From an uncultured Geobacteraceae bacterium (GTDB taxonomy: Bacteria; Desulfobacterota; Desulfuromonadia; Geobacterales; Pseudopelobacteraceae), in NCBI GenBank assembly GCA_903939115.1, contig CAJAFV010000028.1:62001-126000 (forward strand): a stretch of 64,000 bases of DNA. The letters are read 5' to 3'. This document shows positions 1 to 64,000 of the stretch, piece after piece; within the stretch, counting starts at the first letter, position 1, and each line of letters begins with the position of its first letter. A program made the position numbers and the translations under genes. A model generated the notes under the pieces. The model was not told the origin of the DNA. It did no database searches and saw only the letters and a program-made list of their open reading frames with translations.

Positions 1-27
1 CTTGATTTGTTGCTTGATTTGTTTCAT
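1..27 (-). CDS. Possible start of a leftward gene cut by the window edge
   Basis: Nine codons are visible, reading M-K-Q-I-K-Q-Q-I-K from an ATG at 27. The ATG is preceded by AAGGA at 36-40 with an 8-nt gap, a good ribosome-binding arrangement. An in-frame ATG at 36 is the alternative start. Too little is visible to name a product. Confidence 0.25.
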
Positions 28-66
28 ATTGACCATCCTTTTCAGTGAATATAAATCCATGTCATT

Positions 67-213
67 CCGCCTCACCCCAGCCCTTTTAGGCCCCAGAGGG
101 CCCTCCCTCCAGTACCCACAGGGCATAAAGGAGAGGGAGCTTTGAAAACCCTCCTCCCTTGAGGACCCGCAGGGCCTAAAGGAGAAGGTGGCCGTCAGGC
201 CGGATGAAGGGGG
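67..213. repeat. Palindromic GC-rich repeat block, left flank of DUF559 gene
   Basis: This block starts CCGCCTCACCCC and ends GGCCGGATGAAGGGGG. It contains nested inverted segments of the type CCCTC...GAGGG and AGGGCC...GGCCT. It lies just past the 3' end of the DUF559 gene and is a diverged, longer relative, in the same orientation, of the block at 591-683. Similar CCTCACCCCAACCCTCTCCC repeats are scattered through many bacterial genomes. Confidence 0.7.
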
Positions 214-215
214 AA

Positions 216-572
216 TCATTCATCTTTCATCGTTTGCCTGTATATCTCTTCAAGAACTGCTTCGGTTTCGTTAAAGACGTCGTGATTCCAAAACCTGATA
301 ACTCTGATACCAGCTCCATTTATAATTTTTGTACGCTCTTCATCATAAGCTGTCTGATCGACTGTAGCATGACCACCTCCATCGAGTTCAATCGCAAGAT
401 TGAGGTCATCACAAAAGAAATCAAGTATATAGGCACCAATCGGACACTGTCGGCGAAATTTAAGGCCACAGAAATTTCGGTTCCGCAATATTCGCCACAG
501 AAACTGTTCAGCATCAGTCTGCTCCTTGCGCAGCTTTCTGGCAAATTCAAGCAGAGTCGATGGAATTGGCAT
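216..572 (-). CDS. DUF559 (Vsr-like) endonuclease-fold protein
   Basis: A 118-residue protein of the DUF559 family, which shares the restriction-endonuclease-like fold with very-short-patch-repair nucleases. Visible family marks are the N-terminal FARKLRKEQTDAEQFLW, the LKFRRQCPIGAYILDF segment, the acidic IELDGGGH core, and a C-terminal segment ending VIRFWNHDVFNE. The likely catalytic acidic residues are in DFFCDD and ELDG. The length is usual for the family and the protein looks intact. The cellular role of DUF559 proteins is not established; a nuclease activity is inferred from the fold only. The gene sits between two palindromic repeat blocks, an arrangement that suggests a repeat-associated, possibly mobile unit. 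The start is the ATG 19 nt from the right repeat block. Confidence 0.85.
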   Translation of the reverse strand: MPIPSTLLEFARKLRKEQTDAEQFLWRILRNRNFCGLKFRRQCPIGAYILDFFCDDLNLAIELDGGGHATVDQTAYDEERTKIINGAGIRVIRFWNHDVFNETEAVLEEIYRQTMKDE

Positions 573-590
573 GGGTGCTTATTCCTCATT

Positions 591-683
591 CCCCCTCACC
601 CCAACCCTCTCCCTCAGGGAGAGGGAGCTTTTAAAACCCTTCTCCCTGAGGGAGAAGGTGGCCGAAGGCCGGATGAGGGGGGG
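591..683. repeat. Palindromic GC-rich repeat block, right flank of DUF559 gene
   Basis: A 93-bp block runs from CCCCCTCACCCC to GGATGAGGGGGGG. The outer ends are inverted (CCCCCTCA/TGAGGGGG) and the centre holds CCCTCTCCCTCAGGGAGAGGG, a near-perfect palindrome, followed by TCTCCCTGAGGGAGA. It fills the gap between the cytochrome stop codon and the DUF559 start, so it could also act as a terminator or a structured RNA. Confidence 0.8.
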
Positions 684-690
684 AGTATGC

Positions 691-3057
691 TTATTTCTTC
701 GGCTTGAGTGGTCCCGTCTTAACCGCCCCCTGCACCGCCTCCAGCCGACTCTTTATATACTCCTTCGCCTTCGGTGACAGCCCCTCAACAGCCATCGCCC
801 GCTTGTAGACCTTGACCGCTTCGCCCTTCTTCCCCTGCTTCTCATAATTCTCCGCTAACTGCAGGTACGCGTCCGGATAAGTGGGCACCCGGCTGATAAG
901 AGTATCAAGGGTAATAATGGCAGCGGCTGAGTCACCCCCCTGTTGCTGATAAAACGCAAGAGTCGAGGCATACTTCGGCTCCTGTGGACGAAGTGCAACC
1001 GCTTTCTTGCACCAGTCAAGCGACTCGGCAGGACGATCCTTGGCGGAGAGGATGCAGAGGTTATACGCAGCGGCGGCCTGTTGCGGGTCACTCTTGAAAG
1101 CCTCTTTCAAACTCTTCTCTGCTCCCTTCAGATCCCCCCGCTCAGCCTTGACCAACCCCAGGTTGTAAAGGGCTGCGGTACTGTTCGGGGCGATTTTCAA
1201 TGCTTCGTTCAGCTTCTCCTCCGCCTTGGCAGGTTCACCCAACTTGGCGTGGGCCATGGCGGCGTTGACCAAGGTCAGGACTGACTGCGGTTCGTGCTTA
1301 TAGGCGATGTCGTATTCTGCCAACGCCTCTTTCGGCTTGTTCTGCCCCAGATAGTAATTTCCCAGGTTGTAGTGACCATCCCAGCTGTCGGGGCGGGACA
1401 AGAGATAATCCAGAAATTCGCCCGTCGCCTTGTCGAGCTGTTCCTTCGCTTTCCCCTGAGGACGAACGCCGGGAAACTGGGCCATGGCAGCGGCGGCTCG
1501 AACCCGCACGAGGCGGTAGTCATCACCGGTTGCGGCGGCGATATCCTGCAGCAGATCAAAACGTGGACTCTGCCCCAGACCCTCGACGGCAGCACCGCGT
1601 ACCAGTGGTGACTCGCTATTGAGGGCATTACGGAACACCGGAATCTTGGCCGGATCGTCGCTGTGACTCAGCAGACGTATCAGGGAAGTAACAAAGATTT
1701 CATCACTCTTCGGATCACTGATATACACCAGCATCTCTGGTAGTTTTTTCCAGTCTCGTGTGCGTGCTGCTTCGATCAATGCCGCACGTTTAAGAATTGG
1801 ACTCTGATAGTCGCGCTTACTCCAGGAGCGCACCAGCTTGTCAGCCCAGGCAGCATCTTTATCCTGGTGGCAGACATTACAGGCGTTAGGAGATTTATAG
1901 AGCATGGTTGTCGCCGGAGTCGGCGGCAGCATGGAGTGGTCACTCCGCTGCATGCGGGCAAATTCGGTCTTCGGCATATGGCAGGAGATGCACTTACTCC
2001 CTTCGCTTTCCGCAGGATGATGGCTATGTGCCGCCACGTTCTTGACCCGCTCCTCATGGCACGGGAGGCAGGCGTTATTAAAGTTCTCTTTCTTGAAGCG
2101 ATACCGACCGCTTGAGGTATGGCAGGTGACGCAGTGGAGTTTGCCATCCTTGGCGCAGGGACTCATGCGCCAGGATGTCTGGGTGTAGTTTTCCCCCAGG
2201 TCGCGGCCATCCGGATAGAAATCACTGTTTTCGAGGGTTACCAGATCAAAATGATCGAAGAAAGGCTCCGGAGTTTTATAGCCGGCTGTCAGCGGCATCG
2301 CTTTGGAGTGACAGGAATTACAGGCATCGTTATGCTGTGCCGAGGTAAAGGTTTTTGTGCGGATGAGCTTCAGGGCAGCGTCGTTGGCCGGCTTTTCACC
2401 TTTTGGCAGCATACGCATGGCCGTGTTGTGCGGCTCAGATGGTCCGTGGCAGGACTCACAGTTGATCCCCGGCTCTTTCCAGACCGTGCTGTAGCTGTCC
2501 GTTTTCAGGTCGTAGTTAGTGGCGAGCTGGCTGACATGGCAGCCATAGCAGGAGGTATTGAAGGTGTAGGGATATTCCTGCCACCCTACCGCTGTTTCGC
2601 CCGCCATCTGACCGGGAATGTGGCGCAACCCGGAGAGGGCGGTGTCAAACCACTCCTTTTTTCGAACATCGTAAGCCACCGGCAGAGTCTGCAGCCGCCC
2701 TTTGTCCATCGGCGTCAGGAAGTAGAAAACATTTTTGCCGCCGAGGGCATATTCGATCTTGTACTGTTTCTTCTTCCCGTCCGCGCCGGTCTCCAGAACG
2801 GTGCCGATCTCGGTCCGGTAGCGATTTGTACCGATAACGACATCATCTTTCTGGGGAGAGAGTTTCTCCTTCGCCAGGCTCTCGCTATAGGGTTGCATCG
2901 CTAAACCATGCATGGAACCGGACCAGAGTCCGTAGAAGCGCTCGTGGCACTCCCGACAGCTTTTGGAACCGGCGTATGAGGCTGTAGGGATCTCTTCGGC
3001 GTGCACCGGCTGTGAAAAGGACAGGCTGGTTATGAACATGATAGCGGCGATTCTCAT
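691..3057 (-). CDS. Octahaem c-type cytochrome with HEAT-like and TPR repeats
   Basis: A 788-residue exported cytochrome. The start at 3057 is chosen because AAAGGA precedes it and a signal peptide follows at once (residues 1-20, cleaved near VHA-EE); an upstream extension to 3222 lacks these. Eight CXXCH haem-binding motifs begin at residues 34, 170, 200, 246, 309, 330, 356 and 393, in a cytochrome c554-like arrangement. Residues of about 430-560 look like HEAT repeats (LVRGAAVEGLG, VRVRAAAAMA). From about 590 to the end there are several tetratricopeptide repeats (for example WDGHYNLGNYYLGQNKPKEA). It is probably a periplasmic or surface-exposed electron carrier that uses the repeat half to bind partner proteins. 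No dedicated partner is adjacent, and the actual electron donor and acceptor are unknown. Confidence 0.85.
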   Translation of the reverse strand: MRIAAIMFITSLSFSQPVHAEEIPTASYAGSKSCRECHERFYGLWSGSMHGLAMQPYSESLAKEKLSPQKDDVVIGTNRYRTEIGTVLETGADGKKKQYKIEYALGGKNVFYFLTPMDKGRLQTLPVAYDVRKKEWFDTALSGLRHIPGQMAGETAVGWQEYPYTFNTSCYGCHVSQLATNYDLKTDSYSTVWKEPGINCESCHGPSEPHNTAMRMLPKGEKPANDAALKLIRTKTFTSAQHNDACNSCHSKAMPLTAGYKTPEPFFDHFDLVTLENSDFYPDGRDLGENYTQTSWRMSPCAKDGKLHCVTCHTSSGRYRFKKENFNNACLPCHEERVKNVAAHSHHPAESEGSKCISCHMPKTEFARMQRSDHSMLPPTPATTMLYKSPNACNVCHQDKDAAWADKLVRSWSKRDYQSPILKRAALIEAARTRDWKKLPEMLVYISDPKSDEIFVTSLIRLLSHSDDPAKIPVFRNALNSESPLVRGAAVEGLGQSPRFDLLQDIAAATGDDYRLVRVRAAAAMAQFPGVRPQGKAKEQLDKATGEFLDYLLSRPDSWDGHYNLGNYYLGQNKPKEALAEYDIAYKHEPQSVLTLVNAAMAHAKLGEPAKAEEKLNEALKIAPNSTAALYNLGLVKAERGDLKGAEKSLKEAFKSDPQQAAAAYNLCILSAKDRPAESLDWCKKAVALRPQEPKYASTLAFYQQQGGDSAAAIITLDTLISRVPTYPDAYLQLAENYEKQGKKGEAVKVYKRAMAVEGLSPKAKEYIKSRLEAVQGAVKTGPLKPKK

Positions 3058-3127
3058 GGTGATTCCTTTAACAATGTGGAGAAAAACTGAAAAAAGGGTG
3101 ACAATCTCAGCGTAATCAAAGCAGGAT

Positions 3128-3595
3128 TCATTCATACACCGCTTCAAAGCGCGATAAGAGCTGATCGCCACCAAGGAGGAACAGCTGCTGCCCTTCAATG
3201 CGGTAGCCTGTGGTGGCGCCAAGCATCTTCAAAAACGTGTCTTCCATTTCCATAAAAACAGGTTCACAGGCCATTTTCGTGCCGGCCATCTGTGTAAACT
3301 GCAACGTATTTTTCTCCAGCAGATACCCTCCAAAAAGCTGGTTACAGCCACCAAAAGCATTCAAACGCGCACCTTCAGCGGTGAGGGTGATGTGCGCCAC
3401 ACGTCTTTGTTGCGGAGCCATGGTTATCTGTGTGCCTTCCAATTCCACCAGCTTCCAGTAGGTATTTTTCAACTCAGCCACGTCACGGCAGACGCTCTCA
3501 ACACAGCCTGACTCCCCGGCAAATACCGGGGCCACAATAAGTGTACTAAAGAGCAGAGTCACAACAGCAATGAGTGCATGTTTCAATGTTCGCAT
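3128..3595 (-). CDS. Exported META/HslJ-domain protein
   Basis: A 155-residue protein with a signal peptide (hydrophobic residues 8-24, cleavage near VFA-GE). A META domain fills the rest: YWKLVELEG at about 45, then FGGCNQLFGGY, FTQMAGTKMACEP, a helical EDTFLKML and the closing LFLLGGDQLLSRFEA. HslJ-like META proteins are found in the envelope and are linked to stress or antibiotic tolerance; the biochemical role is not known. A GAGGAG ribosome-binding site lies 9 nt before the ATG. It heads a leftward run towards the octahaem cytochrome, with a 70-nt gap. Confidence 0.8.
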   Translation of the reverse strand: MRTLKHALIAVVTLLFSTLIVAPVFAGESGCVESVCRDVAELKNTYWKLVELEGTQITMAPQQRRVAHITLTAEGARLNAFGGCNQLFGGYLLEKNTLQFTQMAGTKMACEPVFMEMEDTFLKMLGATTGYRIEGQQLFLLGGDQLLSRFEAVYE

Positions 3596-3624
3596 CTATA
3601 TAATCTCCTCATCTGTTGATCCGG

Positions 3625-4590
3625 TTACCCCACCACACCACCCGGCAGTGCTACCAACGCAACAACCAGGGTGCGCCCTTCAGCGTTGAACAATTCATTG
3701 AGTGTCAGTTCTGAGGTATTGAACGCCCCCTGATCCCGCTTGATCCCCATACTGTCGAGAGTCAGCGTTTCCTGGCTGGCCCAGAGATATGTTTCAGGAT
3801 TGCCCATCACGTCCACCAGGATATTCAAGTATGTGTCGAACATGCTGTCATCGCCGCCAAGTTCCAGCAGACTTGCTTCGATATCCGCAAGCTGTTTCTC
3901 AACTCCGGTCACATCAAGCTTTTCAGAGGAATCCGAGTCGTTAAATCCCCAGCCACCCCGCTCCAGCAGGTTGCGTTTCGCCTGCAGAAGCTCACGGTGA
4001 CGCCCCAGCTGTTCACGTGTCGATTTCACAATACTGATGCGCATCAGCGCCAGACTCAGCAGATGGTCAAAGGCCCGCCTCTTGAGCTGGCGGCGGGTAT
4101 CCTCCTCGCTCCCGGTCGGGTCGACCAGACGATGGGCCTCGAAGCTGACCGAGACCTGAGGAACATCGCGCATGACGAGCTCTCCAGAAATCTCGTTCCC
4201 TAAAATAGTATTTTCCCGCTTTTCCATGGCCAGCAGGGCAAAAACCTGAAGCGGAGTCTCGCCCGCCCCCCGCAGGTATGCTGCAAGGTTCTGGTCACGG
4301 GCAAAGGTTTTCTGCATATCGTCAGGAGAGACGAAAAAGGCCTTGAGCCGGGGGACGTCGCCGAAGCTGTTGCGGCTGATGGTCATCGGCACAGGAAGCC
4401 TATCTACCAGAGAGACCACATGATCGATTGACTTCAGGATTGCCGGTCTCAGCTTTTTTTTATACCCGGAAACAGCACGCAGGCAGGGATCGGTTCCGTC
4501 TACCGCCCGCTCGATCGCCGCCTTGACAAGCCACTCGGGGTAGTTTCCCTCGGTTACGCCACCGAAAATTGACTGCAACAGTTTCAACAT
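3625..4590 (-). CDS. Conserved-looking cytoplasmic protein of unknown function
   Basis: A 321-residue protein that I do not recognise. It has no signal peptide or membrane segment. The middle (about 185-245) is helical and charged, with a likely coiled coil (REQLGRHRELLQAKRNLLER, then VEKQLADIEASLLEL). The C-terminus ends in a small hydrophobic stretch, LVVALVALPGGVVG. It has a strong ribosome-binding site (GGAGGTGAAAC before ATG). It sits between the META and SYLF genes with gaps of about 30 nt, so co-transcription with those exported proteins is likely. No function is proposed. Confidence 0.75.
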   Translation of the reverse strand: MLKLLQSIFGGVTEGNYPEWLVKAAIERAVDGTDPCLRAVSGYKKKLRPAILKSIDHVVSLVDRLPVPMTISRNSFGDVPRLKAFFVSPDDMQKTFARDQNLAAYLRGAGETPLQVFALLAMEKRENTILGNEISGELVMRDVPQVSVSFEAHRLVDPTGSEEDTRRQLKRRAFDHLLSLALMRISIVKSTREQLGRHRELLQAKRNLLERGGWGFNDSDSSEKLDVTGVEKQLADIEASLLELGGDDSMFDTYLNILVDVMGNPETYLWASQETLTLDSMGIKRDQGAFNTSELTLNELFNAEGRTLVVALVALPGGVVG

Positions 4591-4616
4591 GTTTCACCTC
4601 CGGTAAAGGGGAGATC

Positions 4617-5180
4617 TTATTTTGGATTTATCTTGGTGATCTTAGACCCTTGTATGCCGATCCCGGCCATCATCCCCTTCTGGCTGAAGATGAAGGCATA
4701 GACGTCATCCTTGGCGGTTGTCGTTGTCAATGATTTGGCGGCACCTTCGTCAACAACTACGATGTTCGGACCGACCCCGACCTCCCAGCCGTCGCTCTTG
4801 TCGATATATTTCCGGGCTTCATCGGTCATCAGGAACATGGCATAGCCGAACTCCTGTACGCCGGCCTGAAGTCCATAGGATGCCGCTGAAATGTTGTAGT
4901 GACCTACGATTTTACCGTTCTCGATCAGGACTCCATTACCCCCCTGGCCGCCGATAATTAACCCGGCCTTGAGGATACTGGGGAAGACCATGATAGCTTT
5001 TGCCTTTTCTCCGAGCATTTTGGCTTTAGGGACCGTGTCGTACAGTCTCTGGAGAGCAGTGAGCGAATCCTGGCTGATCTCCGCCCCATTGGCGGCCACG
5101 GCGGAGTGTGGGATCATCACGATTACTGCTGCAACCACGGTTATGATGAGAAGTGCTACGGTTCTGATTAGTTTTTTCAT
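4617..5180 (-). CDS. Exported SYLF (Ysc84-like) lipid-binding domain protein
   Basis: A 187-residue protein with a signal peptide (residues 1-29, ending AVAANG). It carries the SYLF/Ysc84 domain: AKAIMVFPSILKAGLIIGGQGGNGV, the YNISAASYGLQAGVQEFGYAMFLM core, then DEAAKSLT-type and VYAFIFSQKGMMAGIG segments. Eukaryotic SYLF domains bind phosphoinositides; the bacterial exported forms are thought to bind lipid at the envelope, but the ligand is unknown. AGGAGG lies upstream of the ATG. The neighbours are other small exported proteins, which fits an envelope-maintenance group. Confidence 0.88.
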   Translation of the reverse strand: MKKLIRTVALLIITVVAAVIVMIPHSAVAANGAEISQDSLTALQRLYDTVPKAKMLGEKAKAIMVFPSILKAGLIIGGQGGNGVLIENGKIVGHYNISAASYGLQAGVQEFGYAMFLMTDEARKYIDKSDGWEVGVGPNIVVVDEGAAKSLTTTTAKDDVYAFIFSQKGMMAGIGIQGSKITKINPK

Positions 5181-5215
5181 CTGGTGTTTCCTCCTTTGGG
5201 TTAGTGTTACTCAGG

Positions 5216-5608
5216 TTAGTTCATACATTTTCCGAAGACGATAAACCCTTCCCCGTCGCCGGCAACACTCAACGTAATGTCTCCTGACTCCTCTCCCATG
5301 GCTATGCTCCAGCCACGCATTTCAGTGCCATGCATAACTATCAAGCCCTCTAAGCGATCAATTGCCGCAATTTTTGAGGTTTGCGCCACCGCTTTATCCA
5401 GGGAGGTGATGGTTTTTGCTTTCAGGTCGATGCGGACGAAGTTGGGCAGGGCCATCTCTTCCATCGTCCATGCTTTGCATCCCTGATCAGGGGTACATTC
5501 ATATGCCCTGGCAAGGGAACAGGTGATGGTATCCTCTGCCGCCGTACTGATGCCGGCGCTGCCGACCAAGATAGTTAATGCAAAAAATGCCGTTATATAT
5601 CTAGTCAT
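5216..5608 (-). CDS. Small exported protein of unknown function
   Basis: A 130-residue protein with a signal peptide (MTRYITAFFALTILVGSAG, cleavage near TAA-ED). The start at 5608 is preferred over an upstream extension to 5785 because AAGGGG lies 7 nt before it and the upstream residues are arginine/proline-rich and overlap the next gene. The mature part has four cysteines (ITCSLARAYECTPDQGC and a C-terminal FGKCMN) that could form two disulfides, and a beta-rich pattern (RIDLKAKTITSL, GDITLSVAGDGEGFIVFG). It is not recognised as a named family. Confidence 0.7.
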   Translation of the reverse strand: MTRYITAFFALTILVGSAGISTAAEDTITCSLARAYECTPDQGCKAWTMEEMALPNFVRIDLKAKTITSLDKAVAQTSKIAAIDRLEGLIVMHGTEMRGWSIAMGEESGDITLSVAGDGEGFIVFGKCMN

Positions 5609-5648
5609 GGTTATCCCCTTATAAATTAATTGTAGTTGCGGAAATGTT

Positions 5649-6137
5649 CTATTTAACCGTGTACCCTTTACCCTCCATACATGCGCCCCAGGCGCGGTTA
5701 TAGGTGGTGCGTTTCTGCTCGTATCCGGCTGCCTGCTCCTGCGTGTACTGTTCCTGCTCCTTGTTGCTCTTTGACTTGCGTGCACCGCCGATTATCCCGC
5801 CGGAGGCAGCACCGATAGCTGCGCCTTTTCCGGCATTACCGGCAACAGCGCCGATAGCCACACCCGCCAGTGCTCCAACGGCAGCCCCTTTCACCACGCC
5901 GCCCTTTTTCTCAGGTGGAGGTGCTGTGGCAGTCGGTGCCTGCATCGGGTCAAAACCGGTCTGGCCCTTGGCCCACGAATAACAGGAGTACTTGTCTTTT
6001 TCTGTCTGCTCGTTGCTCTGCCCCTTGGCAGGGAAGACAATCGGATCCTGTGCGGCATACGCGGTAGCAGCCAACAACAGGGCTACCGTGCCGGCAGCAA
6101 TAGTATACATTGACAGCTTTACTCTGGTTGATGTCAT
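5649..6137 (-). CDS. Exported glycine-zipper protein
   Basis: A 162-residue protein. The start at 6137 is set by AAGGAG six nt before it; an in-frame ATG 21 nt upstream is weaker. A signal peptide covers about 1-29 (ending AYA-AQ). Residues of about 80-115 form a glycine zipper (GGVVKGAAVGALAGVAIGAV, then AGKGAAIGAASGGIIGGA), a GxxxG helical hairpin known from outer-membrane proteins and lipoproteins. The rest is charged and glutamine-rich (KSKSNKEQEQYTQEQAAGYE), ending WGACMEGKGYTVK. This pattern is usual for small YMGG-type glycine-zipper proteins; a membrane-inserting or oligomerising role is inferred. Confidence 0.8.
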   Translation of the reverse strand: MTSTRVKLSMYTIAAGTVALLLAATAYAAQDPIVFPAKGQSNEQTEKDKYSCYSWAKGQTGFDPMQAPTATAPPPEKKGGVVKGAAVGALAGVAIGAVAGNAGKGAAIGAASGGIIGGARKSKSNKEQEQYTQEQAAGYEQKRTTYNRAWGACMEGKGYTVK

Positions 6138-6175
6138 TGTCTGCTCCTTTTTTTTCATTTTAATTTCCGTTGATA

Positions 6176-7843
6176 TTACGCCTGCTGATATTTCTCCACC
6201 GCCTGCTCCAGTGTAAAGAACATCCGTTCCCGCCCCAAACGTTCCCAGAGAGGCGAATGCTGCACTACCTCAAGCACATCAGGATTCATCGCCACCAGAC
6301 AGAGCATGGTCCCCATCTCGCGCATTTTTTCCTCACCATCGGTCAGCATCCGTAACGCAGTGAATTCCAGATTCGGCACCGCGCTCAGATCCATTACCAG
6401 CACTCTGGGGTGGAACTCGTTAATCAGGTTCCGCATCTCCTGACCAAGACGCGGGGCGTTGCCAAAGTATATCGCGCCTTCAGGTTTAAGCAGCAACACG
6501 CCGGAGATCATCTCATCTTCCGGATGCTCCTTCGACGTGGGGCGGAAGATATTAGTGCCGGGCTTGCGTCCAAGTATGAGCAGCGGATAGAGATTGGCTC
6601 GAATAATAATTGCCAGCAGCGACACCAGCACCGCTACCAGTATTCCGTTCAGGGTGCCGAGGAACAGCACTCCGGCCACGGCAATCAGGGCCCAGCGAAA
6701 CTCCATCGAGCGGATTTTCAGAATGGAGCGAAACTCTGCCGGGCTGATCAGACCAATGCTGGCGATAACGACGACGGCGGCCAGAGTCGGATGCGGCATG
6801 AGACCGAAAAGTGGCGCCATGAAGAGCAATGTGGCCATGACAACCGCAGCAGCCACCAATCCGGCAACCTGACTGCGTGCTCCGGCACTGTTGTTCACTG
6901 CCGTTTGCGACGTCCCGCCGCCGGACGGCATGATGTGGAAGAAACTGCCGGCGAGATTGGCCACGCCGGTCGCCACCAGTTCACGGTTTGCGTCAACCTG
7001 AAGGTCACCATGCTTGATGAAGGCCCGCCCCGCGGCAGCCGTTTCGACAAAACTCATCAAGGCAATACCGAGGGATGCCGGCCAGAGCTGCACCACCAGG
7101 GAAAGATCGGGGATAGTAAAAGAGGGCAATCCGGCATCGACCTTCCCCACCAGTGCAATACCCGCCTTGTCGAGTCCGGCAAAAGCCGAGGCGGCGATGC
7201 CTGTCGCGACGGTAACCAGTGGTGCCGGGACTTTTGGCGCGAAATGTTTGAGGCTGAGCATAAGCGCCAGCATTACCAGGGCTAACAGCAGAGTAGGGAT
7301 GGATGTCTCCGGCAGATGTGCGCCAATCGACCAGATATCACGCAGGAAACCAGCCTTGGCGATATGTATTCCAAGAAGTTTAGGCAGCTGATCGAGGACG
7401 ATGACCAGGCCGATGCCTGCTTTGAAGCCGGTCAGCACCGGGTATGAAATCAGATTTGCCACCACGCCGAGACGCAGTAGACCGGCCAGCAGCAGAAATA
7501 GACCGGTCAGCAGCGCCAGGGTCGCTGACGCCGCGATCAGCGAAGCGGAATCCCCTCCGGGAACCGCCTGTCCAAGAATGCCGGCTGTCAGGATGGCGAT
7601 TGTAGAGGTGGAGGTGACGCTCAGGGGGCGGGAGGTACCCATGATGGCGTACACAATCAGCGGCACGAGCGAGGTGTAGAGACCGACGACCAGAGGGAGG
7701 CCGGCGATGGCGGCGTAAGCCATCGCCATGGGGATGACCACCGCCGACGCCGTCAATCCCGCGACAACATCGTAGCGTAACCACTCCTTTTGATAGGAGG
7801 GGAGCCAGTTGAAGAGCGGAGCTATTTTACCGAGACTGTTCAT
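6176..7843 (-). CDS. SulP-family anion transporter with STAS domain
   Basis: A 555-residue inner-membrane transporter. The start at 7843 has AGGATC upstream and leads into the family N-terminus (LFNWLPSYQKEWLRYDVVAGLT written in part). About 11-12 membrane segments follow, with the SulP signatures AYAAIAGLPLVVGLYTSLVP and GTSRPLSVTSTSTIAILTAG. The cytoplasmic C-terminus (about 440-555) is a STAS domain with LVMDLSAVPNLEFTALRML. SulP proteins move sulfate, bicarbonate or dicarboxylates; the substrate cannot be read from the sequence. It follows the HD-GYP gene by 58 nt and may be co-transcribed with it. Confidence 0.92.
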   Translation of the reverse strand: MNSLGKIAPLFNWLPSYQKEWLRYDVVAGLTASAVVIPMAMAYAAIAGLPLVVGLYTSLVPLIVYAIMGTSRPLSVTSTSTIAILTAGILGQAVPGGDSASLIAASATLALLTGLFLLLAGLLRLGVVANLISYPVLTGFKAGIGLVIVLDQLPKLLGIHIAKAGFLRDIWSIGAHLPETSIPTLLLALVMLALMLSLKHFAPKVPAPLVTVATGIAASAFAGLDKAGIALVGKVDAGLPSFTIPDLSLVVQLWPASLGIALMSFVETAAAGRAFIKHGDLQVDANRELVATGVANLAGSFFHIMPSGGGTSQTAVNNSAGARSQVAGLVAAAVVMATLLFMAPLFGLMPHPTLAAVVVIASIGLISPAEFRSILKIRSMEFRWALIAVAGVLFLGTLNGILVAVLVSLLAIIIRANLYPLLILGRKPGTNIFRPTSKEHPEDEMISGVLLLKPEGAIYFGNAPRLGQEMRNLINEFHPRVLVMDLSAVPNLEFTALRMLTDGEEKMREMGTMLCLVAMNPDVLEVVQHSPLWERLGRERMFFTLEQAVEKYQQA

Positions 7844-7901
7844 TGTCAGGATCCTGATGAATTGCGCTGCGCTGACCGTCCTGCACTTCATGTACCTTCG
7901 C

Positions 7902-9245
7902 TTACCCGTTCAGCATCTCACCAAGATCACCGGTGAAGTAGCGCATGGCAATTGATTCGAGGCCGGCCTTGAGGGCCGTCTCATCGCTGGTGGCGAACCG
8001 GTCGTAGAGGTCACGGGAAATACCCCGAAACACATCGAGCACCGCCGGGTCGAAATGGGTCCCCCTCTCCTCTTCAAGAATCTCCATGGTGCGCTCAAAA
8101 GTAATCGGCTCCTTATAGGGACGATGCGAGTTCAGGGCATCAAATACATCGATAATGGCGAAGAGTCGCGCGCCAATTGGAATTTCATCCCCTTTTTTCT
8201 GCGTGTCATAGCCGGTGCCGTCGTATTTTTCATGATGCCAACAGACAACATTGAGGGCGTCCTGCAGCCAGACGGCACGGGATACGATATCTTTCCCATA
8301 CTGCACATGCTGTTTCATCTCGCGGAATTCCTCTGCATCCAGGCGACCCGGCTTGAGAAGAATGTTGTCCCGGATGCCGATTTTACCCACATCATGCAGG
8401 AATGCCCCCTTGATCAGCGATCGGATGTCGCTGTCGGCCAACCCCATCTTCTCGGCCAGGCAGACCGAGTAGATAGTGACGCGGTAATTATGGAGATCGG
8501 TGTCGCTGTCGCGCTTCGCAATGGCGCTCCCGAGGACATTGATGGTCTCCAGGTTCGCTTCCAGCAGATGGAGTGACAGCGTGGCGATCCGCCTCATAAG
8601 ACTGATGATCACCGGGTAGAGCAGAGCGACTGTCATTAAAACGATCAGTACCGAGTAGAGCACCGTACGGAGAACAGTGCTGTGAAGCTCGGCAACGGTT
8701 CGGTCCGCAACGGCGTAGATTCCTTCTGCATAGGCGACAATCTCGTCGCGGCTGTTGGCCAGCGGGAGAGCAATTTGAATACAGGGTTTCCCGTCAATGG
8801 TAACAACCTCGTGCCAGAGTTCACGTTCGCCCGGCATAAAACGGTGACTTTTGACGCGTAACAACTTTTCAGCAGCGACAAGATGAGGGGAGTGGCTGTT
8901 TGTAATCGAGGCTACAGGGGTGTAGGCACCATCCAATACCCGGAGTACGACGTATTGACCACTGGAAGCTCCGTATCCGAACTTTTTGAAAGAGTTCAAC
9001 GTATCTTGAATCTTTGCACGGTCTCCCAGCATTGGTGCATCAAGCTCACTCATCAGCGCAGCCCGGAAATGCCCCCCGGCGAGCAGGGTCCGTTCCGTGA
9101 AGTAGGTGCCGAAACTGGCACGCTGGTTCAGATAGACCACGGCTGCCAGCAGCAGGCAGATACAGGCCGTCATCGCGGCGATACGCAGAATCAGGATGCG
9201 GTGTAACGGGCCAAACGATTGTCTGCTGCTGAGTGACGTATTCAA
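7902..9245 (-). CDS. Membrane-bound HD-GYP phosphodiesterase (c-di-GMP)
   Basis: A 447-residue signal protein. Membrane helices at about 17-38 and 192-215 bracket a periplasmic sensor region, and a HAMP-like linker leads to an HD-GYP domain. The metal-binding HD pair is at 284-285 (AFLHDVGKIGIRDNILLKPG) and the HHEKYDGTGY segment at 337-346. The residue after GY is Asp rather than the usual Pro. These enzymes hydrolyse cyclic di-GMP. The start is a TTG whose last bases overlap the phosphofructokinase stop codon (TTGA), with no strong ribosome-binding site of its own, so translation is probably coupled to the upstream gene. A later internal ATG is possible, but it would cut into the first membrane helix. 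Confidence 0.88.
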   Translation of the reverse strand: MNTSLSSRQSFGPLHRILILRIAAMTACICLLLAAVVYLNQRASFGTYFTERTLLAGGHFRAALMSELDAPMLGDRAKIQDTLNSFKKFGYGASSGQYVVLRVLDGAYTPVASITNSHSPHLVAAEKLLRVKSHRFMPGERELWHEVVTIDGKPCIQIALPLANSRDEIVAYAEGIYAVADRTVAELHSTVLRTVLYSVLIVLMTVALLYPVIISLMRRIATLSLHLLEANLETINVLGSAIAKRDSDTDLHNYRVTIYSVCLAEKMGLADSDIRSLIKGAFLHDVGKIGIRDNILLKPGRLDAEEFREMKQHVQYGKDIVSRAVWLQDALNVVCWHHEKYDGTGYDTQKKGDEIPIGARLFAIIDVFDALNSHRPYKEPITFERTMEILEEERGTHFDPAVLDVFRGISRDLYDRFATSDETALKAGLESIAMRYFTGDLGEMLNG

Positions 9246-10531
9246 AGCATTGCCCGTGGCTGACCTGTCGACGCAATGACGCTACCCCACAACCACCCCT
9301 CAGGATCGACCTTCTTCCTCTTGCTTGTGGCGAGGGCAATCGGAACATGGGTAAACTGGTGATTCCAGAAACCGACCACCATGTCGGTGCAGCCGCTCAT
9401 CCCGGCATGCACGGCGTTCTGCCCGAGCAGCAGACAGAGGACAGAATCGTGAGGATTGGCCGGTTGGCTGCGAATAATGTAGCTCGGGTCTATATACTTG
9501 ATGTTGCACTCTATCCCGCGACCGCTGAAATGTCCCTTGATCGCGTCCCGCAGAAACGTGCCGATATCGCCGAGTTTGGCGTTACCGGAGGCGTCGCGCC
9601 CCTCCGTGGCCGCGAACAGCTCCTGGCCGGCCCCTTCGGCTGCCACGATCACGGCATGGCCGCGCCGTTGCAGCCGTTCATCCAGACACCGCAGTAAACC
9701 GTCAAGGGTGAAGGGCACCTCCGGCAGCAGACAGAAGTTGACCTGACTGTCGATCAGTGAAGCGTAGGCGGCGATGAACCCTGAATCACGCCCCATCAGC
9801 TTCACCAGGCCGACACCGTTGCGCGCGCCGATCGCCTCGGTGTGAGCGGCGTAGATGGCGCGGTGGGCCTCGGCCACGGCGGTCTCGAAACCAAAAGTTT
9901 TCTGGACATAGGAGATGTCGTTATCGATGGTCTTGGGAATACCGATAACAGAGAGAGTATGGCCGCGGCGACGCGCCTCCGCAGCAATAGCGCCTGCCCC
10001 TTTAAGGGTGCCGTCGCCGCCGATAGCGAAAAGGATACCGACTCCCAGTTCAGCCAGATAGTCCACCATCTCGGCCGGATCCTGGGGGCCGCGGGAGGAT
10101 GCCAGAACGGTCCCCCCCTGTTCACCGATAGCACTCACCACATCCGGTGTCAGCTCCAGAGGGGCATGACCGTAGCGTTTCACCAGCCCCTCATACCCGT
10201 AGCGGAAGCCATAGATTTTCTTGATGCCATAGTGATGATGCAGGCTCAGCGTAATGGCGCGGATCACGTCATTGATGCCCGGGCAGAGTCCGCCGCAGGT
10301 AACGATGCCGCAGGCGATAGTCGCAGGGTCGAAAAAAATCCGTTCCCGGGGCCCGGCCAGCTCGAGGGATGGCGGTTCCTCCCCGGCGATAATGTACGGC
10401 TGTATATCTTCAAAACGTGAGTGATAGAGTAGACGCTCACGCTCTGCGATGAACCGCCCCTCCCGCATCGGAGACGGGAAGCGGCACGGACCGAGATGCT
10501 CGATGGTGAAGTCGGCGGTTTGACCATTCAT
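9242..10531 (-). CDS. 6-phosphofructokinase, plant-type (group III), probably ATP-dependent
   Basis: A 429-residue glycolytic enzyme that phosphorylates fructose 6-phosphate. It resembles plant ATP-PFKs more than E. coli PfkA: a long N-terminal extension, GGLCPGINDVIRAI at 80-93, GGDGTLKGA at 171-179, GIPKTIDNDI at 197-206, and NGVGLVKLMGRDSGFIA. GGDG (not GGDD) at the phosphoryl-donor loop with Lys in PKTIDND is the combination seen in group III ATP-PFKs; pyrophosphate-dependent enzymes normally have GGDD plus Lys. The start at 10531 has AAGGA 8 nt upstream. It is followed without a gap by the HD-GYP gene, an unusual pairing. The true phosphoryl donor would need an assay. Confidence 0.9.
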   Translation of the reverse strand: MNGQTADFTIEHLGPCRFPSPMREGRFIAERERLLYHSRFEDIQPYIIAGEEPPSLELAGPRERIFFDPATIACGIVTCGGLCPGINDVIRAITLSLHHHYGIKKIYGFRYGYEGLVKRYGHAPLELTPDVVSAIGEQGGTVLASSRGPQDPAEMVDYLAELGVGILFAIGGDGTLKGAGAIAAEARRRGHTLSVIGIPKTIDNDISYVQKTFGFETAVAEAHRAIYAAHTEAIGARNGVGLVKLMGRDSGFIAAYASLIDSQVNFCLLPEVPFTLDGLLRCLDERLQRRGHAVIVAAEGAGQELFAATEGRDASGNAKLGDIGTFLRDAIKGHFSGRGIECNIKYIDPSYIIRSQPANPHDSVLCLLLGQNAVHAGMSGCTDMVVGFWNHQFTHVPIALATSKRKKVDPEGWLWGSVIASTGQPRAML

Positions 10532-10629
10532 AGGAAGTGTCCTTTCTTTAGGCAGTGCTTCCAAAGAGCGTTGCGCCGAGCGGATGGCTCTGCCCTGAAG
10601 TTATTTCATGCTCTGACATACTGAATTCA

Positions 10630-13131
10630 TTATCCCGGCAAGATTCTGGCACTCCAGATCTTCTCGCAGTAATCGCGAATGGAGCGGTCCGAGGAAAACA
10701 TGCCCATCCGGGCCACATTCAGGATCGACATCCTGGACCAGAGTTCACTGTCACAATAGGCCGCATCAATCCTCTCCTGGCAGTCGATATAGGCCTGGTA
10801 ATCTGCCAGTACCAGGTAGTCGTCATGATTGAGGAGCTGTTCCACCAGCGGTCGGAACAGCTCGCAATCGCCGCCGGAAAAGTCGCCGGCGGCAATCCGG
10901 TCGATGGCGTCCCTTAGATCCTGATTCCCTTCGTACCGGCTGCGCGGGGCGTAGCCGCGCGACTTCACGTCCTGTACTTCCGCGGCGTTAAGACCAAAGA
11001 GAAAGAAGTTATCCTCGCCGACTTCTTCACGAATCTCAACGTTGGCGCCGTCAAGGGTGCCGACGGTGAGGGCGCCATTCAGCGAAAATTTCATGTTGCC
11101 GGTTCCCGAAGCCTCCTTGCCGGCGGTGGAGATCTGCTCCGACAGATCGGCGGCCGGATAAATCACCTGACCGTTGGTGACATTGAAATCGGGGAAGAAA
11201 ACTACCTTCAGACGACCGGCCACGTCAGGGTCATTGTTGACCACCTCACCAACGGAGGTGATCAGTTTGATAATCAGTTTGGCCATGTGATAACCGGGCG
11301 CCGCCTTGCCGCCGAAGATGAAGGTCCTCGGGGTAATGTCGCTCTGCGGGTTCCGCTTGATCCGGTTATACAGAGTAATGATGTGCAGTACTTTGAGGTG
11401 CTGGCGCTTGTACTCGTGAATCCGTTTCACCAGCACATCGAACAGGCTGGCCGGATCAACAGTAATGCCGGTTCTCTGTTTGATCAGAGCCGCCAGAACC
11501 TTTTTGTTTTCTTTCTTAATCTTCTGCCATGATTTTTGGAAGGTGCGGTTGGTCGCAAACTTTTCCAGACCGTGCAGCTCGCCGGGTAATGTTAACCATC
11601 CGTCTCCAATTTTCCCGGTTATGAGAGCGGTCAGTCCAGGGTTGCTGAGCGCGACCCAGCGACGAGGGGTTACGCCGTTGGTGACGTTATGGAAACGTTC
11701 AGGATAGAGTTCATAAAAGTCCCGCAGGATGGTCTGCTTGAGGAGTTCCGTATGGAGCGCCGCTACTCCGTTGATGGCATGGCTGCCGACACTGGCCAGG
11801 TGCGCCATGCGCACGTATCGTCCACCGCTCTCATCGATAATTGACATCCGTGCAGCCAGTTGATCATTGCCGGGCCGGGCGAGTCGCACCTCGTCGAGAA
11901 AGCGCCGGTTGATTTCGTAGATGATCTCCAGGTGGCGCGGCAGCATCTCGGCAAAGAGCGGCAGCGGCCATTTTTCGAGGGCTTCCGGCAACAGTGTATG
12001 GTTGGTATAGCCCATGGTGCTGCGGGTGATCTGCCAGGCACTGTCCCACTCCAAACAGTGTTCATCGACCAGCAGTCGCATCAGTTCGGCCACGGCGATG
12101 GATGGGTGAGTATCGTTGAGCTGCACAGCAAAGCTCTCGGCAAAAGTGTCAAGATGCTGTCCCCGCAACAGGTGGATGCGGAGCATATCCTGCAGCGAGC
12201 AGGAGACAAAGAAATACTGTTGAGCCAGACGCAGCTTTTTACCGATCTCCGGCTCGTCGTTTGGATAGAGGACCTTGGAGATGGTCTCTGAGACGATTTT
12301 TTCATCGACAGCCCGGTAGTAGTTGCCAAGATTGAACGCCTGAAAATCGAAGGATTCGACCGCCTCCGACTTCCAGAGCCGCAGCAGGTCGGTTACCCCC
12401 GACCGGTAGCCGGCCACCGGCGTATCGTAGGCGACCCCCTTGACAATCTTGTTCGGCATCCAGCACACCTGCATCCGGCCGTTTTCGTCGGCAAGCTGCT
12501 CCGTGTGTCCCCCCAGGTTTACCAGATAGGTGATTTCCGGTCGGCAGATCTCCCAGGGATTTCCCAGCCGCAACCATTTGTCGGTCTTTTCCACCTGCCA
12601 TCCGTCGCGGATCTCCTGATCGAAGATACCGAATTCATAGCGGATGCCGTATCCGATAGCCGGAACCCGCAGGGTGGCAAGCGAATCCATGTAACAGGCT
12701 GCCAAACGGCCGAGACCACCGTTGCCGAGCCCCGGCTCTTCCTCCTGCTGCAGCAGGTCGTCGAGATCCTGGCCGAGTTCGGCCACCGCCTGCCGGATCG
12801 GCTCCGTGATCCCCAGGTTCACAAGATTGTTGCCGAGATGGGGGCCCATCAGGAACTCCGCTGAAAGGTAGCTGACTATCTTCACCTCCTTGCGCCGCAG
12901 ATGCTGCAGTGAAGTGAGCCAGTCATCCAGCATCCGGTCGCGGACGGCACAGGCAACCGCCATATACCAGTCGTTGCGCGAAGCCAACGGGACAGAGCGC
13001 GCCTGAGTAAAGTGCAGGTGGTCAAGAACCGCCTGTTTCAGGTCCGCACAGCTCATGCCGCGGCGGGCATCTTTTACGCCAACGGGCGGAGAGAGATCAG
13101 CTTTATTTCCGGTCATACGTTTGTCCGCCAT
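10630..13131 (-). CDS. glgP: Glycogen/starch phosphorylase
   Basis: An 833-residue enzyme that releases glucose 1-phosphate from glycogen using phosphate. It is full length for the family. Landmarks are YLSAEFLMGPHLGNNLVNLG, EPGLGNGGLGRLAACYMDSL, QLNDTHPSIAVAELMRLLVD, and the pyridoxal-phosphate site EASGTGNMKFSLNG, where Lys681 should carry the cofactor. AGAGGA lies 9 nt before the ATG. It is 98 nt upstream of the phosphofructokinase gene on the same strand, and glucokinase lies further upstream. This places glycogen breakdown and early glycolysis together. Confidence 0.97.
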   Translation of the reverse strand: MADKRMTGNKADLSPPVGVKDARRGMSCADLKQAVLDHLHFTQARSVPLASRNDWYMAVACAVRDRMLDDWLTSLQHLRRKEVKIVSYLSAEFLMGPHLGNNLVNLGITEPIRQAVAELGQDLDDLLQQEEEPGLGNGGLGRLAACYMDSLATLRVPAIGYGIRYEFGIFDQEIRDGWQVEKTDKWLRLGNPWEICRPEITYLVNLGGHTEQLADENGRMQVCWMPNKIVKGVAYDTPVAGYRSGVTDLLRLWKSEAVESFDFQAFNLGNYYRAVDEKIVSETISKVLYPNDEPEIGKKLRLAQQYFFVSCSLQDMLRIHLLRGQHLDTFAESFAVQLNDTHPSIAVAELMRLLVDEHCLEWDSAWQITRSTMGYTNHTLLPEALEKWPLPLFAEMLPRHLEIIYEINRRFLDEVRLARPGNDQLAARMSIIDESGGRYVRMAHLASVGSHAINGVAALHTELLKQTILRDFYELYPERFHNVTNGVTPRRWVALSNPGLTALITGKIGDGWLTLPGELHGLEKFATNRTFQKSWQKIKKENKKVLAALIKQRTGITVDPASLFDVLVKRIHEYKRQHLKVLHIITLYNRIKRNPQSDITPRTFIFGGKAAPGYHMAKLIIKLITSVGEVVNNDPDVAGRLKVVFFPDFNVTNGQVIYPAADLSEQISTAGKEASGTGNMKFSLNGALTVGTLDGANVEIREEVGEDNFFLFGLNAAEVQDVKSRGYAPRSRYEGNQDLRDAIDRIAAGDFSGGDCELFRPLVEQLLNHDDYLVLADYQAYIDCQERIDAAYCDSELWSRMSILNVARMGMFSSDRSIRDYCEKIWSARILPG

Positions 13132-13210
13132 CTCGTTAATCCTCTCATCGTACGGGACTGTTCATCTGTCCGAAGTTCATATGGTATCTTTTTTATAGAT
13201 CAGTTGCGGC

Positions 13211-13253
13211 AGTTAAGGTCATCCGTGTATTCAACTTCACGGTGACCTTAACT
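13211..13253 (-). terminator. Hairpin between mipA-like gene and glgP
   Basis: AGTTAAGGTCA pairs with TGACCTTAACT (11 bp). One bulged base follows, then CCGTG pairs with CACGG around a 10-nt loop. It lies just past the stop of the MipA/OmpV gene. There is no T-run directly after it on the minus strand, so it may end transcription weakly or protect the 3' end. Confidence 0.5.
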
Positions 13254-13263
13254 GATGGACCTC

Positions 13264-14067
13264 TTAGAACGCGTATGTAACCAGCGCACCAATCAGCATC
13301 TGACTGGAGCTACCGCCGTTTTTCACAACAGGGCTGTCAGCGGCATCACCTGTGAGTTCTGTTAACCGTACAGCCCCCATTAATCCCCAGTTATTGTCGA
13401 TACGATAGCGCCCGATTACTGCGAGTGACACGTCCTTGATTCCTGCACCGGCTTTATTGTAAGTGGGGGTGTTGAAGTATGCTTCCATGTAATTATCGCT
13501 CGCGTATGTTGTGGAAAGATTCAGAGCCAACGATACTTCCCGAGAAAGCAGAAATGTGTAGCCACCCGACAGCGTCGCGAGCAGGCCTTCGTGTCCACCA
13601 CCCACATCCTGGGCCATTTCAAAGCGGGCGTTCCACTGATTTTCCTGGAAACCGACAAAAGCGCCTAGTTCCACCGCCGCATCTACTTTTGTAGTAAAAT
13701 GTTTGACATAGTCATTATCGATATCATCCGGATTTCTTTCACCCCGGTAGCGCAGCAACGGGCCAGCCTGCCAAGTTTTTCCCTCCACCAGATTGGCTGT
13801 CAGGGTCGCGCCCATGAGTTGCAGATACTGACCGGAAGCCATCTGGGCACGAAAGAAGGGCACCGGAGCACCTTTGGAATCTTTGGATCCTTCATATTGA
13901 GGAACCGCCGCTACTCCGAGTCCGACCGTATATGTTGTCGCCTTGACCACCTGCATTGTCCCGTCGTCCAGTTCCCCCCCCACGGTGGTTGCCGCAAAAC
14001 TGCCTGAAGCTATTCCGAACAGACATACCGAAGTTACTGCCATCACTTTTTTTATTACTTTTTTCAT
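13264..14067 (-). CDS. MipA/OmpV-family outer-membrane protein
   Basis: A 267-residue beta-barrel protein with a signal peptide (residues 1-25, ending SFA-AT). The family start TYTVGLGVAAVPQYEGSKDSKGAPVPFFRAQ follows (quoted in part in the family as VPQYEGS). Alternating strands and a terminal aromatic residue (VTYAF) are typical of outer-membrane insertion. MipA binds a murein lytic transglycosylase and synthase in E. coli; OmpV-like members are general porin-like proteins. The role here is not known. It lies between glucokinase and glycogen phosphorylase on the same strand, which hints at a role in solute uptake, but this is inference. Confidence 0.85.
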   Translation of the reverse strand: MKKVIKKVMAVTSVCLFGIASGSFAATTVGGELDDGTMQVVKATTYTVGLGVAAVPQYEGSKDSKGAPVPFFRAQMASGQYLQLMGATLTANLVEGKTWQAGPLLRYRGERNPDDIDNDYVKHFTTKVDAAVELGAFVGFQENQWNARFEMAQDVGGGHEGLLATLSGGYTFLLSREVSLALNLSTTYASDNYMEAYFNTPTYNKAGAGIKDVSLAVIGRYRIDNNWGLMGAVRLTELTGDAADSPVVKNGGSSSQMLIGALVTYAF

Positions 14068-14132
14068 GATTCGTTCCTTTGGGGAAAGTATCCCTTGTTA
14101 AATAACCTGCGCCAGGATTGGCCAGGTGTGCT

Positions 14133-15116
14133 TCATCTGATCGCTAACGCGGCACAACGCGCGGCGCCGAGCAGCGCCGTCCGGTCATTGAGAATAACCC
14201 GCACCGGGATATTCTCCAGAAGCGGGCTCAGACGCCCCTTGGTACAGAAGCCCATCATGAAACCGGGCCCTTTCAGCCGCTCAATTATTTTCGGGGCAAT
14301 GCCCCCACCGAGGTAGATGCCGCCCGTTGCCAGTGTCCGCAGCGCCACATTGCCCGCCTCTGCCCCGTACAGGGAGACGAACAGATCAAGCACCTGGCTG
14401 CAGAGTGGGCACTCTCCGGCAAGGGCCGCCCGGGAAATGGCGGCAGCCGGGTCTCCCTGGCGCATCGCCTCGGCGACCGCCGGGGTTTCGGGAAGGTGCC
14501 GGGCGTCGCGCAGGAAACGGTAGATGTTGCAGAGGCCGGGGCCGGAGACAACCCGTTCGGTGCTTACCCGGCCATGTTCAGCGCGCAGAAAGAGCAGCAG
14601 CTCTGTTTCCAGCTCGTTACGCGGGGCGAAATCGGCGTGCCCCCCCTCGCTGGAAAGCGGCCGGTGCGCAGTGCCGTCCCAGTAAGCCAGGGCCTCTCCC
14701 AGTCCGGTGCCTGCCGAGACAACGGCAATAGTACCGGTTGGATCCGGGACGCCCTGGTTGAGAACTACCAGATCATCCGGCCCCAAAAGGTCGATGCCGT
14801 AGGCGTTGGCCTCAAGGTCGTTAAGTAGCCGTACCGACGGAAGTCCGAGGATTCCTGACAACATGGCGGAGTCAACGTTCCAGGGGAGATTTGGCGTTCT
14901 GACACGACCATTGCGGACCGGACCGGCAATGCCGAAACAGGCACTCTCCGCAACCAGATCCTGCTCGGCGGTAAAACGGCTGACGATCTCCTCCAGGCTC
15001 CCGCTCTCACGACTGGAAAAATTCTTCTCGACCACCGACCGCAGGGCGCCGCCGGCAGTGTCAAAATAGGCGAGCCTCGTGGAAGTCCCACCGATGTCTC
15101 CTGCAAGAATCAGCAT
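14133..15116 (-). CDS. glk: Glucokinase (ROK/Glk-type)
   Basis: A 327-residue bacterial glucokinase that makes glucose 6-phosphate from glucose and ATP. The N-terminal phosphate-binding segment is MLILAGDIGGTSTRLAYFD. Further marks are ACFGIAGPVRNGRVRTPNLPW, LLNDLEANAYGI with the catalytic Asp, SAGTGLGEALAYWDG, SSEGGHADFAPRNELE with the glucose-binding Glu-Gly-Gly-His, and GGIYLGGGIAPKI. AGAGAGG precedes the ATG. It follows the PPK2 gene by 11 nt, so the two are almost certainly one transcript. Polyphosphate-derived ATP could feed glucose phosphorylation. Confidence 0.95.
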   Translation of the reverse strand: MLILAGDIGGTSTRLAYFDTAGGALRSVVEKNFSSRESGSLEEIVSRFTAEQDLVAESACFGIAGPVRNGRVRTPNLPWNVDSAMLSGILGLPSVRLLNDLEANAYGIDLLGPDDLVVLNQGVPDPTGTIAVVSAGTGLGEALAYWDGTAHRPLSSEGGHADFAPRNELETELLLFLRAEHGRVSTERVVSGPGLCNIYRFLRDARHLPETPAVAEAMRQGDPAAAISRAALAGECPLCSQVLDLFVSLYGAEAGNVALRTLATGGIYLGGGIAPKIIERLKGPGFMMGFCTKGRLSPLLENIPVRVILNDRTALLGAARCAALAIR

Positions 15117-15127
15117 CTGTACCTCTC

Positions 15128-16024
15128 TTAAAATGTCTCAGGAATGAATTTGAACGGGTAGTCAGCCGCCTTGTACTTCTTACCGATATCCTTGCGCTTC
15201 GGCAGATCCACTTTTTCGTGCGGCACGCTCTTGTACGGTATCTGGCTGAGCAGGTGGCTGATGATATTCAGCCGGACCATTTTCTTGTCTTCGGATTTTG
15301 CGACAAACCAGGGTGCCCAGGAGCTATCAGACGCCTTGAACATTTCGTCCCGTGCCTGGGTATACTCATCCCAACGGGTGTAGGATTTCACGTCCATCGG
15401 CGACAGTTTCCAGATCTTGCGCCCGTCGTCGATGCGGCTTCTGAGGCGACGTTCCTGCTCTTCCGGGCTTACTTCGAGCCAGTATTTGAGCAGGATGATG
15501 CCGGACCCTATCATCGCTTTTTCAAAAAAAGGAATGCCATCCAGAAACTTCTCCACCGTGGCCTGTTCGGTAAAACCCATCACGCGCTCGACACCGGCCC
15601 GGTTGTACCAGCTCCGGTCAAAGATCGTAATCTCTCCGGCTGCCGGAAAATACGGAACATAGCGCTGCAGATACATCTGGCTTTTCTCGCGGTCACTGGG
15701 CGTCGGCAGTGCAACCACCTTGAACACCCGCGGACTGACGCGCTCGGTGATCGCCTTGATCGTTCCCCCCTTGCCGGCGCCGTCACGCCCCTCAAAGACA
15801 ATTATGACCTTCAGACCCTTGGCAACCACCCATTCCTGTAATTTTACCAGTTCAACGTGCAGACGCCTGAGCTCTTTGTTATACAGCTTTTCCTCCGTTT
15901 TTTTGGCCTGCTTCGCCTGTTCGGTCGGAGTAACCTGGTCAGGTGGACTCTCCACTTTTACCGCCTTGCCGGTAGCCGCTTTTTTCTTATCTTTTTTGGC
16001 CTGTTTTTTTTCGTTTTTCATCAT
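15128..16024 (-). CDS. ppk2: Polyphosphate kinase 2 (PPK2)
   Basis: A 298-residue PPK2 enzyme, which transfers phosphate between polyphosphate and nucleotides (usually ADP or GDP to the triphosphate). A lysine-rich N-terminal tail of about 45 residues precedes the P-loop FEGRDGAGKGGTIKAI at 78-93. The lid/Walker-B segment AGEITIFDRSWYNRAGVERVMGF (positions about 137-159) and the ERRLRSRIDDGRKIWKLSPMD region follow. It is a single-domain PPK2 of class I-like length. AAGGAG sits 3 nt before the first ATG and 6 nt before the second, so the true start may be 16021. It is coupled by position to glucokinase. Confidence 0.95.
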   Translation of the reverse strand: MMKNEKKQAKKDKKKAATGKAVKVESPPDQVTPTEQAKQAKKTEEKLYNKELRRLHVELVKLQEWVVAKGLKVIIVFEGRDGAGKGGTIKAITERVSPRVFKVVALPTPSDREKSQMYLQRYVPYFPAAGEITIFDRSWYNRAGVERVMGFTEQATVEKFLDGIPFFEKAMIGSGIILLKYWLEVSPEEQERRLRSRIDDGRKIWKLSPMDVKSYTRWDEYTQARDEMFKASDSSWAPWFVAKSEDKKMVRLNIISHLLSQIPYKSVPHEKVDLPKRKDIGKKYKAADYPFKFIPETF

Positions 16025-16105
16025 GGTCTCCTTTTTACGATCGTAGAGCGATTGATAGCTTTGTTTATCATCATTCGTAAAAGTCTATCTTAGGGATCAA
16101 TTCAG

Positions 16106-16834
16106 TCAAGGAACTTTGTCAGTTTTTTTGCCTGCCTGATGCTTTTCTCGGTGAACGATCTCAAGTGACACCAATCGGGCCAGGAGTGTTGCCGGGTAGA
16201 GCTGTCCGATCAGGGCTTCAATAATGACAAACATGCGGGAAATCGGGTGGGCTGCTGTAATGTCTCCATACCCAAGGGTTGTAAGAGTCACAAAACTGAA
16301 ATAGGTCAGGTCGGCGGAATGCCGTATGTCACCGGGATTGGTAAGGAGATGGGGTAGATTGAAGGCTTCGGGCACGCGCAGGACAATCAGCTGATAGATA
16401 TATGACCAGCTGAAGCCGATCAGAATGTAGACCGCCACCGCCCCCTTGATCTTGGCGACCGTTACAGCACCGTCCTGAAACACCTGTTTCAGAATTACCA
16501 CAGTAAGCAGGAGAAAGCAGAGCAGAGAGAGGAAAACCGCACAGAAGTCCAGAATGGGGAATACATATATATCGTGCAGCCAGTGGGTGACTATGGTTGT
16601 ACCGACCAACAGACCGGCTGCAGCCCTGGGGAGCAGGCGGACGGAAACGCTGGATACCCCTGACAGCAGCAGCGCACTAAAGAGCAATCCAATCAATATA
16701 CGCGCAAAATTGAAATTAATGAGCGGGGCAATGAACGCGGACAAGAGAAACAGGATCAGGATCGCAGTCAGACCTTTGTCCCCCCAAACGTACACCCTGA
16801 ACTTTTTTTCCATCTCTCTTAACGAGCGTTTCAT
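16106..16834 (-). CDS. Two-TM-type potassium channel-like protein
   Basis: A 242-residue membrane protein with about six hydrophobic segments and an ion-channel pore loop near the C-terminus. The selectivity filter reads TLTTLGYGD (filter TLGYGD at 186-191), the K+ channel signature, and a last helix follows with EALIGQLYPATLLARLV. There is no cytoplasmic RCK or cyclic-nucleotide domain, so gating is not evident. The first ATG has only a distant GAGG; an internal ATG at codon 8 is an alternative start. It lies between PPK2 and the efflux operon with gaps of about 72-81 nt, so it may be its own unit. Confidence 0.85.
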   Translation of the reverse strand: MKRSLREMEKKFRVYVWGDKGLTAILILFLLSAFIAPLINFNFARILIGLLFSALLLSGVSSVSVRLLPRAAAGLLVGTTIVTHWLHDIYVFPILDFCAVFLSLLCFLLLTVVILKQVFQDGAVTVAKIKGAVAVYILIGFSWSYIYQLIVLRVPEAFNLPHLLTNPGDIRHSADLTYFSFVTLTTLGYGDITAAHPISRMFVIIEALIGQLYPATLLARLVSLEIVHREKHQAGKKTDKVP

Positions 16835-16906
16835 TAGTCTTGATTAGCCTCTTAGCGCAGAAACTTCCGGCTGTTTATTCAGACACTCCAGCAGACGCCC
16901 ATCCCC

Positions 16907-18400
16907 CTACTTAACATCCGTGCAGAACCGCTCAAGTTCGTCCGCGCATGGCCTGGGGGTTTCCGCAACAGCCGCAGTAACCGCATCGCCCTGGGCCGCC
17001 GCACGTTCTGCTTCGGCTATCCACCCCCCCCCCATGGCCTTGTAGAGATTGATAGCCGCCTGAAAAAGAACCCCCTGGGACTGGACATAGGCAAGTTCCA
17101 CGTCGAACAGGCTTCGCTCGGCGTCCAGCACCTCGATATAACTGGAGTAACCGCTGTCATAGCGGAGTCTGGCCAGATCGGCATAGAGACGCAGCGCCTC
17201 CACCCGCCTCCGCTGCGAATCCAGCTGTTGCCGGGTCAGGCTCTGGGCGGCGAGGGAGTCATTGACCTCCTGGAAGGCGGTCTGAATGGCCTGCTGATAG
17301 CTGTAGAGCGCCTGCTGCTGCAGCGCCTCGGAAACTTTGACCTGGCTCGATATCTTGCCGGCGGTAAAGATGGGGAGGGTTATAGGTGCGCTGTACTGCC
17401 AGATCTTGGCCGGACCGGTAAAGAGATCAGAGAATTCCGAACTGGAAGAGCCTAAGAGCCCGGTCAGAGAGATGGACGGGTAATAGGCTGCCTTGGCTAC
17501 GCCGATCTGGGCGTTGGCCGCAATCAGGTTCTGTTCGGCCAGCTTGATATCGGGACGCCGTTCCAGCAGGTCGGAGGGGAGACCGACCGGAACCGCCGGC
17601 AGTTTCAGGTCATCGATGCTTTTACCCCGGGGAATTGGACCCGGATTCCGGCCCAGAAGCAGACTGAGGCCGTTTTCCTGCTGGGCTATAGACTTCAAAA
17701 CCTGGGGAATGGTGGCCAGAGCCTGCTCGTATTCTGATTTGCTCTGGGCCAGTTCCATCTCGTTAATGATCCCGGCTTCAAAGCGGAGCTTGAGCAGTTC
17801 GTAGGAACCCTTGCGGCTTTCAGCCGTCCGACTGGATATCTCCAGCTGTTTGTCGAGATCGCGGAGGTTCACGTAGGAGACCGCCACCGAACTTACTAAC
17901 GAGAGAATAACGCCGCGCCGTCCCTCTTCGCTGGCCAGGAGGCCGGCACGGGCCGCTTCGCTGCTTCTCCGGATTCTCCCCCAGATATCAATTTCCCAGG
18001 AAGCGTTCAGAACCGCCTGCTGGCCGCCGGTGACGGTATGGTAACCGGAGGGGAGGTTGTTGCCGCTCCGCTCAGTGATCTGCTGCTGGCCGAATTGCGC
18101 CCCCGCCCCTATCTGGGGATAGAGATCGGCACGAACCACTCCATACTGGGCCGCATACTGATCAACCCGGGCCGTGGCTACCAGGAGATCTTTGTTTTCC
18201 TTGATGGCTGAGGCGATCAGGTTGTCAAGTACCGGGTCGCCGAACTGCTGCCACCAGGCGGTATTAGCGGTTTCCCGGGCCTCTCTGTCCGTCAGACGCC
18301 AGGCCTGCGGGGTCTCAACCACGGGTCGTTTATAATCAGGGCCGATCATACAGCCGGTCATAACCAGTGAAAGCAGTGCAAGCGCTATCAGTTTACTCAT
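16907..18400 (-). CDS. RND efflux outer-membrane factor lipoprotein (NodT/OprM family)
   Basis: A 497-residue TolC-like channel. A lipoprotein signal (LALLSLVMTGC, Cys17) precedes the family motif MIGPDYKRPVVETPQAWR. Two OEP repeats follow, with long helices (DPVLDNLIASAIKENKDLLVA; IKLAEQNLIAANAQIGVAKA). It forms the trimeric exit duct of a tripartite pump. Its ATG overlaps the stop of the inner-membrane pump gene by 8 nt (ATGAGTAA) and has AGGAGG upstream, so it is translationally linked to it. The C-terminus carries an extra tail with a CADELERFC cysteine pair, which is unusual for the family. Confidence 0.95.
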   Translation of the reverse strand: MSKLIALALLSLVMTGCMIGPDYKRPVVETPQAWRLTDREARETANTAWWQQFGDPVLDNLIASAIKENKDLLVATARVDQYAAQYGVVRADLYPQIGAGAQFGQQQITERSGNNLPSGYHTVTGGQQAVLNASWEIDIWGRIRRSSEAARAGLLASEEGRRGVILSLVSSVAVSYVNLRDLDKQLEISSRTAESRKGSYELLKLRFEAGIINEMELAQSKSEYEQALATIPQVLKSIAQQENGLSLLLGRNPGPIPRGKSIDDLKLPAVPVGLPSDLLERRPDIKLAEQNLIAANAQIGVAKAAYYPSISLTGLLGSSSSEFSDLFTGPAKIWQYSAPITLPIFTAGKISSQVKVSEALQQQALYSYQQAIQTAFQEVNDSLAAQSLTRQQLDSQRRRVEALRLYADLARLRYDSGYSSYIEVLDAERSLFDVELAYVQSQGVLFQAAINLYKAMGGGWIAEAERAAAQGDAVTAAVAETPRPCADELERFCTDVK

Positions 18401-21400
18401 GGTGGTCTCCCTCCTTTCCTGCAGTATCTATGGGTGGAGGCGCAGCGTGTCCGCCCCTCGCTTTGTCACCCCGTCTTTCAACAACATAGAAGCAGACCGG
18501 GATCATGAAAATACCGATAATCGTCGCAGCGAGCATGCCGGCGATGACGGTGGTTCCCATGACCTGGCGGGATATTGAGCCTGCCCCCTGGGCGATGGCC
18601 AGTGGCACACAGCCGAGGATAAAGGCGAACGAGGTCATCAGAATCGGTCGCAATCGCAGCTTGGCACCCTCAAGTGTCGCCTCCACGAGCGGCCTCCCCT
18701 TTTCATATTCCATTTTGGCGAATTCGACGATCAGGATGGCGTTCTTGGCGGCCAGGCCGATGAGCATTACCAGACCGATCTGGGCATAGACATTGTTCTC
18801 CATCCCCCGGATCATAAGGCCTCCGAAGGCCCCGGCGACGGCAATCGGGGTGCCGAGAAGCACCGAGAACGGCAGCGACCAGCTTTCGTACTGGGCCGCC
18901 AGGATCAGAAAGACGCAGAAGAGCGAGAAGGCGAAGATCACCGTCGATGAAACCCCCTTCTGAGCCTGCTGTTCCTGGTACGACATCCCCAGATAATCAA
19001 AGCCCATCTCGCGCGGCATAGTCTGGGCGAAGACCTCTTCCAGAGCCTTCATCGCCTGGGCCGAACTGTAGCCGGGGGCGGCGTTGGCGTTTATCTGCGC
19101 CGAACGGTAGAGGTTGTAGCGCATGGTAAATTCCGGCCCGGAAACGCTGCGCGTCGAGGTCAGAGCCGAGAGCGGCACACTGTCACCGTTGCTGTTGCGT
19201 ACATAGAACTGGCCGATGTTGTCGATATTGGTCCGGTACTCCCCTTCGGCCTGCACGTATACCTGCCACTGGCGGCCAAAGCGGTTGAAGTAGTTGACAA
19301 AGCCGCTCCCCATGAAGACCTGCAGCGACTTGTAGACATCGGCGATCTTGACCCCCTGTTTGAGTACCTTGTCACGATCCACATCGACAAACTTCTGCGG
19401 CACCGTCGGCCGGAAGGTGGTGGTTACACCTACCAGTTCCGGACGTTTACGCGCTGCCTCGATGAACTTGGCGGTGTTATCGGCGAGGAAAGCAACATCT
19501 TTTCCGGCCCGGTCCTCCAGGACGAAGGTGGCCCCGCCGGAGGTTCCGACCCCGGGAATTGCCGGCGGCGAAAAAGCGAAGCCGATGGCGCCAGGGATGG
19601 CACCCATGCCTTTGCTGATGCGAGCCTTGATGGCAGCGTATTTTTCTTCCGGTTTCTTACGCAGAGCCCACTCTTCCAGGGTGATGAAGAAAAAGGCGCT
19701 GTAGGTATTCTGTACCCCGCTGATCATGCTGTAGCCGATGACCGTTGAGCAGAATTTAACTCCCGGTGTCTTCATGATGATCTCTTCTGCCTTTTTACAG
19801 ATTGCGTCGGTCCGCTGCAGTGACGAGGCATCAGGCAGCTGCACACCGGCATACATATACCCCTGGTCTTCCTCGGGTAGGAAACCTGCGGGGGCCGCTT
19901 TGCCCAAAAGACCGCTGGATACGGCGACAGCAGCCAACAGCAGCATAGTGATAAAACTACGGCGGATACCGATCCGGCAGATGCCGACATAGCCGTCGGT
20001 GACTTTGCCGAATATCCGGTTGAACCAGTCATAAAACTTCTGCAGCGGTCCGGTCCCCTTGACCTTCGGTTTAAGCAGCATGGCGCAGAGGGCCGGACTA
20101 AGGGTCAGGGCATTGAAAGCGGAGACAATAACCGAGATGGCTATGGTTACGGCGAACTGCTGATAAAGCCTGCCGGTAATCCCTGGAATAAAGGCGGTCG
20201 GGACGAATACGGCTGCCAGGATGATGGCGATGGCGATAACCGGTCCGGTCACCTCTTCCATTGCCTTAAAAGTGGCCGCCTTGGGATCGAGGCCATGCTC
20301 GATGTTATGCTCCACCGCCTCGACAACAACAATGGCATCGTCGACAACCAGACCGATGGCCAGTACCAGGCCGAACAGTGACAGGGTGTTGATCGAAAAA
20401 CCGAACAGCGGAAAGAAAGCAAAAGTAGCCACCAGAGAGACCGGCACCGCCAACAGCGGAATCAGCGTGGCACGCCACCCCTGGAGGAAGATGAAGACCA
20501 CCAGGATGACGAGGGCAAGCGCCTCGAACAACGTCTGCTTGATCTCCTTGATACCTTCGGTAACCGCCAGAGTCGTATCCAGCGCAACAACGTAGTCGAG
20601 ATCGTCCGGGAAGCTTTTTTTAATTTCCGCCATCAGATTCCGGGCCCCTTCTGCGGCATTGATGGCGTTTGAACCGGGTGTCTGATAGAGAGCGATAAGC
20701 GCCGTCGGCTTGCCGTTGAGACGCCCTGAAAGGTTGTACGTCTGGGCGCCCAATTCGATGCGCGCCACATCATTGATTCTCACCAGAGAACCGTCCGGAT
20801 TGGCGCGGAGTACGACGTTACCGAATTCCTCTTCGCTCTGCAGTCGACCCTGGGCTTTTACCGCATAGGTGAACTCCTGTCCTTTGGGCGACGGTTCTGC
20901 ACCGACCTGTCCGGCAGGATTGACGTTGTTCTGAGCTTGCACCGCATTGACTATCTCAGGAATGGTGATGTTGAGTTTTGCCAACTGGTCAGGTTTTACC
21001 CAGATACGCATGGCGTACTGGCCGGCACCGAAGACGGTGATACTGGCGATGCCGGGAACCCTTGTCATCTGGTCATTGATATTGATGAAGGCATAGTTGG
21101 CCAGGAATACGTTGTCGTAGGTCCCTTTGGGTGAGTACAGTGCGAACAGGAGCAGCGGCGAGGAGGTCGATTTGGCAACCGTAACCCCGTAATTATTGAC
21201 ATCGGAGGGAAGTTGCGACGCCGCCTGATTTTGCCGCATCTGCGTCAGGATCTGGTCGGTATTCGGGTCCGTCTTGATGTCAAAGTTGGTCGTGAGGCTG
21301 GTTACGCCGTTATTTGCGTTGATGGAATACATATAATTGAGGTTGTCAACGCCGGACATCTGCTGTTCGATCGGCGTGGCTACCGACTGCTCGAGAGTCA

Positions 21401-21563
21401 GGGCGTCAGCGCCCGGATACGTTGCGGTGACCTTGATTTCAGGCGGAACAATATTGGGGAACAGGGCCGTCGGCAACCCCATCATGGCGACAACACCGAT
21501 CATAACCATGAGGATGGATATAACTATGGCCACTATCGGGCGATTTATGAAAAATTTGGACAT
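18393..21563 (-). CDS. RND multidrug/solvent efflux pump, HAE1 (AcrB-like) permease
   Basis: A 1056-residue inner-membrane pump of full length. It starts FFINRPIVAIVISILMVMIG and carries 12 membrane helices and two large periplasmic loops. The proton-relay pair sits in GLVVDDAIVVVEAVEHNIEHG (both Asp present), and the second half has AKNAILIVEFAKMEYEKG, the HAE1 signature. It exports hydrophobic compounds (drugs, solvents, bile-like detergents) driven by protons. The real substrates are unknown. It lies between the adaptor gene (6-nt gap) and the outer-membrane factor (overlap), in the usual order for such operons. Confidence 0.97.
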   Translation of the reverse strand: MSKFFINRPIVAIVISILMVMIGVVAMMGLPTALFPNIVPPEIKVTATYPGADALTLEQSVATPIEQQMSGVDNLNYMYSINANNGVTSLTTNFDIKTDPNTDQILTQMRQNQAASQLPSDVNNYGVTVAKSTSSPLLLFALYSPKGTYDNVFLANYAFININDQMTRVPGIASITVFGAGQYAMRIWVKPDQLAKLNITIPEIVNAVQAQNNVNPAGQVGAEPSPKGQEFTYAVKAQGRLQSEEEFGNVVLRANPDGSLVRINDVARIELGAQTYNLSGRLNGKPTALIALYQTPGSNAINAAEGARNLMAEIKKSFPDDLDYVVALDTTLAVTEGIKEIKQTLFEALALVILVVFIFLQGWRATLIPLLAVPVSLVATFAFFPLFGFSINTLSLFGLVLAIGLVVDDAIVVVEAVEHNIEHGLDPKAATFKAMEEVTGPVIAIAIILAAVFVPTAFIPGITGRLYQQFAVTIAISVIVSAFNALTLSPALCAMLLKPKVKGTGPLQKFYDWFNRIFGKVTDGYVGICRIGIRRSFITMLLLAAVAVSSGLLGKAAPAGFLPEEDQGYMYAGVQLPDASSLQRTDAICKKAEEIIMKTPGVKFCSTVIGYSMISGVQNTYSAFFFITLEEWALRKKPEEKYAAIKARISKGMGAIPGAIGFAFSPPAIPGVGTSGGATFVLEDRAGKDVAFLADNTAKFIEAARKRPELVGVTTTFRPTVPQKFVDVDRDKVLKQGVKIADVYKSLQVFMGSGFVNYFNRFGRQWQVYVQAEGEYRTNIDNIGQFYVRNSNGDSVPLSALTSTRSVSGPEFTMRYNLYRSAQINANAAPGYSSAQAMKALEEVFAQTMPREMGFDYLGMSYQEQQAQKGVSSTVIFAFSLFCVFLILAAQYESWSLPFSVLLGTPIAVAGAFGGLMIRGMENNVYAQIGLVMLIGLAAKNAILIVEFAKMEYEKGRPLVEATLEGAKLRLRPILMTSFAFILGCVPLAIAQGAGSISRQVMGTTVIAGMLAATIIGIFMIPVCFYVVERRGDKARGGHAAPPPIDTAGKEGDHHE

Positions 21564-21569
21564 GGCGGC

Positions 21570-22784
21570 CTACCTCTTTTCTTGTTTAGCTGGTGCGGCA
21601 GGCTTCATATCTGCGGCGGCGGGATCTTTTTTCGCCTGGCCGTCCGGGTTGTATGGTTGCGGATTAACCGGACTGCCCGACCTTACTTTCTGAATCCCTT
21701 CGACGATAATCTTCTCGCCCGGTTTGAGCCCCTCGGTAATAACCCAGAGTGAACCGACCACTTCAGCAACCTTTACCGGGCGGAGGTCAGCGGTATTGTC
21801 AGCTTTTACGACGGCAACAAGGTATTTTCCCTGCATTTCGGTAACCGCGCGCTGCGGCACGAGCAGAGCCGCTTTTCTGATACCCATGACCGCTCTGATC
21901 CGGCCGTACTGGCCGGGGCGCAGCAGGCTGTTCTGATTGACAAAGAGTATGCCGACCTTGAGTGTGCCGGTCGTCGGGTCAACCTGACGATCGGCCAGAG
22001 AGAACTTTCCTTTGTGCGGATAGACACTGCCGTCAGCCAGGATAAGCTCCAGGGGGATATTTTCGAGGTTCTGATTGCTCTCCCGGCCCGCAAGATATTC
22101 CCGTTCACTGACGTTAATAAAAGCTTTGATCGGATTGACGCTGGATACGGTAGTCAGCTCCTGCGAGGAACTCGGTCCCACCAGGTTGCCGAGTTGGGTC
22201 TTGGCGATGCCGGCGATGCCGTCAACCGGTGAGGTAATCTTCGTGAAGCTCAGATTCAACTGGGCATTTTCGAGCGCAGCCTGGGCGGTCTCTACTGAAG
22301 ATCTGGAGGAGAGTTCGGAACCGGTGGCATCGTCCAGGTCTTTCTGGCTCACCGCATTCTTTGCAGCCAGAGGTTTGATGCGTGCCAGGTTTGCCTTTGA
22401 CGTGTCATAACGGGCCTGTTGTTGCGCCAGCTGACCTTTCGCCTGATCCAGCGATGCCTGGAATGTCCGGGGGTCGATCTCGAAGAGCACCTGCCCTTTT
22501 TTGACCAGTTCCCCTTCGCGATAGTTCTGCCTGACCAGATAGCCGGTCACCTGAGGCCGGATGACGGCGTTGACATTACCATCCAGTGAGCCGATCCACT
22601 CCTTGTAGATCGGGACATCCTGGACTGTCACGGTAGTCACTTCCACCGTGGGGGGTGGTGGCGGCGCGGGTTTTTCCTTTGCGCACCCGGCTACGACAAG
22701 CATCCCGCAGAGGAGACCTCCCGCAATCAATCCGGTCTTCATCTCCATCCAGCTGGTTTTCGTCGTGAGTGTGGTCCATTGCAT
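21570..22784 (-). CDS. RND efflux periplasmic adaptor lipoprotein (AcrA-like)
   Basis: A 404-residue membrane-fusion protein. AGGAGG 9 nt before the first ATG supports the long form, although internal ATGs at codons 13 and 15 would give a shorter signal peptide. The lipobox is LVVAGC (Cys34), followed by a proline-rich linker. The barrel-sandwich (VIRPQVTGYLVRQNYREGELVKKGQVLFEID), a coiled-coil hairpin of about 100 residues and the beta-barrel with LADRQVDPTTGTLKVG are all present (landmarks quoted in part). It joins the pump to the outer-membrane channel. It lies 35 nt after cti on the same strand, so the pump operon probably begins with cti. Confidence 0.95.
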   Translation of the reverse strand: MQWTTLTTKTSWMEMKTGLIAGGLLCGMLVVAGCAKEKPAPPPPPTVEVTTVTVQDVPIYKEWIGSLDGNVNAVIRPQVTGYLVRQNYREGELVKKGQVLFEIDPRTFQASLDQAKGQLAQQQARYDTSKANLARIKPLAAKNAVSQKDLDDATGSELSSRSSVETAQAALENAQLNLSFTKITSPVDGIAGIAKTQLGNLVGPSSSQELTTVSSVNPIKAFINVSEREYLAGRESNQNLENIPLELILADGSVYPHKGKFSLADRQVDPTTGTLKVGILFVNQNSLLRPGQYGRIRAVMGIRKAALLVPQRAVTEMQGKYLVAVVKADNTADLRPVKVAEVVGSLWVITEGLKPGEKIIVEGIQKVRSGSPVNPQPYNPDGQAKKDPAAADMKPAAPAKQEKR

Positions 22785-22819
22785 AACCGTCTTCCTCCTG
22801 TTTGGTACTCTATAACGTT

Positions 22820-25192
22820 TTAAAGGGCCCGGTAGTAGTAGCGGTTTAAATCAAAAAGCCCGCCATACACCGGTTCATCTTCATTAGAGCGTTTCTGAAA
22901 CCAGTCGTAGGTTTCCCAGAAGCGGTCGTCCGCCCGGTTTATCCCGTACTTTGCCAACCGCGCAAGATCCTTCGGGGTCTCTTCGAAATGTGCCAGCAGA
23001 TCGATAAAATCAGGGAGATCCTCTTCGCGCACATCAAAGAAATAATTCGGGTATGAGCCGATCAGCCCTTTGACAAAATCGACACTGTCCTTGGTCGCAT
23101 CGAGCCTGGCATCCTCCTTGATCAGGAAGGCCACATTATCGTGCCAGCGGTTGACCACCATACTGCTGACCACATCCGTACCGTTCTTCAGGCGGATCCT
23201 CAGGTAGGCAAGGTTGGAGTTTTGGCCATTGATCACCCGGGCGAACGGGGTGCCGGGTTGGGAAAGCACCCGGAAAGCCCGCAGATAGTCCTCCGTGCTT
23301 TTGTACTCTTTCGGCATCGCGGGATAGCCGACCCCTGCACGCAGATAGTTGATCGGATCAAAAGATATACCGCTGCCCGGAAGCAGATGTCGATCAACAA
23401 CCTGTTCGACAAACTCGCGCTTGGGGTTGTCGGTTACGAAAGGGATCTGTGCCGGCAGCGCAGACGGGTAGTAATGCATTTTGTCCAGTTTCTCTCCCAG
23501 ATACCATGACTGCATGATCTCCTGACGTTTGGCCGGGGGGAGGAAATCGAGGAAATAGCTCTCCCCTTCGACGCGCAGTTCATCCATGTACAGCCTGACG
23601 GCCAGCTGGTGGCCGGCGGTGCCGTAGATGTCGAATCCGGCAACGAGGGCATAGTAGATCCGCTCCAGCAGCGGATAATCGATAACCCACAGTGTCTTGG
23701 GCAGATTCCCGAGCGCCCCCTTATGCACCGAGGCGCTGTCGAAATGGCGATAGATGGTAAGCAGCGGCTCATCGCCGGGACGACTCCCCGCCCAGATGGC
23801 ATCATAGCCAAGGCCGGAGTAGTTATGCGACATGTAGTAATCCTGCCGGGCCTTGTAAAATTCGACCGCCGCTTTGCGGTGCACATCGGTAAGCGCCGAG
23901 AAGAGTCCCAGGTCACTGCCGCTTTCTGTCGGCATGGTAAGCCGGTCAGCGTGCAGCTTCAGAAATGCCGGGTATTTAACACTCAAATCGTGATCAGGGT
24001 CCATGAACATCACCCAGAATTGATCATCAATCACATTGAGAGCTATCTGCCCCTTGCAGACCGGACCATGAATGAACGTCGTGATCGAATACCGGGCATT
24101 GTCCAGTAAGAACTGATAGCGCGAACGGGGCGGGATCTGCTCGAACACCGTGAACGGCCGGGCACTCAGTTTCGGGTCATACTCCATCAGATGAGGCGGC
24201 TGCAGCCATTCGGGCTGGATGAACAGTTCGTTGAAGCGTTTGAGCTGGGCATCATCGAAGTCGAATACCATGTGGGTCTTCTGGACGATAGTTGAGTGGA
24301 TTTTCCTGAAACGGTAGTAAAACTGCGCCACCCCCGGGTTGTCATACGGGCGGACAGACGCGATAAGGTTGATCGGTTGCCCCGGAGGAGTTGTGGAGCG
24401 CACCATTTCATAGAATTCGTTGGTCGATGTACCGAATTTCAGATGTGCCAGGAAGATGTGTTCGTAAATATAGCGCGCCGTCATTGCATGCTTGGCGTCA
24501 CTTTGGTTAAAAAAGGTTTCCCATTGCGCTATGGCCACCGCATCTGCCGGCTTCGGCTCCGTGAGCAGCTCCTGTCGGGCGGTATCAGGCCCTTTGGCAC
24601 CCTGAGCGAGCCAACCGGCAATGATCTCGAACTCATCCTGCTTCAGCGGCGGAAAACCGAACGGCATGCCGTTGTTGGGGTGCTTTTCCAGATACCCCTC
24701 CACCTCTTTCCGATTATCGGCGCAGGTCAGGTCATCCGCTTCAGGTTTGTACTCGCCGGTACTCTTCGGGTTTTTCATCTTGTGGGAGAGCAACTGGATC
24801 ATCAGCGAATCGTTCAAGCCGTCACCGACGGTGCTCTCGGTGACGCTGAAAAACTTCTTCTCCCGCCACTCTCTGGTACTCTGGGCGTCGGTAAACAGGC
24901 GGGTCGGCTCCATGGTGCTCAACCGCGAGGAGTTATATATTGCGCGTTTCGTTGCACCCCTGTCTACCCCCTCGAACGAGTCCAGCTTCAGTTGGCAGGG
25001 TGAGTTGTAGCAGGAGTGACAGACCGTACAGCGCTTGTCCAGCAGCGGCTTGACCTCTTTCTGATAGTCGATGGTACGGGTCGGGATTTTAACCGATACC
25101 GGAGGGAGCGCCTTCCCGGCGCAGCCGGAGAGGAGAACGAACAGCATCAGGATGAACGGAGTGAATAATTTAGGGGTAGTTGCCAAGGACAT
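22820..25192 (-). CDS. cti: Fatty acid cis/trans isomerase (haem-containing lipoprotein)
   Basis: A 790-residue periplasmic enzyme that converts cis-unsaturated membrane fatty acids to trans, stiffening the membrane under solvent or heat stress. Lipobox LLSGC (Cys24) indicates a lipoprotein. One haem-c motif CTVCH is at residues 55-59, at the usual place for Cti. Family marks include the YQKEVKPLLDKRC segment, the long central domain with GPVCKGQIALNVIDDQFWVM, and the C-terminal DFIDLLAHFEETPKDLARL. Length is typical. GGAGGAG before the ATG is strong. It heads the RND efflux genes, which makes functional sense because both counter membrane-active solvents. The 224-nt AT-rich gap upstream probably holds the promoter. 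Confidence 0.95.
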   Translation of the reverse strand: MSLATTPKLFTPFILMLFVLLSGCAGKALPPVSVKIPTRTIDYQKEVKPLLDKRCTVCHSCYNSPCQLKLDSFEGVDRGATKRAIYNSSRLSTMEPTRLFTDAQSTREWREKKFFSVTESTVGDGLNDSLMIQLLSHKMKNPKSTGEYKPEADDLTCADNRKEVEGYLEKHPNNGMPFGFPPLKQDEFEIIAGWLAQGAKGPDTARQELLTEPKPADAVAIAQWETFFNQSDAKHAMTARYIYEHIFLAHLKFGTSTNEFYEMVRSTTPPGQPINLIASVRPYDNPGVAQFYYRFRKIHSTIVQKTHMVFDFDDAQLKRFNELFIQPEWLQPPHLMEYDPKLSARPFTVFEQIPPRSRYQFLLDNARYSITTFIHGPVCKGQIALNVIDDQFWVMFMDPDHDLSVKYPAFLKLHADRLTMPTESGSDLGLFSALTDVHRKAAVEFYKARQDYYMSHNYSGLGYDAIWAGSRPGDEPLLTIYRHFDSASVHKGALGNLPKTLWVIDYPLLERIYYALVAGFDIYGTAGHQLAVRLYMDELRVEGESYFLDFLPPAKRQEIMQSWYLGEKLDKMHYYPSALPAQIPFVTDNPKREFVEQVVDRHLLPGSGISFDPINYLRAGVGYPAMPKEYKSTEDYLRAFRVLSQPGTPFARVINGQNSNLAYLRIRLKNGTDVVSSMVVNRWHDNVAFLIKEDARLDATKDSVDFVKGLIGSYPNYFFDVREEDLPDFIDLLAHFEETPKDLARLAKYGINRADDRFWETYDWFQKRSNEDEPVYGGLFDLNRYYYRAL

Positions 25193-25416
25193 TTCTCCTC
25201 CGTATGAGTCAGTTCACTAATGTGTGCAAATTTAGTGCTAACAATATATTTTCTATGTTTTCAACAAGTTAAACTGTTAATTAAGGAATATCGTAAAAAA
25301 AGCAACAGCAACATGTATTGACAATAATTGGCTGAATTAAGTTAACTGACTTGTATTACAGGAACAACACGCGTGCAACGATCGTTGCTGCTGCAACTAT
25401 TGTCTCTTTTTGGCTA

Positions 25417-27882
25417 TTAGATGCTTTCCCTAATCGTCACTTCCAGCGGGCGGGACGCATCCAGATGGAGGTCTCGCTGCGGGAACGGTATGCTGATTTT
25501 CGCCTCGGCGAGATATTCACTGATCCGGTGCCGGATTTCACTCCGAACGATATTGCTGTTGATCTCCGGATCAATGTTGACCCAGAAAAACGCCCGGAAA
25601 TTGAGTGAACTTTCGGCAAAATCCTCGAATACCACACAGGGGGGCGGGTCGCTGCGCACTTCCTGCTGTGCCACGACTGCACGAAAAATGACCTCTTCAG
25701 CGCTGCGGGTCGACGTACCGTAGGCGACGCCCACGGTTATTTCATAGCGGGTGAAGGGGTCCGAGAGCGTCAGGTTGACCACATTCTGCTGGAGAAACAC
25801 ACTGTTGGGAATCAGGATTTCGATGCCATCGAAACGCCTGACCTGGGAACTGCGGAGATTGATGGCGGTCACACGGCCGCGCTGACCATCGACCTCCACC
25901 ACATCATTCAACCGAATGCTCCGGTCAAAGATAAGGATCAGGCCGCTGATGAAGTTATTGATCAGCGTCTGTGCGCCGAAACCGACCCCGATAGCAAGCG
26001 CGCCACCGAAGAAGGTGAATACCGCCAGAGGGATATTAACGGTGACCAGCGAGAAGATCAGGATGCAGATAAAAATCAGATAATACGTCACCCGTCCGAA
26101 AACCTGGGCATCATTCTCGTTCAGGGTGAATTTACGGGCAGCGTGTCGCTGCACCGGCACCATCAGTTTCCTGGCAACAAAAATTCCGATAAAAAAGATC
26201 AGCAGAGCCTGGATAACCTTGCCGACAGTGACGCTCCGCGATCTGACGACCTTCTGCCCGTCAATGACGACGGTCTCTTCGGCAACATACAGGTTGGTAT
26301 TCCAGATCTTGCCGCTGAATAAGAAGGTGTCCGACAGCCGGCTCTTCAACCTGACCGTAACAGGCTTGCTCTCTTCAGCGCGCACCGCGATTTCACTGAC
26401 AAGACGCTGGATGAGCTGCTCCGTTTGAGAAAGCCGGTCTTCAACACGTAAGATCAGGCTTTTCTGTTCCTGCAAGGCGGCGAGGAGTATCCGGGCGGTC
26501 CCCCGTTCTTTCTCAGACAGGGTGGGAGCAGCAATCCGGCTCTGCTGATTCCTTATGTTGATCTCCACACTCTCCAGGCGGGAGCGGACATATTTCCTCC
26601 AATCCTGAGTCGTGACAAGCCCCTTCTGCAAATCGGTAACATCGAGAACGGACTCATCCTTGCCCGGATTGGCAAACTGGAAACGATTTTTCCAAAGTCT
26701 CTGTTCCGCCTGGACTGTCCGGTTTATCAACTTGAGAACCAGAACCTTGACGTTGGCGGTTTCGACTTTCGCCTGCAGCACCTCCATGGCCAGCCTGACA
26801 GCGACAAGACGGGGGGATTCCGCAGCAGCATGTTCGCCCATCGCCGTGGTGCTCTTGATCTGCTCCATCGACCTGCGCACCTTTTCCAGCTCCAGGCGTT
26901 CGTAGTCCTCACTAGTGACGGCAATCTCAAGTTCCTGCTTTAACCGATCCCGCTGACTATCGAGTCCCTTCAATTTTATGTCGAGCTCTTCACGGGTGAA
27001 GCTGAAATTGCCGCTGGCGAGGGTAAGCTTTTGCTCAAGAAAGCTGATCTCCTGTCGAAGCCATGCCATCTCTTCATGCAATCTCTGTCGTTGCGTCTCC
27101 AGAGAGATACTGGCGGTTTCATTCAGATCATTGCGCCGGGTTGCCAGGGCCAGCAGCCAGATCGTGCGCGCCTCATTCGGCTTGCCGACGCTCTGGTCCC
27201 GACGTTCTTCGGCAAGGCGCTGTCCGGTCCGGCTCTCCTTCAGATTGGTCGTATAGTCCGCAAGCTCCGCCTCGGTTATGACCATACGCATCTCTTGCGT
27301 ATTCAGTTCGATCTTCCGGGTCTGGAGTAAGTCCTGCAGACTGTCCAGAAGACTCAGCGGATACGGCGGTTTTTGAGAAAAGCCGCGCCACTCTTTGCGT
27401 TGCGTTTCCAGATCCTTGAGAGACTGGCGGTTGTCCTTGAGAAAGCGAAAGTATGTGACGCGGTTTTCGAGCTGTGTGATAATCTTGTCAGTCAGTGACC
27501 GCCACTCCCGGTACTCTTCGGAAGTAGCACCGCTCGGGACGCCTGAGGAGAGGAGCGTGACCCCTTCCGGCAGCGGTTGCGAGCGGAGAGCGCTTTCTCT
27601 CTCCTGAATCCTTGCAATGGCGGCATCAATCTGTTCATTGGTAAAGGCGCCGCTCGCAGGAATCTCGGAAGAGGAGTGCTTTTTCTGTACGGCACTGACC
27701 GTTTTAAGCGGGAGGTTGACGGCCAGAGCTGGGATCGGCGACAGTGCCATCAGAGCGGCGATAATCCCAAACAGCAGCGAACTGGCGATACGGGGTGAAT
27801 GATTAGAAATCAGCATCTCAGACCGCTCATACTTTTCCCCGGTATGTACCAGGTTTATTACATCTGATTCCATGCGTGTCAT
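25417..27882 (-). CDS. Large MscS-family mechanosensitive channel (MscK/YbdG-type architecture)
   Basis: An 821-residue channel. A signal-like hydrophobic segment (about 32-52) precedes a roughly 450-residue periplasmic, coiled-coil-rich region (many Glu/Arg/Gln heptads). Membrane helices follow at about 545-565 and 580-640, and the MscS pore and beta domain come at the end: FFGGALAIGVGFGAQTLINN, then GLILIFDRSIRLNDVVEVDG and IEILIPNSVFLQQNVVN. It should open under turgor stress. The first ATG overlaps the pqiC-like stop (ATGA), which supports it. An internal ATG at 27816 would give a more ordinary signal peptide. It is the last gene of the pqi transcript. Confidence 0.9.
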   Translation of the reverse strand: MTRMESDVINLVHTGEKYERSEMLISNHSPRIASSLLFGIIAALMALSPIPALAVNLPLKTVSAVQKKHSSSEIPASGAFTNEQIDAAIARIQERESALRSQPLPEGVTLLSSGVPSGATSEEYREWRSLTDKIITQLENRVTYFRFLKDNRQSLKDLETQRKEWRGFSQKPPYPLSLLDSLQDLLQTRKIELNTQEMRMVITEAELADYTTNLKESRTGQRLAEERRDQSVGKPNEARTIWLLALATRRNDLNETASISLETQRQRLHEEMAWLRQEISFLEQKLTLASGNFSFTREELDIKLKGLDSQRDRLKQELEIAVTSEDYERLELEKVRRSMEQIKSTTAMGEHAAAESPRLVAVRLAMEVLQAKVETANVKVLVLKLINRTVQAEQRLWKNRFQFANPGKDESVLDVTDLQKGLVTTQDWRKYVRSRLESVEINIRNQQSRIAAPTLSEKERGTARILLAALQEQKSLILRVEDRLSQTEQLIQRLVSEIAVRAEESKPVTVRLKSRLSDTFLFSGKIWNTNLYVAEETVVIDGQKVVRSRSVTVGKVIQALLIFFIGIFVARKLMVPVQRHAARKFTLNENDAQVFGRVTYYLIFICILIFSLVTVNIPLAVFTFFGGALAIGVGFGAQTLINNFISGLILIFDRSIRLNDVVEVDGQRGRVTAINLRSSQVRRFDGIEILIPNSVFLQQNVVNLTLSDPFTRYEITVGVAYGTSTRSAEEVIFRAVVAQQEVRSDPPPCVVFEDFAESSLNFRAFFWVNIDPEINSNIVRSEIRHRISEYLAEAKISIPFPQRDLHLDASRPLEVTIRESI

Positions 27883-28499
27883 GTCGGAGAACTCTTGAGC
27901 GTATCGCCTGCCGTCGCCATTCCTTGCAGCGCCGTGGCAAGATCCCGGCTGACAGCGGCCAGAGCTCGGCTCTGGGCTGCCACCAAAGTATCATACCCTC
28001 CGTTCGTGACCGGCTCATGTGCCGCGGCACGACCGTTTTTCACTGCTCCGCCATCGCTGCGGCGGATCGACCAGAGAAGATCAACAGTCACCCCTTTACC
28101 CTCGGTCATCTCGAAACGCTGGATATCGATCTGAACACGGAAAACGGCATCAAGGCCGGAGTTTTGCGGGTATACCGAAACCCTGGACGGTTTAAGCAGT
28201 AGAGACAGATTGGCGGCGATAATACGGGGGAGTTCGCTCTTCAATGGTGCCGCCCAACGGTGCATTTCAAGAATATCCACACGGTTGGCGTCAACAGTGA
28301 CGACGAATTGGGGTCGATCCAGCAGATCAGGAAGAGTGACCGGCCCTATTACCACTGATTCAAGAGCCTGAGTAGCGGACTCTGGAGCAGCTGCGGCATT
28401 AAGGGTGTAAAAGGTTACCCGTGGCGATCTGCTGCAACCGGTAAGCAGTACCATTACCAGACAGAGGGTAGTCAAGCTGGTGATCAGGCGTGGTATCAT
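27879..28499 (-). CDS. pqiC: PqiC-like ABC-transport auxiliary lipoprotein
   Basis: A 206-residue lipoprotein (lipobox VLLTGC, Cys22) of the PqiC/YmbA family. It starts SPRVTFYTLNA after the lipid anchor, with VVIGPVTLPDLLDRPQFVV and RWAAPLKSELPRIIAANL as family marks. PqiC is anchored in the outer membrane and forms the outer end of the PqiABC lipid-transport bridge. AGGAGG precedes the ATG, which overlaps the pqiB stop (ATGA). Its own stop overlaps the channel gene start in the same way. Confidence 0.9.
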   Translation of the reverse strand: MIPRLITSLTTLCLVMVLLTGCSRSPRVTFYTLNAAAAPESATQALESVVIGPVTLPDLLDRPQFVVTVDANRVDILEMHRWAAPLKSELPRIIAANLSLLLKPSRVSVYPQNSGLDAVFRVQIDIQRFEMTEGKGVTVDLLWSIRRSDGGAVKNGRAAAHEPVTNGGYDTLVAAQSRALAAVSRDLATALQGMATAGDTLKSSPT

Positions 28500-30127
28500 G
28501 GTTTTTCCTCCTGTTTTCCACGGATAAGAGTCTCAGGATTGCGCTCCAGATAATCAGTTAATGCCCGCAGCGATTGCGCAGCCTTCGCCAGTTCGCGCAG
28601 CGCTTCACGCAGATCGCTCTGCAGCGGTGCATCAGCCGAAAGGGTCTGCTTCGCCGCACCGAGGGTTTTGCGGGCATCTTCCAACACCGCCTTCACCTCA
28701 GGCACGATCTCGGCATCTACCTTCTTGACCATGGTATCGGTACTCTTGAGAGTGGTATCCAGGCTCTGCACCGCCTGGCGTACCTCTACGAGAACTTCAC
28801 CAAGCGGCAACTGATCAATCTTATGAAATATCTTATCGAGCGCTGCCTGTAGCTCCATCAGACTGCCGGGCGTTGTAGGAAACTGGGGCGGATTCGTGCT
28901 CCAGACTACCGCTGCTTTTGGAGCATTCGGGAAGTAATCAAGAGCGACGAAGAGCTGCCCGGTCAGCATATTGCCGCTCTTAAGCTGCGCCCGCAGGCCG
29001 CCGGCGACCATCCCGTTGATCATTTCATGACTCTCTTTCGCCCTCGGTATCTTGCCGGAAGAGCGCGAACGGAGACGTTCCGGGAAGAGCCTGATATCGA
29101 CCAGCATATTTATCTGCCTGCTGTGACTGTCATACTCCACGCGAATGCCCGATACTTCTCCTATCGCCAACCCACGGAAGTCAACCTGTGCCCCTGGAAT
29201 TAAGCCCCGCACGGACTCCTTAAAAACGAGCACATAGCTTTGACTGATCGAGTCGCGATTCTTCATCGCCTCTTCCCGGTTGGCAAAAAGAGTGAAAGCG
29301 CTGTTTGGTCCGGTCGGCGGGGCTTCCCCCTCTTGATTAAGAGTCTGGAAAGCGATACCGCCGACGAGGATTGAGACCAGAGATTGCGTGTCGAGCTTCA
29401 TTCCCCCTGCATCTATCGAGAGGTCTATACCGCTGGCATTCCAGAAGCGGGTGTTCGCCTTGACATACGTGTCGTACGGCGCGTTGACAAAAACCGTGAA
29501 CGTCACCCCGGTCCCCCCCTTGTCAAGATCATAGGAGATAACCTGTCCCACCTGAATGCGACGGAAATAGAGGGGCGAACCGATGTCGAGCGATCCGAGG
29601 TCAGCTGCATGCAGCATAAAGCGGGTACCCGGCAGATCCGTGGTAATGGCCGGCTGTGTATCCAGGCCCTTGAAGTCCCGCTGCGGCTGTTTGGACGTGC
29701 CGATGTCAAAGTTAATATAGGCGCCGCTCATCAGGGTTCCGAGGCCGGTCACGCTCCCGCCGGTAATCTGCGGACGCACCACCCAGAACCTGGTGTCCTC
29801 CACCAGATACGGCGTGACCCCCTTTTTCAGCTCGGCAGTCGCGATTACGTGATTAAGCTCTCTGGCAATGGCAATATCTGTTACCACCCCGACCTCGACA
29901 TCCCGGAACTTGATTTTGGTTTTGCCGGCTTCCAACCCCTCACCGGTCTTGAAGGCAATGGTGATGGTCGGCCCTTTCTGCAGATAGGTCTTGATCGCCA
30001 GCGTGCCACCGACCAACGCGGCAATGAGGGGAATGAGCCAGACGAGTAGAATTGAATGGCGTTTTTTCGGTTCAGCCACAGCTTCAGGTATAGCGGAGAT
30101 ATCCTGATCGTCCAGTGTCTCATTCAT
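28496..30127 (-). CDS. pqiB: PqiB-like MCE-domain intermembrane lipid-transport protein
   Basis: A 543-residue protein with one membrane helix (about 26-44) and then MCE domains in series (GPTITIAFKTGEGLEAGKTK; LPGTRFMLHAADLGSLDIGS; a third near VRGLIPGAQVDFRGLAIGEV), ending in a long helical needle. MCE proteins form hollow tubes that move phospholipid between membranes. The start at 30127 overlaps the upstream pqiA stop by 8 nt; a longer reading to 30394 runs inside pqiA and is rejected. E. coli PqiB has the same three-domain plan. Confidence 0.95.
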   Translation of the reverse strand: MNETLDDQDISAIPEAVAEPKKRHSILLVWLIPLIAALVGGTLAIKTYLQKGPTITIAFKTGEGLEAGKTKIKFRDVEVGVVTDIAIARELNHVIATAELKKGVTPYLVEDTRFWVVRPQITGGSVTGLGTLMSGAYINFDIGTSKQPQRDFKGLDTQPAITTDLPGTRFMLHAADLGSLDIGSPLYFRRIQVGQVISYDLDKGGTGVTFTVFVNAPYDTYVKANTRFWNASGIDLSIDAGGMKLDTQSLVSILVGGIAFQTLNQEGEAPPTGPNSAFTLFANREEAMKNRDSISQSYVLVFKESVRGLIPGAQVDFRGLAIGEVSGIRVEYDSHSRQINMLVDIRLFPERLRSRSSGKIPRAKESHEMINGMVAGGLRAQLKSGNMLTGQLFVALDYFPNAPKAAVVWSTNPPQFPTTPGSLMELQAALDKIFHKIDQLPLGEVLVEVRQAVQSLDTTLKSTDTMVKKVDAEIVPEVKAVLEDARKTLGAAKQTLSADAPLQSDLREALRELAKAAQSLRALTDYLERNPETLIRGKQEEKP

Positions 30128-30773
30128 GCCCGGGCCTCTCTTTTTGAAGTGGATCCCATATAAGTCGGGGGTCAAACTGCAGTGCGGAAAACATGGTGAG
30201 AACAACAACCGCGCCGAAGGCCACTGCTGCCGGACCGGCCTTGATCGTCGCCAGGGAGCCGATCTGCACCAGCGCGGCAAGGATAGTGACGACATAAATA
30301 TCCAGCATTGACCAGCGGCCGACAAATTCAACAACCCGGTACAATTTGGTTCGCTGCAGCGGCTGCCATACTGAGCGGCGCTGTACTGAAACAAGCAGCA
30401 GAGTCATGGCAATCAGTTTCAGGAGCGGCACCATGATACTGGCGACAAACACTACAAGAGCAAGATCCCAGGATCCTGAATACCAGAGATAGAGTACGCC
30501 GCTCATGATGGTATCGTCCTGGGAGCCGAACAGGGAACTCGTTTCCATTATTGGCAACAGGTTGGCGGGAATATACATGATATACGCCGCGATGAGCAGG
30601 GCCCATGAACGGGCCACACTATCCGGCTTACGGAAATGAAGCTCTGCGGAACAGCGCGGACAGTGAACTACGCCCCCCATGTCCGCCCCTTTGTCCGCCC
30701 CCCTGGAGAGCAGCCCGCAGGTATGACAGGAATAAAGAGCGCGACTGGCAGCAGTAACCGGCACGCCGTTCAT
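30120..30773 (-). CDS. pqiA: PqiA-family membrane protein, second half-size copy
   Basis: A 217-residue inner-membrane protein with an N-terminal zinc-ribbon (Cys 16, 19, 38, 41: CHTC...CPRC) and four membrane helices, with IPANLLPIMETSS as the family motif. E. coli PqiA carries two such ribbon-plus-four-helix halves in one chain; here they are two genes. The start at 30773 overlaps the stop of the previous gene (ATGA), which rules out the slightly longer reading. It should anchor the PqiB tube in the inner membrane. Confidence 0.9.
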   Translation of the reverse strand: MNGVPVTAASRALYSCHTCGLLSRGADKGADMGGVVHCPRCSAELHFRKPDSVARSWALLIAAYIMYIPANLLPIMETSSLFGSQDDTIMSGVLYLWYSGSWDLALVVFVASIMVPLLKLIAMTLLLVSVQRRSVWQPLQRTKLYRVVEFVGRWSMLDIYVVTILAALVQIGSLATIKAGPAAVAFGAVVVLTMFSALQFDPRLIWDPLQKERPGHE

Positions 30774-31399
30774 TCGTCCACCTCCCGACACGGCAGCGCT
30801 TCCACCCGGTCCCAGACATCGCGGATATCGAATGAAGATGCCGTTGCGGCCAGCAGCAGAGTAAGGATGCCGAACGCCCAGAGAGCCATATCAGGTATGA
30901 CAGTCCCGTAGTGGGTGAGTTTCACCAGCGCGACGATCACCCCAAGCATGAACACCTCCAACATCCCCCAAGGATTGACGTGCTGCAGGGCCCGCATTAA
31001 CAGAGTCATGCCGGCAGGTCTGCGCCCGTACTTGAGCGACAGCAGGATATAGCCCATTATTGCCAGTTCGACAGCTGGCACCAGAAAGGTCGTCAGGAAC
31101 ACGAGTACGGCAATCGGCGGCATTCCCTGATGCCAGAGGGCATAGGCGGCGCCAAAGAGAGTGGTCGCATTGCCTGATCCCTGGATTTCAAGGCCGACAA
31201 TGGGATAAACATTGGCAACGGTTAACACGACGGCTGCAGTCAGCAGAAAGGCGAGCGGTTTATCAAGAGTGCTATGAGCAGAGCGGTACAACTCAGCACC
31301 GCAGCGACCGCAGAGCACTACCTCGCCCGGCGGCAGGGCAATTTCACGCTGAAGCAGATCACATTCGTGACAGGCAATAAGTGGCGCAGAAGCAGTCAT
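30770..31399 (-). CDS. pqiA: PqiA-family membrane protein, first half-size copy
   Basis: A 209-residue protein with a zinc-ribbon (Cys 10, 13, 30, 33: CHEC...CGRC) and four membrane helices, including TVANVYPIVGLEIQG and NPWGMLEVFMLGVIVALVKL. AAGGA lies 7 nt before the ATG at 31399; a GTG one codon upstream is less well spaced. It is the first gene of a five-gene chain (pqiA, pqiA, pqiB, pqiC, channel), each overlapping the next by 4-8 nt. This implies fixed stoichiometry of a lipid-transport complex. Confidence 0.9.
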   Translation of the reverse strand: MTASAPLIACHECDLLQREIALPPGEVVLCGRCGAELYRSAHSTLDKPLAFLLTAAVVLTVANVYPIVGLEIQGSGNATTLFGAAYALWHQGMPPIAVLVFLTTFLVPAVELAIMGYILLSLKYGRRPAGMTLLMRALQHVNPWGMLEVFMLGVIVALVKLTHYGTVIPDMALWAFGILTLLLAATASSFDIRDVWDRVEALPCREVDE

Positions 31400-31427
31400 C
31401 ACTTTTTCCTTGGTACCGTAACTAGTC

Positions 31428-32135
31428 CTATGGAGCTATTTTGCGATATTCTGAGTTTTTAACAGTGATTTTGAGCTTCTTATGTTTTGCCTCTAATACC
31501 GTCTCACGGGCAAATGTGGCACTGCCGTAGAGAGATCCCAAGGTCACCGCCAAAGTCAGGGGATCCTGTTCAGTATCGAGATGGCTGTTTATATTCAGTG
31601 AGAGCGGCCGGTTATTTGTCAGATCCAGGTCCAGGTCGACACGGTCACCTTTTACAAGAAAATCCCTGAGGGACAGTCGACCTCGAATGGCCGGTTCAGT
31701 AACGGTAAAGGTCAGTGTACCATCTACAGTAACCGCCTGAAGTCCATTTGGATTCAAAGGAATGTACTGGTGAACAAGTCGCACTGCGTCCTGAATGTAT
31801 CCGGTCATCTCCTGCTTTTTTGGCGCTGCGACTTTTTCGCACACGCCGCGCATGATGTTGTGCTGAACAGGCTGGACAATCGGCACCTTCCTGACTGTCC
31901 CGTCAGCATCGTAGGAAACCCGCTGTTGTGAGCAGAACTTCTCCATCCTGTCGATGCTGATAATGGTCGTTTCAACCCACTCATACTGGCGGAGGACGGT
32001 CTGGCTCTCAACAAGATGAACTTTGAGGGAGACAACTCGATCAGTAGGGGTCGGCTCTTCTGCAAAGACAGGCAGGACAAAATTCCCGCCAATCAGAGCC
32101 GCAAGGATTACGAAAATCAGAGTTGTTCTTTTCAT
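31428..32135 (-). CDS. Exported protein of unknown function upstream of pqi genes
   Basis: A 235-residue protein with a signal peptide (residues 1-25, ending VFA-EE). It is not recognised. The mature part has two cysteines (EKFCSQQ and RGVCEKV). The C-terminal half is beta-rich with repeated hydrophobic strands (VTVDGTLTFTV, DRVDLDLDLTNNRPLSLNIN), resembling periplasmic lipid-binding or LEA-like beta folds in general character only. It lies 28 nt before the first pqiA on the same strand, so it is probably the first gene of that transcript and may work with the lipid-transport bridge. Confidence 0.7.
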   Translation of the reverse strand: MKRTTLIFVILAALIGGNFVLPVFAEEPTPTDRVVSLKVHLVESQTVLRQYEWVETTIISIDRMEKFCSQQRVSYDADGTVRKVPIVQPVQHNIMRGVCEKVAAPKKQEMTGYIQDAVRLVHQYIPLNPNGLQAVTVDGTLTFTVTEPAIRGRLSLRDFLVKGDRVDLDLDLTNNRPLSLNINSHLDTEQDPLTLAVTLGSLYGSATFARETVLEAKHKKLKITVKNSEYRKIAP

Positions 32136-32333
32136 AAATTCATTTTCCTTTACTTGCGGGATGTCACACAGAATTCACAGGAGCTGTAATCGTTTGATCG
32201 CTCCTAAGAAATAACAAGAGTTTTTTGATCTTAATGTATATAAGGGCGTTGTCAAGCGGTGAATCTTAAAATTCAAAAAGCTTGGTATTATAATGAGCAT
32301 ACATTACAAATTAGTAAAGAAAGCACATGGTGC

Positions 32334-32363
32334 TTGACAGGCAGTATGTTGGTAACGTACACA
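32334..32363 (+). promoter_or_regulatory. Candidate sigma-70-type promoter for the lipoprotein pair
   Basis: TTGACA at 32334-32339 is a perfect -35 box. The best -10 at 18-nt spacing is TACACA, a weak match. It lies about 40 nt before the first lipoprotein gene in the divergent AT-rich gap of 268 nt. Confidence 0.3.
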
Positions 32364-32403
32364 AAATACAAATTTTTACATCTATCCTGAAATGAGGTTA
32401 TAA

Positions 32404-33012
32404 ATGAAAAACAGAGTATATATCTTCCTGATGTTTTTGACGCTGCTCGCACTGTCCGGCTGCGCCTCAATCTCGCTGCTCCACTCCGCCAAGGATCCCG
32501 CTGTCTCGGCAAAACAGTACAAAAAACTGCTTATCGTCGGAATTGCGGAAAGGCCTCAGATGCGGCAGGTCTTTGAGGAGGTTTTTGCCGGAGAGGTACG
32601 GAAAGGGGGAGCGGACGGTATTGCCAGTTACTCTATTACCGGCGTCAGTGACAAGCTGTCCCGGGCCGCGGTCGTGGAAGCGGTTAAAAAATCAGGAGCC
32701 GATGGTGTGGTCACCACCCGTCTCGTCGGCAGCAGTAAAAAAAGTGATGTTCGCACCGGCTTTGTAATGACAGACCGCGGCGTCGACTCTTATTGGGGTG
32801 GAAGCGTCTCTTATGCTGAATTTATCCATCAGCCGGTAGAGGTCATCACTTCGACAGAGGTGTCGATTGAAACGAATCTCTTCGATGCCGGGACAGGCAA
32901 GATGGTCTGGTCGGGCGCTTCGAGTGCGGTGAATCCTGAAGGTATAATCACTATCACCGGTAATCTTGCTGATCTCGTGATCAAGGCCATGAAAAAAGAG
33001 GGCTTACTGTAA
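32404..33012 (+). CDS. Lipoprotein, first of a paralogous pair
   Basis: A 202-residue lipoprotein with lipobox LALSGC (Cys20). After the anchor comes YKKLLIVGIAERPQMRQVFE, then an alternating alpha/beta pattern (VVEAVKKSGADGVVTTRLVG) and a C-terminal segment (SIETNLFDAGTGKMVWSGAS). This layout resembles lipoproteins of the GNA1162/LpoB-like or DUF4136-like type, but I cannot assign a named family. The next gene is clearly a paralogue, and both end in GLL. It is probably an outer-membrane or periplasmic anchor protein; the partner is unknown. Confidence 0.75.
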   Translation: MKNRVYIFLMFLTLLALSGCASISLLHSAKDPAVSAKQYKKLLIVGIAERPQMRQVFEEVFAGEVRKGGADGIASYSITGVSDKLSRAAVVEAVKKSGADGVVTTRLVGSSKKSDVRTGFVMTDRGVDSYWGGSVSYAEFIHQPVEVITSTEVSIETNLFDAGTGKMVWSGASSAVNPEGIITITGNLADLVIKAMKKEGLL

Positions 33013-33066
33013 TCGGAACTGATTGGCAGTATGACTTTTGATACCAAGCTACAGGGAGGATATATG

Positions 33067-33663
33067 ATGGGAAGTTCAGGGCAAGGTTCCACCACACGGT
33101 TTTTAAGCTGCTGCCTGGCAGTAATTATGCTGCTGTTGACGGGAGGCTGTTCCTCTATAAGTGTCGTGGAAACGTGGCACAAACCTGCCGTAGAGGCGCA
33201 TCGGTACCAAAAAATAATGATTCTCGGAGTCTCCCGGGATGAAAACATGCGCAGTACGTTTGAAAACCTTGCTGCGGACGAATTGAGCAAACACCAGGTG
33301 CAGGCGGTTCCGGGCAATACGATCATACCGGTTCTGAATATGGACAAGGCAACCCGTGCGGAGATTGTTGCAGCGGTCAAAGCCTCCGGGTGTGATGCGG
33401 TATTGACTACCCGTGCCATGTCCGTCGGCAGCGCCACTGTTTCCCAGGGAGGCGAGTCGGCCTATATCTACGGGGCAAACTCCCTCTCTTCCCACTATGA
33501 TTTCAAACGGGCAACGCTTCAGATCAGCATGTTTGACGTCGCCACGGAAGCGCTGGTCTGGAGTGCCACGGTTACGACCACTGACGGTGACTCAACAGCC
33601 AAAGTCAGTCGTGATATGGGTAAGTTCTTTTTTGAGAATCTGCGCCGTGACGGTCTGCTTTAA
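33067..33663 (+). CDS. Lipoprotein, second of a paralogous pair
   Basis: A 198-residue lipoprotein (lipobox LLTGGC). It mirrors the upstream gene: YQKIMILGVSRDENMRSTFE matches YKKLLIVGIAERPQMRQVFE, IVAAVKASGCDAVLTTR matches VVEAVKKSGADGVVTTR, and DVATEALVWSATV matches DAGTGKMVWSGAS. GGGAGGA at 33054-33060 is best spaced for the ATG at 33067 (33064 is also possible). The two genes are probably a tandem duplication that has diverged. The function is unknown. Confidence 0.75.
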   Translation: MGSSGQGSTTRFLSCCLAVIMLLLTGGCSSISVVETWHKPAVEAHRYQKIMILGVSRDENMRSTFENLAADELSKHQVQAVPGNTIIPVLNMDKATRAEIVAAVKASGCDAVLTTRAMSVGSATVSQGGESAYIYGANSLSSHYDFKRATLQISMFDVATEALVWSATVTTTDGDSTAKVSRDMGKFFFENLRRDGLL

Positions 33664-33719
33664 ATCAGTGATCAGTGATCAGTGATGAGTAATCAGTGAC
33701 CAGTAATCAGTAATCAGTA
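33664..33719. repeat. Tandem heptanucleotide repeat, eight copies
   Basis: Eight head-to-tail 7-mers follow the consensus ATCAGTR: four ATCAGTG-type copies, with ATCAGTA, one ATGAGTA and one ACCAGTA. The array begins one base after the stop codon of the second lipoprotein and ends 42 nt before the hydrolase start. TGATCA palindromes occur at the early junctions. Confidence 0.95.
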
Positions 33720-33761
33720 CTACGGATATAGCAGCATCACACTAACGAGGGGGAAAACAAC

Positions 33762-35051
33762 ATGAAACAGCTTAGAAGTTTCATCACCATCTGTCTCATC
33801 CTGGTACCGGCACTCTGCCTGGCGGCGGACGCCGAATATGGTTATCCACTGCCCGGTCCCTATGGGGCGACGATCATCGGGACGCCATCAGCACTGAAAG
33901 CGGAACTCCCCAAGGAGATCAACTCCAAACGGGTTCTACTTGACGTCATTCCCGGCGTAACGAAACCGGAAATATTCTATTACGATGAAGGCTTGAAATG
34001 TACCGTCGCCTTTCAGGACAAAAAAGCCCCGTTGCTCTTCCTGATTGCCGGCACCGGTTCCGGTGACCAGTCGGCAAAAATGATGGCACTGATGAAGGCC
34101 ATGTACCAGGCCGGTTTCCACGTCGTCAGCCTCCCCTCGCCGACCCACCCGAATTTCGTCATCTCCGGCTCACATAGCCACGTCCCGGGCGACCTGACCG
34201 AAGACGCTGCAGACCTGTACGGGGTGATGGAACATATTTGGAACAGGTACAAAAAGGACATTGAAGTATCCGACTTCTATATCTCCGGATTCAGCCTGGG
34301 AGCAACCCAGTCCGCCTTTGTCGCCAAACTGGACGACGAGAAGAAAAGCTTTAACTTCCGTAAGGTCCTGATGATCAATCCGGCGGTAAACCTCTTTGAC
34401 TCGGTGTCACGGATCGAAGGAACGCTGGACAGCATAGCGGGCGGCCCGAAAGAAGGCGCTAAATATATTAACAGCCTGATCGCCAAATTTACCGAATTCT
34501 ACGAGAAGAGTGAGACAACCGGTTTCAACGAGAACTTCCTCTACGCGCTTGCCAAATCGGGCACCGTCACCCAGGATGATGCGGCACGGATTATCGGGGT
34601 ATCATTCCGAATCGCCTCCGCAGGGATGATCTTTTCGTCCGATGTTATGACCAACGGCGGCTATGTTGTGCCGAAGAACCGTGTCCTGACCAATGGCGAC
34701 GACCTGGCCGGCTATATGCGCGTCAGTACCCATCTCAGCTTCATCGATTACTTCAACGAGGTTATGTTCCCCTACTTCAAGAGCAAGCGCCCGGGGCTTA
34801 CCCGGGAAGCCTATATCGCCTCTCTCGGCCTCAAGAACATCGAGCCCTACCTGAAGTCCAACCTGAAGGTCGGCGTCATAACCAACGAGAACGATTTCAT
34901 CCTCTCGAAAGAAGATCGGGATTACCTCCGGCAGCTGTTTGGCGAGCGGGCCAAGATCTACCCGCGTGGCGGTCATGGCGGTAATTTTGAATACAAAGAC
35001 AATCTGGCCTACACGTTAAACTTTTTCAAACCAGCAGGAGGTGAAAAATGA
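33762..35051 (+). CDS. Exported alpha/beta-hydrolase-like protein coupled to mlaA
   Basis: A 429-residue protein with a signal peptide (1-21, ending CLA-AD). The fold is alpha/beta hydrolase-like: PLLFLIAGTGSGDQS for the oxyanion strand, nucleophile elbow GFSLG at 176-180 (Ser178), Asp378 in NENDF and His405 in GGHGG. A Ser-Asp-His triad is therefore plausible. The extra HPNFVISGSHSHVPG loop is unusual. Its stop overlaps the mlaA start (ATGA), so the products are made together. A lipase or acyl-esterase that works on lipids handled by MlaA is a reasonable inference, not shown by the sequence. Confidence 0.8.
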   Translation: MKQLRSFITICLILVPALCLAADAEYGYPLPGPYGATIIGTPSALKAELPKEINSKRVLLDVIPGVTKPEIFYYDEGLKCTVAFQDKKAPLLFLIAGTGSGDQSAKMMALMKAMYQAGFHVVSLPSPTHPNFVISGSHSHVPGDLTEDAADLYGVMEHIWNRYKKDIEVSDFYISGFSLGATQSAFVAKLDDEKKSFNFRKVLMINPAVNLFDSVSRIEGTLDSIAGGPKEGAKYINSLIAKFTEFYEKSETTGFNENFLYALAKSGTVTQDDAARIIGVSFRIASAGMIFSSDVMTNGGYVVPKNRVLTNGDDLAGYMRVSTHLSFIDYFNEVMFPYFKSKRPGLTREAYIASLGLKNIEPYLKSNLKVGVITNENDFILSKEDRDYLRQLFGERAKIYPRGGHGGNFEYKDNLAYTLNFFKPAGGEK

Positions 35052-35821
35052 GGCTCATAATCATTCGTCCGGCTTACCTGATGTTTGCAGCACTCTGTCT
35101 GGCGGTTTCTCTTTCCGGCTGCGCCACGACCGGCGCCACCCTTGCCCCGGAAGTACCCGCCATGCATTCGCTCAGCGAAGTAACCGATGACCGCGTTACG
35201 ATGACACCTGACCCCTGGTACGGCTTTAACCGCGGCATGTACAAGTTCAACTACAACCTGGACAAATACGTGTTGCTCCCGGTCGTGAGCGGTTATGAGT
35301 TCATCACTCCGACAGTCGTTCAGAGTGGCGTATCCAACTTCTTCAACAACATTGGTGAAGTCCGCAACCTGACCAACAACCTCTTTCAACTGAAGGGGAA
35401 GGATTCGCTTATCACACTCGGCCGCTTTGTGACCAACAGCACTCTCGGTATCGCCGGTCTTTTCGACCCGGCGACCAGTATGGGCATGGAACGTCAGGTT
35501 GAGGATTTTGGTCAGACCCTTGGCTACTGGGGTACTGGAACCGGCAACTATCTGGTTCTACCACTTTTCGGCCCTTCCAACGTGCGCGACACCGGCGGAC
35601 TGATTGTTGACAGCGGCATCCATTACGGGATCAAGAGCGCCATCGATCCGCTTGGAAACGCCGAACATGGCGATGCCATCCTACTTGGAATAACCGCGCT
35701 GGATGCTATTGACAAACGTCACGTTGAAAAATTCCGCTACAACGGCAGCGACTACCCGTTCGAGTACGATATGGTCCGCTGGTTGGCCGGCGAGAAGAGA
35801 AAACTTGAAGTTATGAAGTAG
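35048..35821 (+). CDS. mlaA: MlaA (VacJ) outer-membrane lipid-asymmetry lipoprotein
   Basis: A 257-residue lipoprotein (lipobox LSGC near residue 25) with the MlaA/VacJ signature DPWYGFNRGMYKFNYNLDKY, then GVSNFFNNIGEVRNLTNNLF, GRFVTNSTLGIAGLFDPA, and ATSMGMERQVEDFGQTLGYWG (in part). MlaA removes mislocalised phospholipid from the outer leaflet of the outer membrane. Here it is not next to mlaBCDEF but is fused in expression to an exported hydrolase. GGAGGTG precedes its ATG inside the upstream gene. Confidence 0.95.
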   Translation: MRLIIIRPAYLMFAALCLAVSLSGCATTGATLAPEVPAMHSLSEVTDDRVTMTPDPWYGFNRGMYKFNYNLDKYVLLPVVSGYEFITPTVVQSGVSNFFNNIGEVRNLTNNLFQLKGKDSLITLGRFVTNSTLGIAGLFDPATSMGMERQVEDFGQTLGYWGTGTGNYLVLPLFGPSNVRDTGGLIVDSGIHYGIKSAIDPLGNAEHGDAILLGITALDAIDKRHVEKFRYNGSDYPFEYDMVRWLAGEKRKLEVMK

Positions 35822-35841
35822 GAAGTACCTTGTTCTGAAAC

Positions 35842-35884
35842 AAGCAAGACCTCCGTGGTTTAATTACCCCCGGAGGTCTTGCTT
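35842..35884. terminator. Bidirectional hairpin terminator between mlaA and the AsmA-like gene
   Basis: AAGCAAGACCTCCG pairs perfectly with CGGAGGTCTTGCTT (14 bp) around a 15-nt loop. It sits between two convergent genes. The A- and T-containing stem ends give short U-tracts in both directions. Confidence 0.85.
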
Positions 35885-35886
35885 TA

Positions 35887-38800
35887 TCAATCAAAAATCA
35901 CCTTGTTCGTATCGGTGACCAACGTTTCAGGAAGCATGAACGTTCTTTTAAAAATATTGTAGACCCCGGTGGACAAGTTTTCCACCGGCCTGGTAGAAAC
36001 GACAGGATCGTTCCAATTTCCTTTTACATCAAAAAAACTAACCAGAAAACTTTGATCCCCCCCGGTTAACAGCCATCCTAACACAGGAATATGACTGACG
36101 ACATAACTTATAGTCTGCAGTGGTTGTGCCGCTAAGACCATGTCCAGCTCTTTTTTTATAAAGTCCGTTTTTCCCACAGCTTTAACCGTTACCGACGGAC
36201 TCTGTAATGTCATGTCTGTTGTTTCTGCACAGCCATCACTCATGTTGAAACTCCCCTGAATGGAGTCGTAAAGCGTTCCTTCTTGTGCTATTCGAGGTAA
36301 ACGGAATTTTAAAATCCGGGTAACATTGAAAACAGAAAAAACCTTTAATAAAACGTTGGATTTATAGATTACACCCTTCCCCATCTGAAATTTGTTCGAA
36401 CCCCGGACGCTCTTCAACAGCTCCTCACCGTTATTCCCTTCGGCGGTCAGATCACCTTCGGAAGTAAGCAGTCCGGTGATAACGTGTTCTTTTCCGGCAA
36501 ACGTAAGTAGTTGTGTAACATCCACGTTCTCCACCCGGTAGTGGGCCTGATAGAGCGGCCCATCTTGAGTGGAGAAGTCAGCCGTGCCACTTCCCGATAC
36601 CGTGCCGTCACATACCCTCGCGTTGAAATCATGAATTATCATGGAGCCGTTTTTGTACGCAAGAGTCGCGTTAAGAGCGGAAACAGGCACGTTGCTTCCT
36701 GTATCTTTTGAGATTTTAAACCCGCCTTCGCTGATGCCCAGTTTTGCCGTACCCCGAAACGTTTTTTTAAGTTCAGCAGAGTTATTCCCTGTGGCAGTGA
36801 AATCTCCTTCTGAAGTAAGCAGACCGGTGACAACGTGTTCTTTTCCAGCCAACATAAGGAGCTGTCTAACGTCCACTCTCTCCACCAGATAGTGTGCCTG
36901 ATAGAGCGGCCCATCTTGCGAGGAGAGGTCAGCCGTACCTTTTCCTGACACCGTGCCACCAAAAACGTCAAGACGTGCTTTTTGAACATCAACCCGGTTG
37001 TTTTTCATGAAAACATGAGAAGATACGTTTTTCACAGCTCTATCCTCACCGGGGGATATAAGACCGAGATCACTCAGGTGCAAGAGAGGGGATGAAAAGT
37101 GTATCTCACTGACCGGGTCTCTGAAATTTTTCACACTTCCCGATACGGTAACATCAGATTTTCCGAGATGTCCTGTCAGTTGCTTTGCTTCCAGACCAGA
37201 TTCTGAAATGGTGATGGTACTGTTGATGCCACTCAAGGGTGCGATCTGTTCAAACGGTCTTAAAGAAAATTCCGCTAAAGTCACAGCACCCTGCCAACGG
37301 ATATTTTGTGGTTCAGAAGGATGGCCGGATGCGTTGAAGGCCGCTTTTGCCATGCCGGACAGATGATATTTATCAAACCCGTGAATAACCGGGAGAAGCG
37401 CGGCGACGTCGAATAGATTAGTAGTGACTGCAGCCGACAGCGGAACTTTGTCGTTATAGCGATAGGTTGCGTTGACATTCACATCTAGTGATGGCAGCTC
37501 ATAGTGCAATTCAGAAATTTGCGCTTGCGTCGCAGCGAAAACTGCCCCAAACGTAACCCGGTTCGACATGCCGGCCGGCTTGGTGATAACAGAAGAGTAT
37601 TGATAGACGGCTCCGGACAGGTCCCATGCCCCGCTGAGCCGATAATCACTCACCAGCCCCACTCCGGACAGAAGGAGCGATGAAGGGCCACTCACGATCA
37701 ATTTTGGCTCTTTATTCTGACGCAGCAACCAGTCAATTTCACTTTGTGCAGGAGACATCCGCATTGAAAACGGGTAACTGGCTGGTGTATCAAGAGGATA
37801 CCCGGCTATCGTGCCTTCGAGTGTAAAGGGTGATTGTCCGAAAATACCGGTCGCGTTGCGGAGGCTGAAATCCTTACCGTGAAACTCCAGATCAGTTTTG
37901 ATCTGTGAAATCATCGGAACCTGCGGACCAAAACGTAACTGACCGTTATTGATACTGGCGCGTACAGATACGGTATTGTAGTTCGTACCGACGCCCATAT
38001 TGCGTATCTGGCTGACTGTGCCATCCAGAGTACCTTTCTCAACAGTGAGTACCCCCCCTTTGATGTACTTTTCAAGGAAATCAGCGGTAGCATTAGGAAT
38101 AACTCCATACGGGATGTAGTGCTTCAGCTCTTCAATATGCAGCGGTGAACTGCTTACCGTAGCCTTGAGATGCGGGTCCTTGTCATGCCTGTCCAGTAAA
38201 GCCCCGCTCCCCTTCAGTTGCAGACCGTCAATATTCAGGTCAAACGATTTTACCAGGACATTTTTGGAGTCTAACTTCGCACTGTATCTGAGGGTAATTT
38301 CCTCCGGCATGATAGTGACGTGAAAGACCTCTGGATATTCAAGGTGGAGTTTTTTAAGCGTAAGGTCACCTTCCGTAGAAAAATCACTCATCGTACCTTT
38401 CAATGTTGCCACAACGTCAAGCTGACCTTGTATTTTTTCAAATGGCAGAAAACGGCCATAGTAGGGCCAATATCGGGCCAGATTAATATTTTTCACCGTA
38501 AGGGCTGCGTTAAGTTTTATCGCACTAACAGCTTCTCCCTGCAGTGGAATCCCGGCTTCACCCCAGAGAGACAGCTCTTCGCGCCCTCTCTGTTCGTCAA
38601 TAACAGCGGCTAACGTGAATTCGGAGGATTTACCACGCGTCAGGCCGTCAATCTGCATATTCAGCTGCTCCAGTGTCGTTACCAACACCTCTTTTTCACG
38701 AAGATGATCGGTAAAACGGAGCGTGCCATCAGTAATTTTGATATTTTGAATATGCGGTTCAAACGTTGAAGACGTGTCGGTAAACAGGTCATTGACAGAA

Positions 38801-39177
38801 AATGTGCCGTCCTGATTTCTGACAAGCATAAGCTCCGGTCGCTCAAGAACGACTCCGTGAATGCGCACCTCTTTATGGAGTAGCGGCAGCAGGGCCACCC
38901 TGAAGGTAAGTCGGTCAACCGTCAGCAACTTCGTATCTCCGGCACTCTCTTTTATTTTGAGACCTTTGAAAACAACGGCGGGGTAAAATTGCCAGGAAAT
39001 GGCGGCTGAATCATACGTGACAGGTCGTTTTAATGACGTTTCCAGCGTATTCAGAATGTACGTTTTGTAGTTATCAAGATTGAGTACGCGGGGAAGCAGA
39101 ACCAAAACCGAGACAGAAAAAAGTGTTGCTATGGAAATAATTACCGTAATTATTTTCATGAAAAATGTTCTGGTCAT
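35887..39177 (-). CDS. AsmA-family (TamB-like) envelope protein with internal duplication
   Basis: A 1096-residue protein with one N-terminal membrane helix (about 8-28) and a large periplasmic part. The AsmA start is clear (ILNTLETSLKRPVTYDSAAI and WQFYPAVVFKGLKI), and so is the C-terminal AsmA_2-like half with repeated beta modules ending MSDGCAETTDMTLQSPSVTV. AsmA-like proteins form beta-groove bridges for phospholipid movement to the outer membrane. Two modules of about 60 residues near the C-terminus are almost identical (GTVSGKGTADLSSQDGPLYQ and GTVSGSGTADFSTQDGPLYQ). AAGGTG precedes the ATG. Confidence 0.85.
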   Translation of the reverse strand: MTRTFFMKIITVIISIATLFSVSVLVLLPRVLNLDNYKTYILNTLETSLKRPVTYDSAAISWQFYPAVVFKGLKIKESAGDTKLLTVDRLTFRVALLPLLHKEVRIHGVVLERPELMLVRNQDGTFSVNDLFTDTSSTFEPHIQNIKITDGTLRFTDHLREKEVLVTTLEQLNMQIDGLTRGKSSEFTLAAVIDEQRGREELSLWGEAGIPLQGEAVSAIKLNAALTVKNINLARYWPYYGRFLPFEKIQGQLDVVATLKGTMSDFSTEGDLTLKKLHLEYPEVFHVTIMPEEITLRYSAKLDSKNVLVKSFDLNIDGLQLKGSGALLDRHDKDPHLKATVSSSPLHIEELKHYIPYGVIPNATADFLEKYIKGGVLTVEKGTLDGTVSQIRNMGVGTNYNTVSVRASINNGQLRFGPQVPMISQIKTDLEFHGKDFSLRNATGIFGQSPFTLEGTIAGYPLDTPASYPFSMRMSPAQSEIDWLLRQNKEPKLIVSGPSSLLLSGVGLVSDYRLSGAWDLSGAVYQYSSVITKPAGMSNRVTFGAVFAATQAQISELHYELPSLDVNVNATYRYNDKVPLSAAVTTNLFDVAALLPVIHGFDKYHLSGMAKAAFNASGHPSEPQNIRWQGAVTLAEFSLRPFEQIAPLSGINSTITISESGLEAKQLTGHLGKSDVTVSGSVKNFRDPVSEIHFSSPLLHLSDLGLISPGEDRAVKNVSSHVFMKNNRVDVQKARLDVFGGTVSGKGTADLSSQDGPLYQAHYLVERVDVRQLLMLAGKEHVVTGLLTSEGDFTATGNNSAELKKTFRGTAKLGISEGGFKISKDTGSNVPVSALNATLAYKNGSMIIHDFNARVCDGTVSGSGTADFSTQDGPLYQAHYRVENVDVTQLLTFAGKEHVITGLLTSEGDLTAEGNNGEELLKSVRGSNKFQMGKGVIYKSNVLLKVFSVFNVTRILKFRLPRIAQEGTLYDSIQGSFNMSDGCAETTDMTLQSPSVTVKAVGKTDFIKKELDMVLAAQPLQTISYVVSHIPVLGWLLTGGDQSFLVSFFDVKGNWNDPVVSTRPVENLSTGVYNIFKRTFMLPETLVTDTNKVIFD

Positions 39178-39202
39178 GACACCTTCATATAAAATAGTTT
39201 GC

Positions 39203-42200
39203 TCAATGTCTTAACTGCGTCTCAGTTTCGGCCTTGAACAGCTCATATTCGGCACGCAGGGCCGCTATCCTCGCTCTGATATCAGCTGCCTCACCCTCCT
39301 TGACGCACGCTTCAAGTTCAAGGGCAACTGCATACATCCGATCGGCTCCGATGTTGCCCGACACACCCTTGATCGAATGTGCGCAACCGGCGGCGGCCTT
39401 ACTATCTCCGGAGACGATCGCTGCTTCAAGAACGGGAAGATCCTGATCAACTTCCTTGAAAAACAGGGCGACAAATTTAGGAATCATCTCATCATGATTG
39501 CTGAGACGTTGCAGGAGCGCGGGACGATTGAAGATCGCCTTCTGATCCTCAGCCGGATCAGTGTGCGTAACGGGATCCGCCGGAATACCAACGTCCTTCA
39601 GAAGGCGATTCAGAACCGATAAGACATCTTCCTGTTGGAACGGCTTGCTGACGTAATCATCCATCCCCGCATCTCGGCACCTGTCCCTGTCCTCTTTCAT
39701 GGCAAACGCGGTCATGGCGGCGATCGGAATATGCCCTCCCGTAGCGGTTTCCAGCTCCCGAATCCTGCGTGAGGCCAGGAGACCGTCCATAACCGGCATC
39801 TGGACATCCATGAAGATAAGGTCAAAGCTGGGGTCACTCTGCCAGGCCTCCACGGCTTCTTCTCCGTTATTGACCAGAGTCACGGTATGACCGAAGCTCA
39901 CCAGCATCGTCTTGATAATGAGCTGGTTGATGGGAACGTCCTCAGCGACGAGAATAGAGAGCCGTGACCGGCTTTCCAGCACCGTGTACCGAGTGACAGG
40001 TGCATTTTCCGAATGCCGGGCGTTTTCAGATTTTCCTGAGGTTCTCGAGGGTGAAATGAGCAGACAGAGCAGATCGTGAAGTTCCGTATGAATGATCGGT
40101 TTTGTGAGATAACCGTCGACTTTCAGTTCACGACAGCGTTGTGAGTCACCCCTCATACCGGCGCTCGGCATAAGGATGCAGCGCAAGGAATCATAACAGG
40201 GCTGACGACGGATATCTTCGGCCAGCTGCCAGCCATCACATTCCGGCATCATAACGTCTATCAGAACAAAATCGAATGGGATGTCCAACCGAATTGATTC
40301 ATCGAGGGCCTTCATTGCAGCAACCCCGTTTTCGGCCAGGGAGGTGGTCATCCCCCATTTCCCCAGGAAGTCGGCCAGCATGGCGCGGTTGATAGCTATG
40401 TCGTCCACAACCAGCGCAGAACGGCCCTTGAGCTGCGCTTCGCCGGGGAGCGCCTGTGGAGCATGGTTGATCGCGAAGCGTGCCGTGAAGATGAAACAGC
40501 TCCCCTTGCCGACCTCACTCTCCACCCTGACTGTTCCTTCCATCAATTCAACAAGAGTCCTGGTTATCGCAAGGCCAAGGCCGGTTCCGCCGAACGACTT
40601 GGTAGTCGACGCATCTGCCTGCTCAAACGGGTCAAAGATAATTCTCTGTTTTTCCGGTGGTATACCGATCCCTTCATCCTGAATGCCGAAAGACAACAGG
40701 CACGCCCCTGAATCTCCACATCCATCATCGTTAAACACGCTTACATTCACCACCACCTGCCCGCGAGCAGTGAACTTAATGGCATTGCCGACCAGGTTGA
40801 TAAGAATCTGTCTCAGACGGCCGGGATCGCCGATCAGGGCATCAGGAACGTCCGGATTCGGATTAAAGAGTACGATCAGCCCTTTATCTGCAGCTCGGAC
40901 GGCAAGACTCTGCAGCGTCTGTCCGATGGTGGTTCGGAGTAGAAAAGGGATACTCTCCAGTTCTATCTTCCCCGCCTCGATCTTGGAAAAATCGAGGATA
41001 TCGTTGATAATCGAGAGGAGATGATCGGCCGAGCTCTTCACTCCGTCCAGATAACTCTTCTGCTCGCGGCTGATTTCTGATGTCAGACATAAATCCGTCA
41101 AACCGATAATCCCGTTCATAGGGGTGCGGATTTCATGGCTCATGTTGGCTAAAAACTGGCTCTTGGCCCTGCTGGCACTCTCGGCAACGGCAATGGATTC
41201 GCGCATATCGCGCAGATAGCGACGAATACCGGCAACAAGGAGGATAAGCACCGCTCCGGAAACGAAAACCAGGATAGTGAACCCTATCTTTACAGCGCGT
41301 AACTGTTTTATCTCCAGTATTTTCAAATAGGTGAATATTGTGTAGCCATCCTTGCTTTGCTGGCTTCGCGCCAACATGTGGGGAGTATCGCTTCCGGGCA
41401 GCGTGATGGAGGGGTACAAGGGAAACCGATCACCGAAATTTCCGATTTTCAGTGTAGAAAAATCCCGCCGTTTGTACTGCTTATCACGAGCCTCAGGAGT
41501 AAGATGAAAAACCTGGGCGTCTTCAAGGGCACTATGCTCAAGCACCTTATCGCTTGAAAGGATGATCACGCCCGCTTCATCGGTTACAAAACAGTTAAAC
41601 CGGCTAAACCATTTGGAAAGTCTGGTTATATCGATCTTGATAGTCACTACGCCGCTTATTTGCGCACCATCATAAATCGGTGCGGAGAAAAACAGGCCGG
41701 GAATGTTGGTTTGGCGTCCGACCGCATATTGCCTGCCACGAGCACCTGTCATGGCGCTCTTGAAGTATGCGCGGTCGGCATAGCTGATGCCGACAAACGA
41801 TTCGGGGGTTTCAAAATTGCTGCTGGCAATGCATTCACCTTTTTGATCCATGACCCAGAGAACATCGACATCCAAATCCTTCTTCTGTTTGCTCAGAAGG
41901 TGGTTAAGATTCACCAGATCCTGTCGGGAGTAGAGGGTTGCTCTTTTTTCAACAGGAGTTTTCCTTTCCCATAACGGTTGATGCCTTGTTGAACGGAGGG
42001 AGGCGATGACTGCCGAATTACCGGCAATGGTCTCCGGCAGTACATTCAAAAATGAGATGGAACGCTCGAAGTGGTATGTAACCGCTTCCGACGTCTGATG
42101 CAGTTCTGTGGAATAACGCCGAAGATCGGCTTCAAGGTGTGTATGTGCAAAATGTGAAACGGCAAAACAAGAGATGATGAGCCATCCACCAAGCAATACC

Positions 42201-42313
42201 AGGAGAAAAACTGCCGGATAACGACTTAGAAAGCCGAAACGCTGCAGCAAAGGCTGTTTTTGAGGACTATTGACAGATCCAGGATTATGTTGGAGTGACT
42301 GGTCGTCGCTCAT
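39203..42313 (-). CDS. Hybrid sensor histidine kinase: Cache-HisKA-HATPase-REC-REC-Hpt
   Basis: A 1036-residue sensor. Membrane helices at about 33-54 and 342-362 enclose a Cache-type periplasmic sensor of about 290 residues. The dimerisation domain has FLANMSHEIRTPMNG with phospho-acceptor His393, then an HATPase domain (GTGLGLAITRTLVELMEG). Two receiver domains follow (VLIDVMMPECDGW and LIFMDVQMPVMDG), then an Hpt domain with HSIKGVSGNIGADR. This is a complete His-Asp-Asp-His relay. The start at 42313 has AGGAG 9 nt upstream and is preferred over an ATG eight codons earlier. It is the last gene of a leftward signalling cluster and could phosphorylate the adjacent response regulator. Confidence 0.93.
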   Translation of the reverse strand: MSDDQSLQHNPGSVNSPQKQPLLQRFGFLSRYPAVFLLVLLGGWLIISCFAVSHFAHTHLEADLRRYSTELHQTSEAVTYHFERSISFLNVLPETIAGNSAVIASLRSTRHQPLWERKTPVEKRATLYSRQDLVNLNHLLSKQKKDLDVDVLWVMDQKGECIASSNFETPESFVGISYADRAYFKSAMTGARGRQYAVGRQTNIPGLFFSAPIYDGAQISGVVTIKIDITRLSKWFSRFNCFVTDEAGVIILSSDKVLEHSALEDAQVFHLTPEARDKQYKRRDFSTLKIGNFGDRFPLYPSITLPGSDTPHMLARSQQSKDGYTIFTYLKILEIKQLRAVKIGFTILVFVSGAVLILLVAGIRRYLRDMRESIAVAESASRAKSQFLANMSHEIRTPMNGIIGLTDLCLTSEISREQKSYLDGVKSSADHLLSIINDILDFSKIEAGKIELESIPFLLRTTIGQTLQSLAVRAADKGLIVLFNPNPDVPDALIGDPGRLRQILINLVGNAIKFTARGQVVVNVSVFNDDGCGDSGACLLSFGIQDEGIGIPPEKQRIIFDPFEQADASTTKSFGGTGLGLAITRTLVELMEGTVRVESEVGKGSCFIFTARFAINHAPQALPGEAQLKGRSALVVDDIAINRAMLADFLGKWGMTTSLAENGVAAMKALDESIRLDIPFDFVLIDVMMPECDGWQLAEDIRRQPCYDSLRCILMPSAGMRGDSQRCRELKVDGYLTKPIIHTELHDLLCLLISPSRTSGKSENARHSENAPVTRYTVLESRSRLSILVAEDVPINQLIIKTMLVSFGHTVTLVNNGEEAVEAWQSDPSFDLIFMDVQMPVMDGLLASRRIRELETATGGHIPIAAMTAFAMKEDRDRCRDAGMDDYVSKPFQQEDVLSVLNRLLKDVGIPADPVTHTDPAEDQKAIFNRPALLQRLSNHDEMIPKFVALFFKEVDQDLPVLEAAIVSGDSKAAAGCAHSIKGVSGNIGADRMYAVALELEACVKEGEAADIRARIAALRAEYELFKAETETQLRH

Positions 42314-42363
42314 GGGACGCTGCTCCTGATGGTTCATTCCGGTTGAACAGTAGACATGACGAA

Positions 42364-42978
42364 CTATTTATGAGACATATCCTCAATTATTTTCAACTGA
42401 TTTTTTAGACAGTCAGGACATATGCCGTGGCTGAATACTGCCTCAGAATGGTCGCTGATGTAACGTTCCAGCTGGTGCCAGTCGCTTTTGTCATCCCTGA
42501 TCTTCTTACAGTATGAACAGATCGGAATTATCCCCTCAAGCTGCTTGATGCGTGCGAGTGCAGCTTCAAGCTGATCTCTCTGCTCTTTTACAAGGTCACT
42601 GCGTCGTTTCAATTCGATATGGTTGCGTACCCGGAGCTTGAGTAGATCCAGATTCACCGGTTTTGTCAGATAATCGATTCCACCCACTTTCAGCCCTGTT
42701 ATTTCAGCTTCTATGGCATCCTTTGCCGTCAGAAAAAGAATCGGAATATCAGCATATGTTGCCTCCGCCTTGATTAGCCTGCAGACATCAAAACCACTCA
42801 GATCGGGCATCATCACATCAAGAATGAGCAAATCAGGTGACGTATCATTGACCTGGCTGACGGCATCACACCCATTGGTTGCTGTGAAAATATCGTAAGT
42901 ACCCTGCAATGCTTTCATCAGCAGCTGAATATTAATCGGATCGTCATCAACGATCAATATGCGGGGTTTATCGTTCAT
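42364..42978 (-). CDS. Response regulator with C-terminal four-cysteine module
   Basis: A 204-residue protein. Residues 1-122 are a receiver domain (ILIVDDDPINIQLL; phospho-acceptor Asp54 in LLILDVMMPD; Lys in LTKPVNLD). A short coiled coil (SDLVKEQRDQLEAALARI) leads to a compact module with LEGIIPICSYCKKIRDD and FSHGICPDC. Cys154, 157, 187 and 190 form a CX2C-X29-CX2C pattern expected to bind zinc or another metal. There is no DNA-binding or enzyme output domain. The same module ends the next gene upstream. GAGGAGG precedes the ATG. The output could be a protein contact or a redox or metal response; this is inference. Confidence 0.88.
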   Translation of the reverse strand: MNDKPRILIVDDDPINIQLLMKALQGTYDIFTATNGCDAVSQVNDTSPDLLILDVMMPDLSGFDVCRLIKAEATYADIPILFLTAKDAIEAEITGLKVGGIDYLTKPVNLDLLKLRVRNHIELKRRSDLVKEQRDQLEAALARIKQLEGIIPICSYCKKIRDDKSDWHQLERYISDHSEAVFSHGICPDCLKNQLKIIEDMSHK

Positions 42979-43013
42979 CTACTCACCCTCCTCATGGCTA
43001 TCAACAGGAAAAT

Positions 43014-43631
43014 TTATAATCTGCTGCTCTCTGATTTCTTTAAATCATGATCTTTCATTGTTTTGTCAAAACAGGTCGGACATATTCCATGACTGAACTG
43101 AGCTTGTGAATGCTTACTGATGTAATCTTCCACGCGATGCCACGATTCTTTGTCATCACGGATTTGCTTGCAGTACATGCAAATCGGAATTATTCCCTCT
43201 AATTGCTGTACCTGATTTCGGGCATCCTTCAATTCTGCTTCTGTACGCTCCTTTTCCGCCAAGGCCTCGACCATAGAGTTGAAAGATTGGGAAAATCCAC
43301 CCAGAAAATGCACCCGTTGCTCGTAGTCCCCGTGTGCAATTTGCCTGGTCTGCCAGGTAAGATGCTGCAAAGAAGAGTGGAGCTGTTTATACGGGGCTGA
43401 AATCTGATTGCGTGGCGGGGGCGTTACATCAAGATTTCCATTCGCAAGAGCAATGATAAAGGCTTTAGCATCGTTAAGTTGTGCCAGGTACTTGTTGAAA
43501 GTCTCTACCAAACCCGTTACATCAGCATCACAATCCTCCGGCACTGCGACTGCCGGAACGTTTTCACCTGCTATCAGGTGTTCGATTTGCTCTCGTACTG
43601 CAGCGAGCAGTTGCTGTCCTGCCTGATTCAT
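43014..43631 (-). CDS. Soluble HAMP-like protein with C-terminal four-cysteine module
   Basis: A 205-residue protein without membrane segments. The central part (about 55-130) looks like a HAMP linker pair (FIIALANGNLDVTPPP; IAHGDYEQRVHFLGGFSQSF), followed by a coiled coil and the module LEGIIPICMYCKQIRDD ... FSHGICPTC (Cys151, 154, 184, 187; same 29-residue spacing as the response regulator). The start codon overlaps the V4R gene stop (ATGA). The cytoplasmic HAMP fold suggests it relays a conformational signal from a partner such as the V4R protein. Confidence 0.8.
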   Translation of the reverse strand: MNQAGQQLLAAVREQIEHLIAGENVPAVAVPEDCDADVTGLVETFNKYLAQLNDAKAFIIALANGNLDVTPPPRNQISAPYKQLHSSLQHLTWQTRQIAHGDYEQRVHFLGGFSQSFNSMVEALAEKERTEAELKDARNQVQQLEGIIPICMYCKQIRDDKESWHRVEDYISKHSQAQFSHGICPTCFDKTMKDHDLKKSESSRL

Positions 43632-44164
43632 GACGGCAGCCCGGTTTCAACAACGGCTCTGAAGCGACAAGTCCGCTCTCCGGTTGACCAGCAATCCACT
43701 TCACGGACATTAAATACTTTGCCGGTGTATCCTTCAAAGATGCCGGCAATAAAGCCCTCATCGTATTCGCACACAGTAACGCCGGTCACAGGTAATCCAG
43801 AGCAATCAAGGTCTTCAGAAACGGTCAGCGTAAAATCAAGAATTTCAGCATCAGATTTTTCCAATCTCAAAATGCCGATTTTCAACGACTGCAGCAAATC
43901 CTGAAGTTGCGCAACGAAAGCGCTTAACGGCAACTCTGTGTCGAGCATGTTTCTACAAAATTCACAGCCTGCGACATAACCGGCTTCCCGAAGCAATTCG
44001 GAAGCTGTTTCCGGAGATAGTTTGCGGTTTAGTACATCCCTCATCGTGTACTGCATCAACCGGTAGACGGTGACACTCATGGTATTGCCAAGATTTGGGC
44101 GACCGAGTTCAATATCCCCTAAATCCTTCCATTGAAAATTATACGGTTTGATTTCTTTTGACAT
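43628..44164 (-). CDS. V4R-domain (4-vinyl reductase-type) small-molecule-binding protein
   Basis: A 178-residue protein that is essentially one V4R domain, with the conserved end CEYDEGFIAGIFEGYTGKVF and VDCWSTGERTCRFRA. V4R domains act as ligand sensors in aromatic-degradation regulators and occur in bacteriochlorophyll synthesis. Six cysteines are present (67, 70, 121, 132, 158, 166), including AGCEFC, so metal or Fe-S binding is possible. It heads a chain of V4R, HAMP-like, response regulator and hybrid kinase genes, and so is a candidate input for that pathway. AAGGATG precedes the ATG. Confidence 0.85.
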   Translation of the reverse strand: MSKEIKPYNFQWKDLGDIELGRPNLGNTMSVTVYRLMQYTMRDVLNRKLSPETASELLREAGYVAGCEFCRNMLDTELPLSAFVAQLQDLLQSLKIGILRLEKSDAEILDFTLTVSEDLDCSGLPVTGVTVCEYDEGFIAGIFEGYTGKVFNVREVDCWSTGERTCRFRAVVETGLPS

Positions 44165-44225
44165 CTGTGCATCCTTTCGTCGTTTAATATTTAAGCCAAC
44201 ATTCCAACGAAGTTTACATACTACG

Positions 44226-44256
44226 GACCTCCGGGGTTTGCAATACCTCGGAGGTC
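44226..44256 (-). terminator. Hairpin after the REC-PAS-GGDEF gene
   Basis: GACCTCCGGGG pairs with CCTCGGAGGTC (11 bp with one G-T pair) around a 9-nt loop. It lies just past the stop of the diguanylate cyclase gene and before the V4R gene. There is no clear T-run. The core GACCTCCG/CGGAGGTC is the same as in the hairpin at 35842-35884. Confidence 0.55.
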
Positions 44257-44269
44257 TGTCACCTCATGT

Positions 44270-47436
<3,167 letters not shown>

Positions 47437-47450
47437 CAGAAACGAAACCT

Positions 47451-47486
47451 GAGCCTAAAGGCGGAGCTCGTTCCGCCTTTAGGCTC
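47451..47486 (+). terminator. Strong hairpin after eno
   Basis: GAGCCTAAAGGCGGA pairs perfectly with TCCGCCTTTAGGCTC (15 bp) around a 6-nt loop. Only a weak T-tract follows. It marks the left edge of the accessory stretch before pgi. Confidence 0.8.
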
Positions 47487-47549
47487 GTCTAACACTCTGA
47501 TAATATTTATAAACCTCTCTAAATAGCTAAACTGCTAACATTTTAGCTA

Positions 47550-47747
47550 ATGCTAAGAGGTGAAATATGGATTGTGTATTCAGGCGTGGAAAAAGGTTTA
47601 CTTGGAAGTGAGGCCATCAAATGGAACTTCACCAAATTCCTTGTTGACCGTGACGGCAATGTACTGGCACGTTACGCCCCGACTACAACGCCGGAAAGTC
47701 TGGAAAGACTCATCGAAGCAGCATTACGCAAGCCTGCTCGACCGTGA
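47550..47747 (+). pseudogene. Remnant of glutathione peroxidase (C-terminal fragment)
   Basis: Residues 15-61 of this reading frame ([18 protein letters not shown] and [19 protein letters not shown]) match the conserved C-terminal third of glutathione peroxidases, including the WNF motif that completes the catalytic tetrad. The N-terminal two thirds, with the catalytic Cys/Sec and Gln, are absent; upstream is AT-rich DNA with no peroxidase coding. It is therefore a truncated remnant and not an enzyme. Confidence 0.8.
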
Positions 47748-47864
47748 TTATGTGATGAGCTACTCAATATCTACTTTAAATATCTACTTTAAAACTGGCT
47801 TTTGTGGCTGAAAAATGTGAATATGGGCAACCATAAGCAATAAAGAAAAAAGGGGAATCGAAAC

Positions 47865-48008
47865 ATGTGTAAATGCGGAACGAAAGAAGAAGGTACAAAA
47901 TGTGGTGAGCAGAAAGAAGCCGTGGTAGTTGAACAGAAGCCAGTGTGCTGTGGCACAGGTCAGGTCAAGGCAGTCAACGAAGATTGCTGTTCCGGAAAGT
48001 CTGAATAA
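47865..48008 (+). CDS. 47-residue cysteine-rich small protein
   Basis: A short intact gene: ATG at 47865 with AGGGG 9 nt upstream, TAA at 48006-48008, and a strong T-tailed terminator right after it. The product starts MCKCGTKEEG and has seven cysteines in 47 residues (2, 4, 13, 28, 29, 41, 42), including CKC and two CC pairs, with many Glu, Lys and Gln. The pattern resembles small metal-binding (metallothionein-like) proteins. I do not recognise the family. A metal-storage or metal-sensing role is inference. Confidence 0.7.
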   Translation: MCKCGTKEEGTKCGEQKEAVVVEQKPVCCGTGQVKAVNEDCCSGKSE

Positions 48009-48033
48009 TACTGGAACTATAAAATATGGAACA

Positions 48034-48074
48034 AAGAGCCGATCTCGACCATCTCAAGATCGGCTCTTTTCATT
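48034..48074 (+). terminator. Intrinsic terminator of the small cysteine-rich gene
   Basis: AAAGAGCCGATCT pairs with AGATCGGCTCTTT (13 bp) around an 11-nt loop, followed by a T-rich tail (TCATTT). It lies 26 nt after the stop codon and is a textbook rho-independent terminator. Confidence 0.9.
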
Positions 48075-48133
48075 TGCATCACAGGGAATAAAATTTAGAA
48101 GAGTATTCAAAAATTGATTATCCTTACATTGAA

Positions 48134-48229
48134 TTACTTCTTTTTCATTTGTGCTTTTACTGCTTTTGCTGGAGCTTTTACTGCCTTAACCGGTTTGGCA
48201 TTCAGCCACTGCAAACAGAATGAACCGGA
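48134..48229 (-). pseudogene. Lysine/alanine-rich coding remnant without a start
   Basis: On the minus strand an open stretch of about 31 codons ends at TAA (48134-48136). It reads FCLQWLNAKPVKAVKAPAKA and then VKAQMKKK. The KA/PVK repeats look like a real lysine-rich protein tail. The frame is closed by TAG upstream and has no start codon, so it is probably a broken gene end. Confidence 0.35.
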
Positions 48230-48284
48230 CTATGAAGTTAATTTTATCAGGCATGTGTATTTCTACTCTTCTCCAAGATCATGA

Positions 48285-48524
48285 TTATTTTCCACATACA
48301 GATAAAATACCCATCCATTGTGCAACGCCTCCACGATCATAGCATGTGCCGGAACACTTCTGCGAGTAACTATATGATCCGTCATTACACAGTGCCGTAG
48401 CGCCAGAATGGTCATCGCTCCTGATGATTGCTGTGAAATTTCCATCCCTATAGACCACATCATAGTCAGAACCACAGGCTGATATAATGATAGACGCCAA
48501 AATTATTACTATGAGTTTACCCAT
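48285..48524 (-). CDS. Small DUF3761-like lipoprotein
   Basis: A 79-residue lipoprotein with lipobox ASIIISAC (Cys17). The mature part GATALCNDGSYSYSQKCSGT and TCYDRGGVAQWM matches the DUF3761 core (ALCNDGTYSYS...GTCS-HGGVAQWL). The C-terminus after AQWM is short and odd (GILSVCGK), which may reflect a frame disruption near the end. The gene lies in a region with other gene remnants. The function of DUF3761 is not known. Confidence 0.65.
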   Translation of the reverse strand: MGKLIVIILASIIISACGSDYDVVYRDGNFTAIIRSDDHSGATALCNDGSYSYSQKCSGTCYDRGGVAQWMGILSVCGK

Positions 48525-48570
48525 AGGAAGAATCCTTTCAATTTCTACCGAAGCCTTCTGAACTCTTACA

Positions 48571-48879
48571 GTGGTTGCGATTTTTTCGCTTGAGTTTTCA
48601 AAAGGGACTGCACAAGCTCTTCAATTACACAACGGACTCCTGCTGCTGATGACTCCTGATATACCGTCGGAGGAGACTGTCCGCAGGATGGTTACTTATT
48701 GGTATCAGAAACAGGCTGAAGATATCGTTTTGAATAATCGCGATTATACTATTCAAATTCAAAAAGACAAACACTCTCCGTCAATGACATCATTGTTGAT
48801 GTCATGCCGGTCAGTAAGAGATCCTCGGTTTTTCAAATTTCTGGTTGTTTGTATCCATCGGCATGAAATTCCGCGTTAG
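48571..48879 (+). pseudogene. Possible fragment of a DUF45/YgjP-type metallopeptidase
   Basis: A 102-codon reading frame whose first 55 residues (GTAQALQLHNGLLLLMTPDI, then TVRRMVTYWYQKQAEDIV) look like the strand-plus-helix segment that precedes the HExxH region in DUF45 (YgjP) proteins. The zinc-binding HExxH is absent and the tail (SCRSVRDPRFFKF) does not fit. No ribosome-binding site is obvious. It is best read as a decayed fragment; it could also be a chance frame. Confidence 0.3.
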
Positions 48880-48942
48880 CCTATGCTCCAAACGGCACAT
48901 ATATTTTCAATATAGATCTGTCGCAAATACCCTATTACGGCA

Positions 48943-48971
48943 TTGTTTCAAAAGTTAATATATGGTATTGT
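48943..48971 (+). promoter_or_regulatory. Candidate promoter of the toxin-antitoxin pair
   Basis: TTGTTT at 48943-48948 and TATTGT at 48966-48971 are 17 nt apart. AGGAGG follows at 48977-48982, 8 nt before the antitoxin ATG. A TATATT-TTC-AATATA palindrome at 48900-48914 could be an operator. Confidence 0.4.
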
Positions 48972-48990
48972 GCTCTAGGAGGTAATAGCC

Positions 48991-49254
48991 ATGTTACTAC
49001 AAACAGACACAAGACGAAGAATTACGTTGCCACCAAATTCTGGGATTAAACCTGGAGATGCGATTGACTTGGAAATTCTTGAAGACGGACGCATTATGCT
49101 TATTCCTGTAGAAACAATTCCAAAGCATCAGCTTTGGGCTTGGACTACTGAAAGTAAACAAATGATTGAAACATCAATGCTGGATCCAGCACCTTCTCTT
49201 GTTATCGAGACAGATGTGCAGGAAGCGGCGCTATTGCAAGAGGTGGACGAATGA
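48991..49254 (+). CDS. AbrB/MazE-type antitoxin
   Basis: An 87-residue protein whose first 50 residues form a SpoVT/AbrB swapped-hairpin DNA-binding domain (TDTRRRITLPPNSGIKPGDA, then LEILEDGRIMLIPVE). The C-terminal half (IPKHQLWAWTTESKQMI to VDE) is acidic and likely binds the toxin. A strong AGGAGG precedes the ATG. Its stop overlaps the toxin start by 4 nt (ATGA), as in many toxin-antitoxin operons, and it should repress its own promoter. Confidence 0.85.
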   Translation: MLLQTDTRRRITLPPNSGIKPGDAIDLEILEDGRIMLIPVETIPKHQLWAWTTESKQMIETSMLDPAPSLVIETDVQEAALLQEVDE

Positions 49255-49538
49255 GGGTTGAAGTCCGTCCCGAATTCGATAAAGCGGTCATGGCTGCAGA
49301 ACTGCCAGTGCGGAAGGCAGTCGCAAAGGTGTTTCAGCAACTGCGGGCGCTTAATTTGGTTCAGTTGTGGCAGTATCCAGGACTTAATTTTGAAAAACTT
49401 CATGGGATGATTGAACCTATTTCGGGGCAACAACTTTACTCGATTCGAGTTACAGGAAGCGCCAGAGCAGTTACTTGCTTGATAGAAGGGCCGACCATTG
49501 TGCTGATCTGTCTACAGACTCAGCATGACAATGCATAG
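49251..49538 (+). CDS. RelE/ParE-superfamily toxin
   Basis: A 95-residue protein with the RelE/ParE pattern: N-terminal strand VEVRPEFDKAV, two helices (AVAKVFQQLRAL), then FEKLHGMIEPISGQQLYSIR and VTGSARAVTCLIEGPTIVLI. These toxins either cleave mRNA at the ribosome or poison gyrase; this sequence does not settle which. An AbrB-type antitoxin with a RelE-type toxin is a less common pairing than AbrB with MazF or VapC. Confidence 0.8.
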   Translation: MRVEVRPEFDKAVMAAELPVRKAVAKVFQQLRALNLVQLWQYPGLNFEKLHGMIEPISGQQLYSIRVTGSARAVTCLIEGPTIVLICLQTQHDNA

Positions 49539-49640
49539 CCATAACGACTTGCCAGCTCGGTAATCCCGTCCGACGTTATCGGTTACAACCAACGTAACTT
49601 CATGACCAGCCAGTTTGAGACTACATAATCTTGAAACGGG
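49513..49640 (-). pseudogene. Possible glycosyltransferase (GT4-type) N-terminal remnant
   Basis: The minus-strand frame reads RLCSLKLAGHEVTLVVTDNV, which resembles the N-terminal Rossmann segment of family 4 glycosyltransferases (xLAxxGHEVTLVV). It ends at a TAG at 49513-49515 and overlaps the 3' end of the toxin gene. No start codon or further domain is present, so it is a short relic at best. Confidence 0.3.
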
Positions 49641-50036
49641 AAAAGTAGACGGAGCTTAAGTCGAGTGGGGCGGTGACATGTTCCACCGCCTCTCAAAATA
49701 AACTCCGGTCCCGGCAACGGAAGTCCGGCACCATCCACAGATAAAGAAATTTCTCCCAGAGGCCCCCACGACTTATTCCGCGGCATTTAACAGTTTCGTT
49801 TTATGTCACGGATTTATTTTACGGATTTTTCTACTTCCCGACAGTCCTAAATAAATCTTCCAATTAAATCAAAAGCTTAAGTCCTTGATCGACCTGGGTC
49901 TTCTTTGGCGTGATAGTTGCTGCTATTAACCCGACGAATAAAACCTTATACCCCGAAACAACGCTATAACCGGCTCAAAGGAAACAGCCATACGAGTCAT
50001 TTGTGTTGATAGGTATGCCGAATAAGGGGAGCCAAT
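49641..50036. other. Gap before the Cache-PAS kinase
   Basis: About 400 nt without a gene I can support. It holds one small hairpin (GGCGGTG/CACCGCC at 49669-49690) and AT-rich DNA from about 49795 on. A 67-codon minus-strand frame here shows no recognisable protein features. The kinase promoter is expected near the right end but is not clear. Confidence 0.5.
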
Positions 50037-52571
50037 ATGACCGTAACTTCTGTAGTACGGGTAGAGCCAGCTTTTCCACCCAATTCACTTGCCAGACAGA
50101 TGGTTGCAGGTGTTCTTGTCCTCAATTTTGTTGTTGCCGGAATAATCTGCTTTTCATTGTATCAAAGCAAACTTCATTATAGTACCCGAGCTATAGTTGC
50201 AACCCAGAACATCTCTCAGATCCTTGATGAATATATCACTGGAATTATTGCCAAAGTTGATATTGACATACAGTCCGTTTCTGATGAAGCTGAACGCCAA
50301 TTGGCTACCGGAGCCATCCGTGACTCCACTTTAAACAGTTTCATCATTCGGGAACATTCGCGTCTGCCGGAACTTGTGGCGTTCAGGGCGACCAACGAGT
50401 CAGGAGACGCAATTTATGGTCCCGAGGCCACTCCGGCAAAGACAACAAGCCTGGCCCATCGGGATTATTTCAAATCACTTCGTGACACCCCTGATGCCGG
50501 TCTGTTGATTTCAAAACCTATTGTGGGTGGCATCTCCGGAAAATGGATGGTCATACTTGCCCGGCGTATTAACAAGCCGGACGGGACATTTGCAGGACTC
50601 GTCTATGCAGGTGTTGAGCTGGCTTACCTGACAAAAACCTTTTCAAAAATAGACGTAGGGACGCACGGCGTGATAACTTTTGTGGATTCTGACTTCGGCC
50701 TCGTAGCCAGATTTCCGCAATACAAAAGTGCAGGGATGGATGTAGGGCAAAGAGTCAACTCACACCGTTTTAGTGAATTGATTCAGGCCGGTAAAACCAC
50801 CGGGATGTACACGTCCAAAAGCAGTATTGACTCCATTGAGCGCACTTTCTCCTTCCGTAAATTAAATTTGCCGAGTCCTCATTATGTCATCGTGGGACTG
50901 GCAACCTCGGATTACCTTGCGGGCTGGCACAAAGAAATTATGATGCTGTCTCTTTTTATGTTGATAGTCATTCTAATTACCTTTGCGTCAGCTTCGATGT
51001 TTTATCGAGAATGGAAACGGACCAGGGACGCAGAAGAAGCTTTAGCAAGCAGTGAACGATTTTTAAAAGCTATTATCGACGCGGAACCGGAATGCATCAA
51101 AATGCTCGATATCGATGGCAACCTGCTGATGATGAACCGGGCGGGTTTAGAGATAATAGAAGCCGACTCTTTTGAACAGGTAAAGGACCAATGTGTATAC
51201 CCATTGATCACAGACCAACACAGGGATGCCTTTATGGCTCTTACGAAACAGACTTTTCATGGGATCCCCGGAATACTTGAATTTGAAATCATCGGAATCA
51301 AAGGGCAACATGCCTGGCTTGAAACCCACGTAGTTCCGTTTCGCAATGAACAAGGAAATATTGTTGCACTGCTGGGAATAGGCCGTGATGTTTCCGAACG
51401 AATAAGACTTGAGAAAGAAAGGGAGGCATTTAACCACAAACTCCAGCAAACTCAGAAACTGGAAAGCCTCGGTGTATTAGCCGGTGGCATCGCCCACGAT
51501 TTCAACAACATTCTGATGACAATTATGGGCAATGCAGATCTGGCACTTCTGCGGATTAATAAAGAATCCCCAGCTACGGAAAATCTCCTTCAAATCGAGC
51601 AGGCTGCTGCCCGGGCTGCCGATCTTGCAAGGCAGATGCTCGCCTACTCAGGTAAAGGTAAATTTGTCGTCGAGGACTTAGACATCAACAATCTTGTTGA
51701 GGATATGCTCCATATGCTGGAAGTATCCATTTCCAAGAAATCAGTGCTCCGGCGCAATCTACATCTAGACCTTCCTGCTGTAAAGGCGGATGCCACCCAG
51801 ATACGCCAGATCATCATGAACCTGATTATCAACGCATCGGAAGCGATCGGCAACAGAAGTGGAGTAATCACCCTCACCACTGGTTGTATGGATTGTGATC
51901 GGAACTACCTGAAAGATGTCTGGCTCGATGGAAACCTGAGTGACGGCCTGTATGTTTATCTGGAGATAGCCGATACCGGATGCGGTATGGACAAAGAGGT
52001 TATGGCAAAACTGTTTGACCCCTTCTTTACCACCAAATTCACTGGCCGGGGTTTAGGCATGGCTGCTGTTCTTGGCATCGTCCGTGGTCACAAGGGAGCC
52101 ATAAAGGTTTACAGCGAACCGGACAAGGGGACTACCTTCAAAATCCTGCTCCCCTCCTCTGGTAGGGTGGCCGATATTTTAGCAGGTGAAACGCACAAGG
52201 ACGACTGGCGTGGTGGAGGGAAAGTCCTCCTGGTGGAGGATGAAGAGACCATTCGCGGCGTCGGAACCGAGATGCTGAAAGAGTTTGGTTTTACAATAAT
52301 CACCGCGAACGACGGCAAAGAAGCCATAGAGATATTCAAAACAACTTCGGACATCTCTTTTGTAATCCTTGATTTGACCATGCCGCATATGGACGGCGAG
52401 CAGTGCTTCAGCGAACTCAGACAACTTGATTCGGGTGTGAAGGTGATCATGTCGAGTGGGTTCAGCGAGCATGAGATCACCCGGAAATTTGCAGGCAAGG
52501 GATTGGCCGGTTTTATACAAAAGCCTTACACACTCTCAGTTCTCAAAGATGCAATCAGAAATATACAGTAA
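50037..52571 (+). CDS. Hybrid sensor kinase: Cache-PAS-HisKA-HATPase-REC
   Basis: An 844-residue membrane sensor. Helices at about 22-42 and 301-321 enclose a double-Cache periplasmic ligand-binding region (HRDYFKSLRDTPDAGLLISK). A PAS domain (about 335-455) is followed by a HisKA domain with LAGGIAHDFNNI (His487), an HATPase domain (GRGLGMAAVLGIVRGHKGAI), and a C-terminal receiver (LVEDEETIRGVG; FVILDLTMPHMDG). AGGGGAG precedes the ATG. No partner regulator is adjacent, so it is an orphan in the accessory stretch between eno and pgi. Confidence 0.93.
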   Translation: MTVTSVVRVEPAFPPNSLARQMVAGVLVLNFVVAGIICFSLYQSKLHYSTRAIVATQNISQILDEYITGIIAKVDIDIQSVSDEAERQLATGAIRDSTLNSFIIREHSRLPELVAFRATNESGDAIYGPEATPAKTTSLAHRDYFKSLRDTPDAGLLISKPIVGGISGKWMVILARRINKPDGTFAGLVYAGVELAYLTKTFSKIDVGTHGVITFVDSDFGLVARFPQYKSAGMDVGQRVNSHRFSELIQAGKTTGMYTSKSSIDSIERTFSFRKLNLPSPHYVIVGLATSDYLAGWHKEIMMLSLFMLIVILITFASASMFYREWKRTRDAEEALASSERFLKAIIDAEPECIKMLDIDGNLLMMNRAGLEIIEADSFEQVKDQCVYPLITDQHRDAFMALTKQTFHGIPGILEFEIIGIKGQHAWLETHVVPFRNEQGNIVALLGIGRDVSERIRLEKEREAFNHKLQQTQKLESLGVLAGGIAHDFNNILMTIMGNADLALLRINKESPATENLLQIEQAAARAADLARQMLAYSGKGKFVVEDLDINNLVEDMLHMLEVSISKKSVLRRNLHLDLPAVKADATQIRQIIMNLIINASEAIGNRSGVITLTTGCMDCDRNYLKDVWLDGNLSDGLYVYLEIADTGCGMDKEVMAKLFDPFFTTKFTGRGLGMAAVLGIVRGHKGAIKVYSEPDKGTTFKILLPSSGRVADILAGETHKDDWRGGGKVLLVEDEETIRGVGTEMLKEFGFTIITANDGKEAIEIFKTTSDISFVILDLTMPHMDGEQCFSELRQLDSGVKVIMSSGFSEHEITRKFAGKGLAGFIQKPYTLSVLKDAIRNIQ

Positions 52572-52589
52572 TTGCGGTATCGATTCTTC

Positions 52590-52706
52590 TGGGTGTAATG
52601 CGTATCAAGCAAGCGGAGTGATTCCAGCAGTCTCCTTTTCTGAGATAAGCCCCTCACCCGCAACTGTAACAGGCCCTAAGTGGGTCCTACCAGTAATTCA
52701 AATGTT
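52590..52706 (+). ncRNA. Possible degenerate cobalamin riboswitch
   Basis: GGAGTGATTCC, a 31-nt insert with a small TCTC/GAGA hairpin, and CCCGCAACTGTAA at 52657-52669 recall the conserved core of cobalamin riboswitches. AAGTGGGTCCTACCAG, 8 nt later, recalls the terminal box. The 5' half is not clear and no rightward gene follows, so it is an orphan or a relic. A covariance search is needed. Confidence 0.3.
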
Positions 52707-52767
52707 TTTTCTGTTAATCAGAAAACCAGTTTAATGCAGATTCCAATTCACAACGATGCACCAGAAG

Positions 52768-53010
52768 TTATTGCATATTTTTTATGACTTCTAATTGTTC
52801 TTCAAAACATTCCGGGCATATACCATGACTGAATTTAGCTTCAGAATGACTCGAAATATAATTCTCTATCTGGTGCCAACTTTTTTCATCGTCACGTATT
52901 TTTTTACAGTAGGAACAGATCGGAATTATTCCCTCCAGTAGTTGCACAGTTGAAAGAGCGGTTTCCAGTTGCACGACCTTATTAGTAATTTCCTCCTGCA
53001 AATGCTTCAA
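52768..53010 (-). pseudogene. Truncated protein ending in the four-cysteine module (third copy)
   Basis: An 80-codon frame from a TTG: a short coiled coil (LQEEITNKVVQLETALSTVQ) and then LEGIIPICSYCKKIRDD and FSHGICPEC (Cys32, 35, 65, 68; CX2C-X29-CX2C). It is nearly identical in this part to the module at the end of the response regulator at 42364. There is no good ribosome-binding site, and the reading frame continues upstream into DNA that looks like an insertion-sequence end. It is most simply the surviving 3' end of a larger sensor or regulator gene. Confidence 0.65.
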
Positions 53011-53103
53011 TTGACAATCGGTTTGAAAATTGACCCAGCATAGGCACCTGCCTGACCCACCCTTAAGTGAAATATCAGCAAGTTATGGAATGGGAGATGG
53101 GTC
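53011..53103. mobile_element. Possible insertion-sequence end (IS21-like)
   Basis: TGACCCA occurs at 53031-53037 and 53053-53059, and TGGGTC at 53098-53103. Repeated GACCCA near TTGAAAATTGACCCA is the style of IS21-family termini. No transposase is present. It abuts the truncated four-cysteine gene and may mark where that gene was cut. Confidence 0.3.
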
Positions 53104-53260
53104 GACTTAGATGCCGATGCGGTTCAAACTTGAAATTCGGTTCACATTATATTTGTAAAAATGTCTAAAATGTGTTAATAAAATTACTACTGTTTTTAAG
53201 TAAAACAAAAAACCGTAAGAGAGCTAACTTATTACTATTTAAAGAATATAAAGATTTGTA

Positions 53261-53284
53261 AAGGCGGAGTGAGCTCCGCCTTTT
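53261..53284 (+). terminator. Hairpin with T-tail in the pgi leader
   Basis: AAGGCGGAG pairs with CTCCGCCTT (9 bp, 4-nt loop), followed by TT. It lies 31 nt before the pgi start, so it ends incoming transcription or acts as an attenuator. It shares GAGCTCCGCCTT, inverted, with the hairpin after eno. The 157 nt to its left is AT-rich and may hold a promoter, but no clear boxes were seen. Confidence 0.7.
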
Positions 53285-53314
53285 GTGTATCTAGAATTGA
53301 ACGGGAGAAAATAG

Positions 53315-54907
53315 ATGAAAACGGCCACTACCCTTTGGAACCGCTATAAGAAGCATCTCTGCCACTGCCCGGAGATAGGACTATCACTCGATATCAGCCG
53401 CATGAAATTTACTGACAGTTTTCTTGAGCAGATGGAACCTGCGATGCAGAACGCGTTCGCCGAAATGGTTGAACTGGAGGGTGGAGCGATTGCTAACCGT
53501 GACGAAGGGCGCATGGTTGGTCATTACTGGCTGCGAAACCCGGCGCTGGCGCCTTCAGAAGAGATTAAGTGCGAGATTGAGTCTGCTCTCGCACAGATTC
53601 AGGCCTTCAGCTCGAAAATCCACAGCGGGGCGATATCTGCCCAAAATGGTGCACGCTTTACCAACATTCTCATTATCGGCATCGGAGGATCTGCGTTGGG
53701 GCCTCAGTTTGTGGCCGACGCCCTGACTTCGCATTCAGACCGAATGAAAGCGTATTTTCTCGACAACACCGACCCGGATGGCATTGACAAGGTCTTTGCT
53801 GAACTCGGGGCAACCGTTGCCCAAACGCTGGCGATCGTCATATCAAAAAGCGGCTCCACCAAGGAGACCCGCAACGGCATGCTTGAAGCCAAAACCGCTT
53901 ACCAGAGGGCCGGACTCGATTTTTCGCGGCATGCTGTGGCGGTAACCGGGTATGAAAGCGAGCTGGACCGTCTGGCACGGGCCGAAGGATGGCTTGAGCG
54001 TTTTCCGATGTGGGACTGGGTCGGAGGACGAACCTCTGTATCCTCTGCGGTCGGCCTCCTCCCCGCAGCTCTCCAGGGGATCAATATCATAGAACTGCTG
54101 CGCGGTGCAGAATCCTGTGACACAGCTACCCGCAAGCCTGAAACGCAGCAGAATCCGGCAGCGGTCATGGCGTTGATGTGGCACTACGCCACAGATGGTC
54201 GCGGAACGAAAGATCTGGTCATGCTTCCGTATAAGGATCGCCTCCTCCTCTTCTCCCGTTACCTGCAGCAGTTGATTATGGAATCTATCGGCAAGGAGTT
54301 CGACCGTGACGGAGTGCCGGTCAATCAGGGCCTGACTGTCTACGGCAACAAAGGTTCCACCGATCAGCATGCCTATGTGCAGCAGCTGCGCGAAGGGGTG
54401 GCAAACTTTTTTGTCACGTTTATTGAAGTTTTGAAAGATCGGGATGGCTGCTCACAACTCGTTGAGGAGGGGATTACCAGCGGAGATTTCCTGTTCGGAT
54501 TTTTCCAGGGAACGCGCACGGCACTTTATGAAAATGGCCGGGAATCGATGACCCTCACCATTAATCAGGTTGACGCATACACGATCGGCGTCCTGATAGC
54601 GCTGTTTGAACGGGCTGTCGGTCTCTACGCAAGCCTGCTCAATATCAATGCCTACCACCAGCCCGGTGTCGAAGCGGGCAAAAAAGCTGCCGGCACGGTG
54701 ATTCTGCTTCAGAAAGAAGTCGTGCAGTTGCTGCAGAAGGAACAACGGGATATGACAGCCGGGTCTATTGCCGCGCTGCTCGGAAAACCGGAGCATACCG
54801 AGATGATTTTTGCCATTCTGCGACATCTGGCCGCTAACCCGGATAGAGGGGTCATTCAGAGTGGAGCCGATATGTTGGAGGAGGTAACATTCCGTTTTGA
54901 GATATAG
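53315..54907 (+). CDS. pgi: Glucose-6-phosphate isomerase
   Basis: A 530-residue enzyme interconverting glucose 6-phosphate and fructose 6-phosphate. Marks are [35 protein letters not shown] (phosphosugar-binding SIS domain), [20 protein letters not shown], and [15 protein letters not shown] near the active site. The length and both SIS halves are complete. GGGAG sits 8 nt before the ATG. With eno, glk, pfk and glgP elsewhere in the window it completes much of upper and lower glycolysis in this region. Confidence 0.97.
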
Positions 54908-54908
54908 C

Positions 54909-54949
54909 CTGTTCCTACCCCCTCGGCTTCAACCGGCGGGTAGGAACAG
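54909..54949. terminator. Convergent hairpin between pgi and hrpB
   Basis: CTGTTCCTACCC pairs perfectly with GGGTAGGAACAG (12 bp). The right arm and loop lie inside the last codons of hrpB, and its TAG stop is in the left arm. It can serve both converging genes. Confidence 0.75.
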
Positions 54950-57440
54950 CACTCCAGGGATCGTCAGGCCAGGGGTGCTTTGGATAGCGCCCTTTGAGCT
55001 CCTTTTTTACCTGCTGATATGAACCATCCCAGAATCCTTTTAAATCCCTCGTCACCTGTATCGGTCGACCGGCCGGCGACAGCAGATGTAACAGCACCGG
55101 AATCCTGCCGCCGCAGACGGCCGGCCCGACTGCCAGACCAAACAGCTCCTGAAGTTTCACCGCTAATACCGGAATTTCTCCTGAATAATCGATTCTGATC
55201 CGCGAACCGCTTGGCACGGAGAGATGTGTCGGAGCCAGTTCGTCCAGATCCCGCTGCTGCCGGTAATCGAGACTCTGCCTCAGAATAGTCGCAATATCGA
55301 GCTGTGCGGCTCTTTTTATTGAGTTGGCCCCGCCGAGATGAGGTCCCAGCCACACTTCTAGTGTGTCGCACAGCTCCGCATCAGAAACGTCCGGCCACTC
55401 ACGCTCTAAAAAGGCTGAGCGTAGCAGCAGCAGGCGTCCCTGCAACTGACGCACCGCGTCGTTCATCGTCAGAAACGATAACCGTGTTGCTCGTACGGCA
55501 CCGATCACCGCCGGCACAGACTGTTCAGCAGCCGGCACAACTGTCTCGGCTGTGAGTTGAATGCTCCCCAGAAGCTCCATCCGCCGGGCTATGACACGCC
55601 CCTCACGATCATCCCAACTCACCTGGGTTTCACACCGTATATGTCGTGATCGTTCCTCGCGAATGACGGTCTCGGAAATTTCCGCAGCAAGATGGATGAC
55701 CGCTTCCGCCTGATTTCCGGCATCTAGCGCAACAGCAACTATATATTCCCCCGCTTTCACTGCCGAGCGTTCCGAAATTCGCGCACCGCGCCCACCGGTC
55801 AGCAGGTATCCGCCTCCAGAAGATCTGCGCCGGGCAATTCGATCCGGATACGCCGCCAGCAGCAACCGTGACACCTGTTGGTCAGTGTCGGAGCGGTCAT
55901 CTCCCTTTCCCGAAACAGCCATAAGACGCCGCAACTGGCTGACCATCCGTTCCACATTTTTCAGTGCCGAAACATCCATACTCCGATCATTTTGTTCTGA
56001 TGAGCGCCACTGTTTCAAAACCTCCAGTCGATCGTCTATATCAGAGCGGCTCATCAGCGGCAGAGTACCGGCAACAGGACGCAGCAGATCCCGTTCCGAA
56101 AGAAGTGCCGCTACCTGACACCCCAGACCGGGACAGTTGAGCACGCGGGAACGAAGCAATAAACGACCAAGTCGGGGATGAACCGGCAGGCGTACAACCT
56201 CGCGTCCAAGGTTCGTGATCCGACCGGTTTCATCAAGCAAGTCGAGTCCGACAAGGAGACGGCGGGCTGATTCCACAGCGGCAGGAGGTGGCGCATCCAG
56301 CCAATCGGGCTGCTGTGGGTCGGTAATCCCCCACGCCGCCAGTTCCAGCAAAAGCTGTGACAGATCAGTGACACATATCTCAGGCGGCGAGTGAGGTGCC
56401 ATTGCATGCTGCGTATGCTGACTGTACAGACGATAGCAGACTCCGGGAGCGGTGCGCCCTGCCCTCCCCGCCCGCTGTTCAGCTGATGCACGCGATTCGC
56501 GAACGGTAACCAGTCTGTTCAGGCCGTTGCCCGGATCAAACTGCAACCTTCGCGACACGCCGCAATCGATAACGGTGCGAACACCTTCGATAGTTACGCT
56601 GGTTTCGGCAATGCTGGTTGCCAGTACTATTTTTCGATACGGTCCCGCCTGAATGATCTTCTGCTGTTCGGCAATCGGCAGGTCACCATACAGTTGACAG
56701 ACCACGGTATTGCGCGGAATGGCTCCGGAGTCGGCCAACCGGGCTGAGCAGGCGCGAATTTCCCCGGAACCGGGTAAAAAGGCAAGAATATCTCCTTCCG
56801 TTTCACGTAACGCCCGGATGGCCGCTGCAGCGACACGCTCTGCAAGACGTACGTGGCCTGTCTCGTCAAGGTATTTCATCTCAACAGCAAAGCAGCGCCC
56901 GTCCGAGCTGATTACCGGAGCGTTATCAAGCAGGCGGGAAAGCGGCTGTAGGTCAAGAGTTGCAGACATAACCATGATTTTGAGTTCCGGCCTCAACTGC
57001 TGAACTTCCCTGCAAAGTACCAGTCCGAGGTCAGCGTGGAGGCTCCGTTCATGAAACTCGTCAAAAATAACCAGTGCTACACCGGTCAAGCCGGGGTCGC
57101 TCTGAACCCGACGGGTCAAGATACCCTCTGTGACCACCTCAATACGTGTGGAGCGAGAACTGCAGCTATCGAAACGAATGGCATAACCAACCGACTGCCC
57201 GACCTCTTCACCGCACAATTGTGCCATCCAGCGAGCAGCAGACACAGCAGCGATTCTCCGTGGTTCCAGCATGATAATGCGACCCATCTCAGGAGTAATT
57301 ACATCGAGCAGAGCCAGCGGAACGCGGGTCGTTTTGCCGGCCCCCGGCGGTGCATGAAGAATAAGGTTTTGATGTGAGTTGAATGATTCAAGCAGAGCAG
57401 GAAGGATATCGTCGATCGGGAGTTTGGTCATTTGGTACAT
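54915..57440 (-). CDS. hrpB: ATP-dependent RNA helicase HrpB (DEAH-box)
   Basis: An 841-residue superfamily 2 helicase. Motif I is APPGAGKTTRVPLALL, motif II DEFHERSLHADLG (DEFH), motif III VMSATLD, and motif VI SAEQRAGRAGRTAPGVCYRLY. The helicase-associated and HrpB C-terminal domains follow, to the family ending KGRYPKHPWPDDP. Length is normal. HrpB is common but its cellular role in RNA metabolism is poorly defined. The ATG used here is the first; an ATG three codons later is possible. It converges on pgi. Confidence 0.95.
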   Translation of the reverse strand: MYQMTKLPIDDILPALLESFNSHQNLILHAPPGAGKTTRVPLALLDVITPEMGRIIMLEPRRIAAVSAARWMAQLCGEEVGQSVGYAIRFDSCSSRSTRIEVVTEGILTRRVQSDPGLTGVALVIFDEFHERSLHADLGLVLCREVQQLRPELKIMVMSATLDLQPLSRLLDNAPVISSDGRCFAVEMKYLDETGHVRLAERVAAAAIRALRETEGDILAFLPGSGEIRACSARLADSGAIPRNTVVCQLYGDLPIAEQQKIIQAGPYRKIVLATSIAETSVTIEGVRTVIDCGVSRRLQFDPGNGLNRLVTVRESRASAEQRAGRAGRTAPGVCYRLYSQHTQHAMAPHSPPEICVTDLSQLLLELAAWGITDPQQPDWLDAPPPAAVESARRLLVGLDLLDETGRITNLGREVVRLPVHPRLGRLLLRSRVLNCPGLGCQVAALLSERDLLRPVAGTLPLMSRSDIDDRLEVLKQWRSSEQNDRSMDVSALKNVERMVSQLRRLMAVSGKGDDRSDTDQQVSRLLLAAYPDRIARRRSSGGGYLLTGGRGARISERSAVKAGEYIVAVALDAGNQAEAVIHLAAEISETVIREERSRHIRCETQVSWDDREGRVIARRMELLGSIQLTAETVVPAAEQSVPAVIGAVRATRLSFLTMNDAVRQLQGRLLLLRSAFLEREWPDVSDAELCDTLEVWLGPHLGGANSIKRAAQLDIATILRQSLDYRQQRDLDELAPTHLSVPSGSRIRIDYSGEIPVLAVKLQELFGLAVGPAVCGGRIPVLLHLLSPAGRPIQVTRDLKGFWDGSYQQVKKELKGRYPKHPWPDDPWSAVPTRRLKPRG

Positions 57441-57595
57441 GTCACCATTACATTTTAATAGGTATATTTCTTTTTTCAGCTATATCTGCAACTAAAGCAC
57501 GTTTTACTTATAATCAGAAGAGCAATATACAGAATATAAGGTATAATAGAAAACTATAGTCACACGTAACTGCCGCAACAAAAGGAATTTAACGC

Positions 57596-59155
57596 ATGAA
57601 CATCCGCATATCACTTATAGCGAAACTCACTTTTGCAACCTCTTTGATTCTACTGGTTTTCATGGGGTTGCTGGATAATATCAACCTCAAGAACTTCCGC
57701 AAGGTAATGATCGATTACGCGGTTTCTCATGCGGAACAGGTTGCCGACATAATCAGCCAGAGCACGTATGATTCTATGATGAGAAATGATAAAACCAGCC
57801 TCCATCATATGGTCGGGAAAATTTCTGAAAGTAAGAATATTGAGCATGTTCGGCTGATTGATCCGCGTGGGAAGGTAGTCTTTTCAAATATAACGGAAGA
57901 AGTCGGCTCAGTTATCGGCAAACATGCTGATGAATGCGTCATGTGCCACAATTCAGCAAGCCCCGGTGAAGCAACCGCTTCAATGAATCGCAGCCGGATC
58001 ATAACGACCAAATTTGGCAAGGAGGCGCTTGCTTTTACCAAGGCAATTTATAATCAGCCGGCCTGTTTTACCGCATCCTGTCATTTTCATGGACCGAGTG
58101 ACACTGTGCTTGGTCTTCTGGATATCTCGGTGTCCCTGGAAATGCTTCGCCAGAAGTCTCACGAATACCGCCTGCAATTTGTTATGCTGGCATGCCTTCT
58201 TCTGGTGTTGATCGGCATTTTAATTACTATCCTGACCCATTTTCTCGTTGATATCCCGGTGCAGCGACTTGTCCGGCACAGTGCTCAAGTTGCTTTAGGG
58301 GATCTCGAGTCACGAGTCCCGGTGTCAAGCAGAGATGAACTGGGTGAACTGTCTGATTCTCTCAATCGCATGACCGAAAGCCTCGGCAAAGCAGACAGGG
58401 AGTTGAAGGAGTGGGCAGACAGCCTTGAACGTAAAGTGGCAGAACGAAGTCGGGAAATAATGCGTATGGAAGAACAGCTGCGAAATTCGGAGAAACTGGC
58501 TTCTCTCGGCACACTTGCGGCAGGGGTGGCACATGAGATCAACAATCCACTGACCGGCATTCTGTTGTATGCCTCAATCATTAACACCGACAAACGTCTT
58601 GATCCATCACTGCTCCCGGATGTAGAAAGAGTGATTTCTGAAACGCAACGCTGCGCCGGTATCGTGAAAGATCTCCTTGAATTCAGCCGGGAATCGTTGC
58701 CGGAAAAAGAAAGTATCGCCCTTGATGTTGTTCTGGATGATGTCGTCACTTTTTTTCATAAGCAGCCGGACTTCAGCACCATCGAAATCAGCAAACAATT
58801 CCAGAGCGGACTGCCACCTGTTTCAGCTGATCTGAACCAGATCCGGCAGGTTTTTATGAATATTGTTATTAATGCCGGTCATGCCATGCCGCACGGGGGA
58901 ACGCTGGAGATTTCAACGCATCTTTCGGCAGACGGGAAGTATGTCTGCGCCTCCCTTAAAGATACCGGCTCTGGCATTACTGAGGAGAATCTTTCAAAAA
59001 TTTTTGATCCCTTCTTTACAACCAAATCAGAAGGCACAGGGCTCGGACTATCAATATCGTACGGTATTATTAACAACAATGGAGGAACTATTGAGGTAAA
59101 GAGCACCGTAGGGGAAGGAACAACATTTACTGTCATGCTTCCGGTTTCCGGTTGA
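57596..59155 (+). CDS. Sensor histidine kinase with periplasmic haem-c motifs
   Basis: A 519-residue kinase. Helices at about 9-27 and 195-217 enclose a periplasmic sensor of about 165 residues with a CVMCH motif at 114-118 and a CX4CH motif (CFTASCH) at 157-163. These are the hallmark of covalently bound haem c, so it probably senses redox state or a gas. HAMP, then HisKA (LASLGTLAAGVAHEINNPLT; His313) and HATPase (GTGLGLSISYGIINNNGGTI) complete it. It has no receiver domain. AAGGA precedes the ATG. It ends 28 nt from the convergent sigma-54 regulator, its likely partner. Confidence 0.93.
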   Translation: MNIRISLIAKLTFATSLILLVFMGLLDNINLKNFRKVMIDYAVSHAEQVADIISQSTYDSMMRNDKTSLHHMVGKISESKNIEHVRLIDPRGKVVFSNITEEVGSVIGKHADECVMCHNSASPGEATASMNRSRIITTKFGKEALAFTKAIYNQPACFTASCHFHGPSDTVLGLLDISVSLEMLRQKSHEYRLQFVMLACLLLVLIGILITILTHFLVDIPVQRLVRHSAQVALGDLESRVPVSSRDELGELSDSLNRMTESLGKADRELKEWADSLERKVAERSREIMRMEEQLRNSEKLASLGTLAAGVAHEINNPLTGILLYASIINTDKRLDPSLLPDVERVISETQRCAGIVKDLLEFSRESLPEKESIALDVVLDDVVTFFHKQPDFSTIEISKQFQSGLPPVSADLNQIRQVFMNIVINAGHAMPHGGTLEISTHLSADGKYVCASLKDTGSGITEENLSKIFDPFFTTKSEGTGLGLSISYGIINNNGGTIEVKSTVGEGTTFTVMLPVSG

Positions 59156-59183
59156 CTTTGTCCGATTTATTTTGCGTTGAATG

Positions 59184-60602
59184 TCAATGTTCTCCTTTTA
59201 CAGAGATACCGAGCTTTTTCATCATGCCCTGAAAGTTGGGCCTCAGTATGCCGGTCTCCTCGGAAGCCCTGGTTACATTCCAGCCGTTACGCTCAAGTGC
59301 GTTTCGTACAAACAGGCTTTCCAATGACTCAATGGCGTGATCACGAATATGACGCTTCATCTCCTTCAGCTCTTCCGCGTTCATCGGAATACGTTCAATC
59401 AAGTGATCTGCATTGTTTGAATCTTTACCGGTGCTGTCCCACAACTCAAGATCCTCATTCCGGATAACATCCCCTTCCGCAAGTACGACTGCCCGTTCAA
59501 TTATGTTTTCGAGCTCCCGGACATTGCCCGGATATGCATAGTGTTCGAGAAAAGATAGTACGTCCGGCGCTACGCCCCTGATTTCCTTACCTATCTCATG
59601 CGTATATTTTTTCAGAAAATGACGTATCAGGATTGGAATGTCCTTTGTGCGGTCACGAAGTGGCGGGAGTTCGATAGGAATTATATTCAGGCGAAAAAAT
59701 AAATCTTCCCTGAATGTTCCTTCATGAACCATGGTCTTCAGATTTTTGTTTGTTGCAGCAACCAGGTGGATATCTATCGGCACCGGTTGTGTACCGCCGA
59801 TTGGCGTTATTTTACGTTCCTGTAGAGCTCGCAGCAGCTTTGCCTGAGTAGAGATGCTGATGTTTGAAACTTCATCCAGAAAAAGTGTACCTCCATCGGC
59901 AACCTTGAATAGTCCGGTCTTTGTCTGGACCGCACCGGTAAAAGAGCCTTTGACATGTCCGAATAATTCGCTCTCCAGCAGAGTCTCTGCCAGAGAAGAG
60001 CAATCTACCGCAACAAATGGTTTATCTTTACGAGGACTGCTGTCGTGAATAGCGCGGGCAGCCAGTTCCTTACCCGTGCCGCTTTCGCCGGTTATCAACA
60101 CGGTGCTGTTGGTAGCAGAAACAAGCACGATACGATGGTAGACTTTCTGCATCTCTACGCTTTCACCGATAAACTGATGAAACCCATGGTGGCGGCTGAT
60201 CTCTCCATCAAGGCAGATCTCATCCAGAGGCGTACTGCGCTGAAGGAGGGCTTTATTCACTTTTTCCAGCAATACGGCAGGTACGAAGGGTTTTGATATG
60301 TAATCGGACGCCCCGTTTTTCATGGCCTCTACGGCTGTATCAACAGTAGCATAGCCGGTGATAAGAATAACCGGGATATGGGGCTGAAGTGTCCGAACAC
60401 TTTTAAGCACCTCGATACCGCTCATTCCCGGCATTTTGAGGTCGGTAATAATGAGGTCGAAGTCACGTTTTTGCATGGTCTCAATGGCGCTGTAACCGCT
60501 TGAGCAGGTTTCAACATCAAAGGATTCTCCCTCAAGAACACGTTTCAATCCATCCCTTATTACGGCCTCGTCATCAACAATCAGAATTCTGCTGCGTGCC
60601 AT
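59184..60602 (-). CDS. Sigma-54-dependent response regulator (NtrC family)
   Basis: A 472-residue activator. Receiver domain 1-120 (Asp54 in IITDLKMPGMSG), AAA+ domain with Walker A GESGTGKE at 172-179, the sigma-54 contact loop GSFTGA at 219-224 (Ser in place of the usual Ala at its second position), Walker B GGTLFLDE at 237-244, and a Fis-type helix-turn-helix (GWNVTRASEETGILRPNFQG). It should activate -24/-12 promoters nearby. By position and by the cytochromes it faces, it resembles BccR, the activator of cbcBA in Geobacter sulfurreducens. AAGGA precedes the ATG. Confidence 0.95.
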   Translation of the reverse strand: MARSRILIVDDEAVIRDGLKRVLEGESFDVETCSSGYSAIETMQKRDFDLIITDLKMPGMSGIEVLKSVRTLQPHIPVILITGYATVDTAVEAMKNGASDYISKPFVPAVLLEKVNKALLQRSTPLDEICLDGEISRHHGFHQFIGESVEMQKVYHRIVLVSATNSTVLITGESGTGKELAARAIHDSSPRKDKPFVAVDCSSLAETLLESELFGHVKGSFTGAVQTKTGLFKVADGGTLFLDEVSNISISTQAKLLRALQERKITPIGGTQPVPIDIHLVAATNKNLKTMVHEGTFREDLFFRLNIIPIELPPLRDRTKDIPILIRHFLKKYTHEIGKEIRGVAPDVLSFLEHYAYPGNVRELENIIERAVVLAEGDVIRNEDLELWDSTGKDSNNADHLIERIPMNAEELKEMKRHIRDHAIESLESLFVRNALERNGWNVTRASEETGILRPNFQGMMKKLGISVKGEH

Positions 60603-60912
60603 GTAGTGTCCTTTGTTTGCTGAACTGAATTAAAGTGATTTTGCCGCCGAAGTCCGGGTTGCTTCTGCTTATACCACGGGAAATGAAAAGATCAATAGTT
60701 GTTGTCAGTTCATTGAAGTTATTATCATCTGGCACATAATTTCAGATCAGCAAGAGTCTGTGCATGGCAGGGATTCAAAGGCCAGTCAAAAAAAATGATT
60801 TTTTATTATACCTGCGGTTGCAAATTAAAATATTAGTGCTACAAGAAGAGGGGCGCTGAATAGAAGATTCCACCACTTGAATATCCTTTAACAGGGATAG
60901 GGAGTTAAAACC
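60603..60912 (+). promoter_or_regulatory. Control region between the sigma-54 regulator and the cytochrome operon
   Basis: The 310-nt divergent gap holds no gene. TGGCAC at 60730-60735, a 5-nt spacer and TTCA at 60741-60744 form a partial sigma-54 promoter match: the -24 half is good, but the -12 half lacks the usual GC. GGGAG lies 8 nt before the cytochrome ATG. Activator sites are likely here but were not resolved. Confidence 0.4.
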
Positions 60913-61974
60913 ATGCATCTGTGTAACAGAAGTACCGGACTGTTTCTGGCTGTATTCATGTTTTTGGCCGTACCTGTTTTTGCTGCTGCTCCTGGAAATG
61001 AAACGTGCATGAACTGCCATGGCCGAACAGAAATTAATGGTCCATCTGGAATCAAAGCATATATTGATCCGGTTAGGTTTGCGGCAACAACACACTCTAT
61101 TGTCGGATGCACCTCCTGTCATGGACAGGTATCCAAAGGCCATCCTGATGACGGGTTTATTCCGCCACGAGCTGCATGCGGAGATTGCCACAGTCCCGTT
61201 TACGAAGAATATTCAAAAAGCTCTCATGCCTCAAAAGCCGGATGCAATAACTGTCATAATCCACATGAAGTCCGGTTGCCGATGTTTATGTCCGGTGACG
61301 ACATCAACAGGAAATGCGCCAAGTGCCATGATACCAGAAAAGCCATTCAAAGCCACTCCACATGGCTGCCACAAGCTGAGCTGCATATCGATACGCTGCC
61401 ATGCATTACCTGCCATACCGGTTCAAAAGATTATGTCATTATCATGTCCATTGAAAGTCGTAAACCCGGCTCCAAAGAAGACTTTAAAACGAGCACCTAT
61501 AGCGAACTCTCCACACTGTCACAAGCCGAAGATGTCAGCAGAGTAATCGATCTGAATAACGACAATCTGATTTCTCTCTCGGAACTAAGGGAATTTAATC
61601 ATCGTCTCCGTAGTAAGAATATGCGCTTATGGGGCATGATGATCCCGGAGACCGTTACCCATAGTTATCAGATTCTGGACAACCGATGGAACTGTACTTT
61701 TTGCCACTCTTCCGGACCGAAAGCCGCGCAGAAAAGCTTCATCGCTTTTCCGGACAAAAATGGAGGATTTAAAAGGCTTGCCGTAGAAAAGGGGGCCATT
61801 CTTGACATCCTGTACGGAACCCCGGATTTTTATATGCTCGGCACCACCAGAAGCACACCACTTAACATAATCGGTGCGTTGATCGTTGCAGCGGGATTGT
61901 CATTTCCGGTGTGTCACGGTTTCTTCCGATTCATGACCAGAAAAAACAGAAAGGAGAACCATCATGAAGCATAA
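60913..61974 (+). CDS. cbcA: Seven-haem c-type cytochrome with C-terminal anchor (CbcA-like)
   Basis: A 353-residue exported cytochrome. A signal peptide (about 1-26) precedes CXXCH motifs starting at residues 32, 66, 89, 111, 135, 164 and 261. An EF-hand-like loop [12 protein letters not shown] at 213-224 may bind calcium. A C-terminal membrane helix (about 318-340) holds it to the inner membrane. The next gene overlaps its end and encodes a b-type cytochrome, so together they resemble CbcBA, a bc-type menaquinol oxidoreductase used by Geobacter for low-potential extracellular electron transfer. The gene name rests on layout and haem count, not on a database match. Confidence 0.82.
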
Positions 61975-62629
61975 TGAATTTGTCTACATGACTCCAATGC
62001 CAGTCAGAATCTGGCACTGGCTGAACGCTTTTGGAATCTTGACGTTATGTGTCACCGGACTTCAGATACGATTTCCTGATTACATTAATATTTTCGGCGC
62101 CTATAAAGCGGCCATACGCTTGCACAATACTGCCGGCGTAGTTGTGTCCATATCCTATATACTCTGGCTGTTGTATTATCTGATCGTTGCAAAGAGCCTG
62201 ATGAAGCTCTATATACCAACGATTGAAGACCTCAAATCGGGTATTTTCCGCCAGGCGTTCTTCTATTTTCTCACCTATTTTCTTGGAAAGCCAAACCCGC
62301 ACCACAGCACTCCTGACAGCAAGTTTAATCCGATGCAGAAGGCTGCATATCTGGTAATCATGTTCATATTGCTGCCCATGGTTATTTTTTCCGGCGTACT
62401 TCTTATGTACATCGCTCCGTTACGTGAGGTTCTTCTCATTCTTGGAGGAATAAAGACGCTGATAGGCACGCATTTTCTGCTTTCCTGCTGTTTTACCGCC
62501 TTTCTCTTTGTGCACATATATTTGGCAACGCTCGGCCATACCCCTTTAGCTCATTTTAAACCGATGTGGAACGGGTGGGAAGAAGAGGAGATAGACGACG
62601 CCAGTACTGAAAAAACCGTCGGCAGATAA
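61964..62629 (+). CDS. cbcB: Cytochrome b subunit (CbcB-like)
   Basis: A 221-residue inner-membrane protein of the cytochrome b561/Ni-hydrogenase b family. About four or five helices carry candidate haem-ligand histidines: [44 protein letters not shown] and [19 protein letters not shown] (in part). The C-terminus is acidic ([10 protein letters not shown]). The start overlaps the seven-haem gene by 11 nt and has AAGGAG upstream. It likely oxidises menaquinol and passes electrons to the seven-haem partner. Confidence 0.88.
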
Positions 62630-62672
62630 AGATGTAACTGTTTAATGTAATTACTACAAAGGAGATCGCCCT

Positions 62673-63659
62673 ATGAAATATCGTTTATCACTCTTTGTCA
62701 CCGTTTTTTTTCTGTTACTGCAGTCTAACTGTTTTGCAATCAACGTACGGGATGTGGTCTATACACCAAAAAACAGCGGCAAAGTGGTATTCAGCCATGG
62801 GGATCATATAAATAAGAAGGGGATGGACAAAAATTGTCGTGCCTGCCACGATGCGATTTTTGATTTAAAAAAGAAAACACGCTTCACCATGGCCGATATG
62901 GCAAAGGGGAAATCGTGTGGTTCGTGTCATAAAGGAGAAAAGGCTTTTGCACTTGCAGCGTGTGCCCGTTGCCATCAAAGCAAGGAGATAGTTTTTAAAG
63001 TAAAAGCCACCGGACCTACCGGTTTCAGTCACAAATCGCATCTTGCGAAATCGGCTGATTGTGGCGTATGCCACCCCGCCCTGTTTACAACGAGTTCAAC
63101 CAAACGTTTCACCATGGCTGACATGAAAAAAGGGAAGTCGTGTGGCGCCTGCCATAACGGTAAGAAGGCATTCAGCGTAGACACATGCGTCACATGCCAC
63201 CCGGTCAAGGAAATTACATATCAGGTAAAAGAGACCGGACCAACCCACTTCAGCCATAAGAGCCATCTTGCTGTGGCAGAGTGCGGAGAATGCCATCCGA
63301 AAATCTATTCACCGAATCAGAAGAACAAGCGTGTCGGAATGGCGGCCATGACTAAGGGGAAATCATGCGGGGAGTGCCACAATGCAAAGCAGGCTTTTTC
63401 AGTAAAAGATTGTTCAAAATGTCACCCGGTACGGGAGCTCAAATTTGAAGAGAAGAGTACCGGCGATGTCGTGTTCAGTCACACATTTCATACCGGTCTC
63501 TACACCTGTACGGACTGCCATGTATCTCTTTTTAAAACAGCCCGCAGTACGGCTAAAATATCGATGGGAGAGATGGAACAGGGGAAATCATGCGGCGGGT
63601 GTCATGACGGAAAAAGCGCCTTCAGTGTAAAAGAGAAATGCGAAGTCTGTCATAAGTAA
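62673..63659 (+). CDS. Dodecahaem c-type cytochrome of four c7-like repeats
   Basis: A 328-residue periplasmic protein with a signal peptide (about 1-22). Twelve CXXCH motifs start at 55, 82, 97, 130, 157, 172, 204, 232, 247, 279, 307 and 323. They form four repeats of about 75 residues with three haems each (pattern FSHxxH...CxxCH...MxKGKSCGxCH...AFSVxxCxxCHP). This is the c7 nanowire-like plan known from Geobacter GSU1996. It lies third after the cbcA- and cbcB-like genes, the place I recall for the 12-haem OmcQ in G. sulfurreducens. It likely carries electrons across the periplasm. Confidence 0.92.
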   Translation: MKYRLSLFVTVFFLLLQSNCFAINVRDVVYTPKNSGKVVFSHGDHINKKGMDKNCRACHDAIFDLKKKTRFTMADMAKGKSCGSCHKGEKAFALAACARCHQSKEIVFKVKATGPTGFSHKSHLAKSADCGVCHPALFTTSSTKRFTMADMKKGKSCGACHNGKKAFSVDTCVTCHPVKEITYQVKETGPTHFSHKSHLAVAECGECHPKIYSPNQKNKRVGMAAMTKGKSCGECHNAKQAFSVKDCSKCHPVRELKFEEKSTGDVVFSHTFHTGLYTCTDCHVSLFKTARSTAKISMGEMEQGKSCGGCHDGKSAFSVKEKCEVCHK

Positions 63660-63682
63660 GGTGTAACTCTGGAGGAATAGTT

Positions 63683-64000
63683 ATGTTTGCAACTCTTGCG
63701 GGAAAAGCGCTGGTGCCGGTCGGGCTTGCCGTTACCGGTTTTATGGTGGTCTGTTGTCTGATTTTGTATTCGGTAATCAGGGAGGACCTTCATCGGGCTG
63801 AAATTGTTCATGCCACCAATCTGGCTGACACTATACTCAAGTCGACCCGCTACGCCATGCATAAATCTGATCGCGACACTCTCGCCACAATCATACAAAA
63901 CGTCGGTGAACAGCGAGGGGTAGATCATGTCAGAATATTTAACAAGAGAGGTGTGGTGAAATTTTCAGGCAAGTCAGGCGAACTAAACCGCCAGGTGGAT
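63683..64000 (+). CDS. Start of a membrane sensor protein (second kinase-like sensor), cut by window end
   Basis: The first 106 codons are visible, with GGAGG 7 nt before the ATG. A membrane helix (VGLAVTGFMVVCCLILYSVI) precedes a periplasmic helix pair and then DHVRIFNKRGVVKFSG. This resembles residues 35-105 of the haem-c kinase at 57596 (EHVRLIDPRGKVVFSN, followed there by CVMCH). It is probably another haem-c sensor kinase or chemoreceptor. The rest lies outside the window. Confidence 0.75.
   Translation, partial: MFATLAGKALVPVGLAVTGFMVVCCLILYSVIREDLHRAEIVHATNLADTILKSTRYAMHKSDRDTLATIIQNVGEQRGVDHVRIFNKRGVVKFSGKSGELNRQVD

Follow-up and report, generated by a model that had tools for sequence, protein, structure and literature searches.

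A channel gene at the end of a pqi operon

A contig from an uncultured Geobacteraceae bacterium (CAJAFV010000028.1) carries a large MscS-type channel gene immediately after a set of pqi genes, which raises the question of whether the channel and the Pqi proteins are tied in function or only in position. The window, by which we mean the whole analyzed stretch of 64,000 nucleotides, contains all five genes in the order originally read from the sequence, pqiA1-pqiA2-pqiB-pqiC-channel. All are on the minus strand, arranged head to tail, and their Pfam identities are, in the same order, PqiA, PqiA, MlaD/MCE, ABC_trans_aux (PqiC), and MS_channel_2nd with MS_channel_3rd.

The genes pqiA1 (30770..31399, minus strand; alternative GTG start at 31402) and pqiA2 (30120..30773, minus strand) each encode a half-size PqiA. 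The PqiA membrane domain is present, in two genes, with one copy in each (PF04403, 3.5e-51 and 1.4e-55); pqiA1 also has the motif CHEC...CGRC, which reads as zinc-ribbon-like, and pqiA2 has CHTC...CPRC. On the 421-position PqiA model NF011683, pqiA1 matches positions 9-205 and pqiA2 215-412. The product of pqiB (28496..30127, minus strand) has three MCE domains (PF02470, 6e-35, in 3 stretches) and one N-terminal membrane anchor, a single hydrophobic helix at 26-44; it matches positions 3-533 of 542 in model NF008070 with 426.6 bits, under the NCBI naming cut-off of 525. Beside it, pqiC (27879..28499, minus strand) encodes a lipoprotein (PF03886, 2.2e-42) with an LTGC lipobox read in the translation, and scores 44.6 bits against NF033620, below the cut-off of 200.

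Two features noted in the sequence-only reading are common in related operons. The division of PqiA into two half-size genes is present, but it is the usual state among relatives in the order: of 71 pqi loci, 62 have two PqiA reading frames, eight have a single fused frame of 431-458 codons between stops, and one, where the contig ends, has no visible frame. We therefore reject the split as a special trait. Overlaps of 4 to 8 nt, which had been claimed for every junction, are found at the three pqi junctions, namely pqiA1/pqiA2 (4 nt, 30773-30770), pqiA2/pqiB (8 nt, 30127-30120), and pqiB/pqiC (4 nt, 28499-28496). The pqiC/channel junction depends on the choice of start, because the first ATG at 27882 gives a 4-nt overlap (27882-27879), but a second in-frame ATG at 27816, just 5' of the signal peptide, gives a 62-nt gap. 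Overlapping starts are also seen in the pqi operons of relatives (for example, L069 and L102), and thus they too were rejected as a special trait.

Outside the genes counted here, a fatty acid cis/trans isomerase gene (cti; 22820..25192, minus strand; PF06934, 5.6e-255) lies 224 nt downstream of the channel. An RND adaptor gene also adjoins the locus.

Architecture of the large channel

The channel (25417..27816, minus strand) has 799 residues, which hydropathy and AlphaFold2 divide into a signal peptide, a periplasmic helical domain of ~480 residues, and an MscS core with three transmembrane (TM) helices. Ala32 in the signal peptide is nearly invariant in aligned relatives. The AlphaFold2 monomer (mean pLDDT 76.5, pTM 0.49) has seven predicted periplasmic helices of 37-55 residues each. 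Membership in the MscS superfamily is indicated by the 3-TM core, beta-domain, and C-terminal domain, with PF00924 (7.5e-19) and PF21082 (5.5e-10) both above cut-off. In a fold comparison, the core matches MscS (6vyk_A) with Z 14.8 and an rmsd of 17.1 over 251 residues. Positions G604, G605, A606, G610, G612, and G614, which include the pore-helix glycines, are invariant in 16 of 16 aligned large channels.

The best NCBIfam, PDB-sequence, and fold match is E. coli MscK (PDB 7uw5, 7ux1). MscK is also the main protein to cover the periplasmic part in the fold comparison (Z 15.6, 524 aligned), but with an rmsd of 43.4, so that a fold relation there is tentative; the lack of other matches carries no weight. 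We do not file the channel as MscK, because it has 3 rather than 11 TM helices and reaches 141 bits against NF008438, whose cut-off is 991. The MscM model matches in the core only (105.1 bits versus a cut-off of 809).

A second pqi lineage with linked channels

A tree of PqiB proteins places the window in a second pqi lineage of nine loci with patchy occurrence, termed pqi-2 (SH-aLRT 99). At six of these loci, the operon contains or adjoins an MscS-family gene: four have small channels downstream, and two have large channels, downstream of pqiC in the window and upstream of the operon in G060. All six channels share the direction of the operon. The gaps between pqiC and the small channels are 156, 157, and 22 nt, and 1006 nt in G056, where a nitroreductase-like frame lies between. 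The remaining three loci (G071, G122, and G043) have no channel. A tenth locus, G123, is a fossil in which a pqiB remnant is fused to the C-terminal part of a small channel.

By comparison, none of the other 72 pqi loci was found to have an MscS-family gene. At 52 of them, 1.5 kb or more is visible on each side, and four (L087, L108, L137, and L190) contain runs of N. Ignoring shared descent, the Fisher p is 2.6e-7 for 6/9 versus 0/72, 1.5e-6 for 6/9 versus the 0/52 with such flanks, and 1.0e-5 with the window left out (5/8 versus 0/52). The density of MscS genes, again ignoring shared descent, predicts 0.09 linked loci of nine. A tie between the pqi-2 lineage and MscS channels, far above the chance rate, is thus supported. 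Most genomes compared are drafts.

The small linked channels (G056, G091, G111, and G131) are 314-328 aa long, with hydrophobic helices near the N-terminus. All four have the MscS beta-domain (PF00924, 38.4-41.4 bits; cut-off 20.2), and the Pfam search reported PF21082 in none of them. The MscS tree, which has some long branches, places the small and large linked channels at a wide distance from each other; therefore, at least two recruitments to pqi-2 are needed. The PqiB tree requires four changes of channel label. Related small channels also exist elsewhere: one in G041 shares 83-90% identity with the four linked channels, eight others are 56-61% identical, and G102 retains a fragment, all away from pqi genes. 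MCE neighbors were found at none of nine loci of unlinked small channels, which served as a control.

The expectation that relatives would keep a channel beside pqi genes is borne out within pqi-2 for MscS-family channels as a class, but not for the large channel itself. Only the window and G060, among 16 near-full-length large channels from the order (window included), adjoin pqiA or pqiB, so the "fixed linkage" proposed for the window channel does not hold. Strict conservation is also rejected by its closest homologues, in G021 (80% identical) and G043 (59% identical), neither of which adjoins pqi. The G021 match lacks the first ~131 residues, the G043 homologue has an in-frame TAA near its start, and neither has an intact start, although this damage is unsure because all are draft assemblies. 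A scan of genome contigs gave one hit, namely the 6,209-base contig that carries the G021 homologue.

Among the genomes searched here, the linkage is seen solely in Geobacteraceae relatives. In 395 genomes drawn evenly from the phylum, the best match outside the order had 48% identity, on which basis occurrence of pqi-2 outside the order was rejected. At the level of sequence matches, spread of the linkage by plasmids was also provisionally rejected, as the 135 plasmid records with a PqiB match are all below 60% identity. Channel matches in plasmid records are likewise all below 60%, and none covers 80% of the large channel.

Large channels near other MCE operons

The large channel belongs to a clade of seven in the MscS tree (SH-aLRT 91). 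In two members, G090 and G091, the channel lies one gene upstream of mla genes on the same strand. Downstream of it are mlaE, an mlaF-like frame, mlaD, and a pqiC-type gene in G090, and mlaE, mlaF, and mlaD in G091. The subfamily is thus found at three types of MCE operon. MCE genes lie beside four of the seven members (expected 0.11, P 1.7e-6), or three of six with the window left out (P 8e-5). Only five of the seven show enough context, because the contigs of G021 and G477 are short (6.2 and 4.0 kb).

In a 10-row sister clade of large channels, G054 alone has same-strand MCE genes, ~8 kb away. In another clade, with nine rows from other families, pqi genes are seen only in G361, at a distance of ~5-6 kb and on the opposite strand. 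Other long MscS genes, used as a control, have MCE neighbors at 0/10 loci, of which three are on stretches shorter than 12 kb. The search for neighbors of the large channels and of both controls used single-sequence seeds from this order and might therefore overlook diverged MCE genes, especially in the controls from other families.

Possible roles of the linked channels

The explanation that we consider probable, judging from gene position, is that PqiABC forms a trans-envelope lipid conduit and that an MscS-family channel is an accessory gene tied to it by selection. The most likely form of such a tie would be co-expression, with indirect coupling through membrane tension. A functional tie is favored by the association of a single lipid-bridge lineage with two unrelated MscS subfamilies and by the presence of the large one at three MCE operon types. 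This pattern suggests that lipid transport between membranes and the response to tension are biologically connected, and we infer a shared role of channel and pqi genes in lipid balance and tension. The matching of lipid supply to tension proposed in the sequence-only reading stays a hypothesis. Channel and conduit might be produced together under envelope stress. Phospholipid transfer by PqiABC between inner and outer membrane would alter inner-membrane area and tension, and the channel, opening at raised tension, would relieve that tension and keep lipid movement tolerable. With its helical domain, the large type may in addition serve as a sensor of the periplasmic side, a role already proposed for the MscK gating ring. 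Against this explanation, most pqi systems work without a channel, as do three of nine pqi-2 loci, and the nearest relatives of both channel types (G021, G043, and G041) stand apart from pqi.

A rather unlikely alternative is hitch-hiking, in which envelope genes cluster loosely and one pqi lineage acquired, and has since passed on, a channel for general osmotic shock that has no specific tie to lipid transport. Independent linkage events are few, because pqi-2 has few members and a single acquisition probably accounts for its four small channels. The adjoining cti and RND adaptor genes, the close small channel without pqi in G041, and the lack of channels at all 72 other pqi loci are consistent with this alternative. 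However, several coincidences would be needed to bring two unrelated subfamilies to either side of the operon and the large clade to mla genes, and neither set of control MscS loci has MCE neighbors.

We find it distinctly improbable that the large channel binds PqiB or PqiA directly, through its periplasmic helical domain, and gates lipid flow by tension. The long predicted helices, the presence of the large type at three MCE operon types, and the dilation of the MscK periplasmic ring upon opening, described in PMC9653487, are compatible with such a complex. However, it cannot be general, because the small linked channels are too short to include a periplasmic domain, and the structural reports give a PqiB hexamer and PqiC octamer (PMC10897342) versus an MscK heptamer (PMC9653487). 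That the channel is a passive relic, decaying or moving so often that its position is uninformative on function, is very improbable: the G021 and G043 homologues look damaged and G123 retains only a fragment, but the copies in the window, G060, G090, and G091 are open over nearly their whole length with invariant pore-helix glycines, and the damaged copies in the closest clade are the unlinked ones.

A more speculative reading, which we consider rather unlikely, is a family of "tension-coupled" MCE systems, in which PqiABC (and some Mla/Mpc) would work with a dedicated MscS-family channel, recruited independently from at least two subfamilies. Such a channel would read the tension of the inner membrane and either adjust lipid flow between the membranes or protect against it. 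What drives PqiABC, for which no ATPase is known, is described as an open question in PMC10897342. A recurrent tension-responsive partner would offer a testable control input.

Comparison with known systems

The window genes resemble E. coli PqiABC in having PqiA, a three-MCE PqiB, and a PqiC lipoprotein (PMC10897342). They differ in that the E. coli-type PqiA model is one 421-residue protein, whereas in the window PqiA is divided between two half-size genes and a channel gene is added. Like the window channel, MscK has a periplasmic domain of ~500 residues followed by an MscS core, but MscK has 11 TM helices (PMC9653487), and in the window channel the periplasmic domain runs directly into a core of three. 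The Brucella Mpc system, a chimera of Mla and Pqi, matches in composition the genes downstream of the G090 channel (PMC12436622). It has no channel component there, the word "mechanosensitive" is absent from the main text, and the window has pqi rather than mpc genes. Among open-licence papers, we recognized none that links pqi or mla to a channel; PMC12684718 names pqi/mla and channel genes in one list and states no linkage.

The nearest precedent is psd-mscM of E. coli, in which a lipid-synthesis gene is co-transcribed with an MscS-family channel. The authors of PMC8138132 call the pairing striking, with no obvious direct functional link beyond membrane homeostasis. The partner is phosphatidylserine decarboxylase in that case and a trans-envelope MCE transporter in the window. 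A recurrent pairing would make psd-mscM one case of a wider pattern that joins lipid supply to MscS channels.

A pqi gene array with a large channel

In the window, five genes lie head to tail on the minus strand: pqiA1 (31399-30770), pqiA2 (30773-30120), pqiB (30127-28496), pqiC (28499-27879) and a large MscS-type channel gene (27816-25417, or with a start at 27882). Thus, the array of pqi and channel genes described in the sequence-only reading is real, and Pfam and NCBIfam agree with all five names, although every NCBIfam match is below NCBI's naming cut-offs. In gene order, the first three overlaps are 4, 8 and 4 nt. An overlap had been claimed for every junction, but at pqiC/channel it exists (4 nt) only with the upstream ATG; the ATG at 27816, directly at the signal peptide, leaves a gap of 62 nt.

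Two same-strand genes come next after the channel gene, one encoding a fatty acid cis/trans isomerase (25192-22820) and the other an RND efflux adaptor (21570-22784); the region has the look of a membrane-stress island. A secreted-looking protein of 235 residues (31428-32135, minus strand) ends 28 nt upstream of pqiA1. Neither Pfam nor NCBIfam gives it a match at E 0.001, and no blastp match was shown near pqi in the relatives' loci compared. An adjacent pair of lipoprotein-like genes (32404-33012 and 33031-33663, plus strand) gives weak DUF4136 matches under the cut-off.

Channel genes in a second pqi lineage

Further pqiB loci from relatives (71 in all) were scanned with locally built MscS, PqiA, PqiB and PqiC profiles. 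An MscS-family gene is present in five: L093 (genome G060), L101 (G091), L102 (G111), L104 (G131) and L068 (G056). In G091, G111, G131 and G056 the gene encodes a small channel (314-328 amino acids) and lies downstream of pqiC; PF00924 confirms the assignment. A quick IQ-TREE analysis of PqiB (72 rows, the window plus the 71 loci) places the window and all five linked loci within one nine-member clade (SH-aLRT 99), termed pqi-2. MscS-family genes are linked to pqi at six of these nine loci versus none of 72 others, which comprise 63 of the 71 loci and nine additional ones scanned with no such gene found. Visible flanks reach at least 1.5 kb on both sides at 52 of these 72 loci (at least 3 kb at 50); the remaining 20 are cut short, mostly at contig ends, and four of the 72 contain runs of N. 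This comparison, which could not be known from the window sequence alone, supports the earlier hunch of a connection between pqi genes and MscS channels.

Family codes f1 to f4, the full set shown by the order search, are all represented among the nine pqi-2 loci, and G071, G111 and G131 also carry an ordinary pqi operon. By profile scan, the pqi-2 loci of G071, G122 and G043 have no channel. That of G043 (L069, 7228-10132, minus strand) has pqiA1-pqiA2-pqiB with no recognisable pqiC, and the genome's channel homologue is on a different contig. A tenth locus, in G123, is a remnant in which pqiB up to residue 348 is directly joined to small-channel residues 256-318, which points to an earlier pqiB...channel order there. 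PqiA is fused at L093, L103 and L104 and encoded by two genes at the other six loci, so fusion or fission occurred inside one lineage; the sequence-only reading made too much of the split PqiA and the overlaps as unusual. At L190 (G092; 6147-13001, minus strand), the PqiB match ends a very long open frame of 3771 or 2285 residues, depending on the stretch read, probably an artefact because the stretch has runs of N.

Linkage was also traced from the channel side. Matches at E 1e-30 or better occur in 33 of 141 genomes of the order and cover most of the protein in 16, window counted. Gene surroundings were read for the other 15, and pqiA/pqiB adjoin the channel only in the window and G060, so the array is not "fixed" as proposed. 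In G060 the channel is upstream of a fused pqiA and a separate pqiB on the same strand, with pqiB cut by the contig end. The closest homologues, in G021 (80% identical; first ~131 residues missing from the match) and G043 (59%; in-frame TAA close to the start), do not adjoin pqi.

With a chance rate taken from MscS gene density (368 matches in 141 genomes, neighbours counted within ~3 kb), 0.09 of nine pqi-2 loci would be expected to have an MscS neighbour versus six observed (P ~6e-11; without the window, five of eight, P ~6e-9), and Fisher tests give p 2.6e-7 against all 72 other loci and 1.5e-6 against the 52 well-covered ones, all ignoring shared descent. The four linked small channels are 76-88% identical and their PqiB proteins 83-89%; judged from these sequences, they probably represent a single acquisition. 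A small channel in G041, 83-90% identical to the linked ones, does not adjoin pqi; thus, channel and operon can separate. In the MscS tree, which has long branches, small and large channels fall on separate branches, indicating that pqi-2 acquired channels at least twice, a qualitative argument that is stronger than the P values.

Large channels beside other MCE operons

The MscS tree contains a clade of seven large channels (SH-aLRT 91), four of which adjoin genes of MCE (pqi- or mla-type lipid-transport) operons; G043 does not, and G021 and G477 are on short contigs. On the same strand after the channel, G090 has a DUF4410 gene, mlaE, an mlaF-like gene, mlaD and a pqiC-type lipoprotein gene, and G091 has a response-regulator gene, mlaE, mlaF, mlaD and a tolC-like gene ("mlaF-like" and "tolC-like" are our own readings). 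From MCE gene density, 0.11 of seven would be expected versus four observed (P 1.7e-6; without the window, three of six, P 8e-5). As controls, MCE neighbours are found at none of ten loci of other long MscS genes and none of nine unlinked small-channel loci. A sister large-channel clade has MCE genes at one of ten loci (G054, ~8 kb off, same strand), and a clade from other families at one of nine (G361, ~5-6 kb off, opposite strand). Both pairings occur in G091: small channel with pqi, large channel with mla.

Locus L033 of G054 (7323-19032, minus strand) carries, in one direction over ~11 kb, mlaD-like and pqiC-like genes, an AI-2E-type transporter and RND pump genes (both our own naming) and a large channel; L095 (G066) has the RND-channel part.

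Architecture and possible role

Hydropathy of the window channel shows a signal peptide and then a periplasmic stretch in which no other hydrophobic helices occur; the MscS core starts at about residue 530. An AlphaFold2 model (16 sequences; mean pLDDT 76.5, pTM 0.49) predicts seven long helices between residues 99 and 483, a strand pair at 508-530 and then the core helices. By sequence and fold alike, the top matches are MscK and MscS. MscK has a periplasmic domain of similar size, but its description (PMC9653487) gives it 11 transmembrane helices, which rules out MscK as the window protein's identity; the latter resembles MscK minus the extra membrane helices.

Most economically, the pqi-channel pairing can be read as an envelope module whose genes are expressed together: lipid transfer between the membranes would alter tension, and the channel would respond to it. 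The large channel may form a direct complex with the lipid-transport system; this cannot be a general arrangement, since the small channels lack the periplasmic domain. No report of pqi-channel linkage was found in the open-licence literature searched. A precedent of the same sort is the E. coli psd-mscM operon, in which a lipid gene and an MscS channel are under two envelope stress pathways and for which the authors (PMC8138132) see no obvious direct functional link besides membrane homeostasis; here, however, the channel's partner is a lipid bridge.
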